Shown: positions 1-28,260 of the stretch, one piece after another
Layout: the number at the start of each line of letters is the position of its first letter
Position numbering within the stretch: the first letter of the stretch is position 1
From: a virus
IMG/VR virus record: IMGVR_UViG_3300023180_000304
Coordinates: 1 to 28,260 of that record
DNA length: 28,260 nt
Strand: one strand, 5' to 3'
The notes under the pieces: model-generated
Databases searched by the model: none
What the model was told of the DNA's origin: nothing
What the model saw: the letters and a program-made list of their open reading frames with translations, nothing else
Made by a program: the position numbers and the translations under genes

Positions 1-930
1 TGGGGAAGTTGGTGGAGAGTTGTGCGTCACCATTGAAGGTAACTGCCTGAGCAGATCTGTTTGGCAGAACTTCAAATCCAGTGCTCTTACCTTGGATTCT
101 GAAATAAGTGGCATCGGCACTAGCAACAATACCAGTTGCCAGACCAGTTACACCGTCAGTATCAAAGTAGGTAACAGTGTTACCGACTCCAACGTCTGTC
201 GTGAGACCAGTTGCTCTCAGTCTTGTCTTACCAGTAGAAGCAAAACCAACAGAACCAGACAGACCCTCAATACCAGTTGCGGCAAAGTAAGAGAAGCAGT
301 TCAGGAACTCAACTCTGGCACCGTTAGTGAAGGAAAGTGCTTTGCTGTTTGGAACGATGAAGGTACATTCGTTAAACAGGAATCCTGCTTCCAGAGAATC
401 ACTAGTTACCTCAGAACCATCAACATAAGCACCACCACCAGCAATATAGAATGATGGTGGGGAATCGGCTGTATTGTATCCGTATGGATCATCGGCAGTG
501 ATATTGCTACCAAAGTTCAGAACGGTTACCCTCTGAACATATGGGGATCTATTTGTGATAGCAATACCAGGAGCATACTTAAATGCGTATCCTTTGTTGT
601 TTGGAGTATCGAAGTATAGACCACCAACCGTCAGATCCTCAACAACGGTTCTGTCATTCATCAGGAAGCAGTCTTCCTGCTTTGTTGCCGTTGTTGGCAT
701 AATCTTCGTAGCACGAAGACCAGCACCCTTAACTGTCAGACCTCTAGGAACCGTCAGTGGGAAGGTTTCTTCGTAGACACCAGCACTAATATTCAGAACA
801 TCGTTTTCACCGATGTTGCTGATCTGTGTCAGTGCGTATCCAACGTTTCTCCATGGTCTCTCTGGTCTGTCACCTTCATTATCGTTGCTTCCATTTTCGG
901 AAACATAATAGGTGTTGCCAGGAGCAAACG
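1..930 (-). other. Beta-helix (DUF1565/pectate-lyase-like) region of the fibre protein, incomplete
   Basis: From about residue 608 the sequence changes from stalk repeats to NTYYVSENGSNDNEGDRPER, then GENDVLNISAGVYEETFPL and TVPRGLTVKGAGLR. This is the usual opening of right-handed parallel beta-helix proteins: Gly-x-Asp near the start, Ala-Gly-x-Tyr-x-Glu, then Gly-x-Gly. Later turns include VEDLTVGGLYFDT, VQRVTVLNFG and VEFLNCFSYFAATG. The region is open at the left edge. Confidence 0.7.
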
Positions 931-2749
931 ACGTGGAGATATTTGCTTCTTGAGGATTCTGCCAGATTAACTTGCCACCAGAGATCGTCAGGATGGAGTT
1001 GGCAGCACCTACATTGTTGTTACTATCATAGATGGCAGTATCAACTCTTACAATCTCACCAGTAAGGGTTGTAGCACTGACAATGCCACTTCTGAAGGTG
1101 ATTGCCGTTCCTACGGTCAGAGTGTCTGTAATCGTCGCATAGGTGCCAGTCAGAGACGTTACAAGACCCGTTGTGATCTTGGCATCAAGAGCATCAAGGT
1201 TCTCTACATCCAGAGTTGGAATTGTAGATACACCAGTAGTGATGAGGTTGGCAATTGTACCAACACCAGAAATGAACAGGTTACGTCCATTTACCTCATC
1301 ATATACAACATCTCCAGTGATGTTTAAGTTTCCATCAATGTAAACATCACTCTGGAATGTTGCTACACCGACTACAGTAGAGACACCAGTTACACTCAGA
1401 TTTTGAACTGTGGCAACACCAGCAGTTACTTCTACACCAAACTGATTAACCCTTAAAACATCATTATCATTATCATTACCAATAAGTACAGTTCTTCCAG
1501 AATCTGCTTCAATCTTAATATCATCACCACCAACGTTTACAATCTCACTAACATTAGATGAACTATTTTGTCTAATGACCAATCCTGTTGGAGTATCACC
1601 ACTATACCCCAACATGATCCTATCAAGATTTTGCATCTGGATTTCTCCAGACGAAAGAATCTTAGTTTGATTTCCACCAAAACTAGCAGTGCCAGTAAAT
1701 GTTGAAACGCCAGATACTTGAATGTCTGTTGCAGCAAGACCAGTGATGTTTGCCGAATATGCATCAAAAGTTTCAGTGTCAAGAGTGGTAATCGTACCAA
1801 GACCACTGTTAAAGTTGGCAATAGTACCAACACCACTAATACTAAGATTTCTACCTCTTACTTCATCATATACAATATCACCCCTAACATTTAGGTTACC
1901 GTCAACATATACGTCACTTTGGAAAGTGGCAATGCCAGCAAAGGTAGATGCACCAGATACCTGAATATCAGTAAAGATACCAGAACCAAGAGTAAGATTA
2001 GTAACTGCAAGATTAGTTACATCAACAGTGGTGATAGTAGCAGCAGTACCAACAATATCGGTGATAATACCAGCAGTGATCTTGGCATTAACGATATCAC
2101 CTTCTGTAGCATCAATCGTCGTGATGGTAGCAGCAGTACCAACAATGTCGGTGACTGCTAATCCAGTAATATTGACATCCTTAGCATCTAAGGTCTCGAT
2201 GTCTACAGTTGTAACTGTGGCATAGGTGCCGACTAAAGATGTTACGAGACCTGCAGCGATATAAGCATTAGGTACATTAAAAGTGACACCAACAGACAGT
2301 GCTTGATTTACAGTGGCAACACCTGTTACTACTACCTGTCTGGCAGTGAATTCATCAAAGGTAATGTCACCAGTTACATCTAAGTCACCTTCAATATATA
2401 CGTCATTCTTAAAAGTAGAAATACCAGAAACCGACAGTCCACTTCCTACTTGGATTCTGTCGATTAAAGAGTTAGAGTTTGCAGAAAGTACTTTTCTAGG
2501 TAACAGAACACCTTCCTGAGTCAAATCATCAGGAAGTCTCTCCATGTAGTATTGACCACCTACAGGATAAGGTAGTGTACTTACACCAGCAGCACTACCA
2601 ATGTAGAGTTTCCTGTAGGTGCCACCAACACCCAGATCATTAGTATCGTATACGTATACTAATTCACCGTCTGTTACACCTGTGCCTACTGGAGGTAAAT
2701 CAGGTAAACCAATGCCAAATGTTCTTTTTAACTTAATTTGAGATGGCAT
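1..2749 (-). CDS. Repeat-rich tail fibre / tailspike-like protein, N-terminal 916 codons (partial)
   Basis: From the ATG at 2747-2749, overlapping the previous TAA, the minus strand translates without a stop to the window edge. The head (MPSQIKLKRTFGIGLPDLPP, then TDGELVYVYDT, then RKLYIG) resembles the short attachment region at the start of many phage fibres. Residues about 100-540 are beta repeats with the order Gly-x-Ser-Thr, FQSDVY, DGNL, GD, YDEV, GRNL, SGVGTIAN. From about residue 608 comes a DUF1565/pectate-lyase-like parallel beta-helix start: YYVSENGSNDNEGD, then NISAGVYEETFPLTVPRGLT and VKGAGLRATKI, continuing as solenoid turns to the edge. A beta-helix after a repeat stalk is typical of receptor- or polysaccharide-binding tailspikes. 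The C-terminus lies outside the window, so enzymatic residues cannot be judged. Confidence 0.85.
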   Translation of the reverse strand, partial: MPSQIKLKRTFGIGLPDLPPVGTGVTDGELVYVYDTNDLGVGGTYRKLYIGSAAGVSTLPYPVGGQYYMERLPDDLTQEGVLLPRKVLSANSNSLIDRIQVGSGLSVSGISTFKNDVYIEGDLDVTGDITFDEFTARQVVVTGVATVNQALSVGVTFNVPNAYIAAGLVTSLVGTYATVTTVDIETLDAKDVNITGLAVTDIVGTAATITTIDATEGDIVNAKITAGIITDIVGTAATITTVDVTNLAVTNLTLGSGIFTDIQVSGASTFAGIATFQSDVYVDGNLNVRGDIVYDEVRGRNLSISGVGTIANFNSGLGTITTLDTETFDAYSANITGLAATDIQVSGVSTFTGTASFGGNQTKILSSGEIQMQNLDRIMLGYSGDTPTGLVIRQNSSSNVSEIVNVGGDDIKIEADSGRTVLIGNDNDNDVLRVNQFGVEVTAGVATVQNLSVTGVSTVVGVATFQSDVYIDGNLNITGDVVYDEVNGRNLFISGVGTIANLITTGVSTIPTLDVENLDALDAKITTGLVTSLTGTYATITDTLTVGTAITFRSGIVSATTLTGEIVRVDTAIYDSNNNVGAANSILTISGGKLIWQNPQEANISTSFAPGNTYYVSENGSNDNEGDRPERPWRNVGYALTQISNIGENDVLNISAGVYEETFPLTVPRGLTVKGAGLRATKIMPTTATKQEDCFLMNDRTVVEDLTVGGLYFDTPNNKGYAFKYAPGIAITNRSPYVQRVTVLNFGSNITADDPYGYNTADSPPSFYIAGGGAYVDGSEVTSDSLEAGFLFNECTFIVPNSKALSFTNGARVEFLNCFSYFAATGIEGLSGSVGFASTGKTRLRATGLTTDVGVGNTVTYFDTDGVTGLATGIVASADATYFRIQGKSTGFEVLPNRSAQAVTFNGDAQLSTNFP
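1130..1400 (-). repeat. Long fibre-stalk repeat, copy A
   Basis: This copy encodes GVSTVVGVATFQSDVYIDGN, then LNITGDVVYDEVNGRNLFIS, then GVGTIANLITTGVSTIPTLD and the following Asp-Ala-Leu-Asp-Ala-Lys-Ile-Thr unit. Its DNA around 1291-1335 is very similar to that around 1858-1902, an offset of 567 bases (189 codons). It is the copy closest to the beta-helix. Confidence 0.7.
1460..1477 (-). repeat. Short 6-bp tandem repeat (atcatt)x3 encoding Asn-Asp pairs
   Basis: Three copies of atcatt on the plus strand encode Asn-Asp-Asn-Asp-Asn-Asp in the fibre protein, within VLIGNDNDNDVLRV. The run is in frame, so loss or gain of a unit changes the protein by two residues. The acidic and amide side chains could bind calcium in a loop, but this is weak. 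Confidence 0.45.
1705..1970 (-). repeat. Long fibre-stalk repeat, copy B
   Basis: This copy encodes GASTFAGIATFQSDVYVDGN, then LNVRGDIVYDEVRGRNLSIS, then GVGTIANFNSGLGTITTLDT. It keeps nearly every position of copy A up to the Ile-Ala-Asn, then diverges, ending in another TDIQVSGVSTFTG unit. The segment between copies A and B holds a unit with QMQNLDRIMLGYSGD and an Asn-Asp run. Confidence 0.7.
2021..2243 (-). repeat. Three 90-bp tandem units (30 residues each) in the fibre stalk
   Basis: Segments starting at 2021, 2111 and 2201 line up at a 90-base period. The first two differ at about 5 of 44 compared bases around the shared plus-strand agcagcagtaccaacaat. The third is more diverged. Each encodes a version of TDIVGTAATITT or SLVGTYATVTT followed by Val/Ile-Asp. 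The constant 30-residue step suggests one coil turn or rung group of a fibrous stalk, expanded by unequal recombination. Confidence 0.65.
2300..2445 (-). repeat. Shorter, diverged fibre-stalk repeat, copy C
   Basis: This N-terminal copy encodes SGISTFKNDVYIEGDLDVTG, then DITFDEFTARQVVVTGVATV. It shares the Asp-Val-Tyr-x-x-Gly-x-Leu, Gly-Asp and Phe/Tyr-Asp-Glu positions with copies A and B, but Gly-Arg-Asn-Leu has become Ala-Arg-Gln-Val. It appears to be the oldest or least homogenised copy. Confidence 0.6.
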
Positions 2750-2970
2750 TAGTAAACACCCCCATCAACGTTTAACTCAAGCACTGTAGAAGAATTAATC
2801 CACTTACCACTAGAACTTTGATAAACTAAAATCTGACCATTAACTTTATCAGAAATGTCAGTATCGGAAAGTGTCTCTAAAGAACCACCTCCTCCTCCAC
2901 CACCAGTTGTCCCAGTAGTCAGTACCTTTACTGCTGGTTGTTGACCAACACGAACTTTTACTCTTGTCAT
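2749..2970 (-). CDS. Gly-rich minimal fibre-motif protein (73 aa)
   Basis: The product has three parts: a basic beta-type start (MTRVKVRVGQQPAVKVLTT), a seven-glycine linker, and a C-terminal unit LETLSDTDISDK, then VNGQILVYQSSSGKW, then INSSTVLELN. The last unit is the Leu-Ser-Asp-x-Asp, then Asn-Gly-x-x-Leu-x-Tyr, then Gly-Lys-Trp pattern repeated in many phage fibre proteins, here standing as a separate small protein. It starts at a TAATG overlap with the 112-aa gene and has a strong AGGAGGAG site. Its TAA overlaps the next ATG in the same way. A role as a fibre tip, cap or attachment peptide is inference. It is unlikely to be chance, because it fits exactly between two overlapping genes. 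Confidence 0.8.
   Translation of the reverse strand: MTRVKVRVGQQPAVKVLTTGTTGGGGGGGSLETLSDTDISDKVNGQILVYQSSSGKWINSSTVLELNVDGGVY
2884..2904 (-). repeat. Seven-codon GGN (poly-Gly) tract in the 73-aa gene
   Basis: Seven consecutive glycine codons (GGT GGT GGA GGA GGA GGT GGT on the coding strand) join the N-terminal strand region to the fibre-motif unit. The tract also contains GGAGGAGG, a close match to the anti-Shine-Dalgarno complement. No suitable ATG follows it within ribosome-binding range, so it is not an internal start. Such a tract may change length by slippage, altering linker length in steps of one glycine. Confidence 0.7.
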
Positions 2971-3308
2971 TACCTGGTTACTCCTCCTCTAACAAGAACT
3001 GTTCCTTCAACTGCTCTTGTTTTAGTTCCACCAGTTTCAATAACTAGATCATAAACATATCTTCCAGGTTTTAATGTCGAAGTCAAAGTGGATCCCATGG
3101 AAACACTGATAACTCCAGTGGTGGGATCACTTACAGTTGTTTGAAACGGTGTGCTAGTTGTGGCAAGAAAATGTTTTCTCAAAGCAGCGCTATGTGCATA
3201 CCCAGTCAAATCCAAAACACTGTCAGATGCAGCATCTGCCAACGTGAAAGATTGGTCAAAGGTTGCACCAACATTGATACTCAGATTTGATACGTATACG
3301 GCAGCCAT
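2970..3308 (-). CDS. Conserved beta-rich structural protein (112 aa)
   Basis: The product begins MAAVYVSNLSINVGATFDQS and alternates strands and turns through LDLTGYAHSAALRKHFL to TGVISVSMGSTLTSTLKPGR and YVYDLVIETGG, ending EGTVLVRGGVTR. This pattern (an Asp-Leu-Thr-Gly-Tyr strand, an Arg-Lys-His motif, then a Leu-x-Pro-Gly-Arg-Tyr-x-Tyr-Asp-Leu strand) recalls an Ig-like or BppU-N-like beta sandwich found in small tail-adaptor proteins and in cyanophage fibre regions. No signal peptide or membrane segment is visible. It follows a late promoter octamer, with a weak AGGG-type ribosome site. It is most likely a virion or fibre-accessory protein. The fold is probable; the function is unknown. 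Confidence 0.8.
   Translation of the reverse strand: MAAVYVSNLSINVGATFDQSFTLADAASDSVLDLTGYAHSAALRKHFLATTSTPFQTTVSDPTTGVISVSMGSTLTSTLKPGRYVYDLVIETGGTKTRAVEGTVLVRGGVTR
2981..2988 (-). promoter_or_regulatory. Strong Shine-Dalgarno site for the 73-aa gene
   Basis: The coding strand reads AGGAGGAG, ten bases before the ATG of the 73-residue gene. It is embedded in the last Arg-Gly-Gly-Val codons of the 112-aa gene. It is the best ribosome site in the window and confirms this start, even though the start overlaps the upstream stop (TAATG). Confidence 0.75.
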
Positions 3309-3331
3309 TTAACGAAAGCACCCTATACAGG

Positions 3332-3339
3332 TATTTATC
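3332..3339 (-). promoter_or_regulatory. T4-type late promoter (GATAAATA) for the 112-aa gene
   Basis: The plus strand tatttatc gives GATAAATA on the coding strand, overlapping the TAA stop of the coiled-coil gene (Arg codon AGA, then TAA). It lies about 24 bases before the next ATG. The octamer is the same as the one before gp25, and the overlap with an upstream stop codon is the same arrangement. It would drive the 112-aa, 73-aa and fibre genes. Confidence 0.65.
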
Positions 3340-3550
3340 TACCTAATAAGTCATGAACTAATTTTTTCAATTCTTCAATTTCCCCATGAAGATTGGAGAC
3401 TTCTCTTTCTAAATTTTGCTTTTCTTCTTCTTGTTTTTTTAAAGTATTTCTTTGACGGACATATTCTAGATATGCCCGTCTGTCAGTATTTACTATCGCA
3501 CCAGAACTTGGATCACGATAGAGGTTTTGATATCCCTCTACCTTTATCAT
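3335..3550 (-). CDS. Small coiled-coil virion-associated protein (71 aa)
   Basis: The product begins MIKVEGYQNLYRDPSSGAIV, with a short beta-type head that also holds NTDRRAYLEYVRQ. From about residue 33 it becomes a charged heptad stretch (KKQEEEKQNLEREVSNLHGE, then IEELKKLVHDLLGR), a coiled coil that probably forms dimers or trimers. Small proteins of this form recur in the structural regions of T4-like marine phages, but I know of no demonstrated function. The start overlaps the DUF4815 stop as ATGA and has no clear ribosome site, so it probably depends on coupling. It may act as an oligomerising clamp or chaperone for the neighbouring fibre proteins; that is inference. Its TAA is embedded in the next late promoter octamer. 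Confidence 0.85.
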   Translation of the reverse strand: MIKVEGYQNLYRDPSSGAIVNTDRRAYLEYVRQRNTLKKQEEEKQNLEREVSNLHGEIEELKKLVHDLLGR

Positions 3551-6500
3551 GCCAGTGCGATCGTTCTAATGTCCCTGAAAATGGGAACTTTAGACTGGTT
3601 AGTTGTTGTAGAAACAATCTTAATTGCATATCCAGTAAACTGCTCAAGATTATCGGCAGTAAATTGGTATTCAAGATATTCGTCAGTGTTCAAACTTGGT
3701 CTAACAATTGCATCTGGATGTCCAGTATTAGCAGCAATGTTAATTACCTCATCACCAAGTCCATCACCGTTAGTATCACGTAGATTTTCATATCCAGGGA
3801 ATAATTCATAAGTTTGATCAATTTCACTGGAGTCTGCTCTTACCAACTTATAGAGAACCCTAAAGTCGGATTCTGCTGGTCTGTTGACTGTAAGAAGAAC
3901 TCTCAATGATGTAGCTGGTTGCTGAAGATTAACTTGATTTGAGATATAAATCGCAGAATGGGGATCTGTATCATCCGAGTTAACTCTTCCATCAGTAACA
4001 TAATTTAGTCCTGGATTGTCAATTCTATTTGAATAAAGTTCAACGTTAGCAAGATCTAAGTTAATGTATGGGGAAAGATAGTTAGTTTCTGTATTTAATT
4101 GAACTCCCATCGTGAATGACTTACTACGTGGGAGATCAGTTGTTCTAGCATCTTCATTAACTTTAGAAGCAATGAGTCTTGGTGTTTCAAGTTGATTAAT
4201 TGTGTTAACACCGACTGCTTCAAAACCTTGATCCAGGAAGGATACCTCAGTTCCATTAATACTTGTTCCAGAAACGGTTCTAATGCTAGCAGAAGCATTA
4301 GTTTGATCACCAGGTGTTATGAGTTCAATGCTTGGTGCAATGTAGTTGAACTGAACATTTTGAGTTGCTTCAACAACATTTCCACCAACTAAAGAATTTG
4401 TATTGAAGGAAAGTTGTGGTTCCTGATTAGGTGTATCATCTGTGTCTCTATTTGATCTATCAATCTGAATGTAGTAACCATCAATGGTTCTATCAATAGA
4501 ACCCATATCGTGAGTCTTATTGATCCTTCTCAGAGAAACTCCATTCAATTCATACTTCAGTGCTTGATCACCAGATTGGTGAGCAATTGTGAGAGTATTA
4601 TCAACACCTCTTTCAAGAACACCAACTGTCCCTAAACCGACAGAATCATAAGCAATGATTTCGTCATTGATTACCAGATATCCAGTGTTAGCAGCACCAA
4701 CAGCAATTCCTTCAAATGTCAACAATCCAGTTGTGCTTCCCAGAGAAATAACTTCATCATCAACACCAAGATTAGCAGAAAGAACATTTACTGGTGTGTT
4801 GGGTTTAATCTTGGACAAAGTAACTTTGTTGTTATCAGCATACATTCCGTGGTTATAGTGGTCAACAAAGAACCAAGATCCGTCGTTTTCATCACCAGTC
4901 GTTACGTTGCTTGAAGTAACATCAACGTTTGCTGCTTTAATGTTTCCACTATTGTCATAGTATGACAAACCAGCACCTACGACCAATCCTTCACCTTGAA
5001 CATTAGTCAAATAGAGTGTATCAACACCCCAGAGACTGTTGATTGTGATTACGGCACCATCACCAAATCCACCGATATCGGCAGTGGTAAGACCAATTGT
5101 ATCACCCTTGACGTATCCAGATCCAGAGGAAGCAACAGAAACAGCAGTTACGTTACTGATACCAGATCCAACAGTTACGTTGAGTGTCAGACCACTTCCA
5201 TTGCTATTGATGTTGAATGTAGAAACTGGGTTAGAAGGTGTTCCATACCCACTTCCACCAGTAAATACTCCAACACCACCAGGAGCAACGGGACCACCTT
5301 GCTGATCAACAAATCCAAAATTATATTGTTTTGTGGCAGAAGTTACTTTTCTTCCAATAGAAAGTGTGCTAATTCCAGAGGCACCATTTGAATATGTCTC
5401 AATACCAACAGTCAATCTTCTGGGGTATGTTTCAATTGGATCCTCCCCAAGTCTTCTACTTCCAGAATTACTGATGTCAAGTTTTGGGTTATAGAAATAT
5501 GCAGTTCCAGAGTTTGATGTAAAATTAGCACGATACAACTTAAACGTCATATCTTCATATTGATTAGCAGTCCAAATAGACCCGTTCTGAGACAAGAACA
5601 AAGATCCCATTGAATACTGAGTTGCATAAACCACACCAGTAGCTGCAGGAAGATCACTAGAATTAACAGTTTTCTTGCCCATTTCGGCAACCCAAACTTC
5701 ATACTGATCTGTATCAGCAAGAAGAACTAAAGCATATTCTCTATTTGGTTCACAATAAATTGGAGATGGGAACTTAATATTAGTAGCAACAGAAGCATTA
5801 GGAGATGTCGTAATATCTTCTGGTTTTACTAAAACTCTTGCATATGGTGAAACTAGTTCTGTCGTTGGTGTACCAAGTGCCATGGTACGAAGTTGAACTT
5901 CACATGGAATGTTTCCAGGATCTTTATTAGCAAAGAATACATCAACAGAAGTAATAAATGCACCCTCTTTTTCCACAAGGAAAGACTGTGCAAGAGGATC
6001 ATAGAAACTGACTGATACAGACTGTCTTACGATAACTCTTCCATTGGCAGTGTAATTTGTAGTTGCGGAAGAAATTAACTTACTACCAGGCAGAGGTTCT
6101 GCATTAGTAGCACTAGTTGTCAGTTTATATTCTTTGGTTCCTGTGGTAATTCTGACAGTTGGAGCAGGTCTTGCTAATGGATTTCTAAGGAAGAAAGATC
6201 CAATGAGATCACCACCATTGTCTGCAATCAGTCTGAGATTAGACAGAGTTGCCTGAGCACCACTGTTAAGACCTCTGAATCTACAACCAGTTTCAACACG
6301 TCCGTAGTAAGCACCTTGAGCTTGTGCAGATAGTGCAAAAGTATCTACGTTTAATACTGTGGATGCAAGAGAATATTGAGTTGGAAGAGTGGTTGTATTA
6401 TCGTAAGGATTAATTGTATAAGAAACAGACGGTGTTGCAAATGCTCCTGATTTATGATCAGGTCTTGCAAGTCTGAATCTGATAATATCTACACCATCAA

Positions 6501-9500
6501 CGGAACCAACTACGGTTTCACCAACTTGGAATACACCAGTTACACCCTCAACTTCAAGAAGTTTTGGAACAAAATCAACACCACCATTTCCATCAAGGAA
6601 TTGATAATATCTTCCATATGGCTTATTACCAACACTACGGAACTCTACGTTCCTAGATCTCATAAATCTATCTGCAGTGTTAGATACAACTCTAACAAAA
6701 GATACAGATTGTCCCCTTCTACTGGGATTAGGTATTCTAGCTGATACTCCAGGAATCCAGATATTTCTTACCCAGAAGTCAGATTTTGGATTAAGATCAA
6801 CACTTCCATTATAGAGAACAACATTAAATGGATTTACATTTTCTACTTTAGTTGCATGTGGTTGATTTAAATATTCAACTTCGTCATATTTTAACGTTAC
6901 TAAACGACCTGTTTTTTGAACATTAGAATCTAAAAGGTCAAAGTCTACACTTAAATCAAGTTCGGCGTTTGGAACACTTGAATTAGATGCAAGAAGAGCA
7001 TTTAAAGTTATAGCATCTCTAAATGGTCTAAGTTCATTATTTTCTGGCAGCATTACCGATCTTGGATCAATAAAATCACTGTTTCTAAAATTATCCACAA
7101 AGAAACCAGACTTAAATCTAGACAATCCAGTTGCATCTTGAACTTGTAAAGATTGAGTTTCTACTTCAAGAAGATTGAGAGATGTCAATTCCTCTAGTTC
7201 TTCAATTCTATCCTCAAGTTTTCCAATATCACGCATTGTATATCTTCTATTATCTTCCATGGTAATAGAAGCATCATTAATATCATAAAGATATGGTGAT
7301 AAAGAAATAGTGGCAATCAACATTACATCACCAACTTTTTCTGGTGGTTTTGGAGTTCTATCAGGAACTCCTTCAACATAAGCAAAGTTTCCAAGTTTAT
7401 CCAAATAAAGTCTATCTACTCTGGGTGGATAGAAACTATATCCAATTACAGAACTTTCATTTGCTGCAAGAAGAAGTTTTGGTTGATCTGTAAATACTCT
7501 CGATTTAAAATCAAATGGAGAAGCAGTGGCAGAGGATGGATCGTATACAGAAACTCTAGGTCTAAAATCTAAAGTGTCAGATGCTCTTTGCTGTCCTGGT
7601 CCAATAGATGGAATATCTTTAGAAAATCTTGCTGCATCATAACTATCAACAGTGAAAATATCACCTTCATCATTAGATGGTACTGTATAGTTGTCATAAA
7701 CAACGTATAATTTTCTGTTTGGTTCAGAGTACCCATCATTTCTGACTAAACGAGCATAATCGTAATATTGATTTTTTTGACCTTTATCTAGAGTAAATCT
7801 ATTTGTTACATCTGTATACCTTCCAGCAGTAACTGATTGAATTTGTGCAAGAACATTTGATTCTTGGAAGAGAACATTTTCTTGGAAAGAGAATCTGTTT
7901 TCGTTCAGATAAACGAATGTAATTTGATTCGCTGCTTTTGTTACTACTTTAGCAACCGTTCCAGAAGAACTTCCAACAAGATTTTCACCTAAAATTACAC
8001 TGTCATTAATATCTGCATTAGTAAAGAAATTAATAGTGTCAAGTGTTACTGAGTTTTCGTCAATTGCTTGATATACGGCAAAAACATTTGCAACATCTGG
8101 ATAGTTAAGACAAATTTCTTTGTCCTGAACCCTTGTTCCGTAGAAAATACTTTTGGTTAATCCATCATTAATACTACTATTTGCATCGGTTCCAGAATTG
8201 CTATATTTGGACCTAGTTACTTCAAGAGTTCTTACTCTGTTATAAACTTTTTGTTTATTTTGAATGGATGTTTTTCTCACGGTAGCAATCACATTAACAT
8301 TGGACTGACTTGCTCTCAATCCATTGAAAGTGACTACATTGGAAGAAATGGATACTTGATCATCACGAAGTGGTTCAACGTCACCATCACTATAAATGAT
8401 TGAATATCTTTCCTCATCAAAAGATTCAAATAAAATGTCAGTGAGACCAGTAATATCAGCAGCAGAAAGAGTCAAAACACCACTAGAGTTAGTCGTTTTT
8501 CCTGTTGCTTCTACTACTGCTTTGAGATCAGATCCAGTGAAATCTACTGTAGCAATGTTTCCATCATCTAAGGATGCATAAAGGAATCCCCTTTCTTCAT
8601 TTCTAATTGAAGCTCTACCACGTCTAAATTGAACGGTAGTGGTTGAAGATGGTAGTGATCCATCACAAACACCATCAATGCTACTTACGGCAGCCAGAGT
8701 CATTTTAAGACCATCTGCAGTGATAGCACTTACTCTATTAAATGTTGGTACGGACTCCGTATTTTTTTGATATCTAACAATGTCACCAACTTTAAAATTA
8801 GCAAAATTATTACCAGCAGATGTTGTAATTCCAGTTGGATTGATACTAATTGTATCTGCTACACTGAATCCAGAAGGAACAGAAAAATCTAGAGCAGTGT
8901 CTGCTTTAAAATCAGTACTGTATCCAGACACAGCGCTAGTGTCTTGATATACCATTTTAATGTCACCAGCACCAAATTGTTTAACATTGTTAACAGTTCT
9001 TGGTGTTGTTGTAATTCCATTAATAGAAATAGACTCACCTTGAATAAAGGATCCTGCAGTCTGTCTCACATAAACTTGAGATGATCCTGATCCAACAGTT
9101 GTTGCATATCCAGTAGCACCACTACTCAAACCTCTAATAAACGCAGTATCTGGAAGTTCACCTGCACTTAGAGTTTGATTAAATTCCAGTTTTGTATATG
9201 TTTGAATATCATACAGATAACAATCATAAATTGTGGAGTTTGGTTGATCAATATTTACTTGAGATTCTGGTTTTACTGTGTATACTCTTGCCTCACCTAT
9301 TTGAGTCCCTACTGGTCCAGAACCATTATTTTTTCTATTATCATAAAGTTGTATGGCAGATGTAAATTGGGGAATACCACTAACATTATTAAGTTTGAGA
9401 AGGTTTCCCATCTCAAAATCAACAGCAGAAGAGGTTACTGTTTTTGTCTGTCTTGTCTTATTAACATCAAGAATCGTAGTGCCATTTTTATTTACGTCAT

Positions 9501-10590
9501 ATCCTCTAACATAAGCAACACCTGGTCCTACCTTAAGACAAGCAAGGTCATCATTAGGAATTCTTCCTTGAGATGTAGATTGATTGCTAAAATACAATCC
9601 ATCATTACCAAGTCTATCATTTAGAGAATTAAACAATCCAAGTTCAAAGTCTTCTACGGAATAGTCACCAGACTCTTCGTAAGTTCTTTTTGCAAGATAG
9701 TCACGAATAATATTATATTGAGTGCTCTTGATAATTTTTCTAATTATACCAGATTCAACTCTCAGAAGTTCAATAAAGTTGACATCGGTGGTATCAGTGA
9801 TACTCTTTTTACCAAGGATTAATTGAATTTTCAGTCTATCTGCACCAGGTGCAGTGTAATTAGAGAATCCTTTAGCATTATCATAAAGAGTAGCATCATC
9901 TTTTGCCGTAGCAATAGTCTCATTAATAATTAAACCAACTCTATAAGAGGGTTGATTTGTATATTGATCTAAAAGAATTGTTTGCTTATCTACTCTAACA
10001 AATGTTCCTCTAAGGAACATAATACCCTCACCAATGTGGGCAGCAGATCCAATAGAATTGGAATTTTCAGCAATACAAGTAGCAAATGTATTACCAGCTG
10101 GGATAGTTGTATTTCCGTAATCTACTGCCTCTAAAGTTTCTAAATTTTCACCATCAGTAAAAGAGGAACGGGCATTATTAGTGTTACCCGAATCAATATA
10201 CTTTACATATAAGGTGACGTTATTTCTTTCAGAATTACTCTGAGAAAGAACATATTGAATTTGAGCAGAAACACCAGACTCCTGTCCAATAATCCTTTTT
10301 CCTACAAAATTGTTAATATAAACACTAACATCTGTTCCCAAATGAGAAGAATTAATTTCTACCGCATAGAATTGATCATCATATGTTACATTACCAGGAA
10401 TTACGATAGATCCCTCTTTAAAAATATGACTGCCAAAACTTTCCAGTTGATTCTGTAAAATTGACTGGAGAGTTGTTAATTCCCTTGCCTGAATTGGGAA
10501 TCCAGGTTTGAACAGCACACGATAATAATCCTTAAGAGGATCAAAATCGTCATAGTATGGATTGACGTTGAGATTAGTCTGTTGTGGCAT
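3547..10590 (-). CDS. DUF4815 virion structural protein (2347 aa), baseplate/fibre region
   Basis: This product opens with the DUF4815 pattern NVNPYYDDFDPLKDYYRVLF and KPGFPIQARELTTLQSILQN, then GIMFLRGTFVRVDKQTILLD, PSYRVGLIINE, GADRLKIQLILGKKS, LAKRTYEESGDYSVEDFELG and GPGVAYVRGYDV (residues 1 to about 380). A short helical hairpin, YTMRDIGKLEDRIEELEELT, lies near residue 1120. Residues about 1528-1690 hold SFYDPLAQSFLVEKEGAFIT through DMTFKLYRANF, a beta-sandwich-like part seen in large phage tail proteins. A Gly-Ser-Gly-Tyr module is at about 1768-1850. The C-terminal 260 residues end in a domain with a calcium-loop-like DTNGDGLGDE. DUF4815 proteins are virion components of T4-like marine phages. 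From its place after gp8, where T4 has gp9 and gp10, it probably links the wedge to fibres. The exact role is unknown. Confidence 0.85.
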   Translation of the reverse strand: MPQQTNLNVNPYYDDFDPLKDYYRVLFKPGFPIQARELTTLQSILQNQLESFGSHIFKEGSIVIPGNVTYDDQFYAVEINSSHLGTDVSVYINNFVGKRIIGQESGVSAQIQYVLSQSNSERNNVTLYVKYIDSGNTNNARSSFTDGENLETLEAVDYGNTTIPAGNTFATCIAENSNSIGSAAHIGEGIMFLRGTFVRVDKQTILLDQYTNQPSYRVGLIINETIATAKDDATLYDNAKGFSNYTAPGADRLKIQLILGKKSITDTTDVNFIELLRVESGIIRKIIKSTQYNIIRDYLAKRTYEESGDYSVEDFELGLFNSLNDRLGNDGLYFSNQSTSQGRIPNDDLACLKVGPGVAYVRGYDVNKNGTTILDVNKTRQTKTVTSSAVDFEMGNLLKLNNVSGIPQFTSAIQLYDNRKNNGSGPVGTQIGEARVYTVKPESQVNIDQPNSTIYDCYLYDIQTYTKLEFNQTLSAGELPDTAFIRGLSSGATGYATTVGSGSSQVYVRQTAGSFIQGESISINGITTTPRTVNNVKQFGAGDIKMVYQDTSAVSGYSTDFKADTALDFSVPSGFSVADTISINPTGITTSAGNNFANFKVGDIVRYQKNTESVPTFNRVSAITADGLKMTLAAVSSIDGVCDGSLPSSTTTVQFRRGRASIRNEERGFLYASLDDGNIATVDFTGSDLKAVVEATGKTTNSSGVLTLSAADITGLTDILFESFDEERYSIIYSDGDVEPLRDDQVSISSNVVTFNGLRASQSNVNVIATVRKTSIQNKQKVYNRVRTLEVTRSKYSNSGTDANSSINDGLTKSIFYGTRVQDKEICLNYPDVANVFAVYQAIDENSVTLDTINFFTNADINDSVILGENLVGSSSGTVAKVVTKAANQITFVYLNENRFSFQENVLFQESNVLAQIQSVTAGRYTDVTNRFTLDKGQKNQYYDYARLVRNDGYSEPNRKLYVVYDNYTVPSNDEGDIFTVDSYDAARFSKDIPSIGPGQQRASDTLDFRPRVSVYDPSSATASPFDFKSRVFTDQPKLLLAANESSVIGYSFYPPRVDRLYLDKLGNFAYVEGVPDRTPKPPEKVGDVMLIATISLSPYLYDINDASITMEDNRRYTMRDIGKLEDRIEELEELTSLNLLEVETQSLQVQDATGLSRFKSGFFVDNFRNSDFIDPRSVMLPENNELRPFRDAITLNALLASNSSVPNAELDLSVDFDLLDSNVQKTGRLVTLKYDEVEYLNQPHATKVENVNPFNVVLYNGSVDLNPKSDFWVRNIWIPGVSARIPNPSRRGQSVSFVRVVSNTADRFMRSRNVEFRSVGNKPYGRYYQFLDGNGGVDFVPKLLEVEGVTGVFQVGETVVGSVDGVDIIRFRLARPDHKSGAFATPSVSYTINPYDNTTTLPTQYSLASTVLNVDTFALSAQAQGAYYGRVETGCRFRGLNSGAQATLSNLRLIADNGGDLIGSFFLRNPLARPAPTVRITTGTKEYKLTTSATNAEPLPGSKLISSATTNYTANGRVIVRQSVSVSFYDPLAQSFLVEKEGAFITSVDVFFANKDPGNIPCEVQLRTMALGTPTTELVSPYARVLVKPEDITTSPNASVATNIKFPSPIYCEPNREYALVLLADTDQYEVWVAEMGKKTVNSSDLPAATGVVYATQYSMGSLFLSQNGSIWTANQYEDMTFKLYRANFTSNSGTAYFYNPKLDISNSGSRRLGEDPIETYPRRLTVGIETYSNGASGISTLSIGRKVTSATKQYNFGFVDQQGGPVAPGGVGVFTGGSGYGTPSNPVSTFNINSNGSGLTLNVTVGSGISNVTAVSVASSGSGYVKGDTIGLTTADIGGFGDGAVITINSLWGVDTLYLTNVQGEGLVVGAGLSYYDNSGNIKAANVDVTSSNVTTGDENDGSWFFVDHYNHGMYADNNKVTLSKIKPNTPVNVLSANLGVDDEVISLGSTTGLLTFEGIAVGAANTGYLVINDEIIAYDSVGLGTVGVLERGVDNTLTIAHQSGDQALKYELNGVSLRRINKTHDMGSIDRTIDGYYIQIDRSNRDTDDTPNQEPQLSFNTNSLVGGNVVEATQNVQFNYIAPSIELITPGDQTNASASIRTVSGTSINGTEVSFLDQGFEAVGVNTINQLETPRLIASKVNEDARTTDLPRSKSFTMGVQLNTETNYLSPYINLDLANVELYSNRIDNPGLNYVTDGRVNSDDTDPHSAIYISNQVNLQQPATSLRVLLTVNRPAESDFRVLYKLVRADSSEIDQTYELFPGYENLRDTNGDGLGDEVINIAANTGHPDAIVRPSLNTDEYLEYQFTADNLEQFTGYAIKIVSTTTNQSKVPIFRDIRTIALA
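3744..3780 (-). other. Calcium-loop-like DxNGDGxGDE motif in the DUF4815 protein
   Basis: Residues about 2270-2282 read RDTNGDGLGDEVIN. The spacing of Asp, Asn, Asp-Gly and Asp/Glu matches EF-hand-like and thrombospondin type 3 calcium loops (DxNxDGxxDE). It sits in the last 80 residues, in an otherwise beta-rich domain, between YELFPGYENL and NIAANTGHPD. Calcium binding is inferred from the side-chain spacing only. Confidence 0.45.
5040..5285 (-). other. GSGY beta module inside the DUF4815 protein
   Basis: Residues about 1768-1850 read VGVFTGGSGYGTPSNPVSTF, then a Thr/Val-rich strand pair, then AVSVASSGSGYVKGDTIGLT and FGDGAVITINSLWG. The two Gly-Ser-Gly-Tyr turns separated by about 45 residues are the same arrangement as in gp8 and in the giant protein. 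Confidence 0.6.
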
Positions 10591-10594
10591 TTTA

Positions 10595-12178
10595 TTAGAA
10601 CTCTAATACGATTTTAACGTCTTCCTTCTGTCGTTCATTCCTGGTAACAGAGGGTCTATTGTCAAGGTAGATGATCTCTCCCTTTCTTTTATTTATTTCT
10701 GGATTTGCAAGACCATCTGTAAACTGAACACCAAGATTAACAACTCTACCATTATTAAGTGTTGTAGTAATACCACTAAAGTTTTGATCTACGTTAACAC
10801 TGAATGATCCACCAGTTTTAGTAATTGCATTTGAACTGGATGTAAAGTTAATAATCGGTGCCCTGGATCTTACATTTGTTGCATCAGTTTCATCCCCAGT
10901 AGCTTCTTTATAGTAGAGACTTCTGTCTTGATAATATTTAATAACCTTAGTTTCTGTGTCGTAAGAAGCAACAATACCCCTAGCTGTAGATCCAACACCT
11001 ACAGTTTGCTGAATCGTGTCTCCAACAACCAAATCCTGTGCAGCACTTTGGGTTTCATATTTAATTGAATATAGTGCTGAGAACTGGTTATCGGTAAAGA
11101 TACTATCAGACCCTAAAAGGGTTGGATTCTTAACAATTCCAACCTGTGCAAAAACTGTATCATCAGCAAAATCATAAGAAGAATTATCAAATCTTGCATA
11201 CATCAGAACTTTATCTGCACCAAGTTCTTTGTAAACATCAAAACCATGACCTTTAGATGGTGGAATAATTGGTGTTAACTTAGCAAAAGCAGAAGTTGCA
11301 GTTTGAACACCCGTGTTTTCACTGGAGAGATCAACACGTCCAAAGGAATATCCAGATCCACCCGAAGTTACTTGTGTTTCAATAATTTGACCAAGAGAGT
11401 TTGTTGTTACCCTGACTTTTCCACCTTGACCATCACCAAGAATTGGGAACTCTTTAGCAGTAAACTGAGGATATCCCAAACCTGGTTCATCAATAGCAAC
11501 GACTTTAATTTGGTTACTATTCACTTCAGAATTGGCATTATCTCTAACAGCCTGAATACCAGTATTGGTTGTAGTTGACCAATCATTTGGTACAGTAATA
11601 TATTCCGTAGAGTCAAACTTGACAATATCACTTGGGCTAATAGTATACATGTATTTCCACAAGTAACCATCACCACTAGTTCCTGCTCTACTTGGTTCAA
11701 CATCAGTAAATGTTGGTTCGTCAAGAGAAGCAGATGGTGTTGTTGAAATTCCAGTAGCTGTTCCGTTATCCAAACAAATATAGACACGGAAATCACTATT
11801 TACAACATAATAATTAGCATCATAAAGTCTATTGGAATTAGTTACCTGAGCTTGATAAGTTGCACTATAATCATGCCTATAATAATCATATGTTGATCCC
11901 TGAACCCAGTTTACTTTTCTAATCAATCTTCTTGTGTTAGAAGAGTTGACACGTTTACCAAAAAGCATCGTGTCATAAACATGATTAGAATAGTTGAAAT
12001 TATCAACAGGAAAAGGTGTTCCACCAGTATCATTCCAAGTGGAGGTTCTACCATATCCAGATCCAGTAGGATTGGATAAACTCATAAAAGCATAATAAGA
12101 ATTTGCTGTATTTGCGACAGATGCCACAAAATTCTCAGCATTCAAAATCCTAAATTGATCTGTAATAATAGCAGACAT
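10595..12178 (-). CDS. 8: Baseplate wedge subunit gp8
   Basis: The 527-residue product has the recognisable pattern of T4 gp8 (334 residues), a dimeric wedge protein bound to gp7/gp10 and gp6. Visible elements are NSYYAFMSLSNPTG near residue 26; then TPFPVDNFNYSNHVYDTMLF and GKRVNSSNTRRLIRKVNWVQ (residues about 54-93); YDYYRHDYSAT; YYVVNSDFRVYICLDNG; and GDGYLWKYMYTIS near residue 170. The extra length relative to T4 lies in the middle, which holds two Gly-x-Gly-Tyr units (DEPGLGYPQFTAKEF, TSGGSGYSFGRVDL; residues about 224-283), and in the C-terminal part. It is probably transcribed from its own late promoter just upstream. Its TAA lies four bases before the DUF4815 start. Confidence 0.93.
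   Translation of the reverse strand: MSAIITDQFRILNAENFVASVANTANSYYAFMSLSNPTGSGYGRTSTWNDTGGTPFPVDNFNYSNHVYDTMLFGKRVNSSNTRRLIRKVNWVQGSTYDYYRHDYSATYQAQVTNSNRLYDANYYVVNSDFRVYICLDNGTATGISTTPSASLDEPTFTDVEPSRAGTSGDGYLWKYMYTISPSDIVKFDSTEYITVPNDWSTTTNTGIQAVRDNANSEVNSNQIKVVAIDEPGLGYPQFTAKEFPILGDGQGGKVRVTTNSLGQIIETQVTSGGSGYSFGRVDLSSENTGVQTATSAFAKLTPIIPPSKGHGFDVYKELGADKVLMYARFDNSSYDFADDTVFAQVGIVKNPTLLGSDSIFTDNQFSALYSIKYETQSAAQDLVVGDTIQQTVGVGSTARGIVASYDTETKVIKYYQDRSLYYKEATGDETDATNVRSRAPIINFTSSSNAITKTGGSFSVNVDQNFSGITTTLNNGRVVNLGVQFTDGLANPEINKRKGEIIYLDNRPSVTRNERQKEDVKIVLEF
10690..10697 (-). promoter_or_regulatory. Possible internal late promoter (AATAAATA) inside gp8
   Basis: The coding strand reads AATAAATA within the Asn-Lys-Arg-Lys codons near the gp8 C-terminus, about 100 bases before the DUF4815 gene. 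It keeps the ATAAATA core but has A in place of T at the first position. It could add transcription of the very long downstream gene, but it lies in an A-rich coding stretch and may be chance. Confidence 0.2.
11330..11505 (-). other. GxGY beta module inserted in gp8
   Basis: Residues about 224-283 of gp8 read VVAIDEPGLGYPQFTAKEF, then DGQGGKVRVTTNSLGQIIET, then QVTSGGSGYSFGRVDL. The same order (Gly-x-Gly-Tyr, a Gly-Thr-Gly-Ala-like strand pair, then a second Gly-Ser-Gly-Tyr) occurs several times in the giant protein and once in the DUF4815 protein. It probably explains part of the extra length of this gp8 over the T4 protein. Confidence 0.6.
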
Positions 12179-12200
12179 TATTAGCCTTTTGTTTTTCCTG

Positions 12201-12208
12201 TATTTATA
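12201..12208 (-). promoter_or_regulatory. T4-type late promoter (TATAAATA) for gp8
   Basis: The plus strand tatttata is TATAAATA on the coding strand, an exact match to the T4 late octamer. It sits in the 39-base gap after the giant gene's TAA, with its downstream edge about 22 bases before the gp8 start. The leader, downstream of a start about ten bases on, would be very short and includes AAAGG as a weak ribosome site. This gap is the longest in the window and the only one with a complete consensus octamer outside any gene. Confidence 0.8.
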
Positions 12209-12217
12209 AGGTGATTT

Positions 12218-15200
12218 TTACTGTTTACTCAGAGCACCAGTATTTCTAAGACCACCGTTCCTTCTTTGGAAAGTTGGATATGTAGTCATACCAACTTCAA
12301 AGGAATTTCCATCTACGGAGACAGAAATAGGATTATCATTCCTAGTAACACTGGAAATTCTTCCCCAAGAAATTCTACCTGCTGGTTCAAGATAAGAACC
12401 TGTGGTAGCAATTCCAACAAAATTAGTGTCTGGATCAACCTGACATGTAAGAATACCAACTGTTCCAGAGAACTGAGTGTAATATGCTTCATAAATGTTA
12501 TCTAACTTATCAGTAGAAACTCCGATAACATTAGTTGTACCAATTCCGACTGAAGTTGCTGATCCAACAAGTGTTGTGAGACCAGTTCCGACACCAGTAT
12601 CAAATACTAGAACACGATATCCTTGTACTAATTCTTGCCTTTCTACCAAAGTAGGAACATCTTGAAGGTCAAGTTGGAAAGTTATTCCTAAACCTTCTGG
12701 GGGAATACTGAAGTGATACTGAGATCCAATTCCAGATGTATTAAGGACATACGCACGTTCACCATTTTCTTTGATTGTCAAAGAAACTGTTGCTCCAGCA
12801 CCAACACTTAAAGTAGATGTTGCTGCTACAGAAACTGTTGTTACATCAAAACCAGTGGATAATGTATATTCAATAAATTTCTCCGTATCAGCACCAAGAA
12901 CAACCATTTGTGTTCCATCGGTACTCATAGCAAAATCTGTTGGAGCAGCATCATCAGCACTCAACGATCCAGAACTAGATGCATAAGAAGCACTTGTAAT
13001 ATCAAAAGCACTGGACAATGTGTAACTGTAAAGTGCTGAATCCACTGGAGAAATTGTAATAACCTTAGTGCCAGTGTCTACAATTTCCAATCCTCTGTGA
13101 GTTAAGGTTTGGTTAGCAATAGTTGTTTGAGTGGATATACCTGCTGCTGTATCACTTGTCAAATCCCAAGCAACAGAAAGATCAAATTGATTTAACTGAG
13201 TAACAAATGGTGCTTGAGCACCACGACCAAGAGTGTACAGTTTGGTTCCATCATCACGAATAAAGATGTCATAAATGTCTTGAACTTGTGTACTAATTCC
13301 AAGTTGATTGCTAGCATTGATGGTTGCAGTATCAATTTCATAAGGAGTGGAAAGATCCCACTCAGTAATAGTCAGAGTGTTCTGATCAGCAACATATAAC
13401 TTGGTTCCATCTGGTCTCAAGAAAATTGCCTGAAGATCATTCTTAGAACCGTCTACAAGATTTTGACCTTTTCTGTAAATTGCCTTAGTTACATCAAATG
13501 GATAGAATTCCTCCAATCTTGCAAAAGAAGTTGTGATTCCAGTGATAACACCAGTGTACCCTTGAACATTAGTATCAATAATTCCAGTAATAAGTTCGGT
13601 TGGAATTGTGGTTGTAGAACCGATTCCAGCAGTAGAGAATCCAGACATAATGAGTCCTCCAAAATTACTGTCTGGATCACCAGTTGGATCAACACCCAAG
13701 AAGAGAGAAACATCTTCAACAAAAATTTCAGTGTCTGATGTTGTAATATCTTTGAGAACTTTTGCAGTTGGATAAATTTGTGCCTCAATAGAATCTCTTG
13801 CTTTAGAAATTATCTCACCACCAAGAACTCTATCAACTTTTTGCTTAGTCCAAGCAATTGGTTTTGGTTCCGTAGTGCTGACACCATCTCCTCTATAAAG
13901 AGATGTTTCAATTTCACTGGACGATTTAATTCCAACAATAATACGATCACTTTCTTGAGAAAGATTGTCAAATGTTAAAGTTGCTTCATTTTTTTCAATG
14001 AATGGAGTTCTTCTTAAACGAATATCATCACCAGTTTTGATAGTCTCCGTAATATCGTTTAAGAAACTATCAACCCCACCAGTTCCTCTGTAGAAGAAAA
14101 TGACAATATTGTCTTCTGGTGCAGGTGGTTCGGCAAATGTTATAGAAGTTCCACCATAAAACTCATATGCATCACCTGGTTCTTGAAGAATTCCATTGAT
14201 AAAAACAATTAAAAGATACTCAAGTTCAATAGAAGCAGAATCAGCATCATTTTTATCGGTTTCAAAACTAACCAATTGGTCATTATATGCTAATGGGAAT
14301 CTAGTTCTAGTTCCATCTTGGAAAGGTTTGATGCTATCAATGTAATCCATTTCACCAAACTGCCATGCTGAGAATTCATCCTCAAATGTATCATCAATTG
14401 TTATTCTGAATTCATTAAAATCGTCACCAGCAACTGGGTCCGTTGTCATACCAACAACTCTAACAACATCACCTCTTCTAAATGCATATCCAACTTTTGT
14501 GATATCAAACTGCTGAACTTCAAATAAAGTTGCACCAACACCAGTTTGTACAACACCACCAGTACCAGAGGTATAAGTGTATGTTCCTGCTGTATTAGCA
14601 GCACCAATATTGATAGTGAAGTTATTAGCATCAATATATTGAAGAACTGTATAATCATATCCAATTTCTGTGGATGGGAAAATTGTGCCACCAGATCCAA
14701 CAGGGGCATTTGGAGAGAACTGAAGATTTTTCAGTTGAACAACATCACCAGTTGTAAATCCATGCCCAACAGCACTAACTGTAGACAACCCAGTAGTATC
14801 ATCATAAGTAAAATCTACAATTGGATTTGAATTAAAGAATGTGTTGATCCCTAAAACACCAACAGTAATTGACATTCCAATACCAGTTACTGTTGTAGTA
14901 CCAGTAGCAAGTCTAGAAACACCCTCAATAACAAGATTGTCATAACGAGGTTCTTCAATATTAATTGTTGGATTTGTATATCCACTACCAGCATTGGTAA
15001 TAGTAAAGGCTAACGTTCCACCAGCACCAACAGTTGCTGTAATTTCGGCAACAGTACCTGTATGACCAGATTCAGTAACGGCAATTCCAGGAGCCGTGAT
15101 TGTAGAATATCCACTACCAAAACTTGCGGTAGTCCATTTGGCAAATGTTCCACCACTATTGTATGTGTGAGCAAATGTTACAACACCAACTTGAGTTTCA

Positions 15201-18200
15201 AATTTAGTACTAGAAAGAATTCTAGTTGCATAGTATGGACCAATCGGTTTTACCTCAAATGCATTTCCAGCAGTAGATCCAGATCCAGCATACGTATGAG
15301 CAATGGTAGAAACACCAACATTAACTACAAATTTATTGGTTCCAGCAATTCCAAGAATTGGATACTTATTGATATCTACTGCCTTTCTACCAGAACTACC
15401 ATCTGGGAAAACAGAAGTTGTTATACCAGCATGGGGTGCAGAACAAGTAAATCCAATATTGGAAAGATGCACAAGTCTACCCACTCTAAAGTTGTGAGCT
15501 GATGTAAGTCCAACTGTGGCAATACCAGTTCTATTATCGTAATCAAAAGAATTGATAGTAAAGTTTACACCCTGTGCCGATGGGAAATTGTAGTTGTTTG
15601 CAAACGGAGATCCAGATGAACAAGTGAAATTGAGATCTTTGAGTTCAATCTTATCACCAGTGTCAAGTTCGTGATCAACAGATGAGGTTACGGTAAGAAT
15701 ACCAGTAGTGTTATCATAATCAGCATCAGAAACAGCAAGGAAAGTACCCGTTGTAGGCACACCAGTAATAGCAGTAATTTGTCCAAGAATAACTGTTGGT
15801 ACTGCAGTTGCGGCACGCAATGGTGCGTATCCAAGACCATTTGTAGATCCAAACGAAATTGGAACACCACCTCTTGGCAATTGATTCAAATTAACATCAT
15901 TTGGATCAATAATCTGATCACCACCAACTGACGTAATGCCAGTAAATATAACACTACTAATTCCTGCAACCTCAGTAATTGAGAAATTATTATCCGTGTT
16001 ATTTGGTGCTGATGGAGCTTGAAGAACACCATTAATGAAGACTAATCCATTTCCACCAGTTGTTCCAATTCCAGTAACATTGCTTCCTTCAGAAGTTAGT
16101 GTGAATTCTGAAGTTACACCGTCAAACTTATCAGAAACATCGTCAAAAATTAAGTTAGTATCATAATCTTTTCTCAAATAAACTCTACCAGAGAAATTAG
16201 ATCTTGGGATGGTTAAACCCCTACTATCTAAATCTTGTCTACCAGCACCCATTGGTGCTTCAGTAAAGTGAATTTTACTATTTACAATATCAAAAGATCC
16301 TCTATAAACACTAACGGCATCAAATTGACCGTGAGATGTTGCACTTGATCCAACAAATCCACGTTCAACTTCAACAAGTGGAAGAGTACCAATTGCCCCT
16401 ACACCAGTAGTATTAGTGGATCCAAGACCAACAATAGTAACCTTCATATACTCTTCACCAACTTTAATCACATCTGCTGGTCTAAACGAAGAAATTCCAG
16501 AAAGTTGGATAATAGTTGTTCCTGCACCAATAGAGTGCATAGTTTGTTCAGATAAAGATGTTTTTGATAAAGGTGACTGAACAATACCATCAATGGTGAT
16601 AATGCTCTTCTCATTCCTCTTTGCCATGGCAAAAACATGTCTGTTTCCAGAACCAAGATCAGTAAATGTCACAGCAGTTCCAGCAGCTGCTGCTGTCGTA
16701 GTAATAGCAACTCTAAATTGAGCAGAATTATCTCTGATAGCATAAACTGTTTGTGGTAATCTTGCTGTTCCAACACCAGTATCATAAACAAGACCAGTGG
16801 CACCTACACCAATCAAATTAGATCCTGCTGCATATTCAAGTTCTTCTCCAGTCTGGAAGAAATGGTTTAATGTGAATACACCTGTTGTTGTGCTAAGAAG
16901 ACCAACTGTTGTTGGGTCAAAAGTCTTGGCAAAGATATCAGTTCCTTCATGTTTGAGATCAAACTCTAAAATTTCTCTTTGGTTAATTCCATAGTAAATT
17001 GACTGGGAAACATTTTCGTTTACATCACCATAAGATAGATCACCAATTCCAGCAATATCACCGTTATTGTCAAGATCTCTGTAGATAATTTCATTAAATG
17101 TCTGAACAAGAATATCACCAGTGTAGTCTGGATGGAACTTGAGATCTACTCCAGTGGCAGAATACTCTGCGGAGAAAGTACCAATACCATTAATGTCGTT
17201 GACAGACAAATATGGATAACTTAAAACATACAGATTTTCTCTTGCTTTTTGATCATTTACAACATAAACTTGATGTAAGGATTGAGTCTCACCGATACTC
17301 ACTCTAACAGTAGATTTTAGTGATCCATCAGTAATACTATTAATACCAGTAATAATCGTTGGAGTTCCACCAGTTACTGTGGCAAACTCAGTTTCAAGTC
17401 TACCTGTTCTTTCTGTACCATTTTCTGTTCCAGAAAGTTTGAATCTATAAGTTCCAATACCAGCACTAGTATTGCCAATGCTAACAGTTTGAGTTCTCAA
17501 TCTAACATCATTAGATCCATTATTATTGTAAATGAGACTTACTATCCCAGAATCAATAGAAGAAGTGAATGATCCAATAAATGGTCCAGAAAGTCCATTT
17601 AATCCAACTCTGGTATTAAATGCTGTCAATTCTGTCAAGAAGGTGTCAGCACCATTATGGGTAAGTACTATCTCAATATAATCTACCGTGTTTTCTAACT
17701 CATCAAAAACTTCAACACTGGTATAGAAAGTATCAGCCGTTGTTGTACTAAATCCAAGAACAGTTGCTCCAACACCAGCAACAACATCTTGAGTTTTAGA
17801 AATAAGATCCACAAATCCAATACTTTGAGATCCAATTCCAGCAGAATCATCATCAAAGAAGGTTTGTAAAAGTTTTACTTCATAATCAGTATTGTAAATC
17901 TCATTTGGTGTAAATCTCAAAGAATATTGATTTGTTTCTTCGTTAAAGAATCCATCAAGTTCTCCAATAGTTTCACCAACACCAACTTTTTCAAGAACAA
18001 ACGTGTCTTCATTATTACTGATCATTACCAATTCCTTGAGTCCCATTTCAGAGTCATTAGTGACATCTACGATTTGAGCTAAGAACTTGTTGGTTTTTCT
18101 ACCATCAGTGAACAATGAAACATCTTTATAATCAAGAAGTTCATCCGAATCTTCATTTAAGAATTGACTGCTAATATCATCAATACCGATAACTCTATTT

Positions 18201-21200
18201 GACTTATTAAGGATGAAATCAACGACTTGTACATTTAAGAATTCAATAGACTTTGATGTATTTGTTGTTGCATCAACATCTAATGCATAATCAAAATCAT
18301 TAATTGTGTCAACTCTCTTAGATCCATCAAAAACGTCAAGAACTAAGAATGGTTCTTCTTGTGCTGTCGTGAAAGAAGCACCTACATTTCCCTTTGGATT
18401 AATTTGAGTATCTGCAAAGTTCCTATATCCAGCTGGGTGAACATTATCATTTACAAAGCTAATAATATCATTATATGCCTTAGTGCTTTGAATAGAATAA
18501 GACATTCTTTGATAATAATCATTATCACCAGTTACTTGATAGTCTTCACTGAGTTTCCCAATATCATCACCCCAACCCTTTGTAAAAGTAGATGTTGAAT
18601 CAATTTCAAACTTGCCAACTTTTGAAGAAATTTCAGAGACAGTACATTTTGCCCCAGTTACAGAACCAGTTAATGTATCTCCACTTCTAATTGGTGTAGT
18701 TCCCGTCACATTAAGTTTTCCAGTCAAAGCATTAAAACTACTGACAACTAAGTCAGTAGATCCGACTAGAATAAGATCGTTCAGATAAAGGAATTCACCT
18801 TCAACAAATAACGATGTTTTTTTGTTTACTTTGAATTCTGGTACGTTATCTTTTTTAGCTACATTTGCAAACAGTCCTGGGGTTGTAATTGCAATTCCCG
18901 TATTTGTTCCAGCAGGAACAAGACTACTGAGATTATATGTAAGTTTGTTTGGATTAACACTAGTGTCAAAATTAGTGACTGTAAAGAATTGATATCCATA
19001 ATCAGAAGAATTATGTCCCTCACCAGTGGTAGATGCTAGTCCAATTCCCTCTACAAAAACTTTATCACCAACAACGAATGGTGCTGTAGAGAATCCCAAA
19101 ATAGGTGTGGAGATGCTTAATGTAACTTGATTATCCGTGCTAGAAGCAACACTAACAATAGAAATTCCATTGTCGTTATTAACAGCTACTGCACTGTAAA
19201 CAACATCATTCTTAAGTCCAACTGGATTTCTATCAATTCTAATTCCAGCAGTTTCCACCCCATCAACGAGTGTTGTTGGGCTTACAGCGTTACCTGATAA
19301 TTCGGCAGATCCTTGGAAATCAGACACATTGCTGTCAGAAGAGGGATCATACAGAACAATAGTTGGTGGAGTTAGATAATTTTTACCACCAGTAACTACA
19401 GTAATAGAATCTAGAGTTTCAAAATCAGAAACTGTAAGTTCATCTGGAACATTAGCAGTAGGAGTCAGTGTTTTATCTGATGGATAAGAGAATCCTGGTG
19501 TTAAAAGTCTTACAGACTCTAGTTTACCAATATTTTCCGAATTTAATCTTAAAACTGCATCGGATCCATATGTAGAAGTAATACTAGAAATATTTGGAAC
19601 TGTTTTATATCCAATTCCACCAAAAATGATCTTTACCTTATCAATTGCACCAGTGGCACTTGTAGATGTCGTTTTATAGTTTATAGAATCACATTCGGAA
19701 ATAGAATATGAAGATCTCTCAGTGACATCAGAAAGATTGACATCAAACGTAGTGCTAGTTACTCCAGTGATTTGGAATGTTCCATTGTACTTGCTATTGG
19801 TAAACCTAATTTCATTAAAACCACTTACATCAGTATCTGCTGTACTAATAAATCCACCCTTATCAATATTATAGTAAATAATATCTGGCAGTGCAGAGGA
19901 GAATCCTACCGTTAAACCAGCTCCTGCTGTTCCATTGGTTCCAAAAGACGAAATTAAGAAATTAGTAGTTTGTCCAGTGGATACTAAAGAATTATTAAAC
20001 TTATCATCATAGTATATTTTTAAATTGTATCCAGATAAACTTGAATCTTCTAAATTAAAGACAAGATCATTATTTCTATAAACTGGAAGTGGGGGATTTA
20101 CAAGAGAAAGTGTCTGAGAAGTTCCACCAACAGAAGTTAAATTAACGAAAATTGGGGGAGAAGAGAGGGCATCAATTCTGGTTTCAGTAAACCTAAAATT
20201 ATTTTTATCAATGACAAAAACATAATAAGATCCAGTTGAAAGTCCACCAATAACTTCACTAGATTCATAATAAACTTTATCACCAGTTGAATACTGATGA
20301 TTAGTCTTATTGATAGTATTTGTTGATGTATTAACTCCTACAGAACTAATTGCTACTGGATTTACAAGAATTTTTTCATCAACAACTTTAATGACTACAG
20401 TAGAGGCAAGACCAACTCCAGTGCTAAATCCAGGATTTACTTGCAATTCAATTGTATCACCATTAGTTAACCCGTGTGTCTCACCAGTCGAGACAGTAGC
20501 AGTAATTTTTTTAATGTCTGCTGTTACTTGATCATAATTTGTTTCAAATTTATAGTCATACAAATTCATATATTTCACATCACGGAAATATACTTGATCA
20601 CCATCTAAAACTGTAGAAATACCGATTGTGTCTTTAGATGTTTTAATTGCATAGAACTGACTTGGCAGTATAAAAATATTACCATCTGGACTTGTAGAAA
20701 TTCCAATAGAAGTTGTACCAAGACCAACTGAATAAGAAACTAATTGGTTTGTTACAAATGGATGATCTTCAAGGAAAATGTTTTGAGTGAGAATGCTCCT
20801 TTCAGTGGTTATTCCATTAAATTGATATGATCTGGTTGTGGAAATTCCAGCAGTGGTTCCAATACCAACAACCTCAAAGGGATTGAAGAACACCGATTCT
20901 TGTTCTCTAGAGGAGAAATATGGTGTTTCTACTTTAACCGTAAATCTTTGAGGGGAATAAGTTACTGTTTCAGTAGCGGTATGGGCAACTCCACCACTAG
21001 GAGTTTCTGATGCAAATCTTTGAACTCTGATAATACCATCACCAGGAAATGAATTTAAAATACTAAAAGTTTCATTGGATATTTTAAGAGAACTACCAAT
21101 AGAAACTGGGAGAGCAGTTACTGTAATGTCTGTGGTCATGCCACTGACACCAGTAGTTCCCATTCCTACTACAAGTTTAGAATCTGGTAAATTTGTAGTA

Positions 21201-24200
21201 ATGATATGGGAATCATCCAGATTTTCCACAAAAGTAGAAAGACCAGTGATTCTAACAATATCGTTGTTACTAAGAATAAAACTTGGGCTAATATTAATTT
21301 CTACAGTCTTATCGTCTTTCCAAGATACAATGGCATTTTCATAAACAGTTTCTGTTGATGCTATAGATGAGACAGATCTTCCAGAAATCTTAGAAACTTC
21401 AGCAGCAAGACCAGTTCCAAATTCAGTATCACCAAATCTTAATGTGTCACCAATAGCATATCTTGCATTTCCAGTAGCAGCAATACTAATGGAATTGATT
21501 GATCCAGAACTAACTACATCTACTAAAGCATCTTGAGGAAATACTCTGTATGGTTCAATAACAAAATCATAAGAAGCACCAGGTTCCGCAATTTTGTGTG
21601 GGAAAGTGTTTCTAGAAAGATTTGAATTGTTGAAATCAAAGTTTTGATCAATAGAAACCGCAGGATCTACGTTAACAGGAATACTTTCTGATCTAAAATA
21701 ATTTCCAACAAAGAATGGGAATTGTGGATTTCCATTTACATCAATTGTAGCATAGTATGCGTAAATTCCTTCTGGAAATTCATTAGTGATTGTAAATCTT
21801 CCATTGAATTCATCAAGATCACCAGAGTCAATAAATCTGTAGTCATCAACAAAAAATCCTAATGGGAAAGTTGTTGAATCTGGTCTGTTAGAAATGTATG
21901 AAGCATTTGATGTGTATCCAGAACCTACTCTTTTAATACCACTCTGAATATTCTCTGGGTCATTGTATCCATAAGCGCCATAAATTGGATTTCCATCATA
22001 TGCCCACCCAATAATTGGAGAGTGGAAAGATCCATTATCACCTAATGCACTTCTTAAGGTTACTCCATATCCAATAGCAGCATACTCAAGACCTTGATCT
22101 GGAGTTGGAGTTACAATTTCCCCACCATTATCGTCAATCTTGGCAAACTTATTGACACCCAAACGTCTTACGAAACCATTCAGAATTGCCCCAGAACCAA
22201 CCGAATTAGCCTTAATAGTGGTTGTATTAGGATCGTAGTTTAAACCCTTGCTGAGGACGACTACAGAGGTTACTACACCCGCATTATTTGTGAGAGCTCT
22301 AAGTCTTGCACCAGTTCCAGTTGTTCCAGTTCCTACTGGGTTGGAATTAACGACTAATTCTGGTGGAGATGTATATCCACTACCACCATTAAGAACGAAC
22401 ACACTATCAATCTGTCCATTAAGAACAACAGGTCTTACTTCAGCACCAGTTCCACTATTAACAGAAATTTCTGGTGTTTTTTCAAAATTGAGGATCTCAG
22501 ACCCATAATCAGTTCCAGCATCGTAGAGATAAGCATCTACAATTGGACCTCTAACGACTGGAGTTGCTGTAAATGTTCCTTCCGTAGATTGAGTTGTTAC
22601 TGCCTTAATTGTAACAGCAATTTCTGGATATTTAAAAATGTGACTTCCAACACCAACTGTTTGCAAATTAGCAAACTTCTCTCTATTGAAATCCGTAAGA
22701 TTAGTTCCACCAACACCTGCATTTGCAAGTCTAAACTCTCTATCAGACAGAGTTAAAACTTTGTATTGAACTGTTGTGGAAAGTCCAGAGATAGGAGTAT
22801 CAAAGTATTCATATTCTACAAAATCACCGTTAGTAAAGTTATGGTTATCAAAAACAATACTGTTATTTGCTGTATTAATACCTGTTGACTGAACAATGAG
22901 TTTTCTATTAGAATATCCTTGTCCAGGGTTAAGGACATTAATTCTATCAATCTTTAGCTTCTTATTAGTAGTTCTGAACTTCATCAGTCCAGCATTGTTC
23001 TCAGTTGTAATACCAATTGTATTAATACCCAACTGAGCATCAAGTTTAGTATTATGAACCTGAATAGTGCTGCTATTGATAAACTTAGAGTAATAGATAT
23101 TACCTGTTTGAAGTGTTAATCCTTGTACAGCATCATTTGCTGTATTTGTAGAGATACCAAGTGCCGAATTTCCTAATGCGTTGTAAACAATAGGATCTCC
23201 AGTTTGGAAATTATGTTGAGTTTCAAAAGTGATAGTATTTGCGGAGACATCAACACCACCACCTTCAGCAAGGGTATTGGCATTAAAGAAGACTTCTCTG
23301 AACTCCGAAGCAAGAGTTGCAGATGCTGTAGCTCCTTCACCATTACCACCAGTAATATCAATTGATACTACTTGTTCCAAGTCAAAGTTAACTGGATCAA
23401 CCAAAATGTCTTTGAAAGAACCCTCAACAACTGGTTGAACTAACGCAGTTGTTCCAGATGATACTGTTGGATTATCAACAATGACTCTTGGAGCATTTGT
23501 AGCATCATATTCAGATCCACCACTAAAAACTTCTACACGACTTAAAGGACCGTAGAATACAGAGTCATCAACTTTATAGTTGGTAATTTCAACACCATTA
23601 ATCAACATTCCAATAGAACCTGGTTGAGTAAGTTCTTTACTACCAGTTTTAATATCTTGACTCAGTGGGAACTTTTTAAGAAGTTTTTGTGGTTGAATCG
23701 TGGATTCTCTTTGTTCAGCAAGAATAAAAGAATGTGGACCACTATCAGATGGATTAAATCTCACATAAGATCCAGCTGCTAAGAAAGACCTGGAAAGAGA
23801 AATTTTAATTCTATTATTATTTGGTGGCGCTTGTACTTCTACAAAATAACTGCCAGTCGCTAAACCAACAATTGGTGCTGCTCCATCAAGTGGTTGATAA
23901 AATACCTCATCACCAGTAAAGAAAGGGACAGCATCTTGAAAGGAGATGGTATCATACGAAAGCAAATTGAGATCATAATTTTGAATGCTTCCACTTGCTG
24001 TAGATGCAACAGAAATCTGAGATTCTGTTGTTACAGGTCTAATCACATAAGATGGTAAAGAATTACTAGCAACATAACCAAATTCATCATTCTCCACATA
24101 TGTGTTAAGAACATCAGAAGTCAATACATTATCACCAGCAGATAATGGAGCTCCTAAACTAGATGCTGTATTAATTCTTTTTCTAATATCATAACTTAAA

Positions 24201-25789
24201 TTTGGATTTATACCAGAGTAGTCTCCAGATCCAAGAGTTACTGCATTATTAGTTAAGTTTACACTTACAACTTCAAGATTAGATGCTGCAATATCTTGAC
24301 TAGATCTTCTAACAACATCAACAAAATCTCCAACTTTTAGGCTGGATCTGTCAATAGGAGAACTTAAGTTAAATGTTGATCCACTAAAACTTGTTACAAA
24401 GTATCTTGAAGATGTATTATAAATCCAAGAATTAAAGAATACTTTATTATAACTAGTATCTTCCTGTTGATTAGATACTACTTGCCCAAGATTTTTAATT
24501 GTAAGTCTAGAATTCTCTACAGAAGAAAAGATAGACTCCTCTTGTCTAAACTTACTTAAAACACCAGTCAGTACAAATCTTACTTGTCTTGTAAGATCAT
24601 TATCTTCAAATGCATATACCTCAAGATCTTGTGTAATTTCTGTTCGTGGGTCAATATTTAATGTTAATCCACTACAACCAATAAACTGAGTAATGGTTTT
24701 GTCAGTGTAAGTAACGGTATCGTTTCCAACGGTAAACGATCCAGACTCTGGGAAACCAATAGTAGAGTCTACAGTAATTACAGATGCTCCTGCAGAGTGA
24801 CTACCAATAGTAAAACTAGATCCAGGAATTTGGAATTTTCCTTCAATTAAACTCTCATCATCAAATCCAATAAAGAGTGAGATTTTATAATATGTTTGAA
24901 CACCAATATCATCTGTGGTTCCTCTAGTAAAAATCTCTACCTCAGAAATTGGTCCACTGGCAGCACCAACTCCATTATTTGGTTGAGCATCTTGGAAAAG
25001 AGTTGTTCCAGAAATTTTAGTGGGATCTCCACTAATTAATTTTGCTACAACTACTTCTCTTCTAATATACTCTGCGTAGGATGGTTTTGAAAGGAATTGT
25101 TCCAGGTCAATAACTTTAGAATCAATTCCGTAAAGTACTTTTAAAAGAATTTTGATTGATTCTTCCGTACCCTTGCTTTCGTATAAACTTCTAGACTCTT
25201 TTATGAAGTTATTTACATTAAGTTCCGATGCAAGTGTTGTATCTTCTAGTCCAGGGGTGTATAATTTCTTAAGTTTGGTGTAAAATTCTTTAAGAAAGAG
25301 CGCACTAAGATTCTGTACTGATGTTCCAGAAGTGTGAGTTTCCGCAACAGACTCTTTAAATACTAATTCTTGTGGATTATTTGGAGCATGGTAGGATGTA
25401 ATTCCAGAGAAACCACGCACACATCCCGTAAATGAATTCGTAGTTACTCCAGTGTAAGTAATAATTTCGTTATCTAATTTAATTAATCCATATTCCTGCG
25501 GAAATCCCTTGGTGTTAGTTACAAAAATTTCCGTATCAGTTGTTGAAATGTCAGAGGTTACCGTTGACATTCCAGCAATTACATCTGGAGTCAGACTATC
25601 TAACTTCAGATACTTATCAATATTCTCTGCAATATCAACTGGACCACCAGCAAATTCCTGGGAGGTGTAGTAACTGCTAAGGAAATCCACAACAAGTGGA
25701 TTTTCCTCCTTGATGAATTCAGGAAGTTGACTGTCTACAACTTGCTGAATCTTTACTCTAAAATCAAAAGCAGAATCGGTGTTTATCAT
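12218..25789 (-). CDS. Giant modular baseplate protein in the gp7 position (4523 aa)
   Basis: This 4523-residue frame (roughly 0.48 MDa) lies between gp6 and gp8, the T4 place of gp7 (1032 residues), the wedge initiator that bundles with gp6 and gp25. No gp7 motif is certain, so the assignment rests on synteny. Residues 1-45 look helical (FRVKIQQVVDSQLPEFIK). Residues about 157-248 are a conserved-looking helical part (FIKESRSLYESKGTEES, KVLYGIDSKVIDLEQFLSKP). The remainder is mostly beta-rich and repetitive: Gly-Ser-Gly-Tyr modules, His-x-Phe-x-Thr-Gly-Asp modules, a YHYH-like domain (about 1252-1371), two Phe-Ile-Asn-Gly-x-Leu-Gln modules, and a propeller-like segment (about 4110-4363). The start overlaps the gp6 stop (ATGA). 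The frame is uninterrupted. It probably builds an enlarged wedge periphery and may also carry fibre-like or glycan-binding functions; that part is inference. Confidence 0.8.
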   Translation of the reverse strand: MINTDSAFDFRVKIQQVVDSQLPEFIKEENPLVVDFLSSYYTSQEFAGGPVDIAENIDKYLKLDSLTPDVIAGMSTVTSDISTTDTEIFVTNTKGFPQEYGLIKLDNEIITYTGVTTNSFTGCVRGFSGITSYHAPNNPQELVFKESVAETHTSGTSVQNLSALFLKEFYTKLKKLYTPGLEDTTLASELNVNNFIKESRSLYESKGTEESIKILLKVLYGIDSKVIDLEQFLSKPSYAEYIRREVVVAKLISGDPTKISGTTLFQDAQPNNGVGAASGPISEVEIFTRGTTDDIGVQTYYKISLFIGFDDESLIEGKFQIPGSSFTIGSHSAGASVITVDSTIGFPESGSFTVGNDTVTYTDKTITQFIGCSGLTLNIDPRTEITQDLEVYAFEDNDLTRQVRFVLTGVLSKFRQEESIFSSVENSRLTIKNLGQVVSNQQEDTSYNKVFFNSWIYNTSSRYFVTSFSGSTFNLSSPIDRSSLKVGDFVDVVRRSSQDIAASNLEVVSVNLTNNAVTLGSGDYSGINPNLSYDIRKRINTASSLGAPLSAGDNVLTSDVLNTYVENDEFGYVASNSLPSYVIRPVTTESQISVASTASGSIQNYDLNLLSYDTISFQDAVPFFTGDEVFYQPLDGAAPIVGLATGSYFVEVQAPPNNNRIKISLSRSFLAAGSYVRFNPSDSGPHSFILAEQRESTIQPQKLLKKFPLSQDIKTGSKELTQPGSIGMLINGVEITNYKVDDSVFYGPLSRVEVFSGGSEYDATNAPRVIVDNPTVSSGTTALVQPVVEGSFKDILVDPVNFDLEQVVSIDITGGNGEGATASATLASEFREVFFNANTLAEGGGVDVSANTITFETQHNFQTGDPIVYNALGNSALGISTNTANDAVQGLTLQTGNIYYSKFINSSTIQVHNTKLDAQLGINTIGITTENNAGLMKFRTTNKKLKIDRINVLNPGQGYSNRKLIVQSTGINTANNSIVFDNHNFTNGDFVEYEYFDTPISGLSTTVQYKVLTLSDREFRLANAGVGGTNLTDFNREKFANLQTVGVGSHIFKYPEIAVTIKAVTTQSTEGTFTATPVVRGPIVDAYLYDAGTDYGSEILNFEKTPEISVNSGTGAEVRPVVLNGQIDSVFVLNGGSGYTSPPELVVNSNPVGTGTTGTGARLRALTNNAGVVTSVVVLSKGLNYDPNTTTIKANSVGSGAILNGFVRRLGVNKFAKIDDNGGEIVTPTPDQGLEYAAIGYGVTLRSALGDNGSFHSPIIGWAYDGNPIYGAYGYNDPENIQSGIKRVGSGYTSNASYISNRPDSTTFPLGFFVDDYRFIDSGDLDEFNGRFTITNEFPEGIYAYYATIDVNGNPQFPFFVGNYFRSESIPVNVDPAVSIDQNFDFNNSNLSRNTFPHKIAEPGASYDFVIEPYRVFPQDALVDVVSSGSINSISIAATGNARYAIGDTLRFGDTEFGTGLAAEVSKISGRSVSSIASTETVYENAIVSWKDDKTVEINISPSFILSNNDIVRITGLSTFVENLDDSHIITTNLPDSKLVVGMGTTGVSGMTTDITVTALPVSIGSSLKISNETFSILNSFPGDGIIRVQRFASETPSGGVAHTATETVTYSPQRFTVKVETPYFSSREQESVFFNPFEVVGIGTTAGISTTRSYQFNGITTERSILTQNIFLEDHPFVTNQLVSYSVGLGTTSIGISTSPDGNIFILPSQFYAIKTSKDTIGISTVLDGDQVYFRDVKYMNLYDYKFETNYDQVTADIKKITATVSTGETHGLTNGDTIELQVNPGFSTGVGLASTVVIKVVDEKILVNPVAISSVGVNTSTNTINKTNHQYSTGDKVYYESSEVIGGLSTGSYYVFVIDKNNFRFTETRIDALSSPPIFVNLTSVGGTSQTLSLVNPPLPVYRNNDLVFNLEDSSLSGYNLKIYYDDKFNNSLVSTGQTTNFLISSFGTNGTAGAGLTVGFSSALPDIIYYNIDKGGFISTADTDVSGFNEIRFTNSKYNGTFQITGVTSTTFDVNLSDVTERSSYSISECDSINYKTTSTSATGAIDKVKIIFGGIGYKTVPNISSITSTYGSDAVLRLNSENIGKLESVRLLTPGFSYPSDKTLTPTANVPDELTVSDFETLDSITVVTGGKNYLTPPTIVLYDPSSDSNVSDFQGSAELSGNAVSPTTLVDGVETAGIRIDRNPVGLKNDVVYSAVAVNNDNGISIVSVASSTDNQVTLSISTPILGFSTAPFVVGDKVFVEGIGLASTTGEGHNSSDYGYQFFTVTNFDTSVNPNKLTYNLSSLVPAGTNTGIAITTPGLFANVAKKDNVPEFKVNKKTSLFVEGEFLYLNDLILVGSTDLVVSSFNALTGKLNVTGTTPIRSGDTLTGSVTGAKCTVSEISSKVGKFEIDSTSTFTKGWGDDIGKLSEDYQVTGDNDYYQRMSYSIQSTKAYNDIISFVNDNVHPAGYRNFADTQINPKGNVGASFTTAQEEPFLVLDVFDGSKRVDTINDFDYALDVDATTNTSKSIEFLNVQVVDFILNKSNRVIGIDDISSQFLNEDSDELLDYKDVSLFTDGRKTNKFLAQIVDVTNDSEMGLKELVMISNNEDTFVLEKVGVGETIGELDGFFNEETNQYSLRFTPNEIYNTDYEVKLLQTFFDDDSAGIGSQSIGFVDLISKTQDVVAGVGATVLGFSTTTADTFYTSVEVFDELENTVDYIEIVLTHNGADTFLTELTAFNTRVGLNGLSGPFIGSFTSSIDSGIVSLIYNNNGSNDVRLRTQTVSIGNTSAGIGTYRFKLSGTENGTERTGRLETEFATVTGGTPTIITGINSITDGSLKSTVRVSIGETQSLHQVYVVNDQKARENLYVLSYPYLSVNDINGIGTFSAEYSATGVDLKFHPDYTGDILVQTFNEIIYRDLDNNGDIAGIGDLSYGDVNENVSQSIYYGINQREILEFDLKHEGTDIFAKTFDPTTVGLLSTTTGVFTLNHFFQTGEELEYAAGSNLIGVGATGLVYDTGVGTARLPQTVYAIRDNSAQFRVAITTTAAAAGTAVTFTDLGSGNRHVFAMAKRNEKSIITIDGIVQSPLSKTSLSEQTMHSIGAGTTIIQLSGISSFRPADVIKVGEEYMKVTIVGLGSTNTTGVGAIGTLPLVEVERGFVGSSATSHGQFDAVSVYRGSFDIVNSKIHFTEAPMGAGRQDLDSRGLTIPRSNFSGRVYLRKDYDTNLIFDDVSDKFDGVTSEFTLTSEGSNVTGIGTTGGNGLVFINGVLQAPSAPNNTDNNFSITEVAGISSVIFTGITSVGGDQIIDPNDVNLNQLPRGGVPISFGSTNGLGYAPLRAATAVPTVILGQITAITGVPTTGTFLAVSDADYDNTTGILTVTSSVDHELDTGDKIELKDLNFTCSSGSPFANNYNFPSAQGVNFTINSFDYDNRTGIATVGLTSAHNFRVGRLVHLSNIGFTCSAPHAGITTSVFPDGSSGRKAVDINKYPILGIAGTNKFVVNVGVSTIAHTYAGSGSTAGNAFEVKPIGPYYATRILSSTKFETQVGVVTFAHTYNSGGTFAKWTTASFGSGYSTITAPGIAVTESGHTGTVAEITATVGAGGTLAFTITNAGSGYTNPTINIEEPRYDNLVIEGVSRLATGTTTVTGIGMSITVGVLGINTFFNSNPIVDFTYDDTTGLSTVSAVGHGFTTGDVVQLKNLQFSPNAPVGSGGTIFPSTEIGYDYTVLQYIDANNFTINIGAANTAGTYTYTSGTGGVVQTGVGATLFEVQQFDITKVGYAFRRGDVVRVVGMTTDPVAGDDFNEFRITIDDTFEDEFSAWQFGEMDYIDSIKPFQDGTRTRFPLAYNDQLVSFETDKNDADSASIELEYLLIVFINGILQEPGDAYEFYGGTSITFAEPPAPEDNIVIFFYRGTGGVDSFLNDITETIKTGDDIRLRRTPFIEKNEATLTFDNLSQESDRIIVGIKSSSEIETSLYRGDGVSTTEPKPIAWTKQKVDRVLGGEIISKARDSIEAQIYPTAKVLKDITTSDTEIFVEDVSLFLGVDPTGDPDSNFGGLIMSGFSTAGIGSTTTIPTELITGIIDTNVQGYTGVITGITTSFARLEEFYPFDVTKAIYRKGQNLVDGSKNDLQAIFLRPDGTKLYVADQNTLTITEWDLSTPYEIDTATINASNQLGISTQVQDIYDIFIRDDGTKLYTLGRGAQAPFVTQLNQFDLSVAWDLTSDTAAGISTQTTIANQTLTHRGLEIVDTGTKVITISPVDSALYSYTLSSAFDITSASYASSSGSLSADDAAPTDFAMSTDGTQMVVLGADTEKFIEYTLSTGFDVTTVSVAATSTLSVGAGATVSLTIKENGERAYVLNTSGIGSQYHFSIPPEGLGITFQLDLQDVPTLVERQELVQGYRVLVFDTGVGTGLTTLVGSATSVGIGTTNVIGVSTDKLDNIYEAYYTQFSGTVGILTCQVDPDTNFVGIATTGSYLEPAGRISWGRISSVTRNDNPISVSVDGNSFEVGMTTYPTFQRRNGGLRNTGALSKQ
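12700..13460 (-). other. Propeller-like repeat region near the C-terminus of the giant protein
   Basis: Residues about 4110-4363 contain five repeats of about 51-58 residues. The core is a hydrophobic strand, then Asp-Gly-Thr-Lys, then a second strand: FLRPDGTKLYVAD, FIRDDGTKLYTLG, IVDTGTKVITIS, MSTDGTQMVVLG and IKENGERAYVLN. Between cores are segments such as ITEWDLSTPYEID, LNQFDLSVAWDLT, YSYTLSSAFDIT and IEYTLSTGFDVT. This is the layout of blades in seven-bladed beta-propellers of the YVTN/WD40-like kind. Five cores are clear; flanking strands could complete a six- or seven-bladed ring. Propellers in tail proteins can bind partners or glycans, but no specific ligand can be read here. Confidence 0.65.
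21675..22035 (-). other. YHYH-like domain inside the giant protein
   Basis: Residues about 1252-1371 carry hallmarks of the YHYH domain: PIIGWAYDGNPIYGAYGYND, then SGDLDEFNGRFTITNEFPEG, then IYAYYATIDVNGNPQFPFFV. The conserved Asp-Gly-x-Pro-Ile-Tyr-Gly and Leu-Asp-Glu-x-Asn-Gly elements are intact. The usual Cys in the second element is Phe, and the name-giving Tyr-His-Tyr-His is Tyr-Ala-Tyr-Tyr. If the histidines of the cellular family bind metal or act chemically, this copy has probably lost that and kept the fold as a structural or binding unit. The domain call is fairly sure; the function is unknown. Confidence 0.75.
24665..24815 (-). other. GFP/IxYT beta module of the giant protein (second copy)
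   Basis: This copy reads ASVITVDSTIGFPESGSFTV, then NDTVTYTDKTITQFIGCSGL. It matches the first copy in the Thr/Ser-x-Ile-x-Val strand, the Gly-Phe-Pro turn, the Val/Ile-x-Tyr-Thr strand and the Phe-x-Gly-Cys turn. The two copies lie about 240 residues apart, with the conserved helical segment between them, which suggests an inserted or duplicated module. Confidence 0.5.
25370..25545 (-). other. N-terminal GFP/IxYT beta module of the giant protein (first copy)
   Basis: Residues about 82-140 follow the pattern Thr-Glu-Ile-x-Val, then Gly-Phe-Pro, then Ile-x-x-Asp-Asn-Glu-Ile-Ile-x-Tyr-Thr, then Phe-x-Gly-Cys-x-Arg-Gly, then Tyr-His. Visible pieces include FPQEYGLIKLDNEIITYTG and FTGCVRGFSG. 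The module recurs at residues about 325-374 (24665-24815) and, in a divergent form, in the DUF4815 protein near 4600-4790. Such modules look like small beta barrels or sandwiches used as spacers in phage structural proteins. Function is inferred from form only. Confidence 0.5.
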
Positions 25790-27693
25790 TTCCTACTTAA
25801 TTGTCCGTTGGTATAACTGGATGCCACGGGGAAACCAACCCCCGAAATTTGTTCACCAGAAGTAATGGTGTCTCTTGCCATATTTATGGTGCTATTATCA
25901 ATATTCAATTGCAAATACAGGTCTTTGAGACCAATAACATCATTTGATTCTGGAACTGCTTGTATTTCAATAATTCCGTTTAATTTGACTGTAGAAGTAA
26001 TATTTACAGTATTAATTAGAATTTCACCTTTTACGTAATCAACTGATCCAGCAGCAGGAACAATTACAATGGGACCAGTATCAGATTCTTTTACAATTGC
26101 AATTGCACCAGATTCCAAATCTGCATTTGGAACATCCGTGAAATATAATAAGTCAGAAGAACCCTCTACTGTGAATCCAGTGCTCTTGATGTTATATCCA
26201 CTAGCAACAACATGGAATTTATTTCCATAACAAATTTCATATTGAGTATACTGGTTGAGAAGTGCCTTTAAATCTCTTCTTATAATCACTTTTGTGATAT
26301 TTGAAGTGATAGCAGCATTAGTGTCGTCAATGACTTTAATTGCTTTACTATATTTGAATCTTCCACCAAAAGTGTTAAGATCAATAGAATCGGAATATGA
26401 ATTCAAACTAGAAACAACATCAGTTCTTAATTGATTTGCATCTGGAACTTGACTTGCATTATAAAATACGGTTGAATTAAGTTCAATGTATAGAAGTTTG
26501 AGATCCTCAATTCTTTGATTTACACCAGCAACGGCATAAGTTTTTAATTTGTTTAAAATTTGAGTTTTTGTAAAATCAGACAGGAATGTACCATTCTTTG
26601 GTTTAATACTTAAAACAACCGTTCCAAATTCTGGTGGATCCAACTCTTCACCACCGACAACAGATACAGATTCAGTATCTGGATAGATTCTTTGAATAAT
26701 TGCTTCGTAGTCTTTTGATGTTACTGCTCTATATTGGGAAGAATATAATCTTGGTGCATAATATTTGATAGACTCAATTGGTTCAATATCAGACCCATTA
26801 ATAGCTGATTGGTTCGTTGTTACTGTTACCGTATTTGTTGGTAAAAATGAAATATCAATGCTATTTTTTACCGATCCAGTAAATGAAAAATTCTCAGCAC
26901 CATTTCCACTAGATCCATCAGAAATAATGTAAGATACTTCAATAATGGATTCATTTTCTAATTTCTTTCCAAAAATTCCATCACCAAATAAGAGTTCATA
27001 TCTTTCGTCAGAAATTTCTTGAATAAGATAGATCTCAGAGATTGATGTAACGTCAATAATGTTTTCTACTTGATTATATTCTCTACCAACAGTTTCTTGA
27101 GGACCTTTAACCGTTATTCTAATTGAACTAGTGTCAACTCCAGGGTTGTCTAAGATATACCTCTGATCCACCGATCCATTGACCTGGAAGGTCTTTTTAA
27201 GCAGAGTTCCTTGATAGACATCAATATTACTAAATGATGCCCTTCTAGGTCCATTTCCGTTAACGTCTGCACCAGTCAGTACTGTCGTGGTGGTAATATC
27301 CTCAGGAACGGAAAATACTACTGAAGTATTGTCTACGGCACCGACACAAACCAAACCTTTGTTCAAAGTTACCGTAGGACTAGTTCCAGTAAACTCAATA
27401 TTAAAACTTACCTGAGCTTTTGCAGATTTTCTTGATCTAGGAACGTATCCAATATTCCTAGCAAGAGAAACAACATTCTCTCTCAAAGTCGCAGAGTCAA
27501 TAAAAGACTCATTAACGACCATGTTGGTGTTAAATGCAGTAATGTAGGTATTATATGCTAAAGTGTCAATCAGGATGGAAAAATTCGATCCCTCAAAGTC
27601 AAAATCGGTAAAATTTGAATTTGCTCTCAAATAAGACTTAATAGAAGTCTTAATTTGATCAAAATCTAAATTTGTATACTTAGTTAACGGCAT
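25786..27693 (-). CDS. 6: Baseplate wedge subunit gp6
   Basis: The 635-residue product is close to T4 gp6 (660 residues). Gp6 forms the inner ring of the baseplate, where two copies pair with gp7 in each wedge. The N-terminus carries the conserved region LDFDQIKTSIKSYLR, then FSILIDTLAYNTYI, then a helical stretch with ENVVSLARNIGYVPRSRKSA (residues about 10-95). A middle beta region follows. Around residues 318-410 is a baseplate-J-like domain: AVTSKDYEAIIQRIYPD, then VVGGEELDPPEFGTV and ILNKLKTYAVAGVNQRI. The C-terminus (YLQLNIDNSTINMARDTIT) ends at a TGA that overlaps the next gene as ATGA, so the giant gene is probably translated by coupling. No internal disruption is seen. Confidence 0.95.
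   Translation of the reverse strand: MPLTKYTNLDFDQIKTSIKSYLRANSNFTDFDFEGSNFSILIDTLAYNTYITAFNTNMVVNESFIDSATLRENVVSLARNIGYVPRSRKSAKAQVSFNIEFTGTSPTVTLNKGLVCVGAVDNTSVVFSVPEDITTTTVLTGADVNGNGPRRASFSNIDVYQGTLLKKTFQVNGSVDQRYILDNPGVDTSSIRITVKGPQETVGREYNQVENIIDVTSISEIYLIQEISDERYELLFGDGIFGKKLENESIIEVSYIISDGSSGNGAENFSFTGSVKNSIDISFLPTNTVTVTTNQSAINGSDIEPIESIKYYAPRLYSSQYRAVTSKDYEAIIQRIYPDTESVSVVGGEELDPPEFGTVVLSIKPKNGTFLSDFTKTQILNKLKTYAVAGVNQRIEDLKLLYIELNSTVFYNASQVPDANQLRTDVVSSLNSYSDSIDLNTFGGRFKYSKAIKVIDDTNAAITSNITKVIIRRDLKALLNQYTQYEICYGNKFHVVASGYNIKSTGFTVEGSSDLLYFTDVPNADLESGAIAIVKESDTGPIVIVPAAGSVDYVKGEILINTVNITSTVKLNGIIEIQAVPESNDVIGLKDLYLQLNIDNSTINMARDTITSGEQISGVGFPVASSYTNGQLSRK
25881..25888 (-). promoter_or_regulatory. 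Possible internal late promoter (CATAAATA) inside gp6
   Basis: The coding strand reads CATAAATA about 92 bases before the start of the giant gene, inside the gp6 C-terminal codons for Thr-Ile-Asn-Met. It keeps the ATAAATA core but has C at the first position. It could give the giant gene its own late transcript. It may equally be chance in an A/T-rich coding region, so the call is weak. Confidence 0.2.
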
Positions 27694-28095
27694 TTATCTT
27701 GTTACCTCAAGTAAGAATGCGACATTTTGCGTTGGTAAATCTTGTCCTACAATATCAAATATGACATTCACTTCAAAACTATTATCATCTGGTCTCGGAA
27801 ATACCTCAACGTTTAAATTTGCCGCTCTTGGCTCATAATTTAAGACAGTTTCTTCAATTTGTTCGGCAATAACACTAGCAGTACCATAATCACAAAACCC
27901 AAATAACGTATTTCTAACGTCTGACCCCAAATCAGGATTAAAAAACCTTTCTGTCGGGATAGTTTCTACTAAATTTCGCACTGAGCGAGCAATTGCCCGC
28001 TCATTTACAAGAATTGGAAGGTCTTTTGTGATTGGATGTGGAGCAAAGGACAAAGAAATGTCCTTGAATGCCCTAGATGTGCGAGTTGAAGCCAT
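27694..28095 (-). CDS. 25: Baseplate wedge subunit gp25
   Basis: The 133-residue product is almost exactly the length of T4 gp25 (132 residues). In contractile tails gp25 sits in the inner baseplate core, where it joins the gp6-gp7 core bundle and forms the platform on which sheath polymerisation starts. The N-terminus has the expected form: a KDISLSF strand, then a short loop, then NERAIARSVRNLVET, then the ERFFNPDLGSDVRNTLF segment. The family's signature EPR turn is visible as NYEPRAANL near residue 90, followed by the last strands (FEVNVIFDI). No strong Shine-Dalgarno sequence is seen. The nearer upstream ATG is in another frame, so this start is preferred. Its TAA stop directly abuts the gp6 ATG, as expected for partners made together. 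Confidence 0.95.
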   Translation of the reverse strand: MASTRTSRAFKDISLSFAPHPITKDLPILVNERAIARSVRNLVETIPTERFFNPDLGSDVRNTLFGFCDYGTASVIAEQIEETVLNYEPRAANLNVEVFPRPDDNSFEVNVIFDIVGQDLPTQNVAFLLEVTR

Positions 28096-28122
28096 GAAAA
28101 GGCATGATTTTAGACCATAGAC

Positions 28123-28260
28123 CTATTTATCAGGCTTTCCATAACTTGGTTCAGTGCCATATTCCCAATCATCATAGTCTTCGTCATTACGAATCTCTTC
28201 ATGAAGCACTGTTTGACGTTTTAGATCGTGAACATGGTCTCCAACAACTTCTCTGAGAAG
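28123..28260 (-). CDS. Small acidic hypothetical protein, C-terminal 45 residues (partial)
   Basis: Reading the minus strand from the right edge gives an open frame of 45 codons ending at a TAG (28123-28125). It includes LKRQTVLHEEIRNDED and a tail rich in Asp, Glu, Tyr and Trp, ending SYGKPDK. The 5' end lies outside the window. The first part looks helical and charged; the end is acidic and probably flexible. I do not recognise a family. Its place directly before gp25 suggests a gene of the same morphogenesis region, but no role can be assigned. Its last codons, GAT AAA TAG, also form the late promoter octamer proposed for gp25. The frame is short, but it ends exactly at the gap before gp25 and is open to the window edge. 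Confidence 0.6.
   Translation of the reverse strand, partial: LLREVVGDHVHDLKRQTVLHEEIRNDEDYDDWEYGTEPSYGKPDK
28124..28131 (-). promoter_or_regulatory. T4-type late promoter (GATAAATA) for gp25
   Basis: The plus strand reads tatttatc, which is GATAAATA on the coding strand. This matches the T4 late promoter octamer TATAAATA at seven of eight positions. It lies about 28 bases before the gp25 start, leaving room for a transcription start roughly ten bases downstream and a short leader. It overlaps the TAG stop of the preceding gene. As is usual for phage late promoters recognised through the gp55/gp33 sliding-clamp system, no -35 element is expected. Similar octamers precede two other genes in this window, which strengthens the call. 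Confidence 0.65.

Follow-up and report, generated by a model that had tools for sequence, protein, structure and literature searches.

A 4,523-residue protein in the gp7 slot of a T4-like cyanophage is probably a gp7 baseplate wedge protein enlarged at three sites

We report that the giant protein P0001 of a T4-like cyanophage is likely its baseplate wedge protein gp7. P0001 is encoded in a 28,260-base virus record, analysed in its entirety and called the window here, which is a fragment of the genome of a T4-like cyanophage (Kyanoviridae, cyanomyophage) and which comes closest, among annotated records, to phages of Synechococcus and Prochlorococcus. We consider P0001 to be ordinary in kind but extreme as a gp7; what is new is the resolved core, the sites at which the protein has grown and the corrected annotation.

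Results

A single giant frame between gp6 and gp8

The open reading frame of P0001 begins with an ATG and contains no internal stops. The original prediction of a single open frame of 4,523 residues between gp6 and gp8 was confirmed, with the strand that it had left out being minus, and its claim of more than four times the length of T4 gp7 also held (4,523 versus 1,032 aa, a ratio of 4.4). The genes are transcribed in the order gp25, gp6, giant gp7 and gp8, with Pfam matches for all three neighbours (Table 1), and the start of the giant gp7 shares an ATGA with the stop of gp6, a 4 nt overlap like that of T4 genes 6 and 7. The mass of the intact chain was estimated at ~0.48 MDa.

Relatives of P0001 on more than 20 independent IMG/VR viral contigs have open frames exceeding 2,200 codons, and in most of them exceeding 3,400. 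Substitution rates were compared with four relatives (~70-93% block identity) in 300-codon blocks covering residues ~364-4500, and in every block dN was 0.05-0.23 and dS 0.5-2.1. All measured stretches (residues ~364-4500) are under purifying selection and no block among them was hypervariable. A chance ORF or a misassembly was ruled out by the long open relatives together with a dN far below dS. The evenness of the purifying selection favours a structural or scaffold role over a variable receptor-binding tip.

In one relative (L081:7598-18346) the gp7 frame stops at ~3,583 aa, ~900 shorter than P0001, and in S-SKS1 (L082:21895-32600) it is split into several overlapping frames that are mostly unannotated, reflecting either sequencing errors or a damaged gene. 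The DUF4815 protein of the window (P0005) has a relative with a solved structure (PDB 9euf, ORF65, 2.3e-46) that could help to locate this second giant within the baseplate; a literature search for PDB 9EUF found no paper. An open-ended ORF at window positions 2-2749 matches several PHROGs named baseplate wedge subunit or initiator and had no match in Pfam or PDB.

Table 1. Positions in the window of the giant gp7, its parts (residue numbers are those of P0001) and the neighbouring genes.
Feature	Position	Strand	Evidence or comment
Giant gp7 (P0001)	12218..25789	-	phrog_2885, 3312 bits over residues 7-3645
Core helices 1, LPEF...YYxSQE motif, residues 7-66	25592..25771	-	Putative counterpart of T4 gp7 ~647-700; minimal family, hhalign 2e-30
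Growth site A, beta insert, residues 74-160	25310..25570	-	AF2 model; missing from minimal gp7 and T4
Core helices 2-3, residues 161-220, KGT motif 206-208	25130..25309	-	Counterpart of T4 gp7 ~728-758; T4-free HMM
Core beta part, residues 221-322	24824..25129	-	T4 gp7 ~760-834 via minimal family; downstream edge approximate
Growth site B, beta-rich, ~2,070 residues, residues 323-2390	18620..24823	-	KGT-VHPAG spacing; edges approximate
YHYH-like domain, residues 1253-1352, within site B	21734..22033	-	Pfam PF14240, 3.4e-26
Core module 2, VHPAG, residues 2391-2480	18350..18619	-	Putative counterpart of T4 gp7 ~865-909 (VHPVGF); hhalign 1.2e-10
Growth site C, C-terminal extension, beta-rich, residues 2481-4523 (~2,040 aa)	12221..18349	-	
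WD/propeller-like repeats, residues ~4050-4360	12710..13642	-	Self-comparison; fold presumed
gp6	25786..27693	-	Pfam Gp6-like, 2.5e-17; T4 gp6, phmmer 1.7e-35
gp25	27694..28095	-	Pfam GPW_gp25, 2.4e-11
gp8	10595..12178	-	Pfam Phage-Gp8, 7.4e-10
DUF4815 protein (P0005), 2,347 aa, next large baseplate-region protein	3547..10590	-	PF16075, 2.3e-57

Two core modules and three growth sites

Judged from sequence comparison, the gp7 core is made up of two modules, the helices with a short beta part (residues ~7-322) and the VHPAG module (residues ~2391-2480), with the second lying 2,100 residues downstream of the first in P0001. The alignments showed that the size of P0001 can be ascribed to three growth sites, A between the core helices, B between the modules and C past VHPAG. 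Site A adds ~90 residues in P0001 and roughly 500 more in P-SSM4. The predicted layout of a helical N-terminus followed by beta modules was therefore roughly right, but the helical part itself contains a beta insert (~74-160), and although a beta bulk does follow the helical part, the second conserved gp7 module within that bulk had been overlooked.

Self-comparison of P0001 identified beta modules that recur along the bulk, namely GxGY-type repeats (residues ~1125-1200, 2047-2200 and 3574-3660), HxFxTGD-type repeats (residues ~848, 966, 1814, 2965, 3360-3460 and 3660) and a motif common to residues ~71-131, in the site A insert, and residues ~321-376. The YHYH-like match in site B spans profile positions 90-185 of the 193 in PF14240. 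YHYH is predicted to be a metal-dependent hydrolase with metal-site histidines (PMC7824862). The conserved YHYH histidines were absent from P0001, which has YAYY just beyond the domain instead and about one histidine in residues 1251-1360, and thus the predicted metal site looks lost. The DUF4815 profile was present in P0005 and was not found in P0001. A phmmer comparison of T4 gp9-gp12 with the proteins of the window, the record being a fragment, gave no credible similarity.

Direct comparison with T4 gp7

Direct signals between the window and T4 gp7 were modest at the level of sequence. T4 gp7 reached P0001 at 0.011 by phmmer, and residues 730-758 of T4 gp7 matched the PHROG of the giant at 1.3e-4. 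The profile-profile comparison proposed in the original prediction did link the P0001 N-terminus to T4-like gp7 (hhalign 3.8e-5, and 2.6e-6 with more diverse rows). No credible match was found by phmmer between residues 1-640 of T4 gp7 and any protein of the window. When PDB was searched, neither phmmer with the whole of P0001 nor an HMM from the first N-terminal alignment (A1) gave a match; the N-terminal HMM with more diverse rows (A5) ranked gp7 first, at only 0.048. An HMM of the first core helices alone did not reach T4 gp7. With the KGT-helix HMM, built without T4, all nine T4-like gp7s scored 27-35 bits, whereas the best of 2,000 shuffles reached 9.4. The VHPAG HMM fell at the collinear T4 position with 11.4 bits (best shuffle 6.6); the match of this module to T4 was weak taken singly (0.012), yet collinear.

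An AF2 model of P0001 residues 1-303 (pLDDT 71, pTM 0.46) placed helices at 7-21, 24-29, 31-44 and 49-66, followed by a beta part and then by helices at 161-177, 192-204 and 209-220, and this helix order parallels that of the model of a minimal homologue. Foldseek of the residue 1-303 model against PDB returned nothing below 1e-3, and the top entry, a podophage tail piece, was probably reached through the beta insert. The case for gp7 rests on a bridge through a family of minimal homologues.

Minimal gp7-slot proteins connect P0001 to T4 gp7

Use of the second conserved region of the giant as query led to non-cyanophage phages with short gp7-slot proteins, among them BUCT608 (503 aa), SRB7757 (587 aa), Melnitz-1 (896 aa) and locus L183 (381 aa). 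Small homologues in this slot are 381-1,200 aa long, come from phages of Stenotrophomonas, Nitratidesulfovibrio, Methylophilales and others, and hold both core modules in one chain, close together and directly behind gp6. Plain tblastn with the 289-residue core of SRB7757 over 2.3 Gb found both Straboviridae gp7 (to 8e-8) and the cyanophage giants (to 1e-10), and viral contigs supplied many more minimal homologues after this search.

A minimal-family profile was built from 21 minimal proteins. It matched the P0001 N-terminus at the hhalign value in Table 1, leaving the beta insert as a gap, and T4-like gp7 at 4.2e-15. The minimal-family HMM against all of PDB had as its best two matches the gp7 of a KP1-type phage (8.2e-9) and that of T4 (8e-7), the latter over residues 647-829. 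The VHPAG module matched the minimal family at 1.2e-10 by hhalign with the minimal rows removed; a first VHPAG alignment (A3) that included minimal sequences gave 1.1e-20. Foldseek with an AF2 model of the 381-residue L183 homologue (pLDDT 62.5) returned only two PDB matches below 1e-3 and both were gp7, 9f4a (KP1) at 1e-9 and 5iv5 (T4) at 2.7e-9, with low TM-scores indicating a local rather than a whole-chain superposition. A structural match to gp7 was therefore obtained for the minimal homologue but not, at a significant level, for the N-terminal model of P0001. The minimal-family model also had a weak match in T4 at 98671-99447 (3e-5), within the beta part of the model. As the minimal family matches both the window protein and T4 gp7, the window protein appears to be a true gp7.

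Survey of relatives

The complete genomes of P-SSM2, P-SSM4, S-CREM2 and SRB7757 were searched with the T4-like gp7 profile and no protein was found beyond the one in the gp7 slot, which scored 1.3e-5 in P-SSM2, 2.5e-6 in P-SSM4 and 1.1e-9 in SRB7757. The original assignment of the giant to gp7 thus met with no competing gp7 homologue in the complete relatives P-SSM2, P-SSM4 and S-CREM2, the window itself being a fragment. The minimal-family model had several beta-part matches elsewhere in P-SSM2, P-SSM4 and S-CREM2, and we took these as shared beta repeats rather than as further gp7s because the core-helix positions matched the gp7-slot protein alone.

Across 249 homologous ORFs the order of core helices followed by VHPAG was invariant, and the upstream ORF was gp6-like in all 240 of the 240 homologues that had an abutting one. 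Closed, distinct homologous ORFs ranged from 392 to 7,312 codons. Between the KGT helix and VHPAG lay 63 to 2,775 residues over the 249 homologues (2,140 in P0001), and the tail past VHPAG measured 0 to 3,703 residues (2,044 in P0001). All three HMM modules were present in S-CREM2 ORF122, a homologue of P0001 that has been detected in the virion with 91 unique peptides and 27% coverage (PMC10665884).

Comparison with known gp7 proteins

The gp7 of P-SSM2 (PSSM2_111, 5,195 aa), annotated 'baseplate wedge initiator', occupies the same slot with the same module order and is collinear with P0001 over residues 9-3753 at 36% identity. That of P-SSM4 (PSSM4_080, 7,312 aa) is likewise annotated and has the same slot and modules, and PHROG 2885, 'baseplate wedge subunit', covers P0001 residues 7-3645 with 4,179 profile positions. 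Giants were thus already annotated and giant size by itself is no discovery. The Kyanoviridae gp7s differ from P0001 in the size and content of sites A-C, and gp7-slot lengths taken from coordinates were ~6,378 aa in S-RIM2 and ~3,494 aa in S-CAM4.

T4 gp7 (PDB 5IV5, 5HX2) shares with P0001 the core helices, the VHPxG module, the gene order and the overlap with gene 6. In T4 the core lies near the C-terminal end (residues ~647-917), behind 640 residues that were undetected in the window and minimal proteins; the site A insert is missing, and at site B the two modules are separated by ~30 residues. The 640-residue periphery of T4 is therefore not the part enlarged in cyanophages, and the different positions of the extra mass suggest that T4 and the cyanophages enlarged one core at different points. 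The minimal proteins of BUCT608, SRB7757 and L183 carry both core modules with little or no peripheral mass. Since minimal homologues begin at the core, we treated the N-terminal 640 residues of T4 as a Straboviridae trait and not as family-defining. Homology supports the proposal that the helical N-terminus keeps the gp7 role, but that proposal missed the position of the core in T4, the second module and the giants described before.

The gp7-type proteins of contractile systems are known to form a bundle with a pair of gp6-type proteins, below a gp25-type protein, and to hold spikes or fibres by their loops or C-termini (PMC10457771, PMC8894135). XM1 gp17 forms such a core bundle with gp6-type partners while its loops and C-terminus dock spikes or fibres (PMC10457771), and the gp7-like part of AlgoCIS (Alg12) has been called a re-engineering hotspot (PMC8894135). 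XM1 gp17 (242 aa) and the gp7-like part of Alg12 are far smaller than P0001 and may be likened to it by function.

Discussion

According to one publication, cyano- and pelagi-myophages lack gp7 and have VrlC as a substitute (PMC7029224). On this account P0001 would not be gp7, the cyano- and pelagi-myophages having lost gp7 and an unrelated VrlC having taken its place, and the weakness of the direct sequence signal to T4 gp7 would agree with it. However, in HTVC008M, the reference pelagimyophage, the protein encoded between gp6 and gp8 (I899_gp055, L343:33435-36485, 1,016 aa, labelled 'head closure Hc2') contains all three gp7 modules (6.5e-12, 1.2e-19 and 1.2e-19), whereas its VrlC is the DUF4815 protein past gp8 and contains no gp7 module. 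The labels also look swapped in S-MbCM7 (L342:14742-25343, 27317-35779), where the gp7-slot protein is named VrlC and the DUF4815 protein is named gp7. Substitution by VrlC was rejected on the HTVC008M result and we regard a loss of gp7 as extremely unlikely; given gp7 modules in the slot protein, the published view of a missing gp7 is probably wrong. The most economical explanation would be that gp7 escaped notice because so little of the long chain is core. Post-translational cleavage of P0001, releasing a small gp7 core and the beta parts as proteins of their own, would fit the extreme length, the wide separation of the modules and the retention of the core by homologues less than one fifth as long. 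Evidence of cleavage was not found, and in the small homologues both modules stay within a single polypeptide, making a polyprotein very unlikely. Alternatively, the bulk could serve chiefly in host recognition, as a baseplate spike that binds a receptor or attacks the cell wall, with YHYH as its enzyme, as the YHYH domain match and the propeller-like repeats might suggest. This is unlikely in view of the even purifying selection, the absence of a hypervariable segment and the apparent loss of the metal site.

Labelling of the family is uneven elsewhere. PHROG 3465, named 'connector, head closure Hc2', seems to represent a gp7 family, and the gp7 superfamily appears to be spread over ~10 PHROGs (964, 2885, 4406, 701, 19630, 26741, 17744, 3465, 38653 and 18802) in four functional categories. 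The DLP6 paper did assign gp7 by position, at 4-11% identity (PMC5349666).

With P0001 read as a gp7, residues ~7-322 would bundle with two gp6 copies and gp25, like T4 gp7 and XM1 gp17. For the ~4,100 non-core residues we infer both placement and function: the beta modules would extend from the core in long arms and build the outer wedge, and these arms could hold neighbouring baseplate and fibre proteins and may relay the signal of contact inwards, to gp25 and on to the sheath. We suggest, tentatively and with more doubt than confidence, that the outer baseplate of the Kyanoviridae consists mostly of single giant chains growing from a gp7 core, together with the DUF4815 protein, with the arms taking over the tasks of the individual gp9-gp12 proteins of T4. 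If true, six copies of the giant gp7 would make the baseplate heavier by roughly 3 MDa.

T4-like cyanophages and pelagiphages are among the commonest marine viruses. The gp7 assignment corrects a published claim of absence and explains the scattered automatic labels ('virion structural', 'head closure', 'tail', 'VrlC') of what is likely one gp7 family. The resolved core (residues ~7-322 and ~2391-2480) and the growth sites define constructs that can be fitted to cryo-EM maps or used in binding tests. The series from ~380 to 7,312 residues is a plain example of a core machine part that has grown by insertion while its core is still recognisable.
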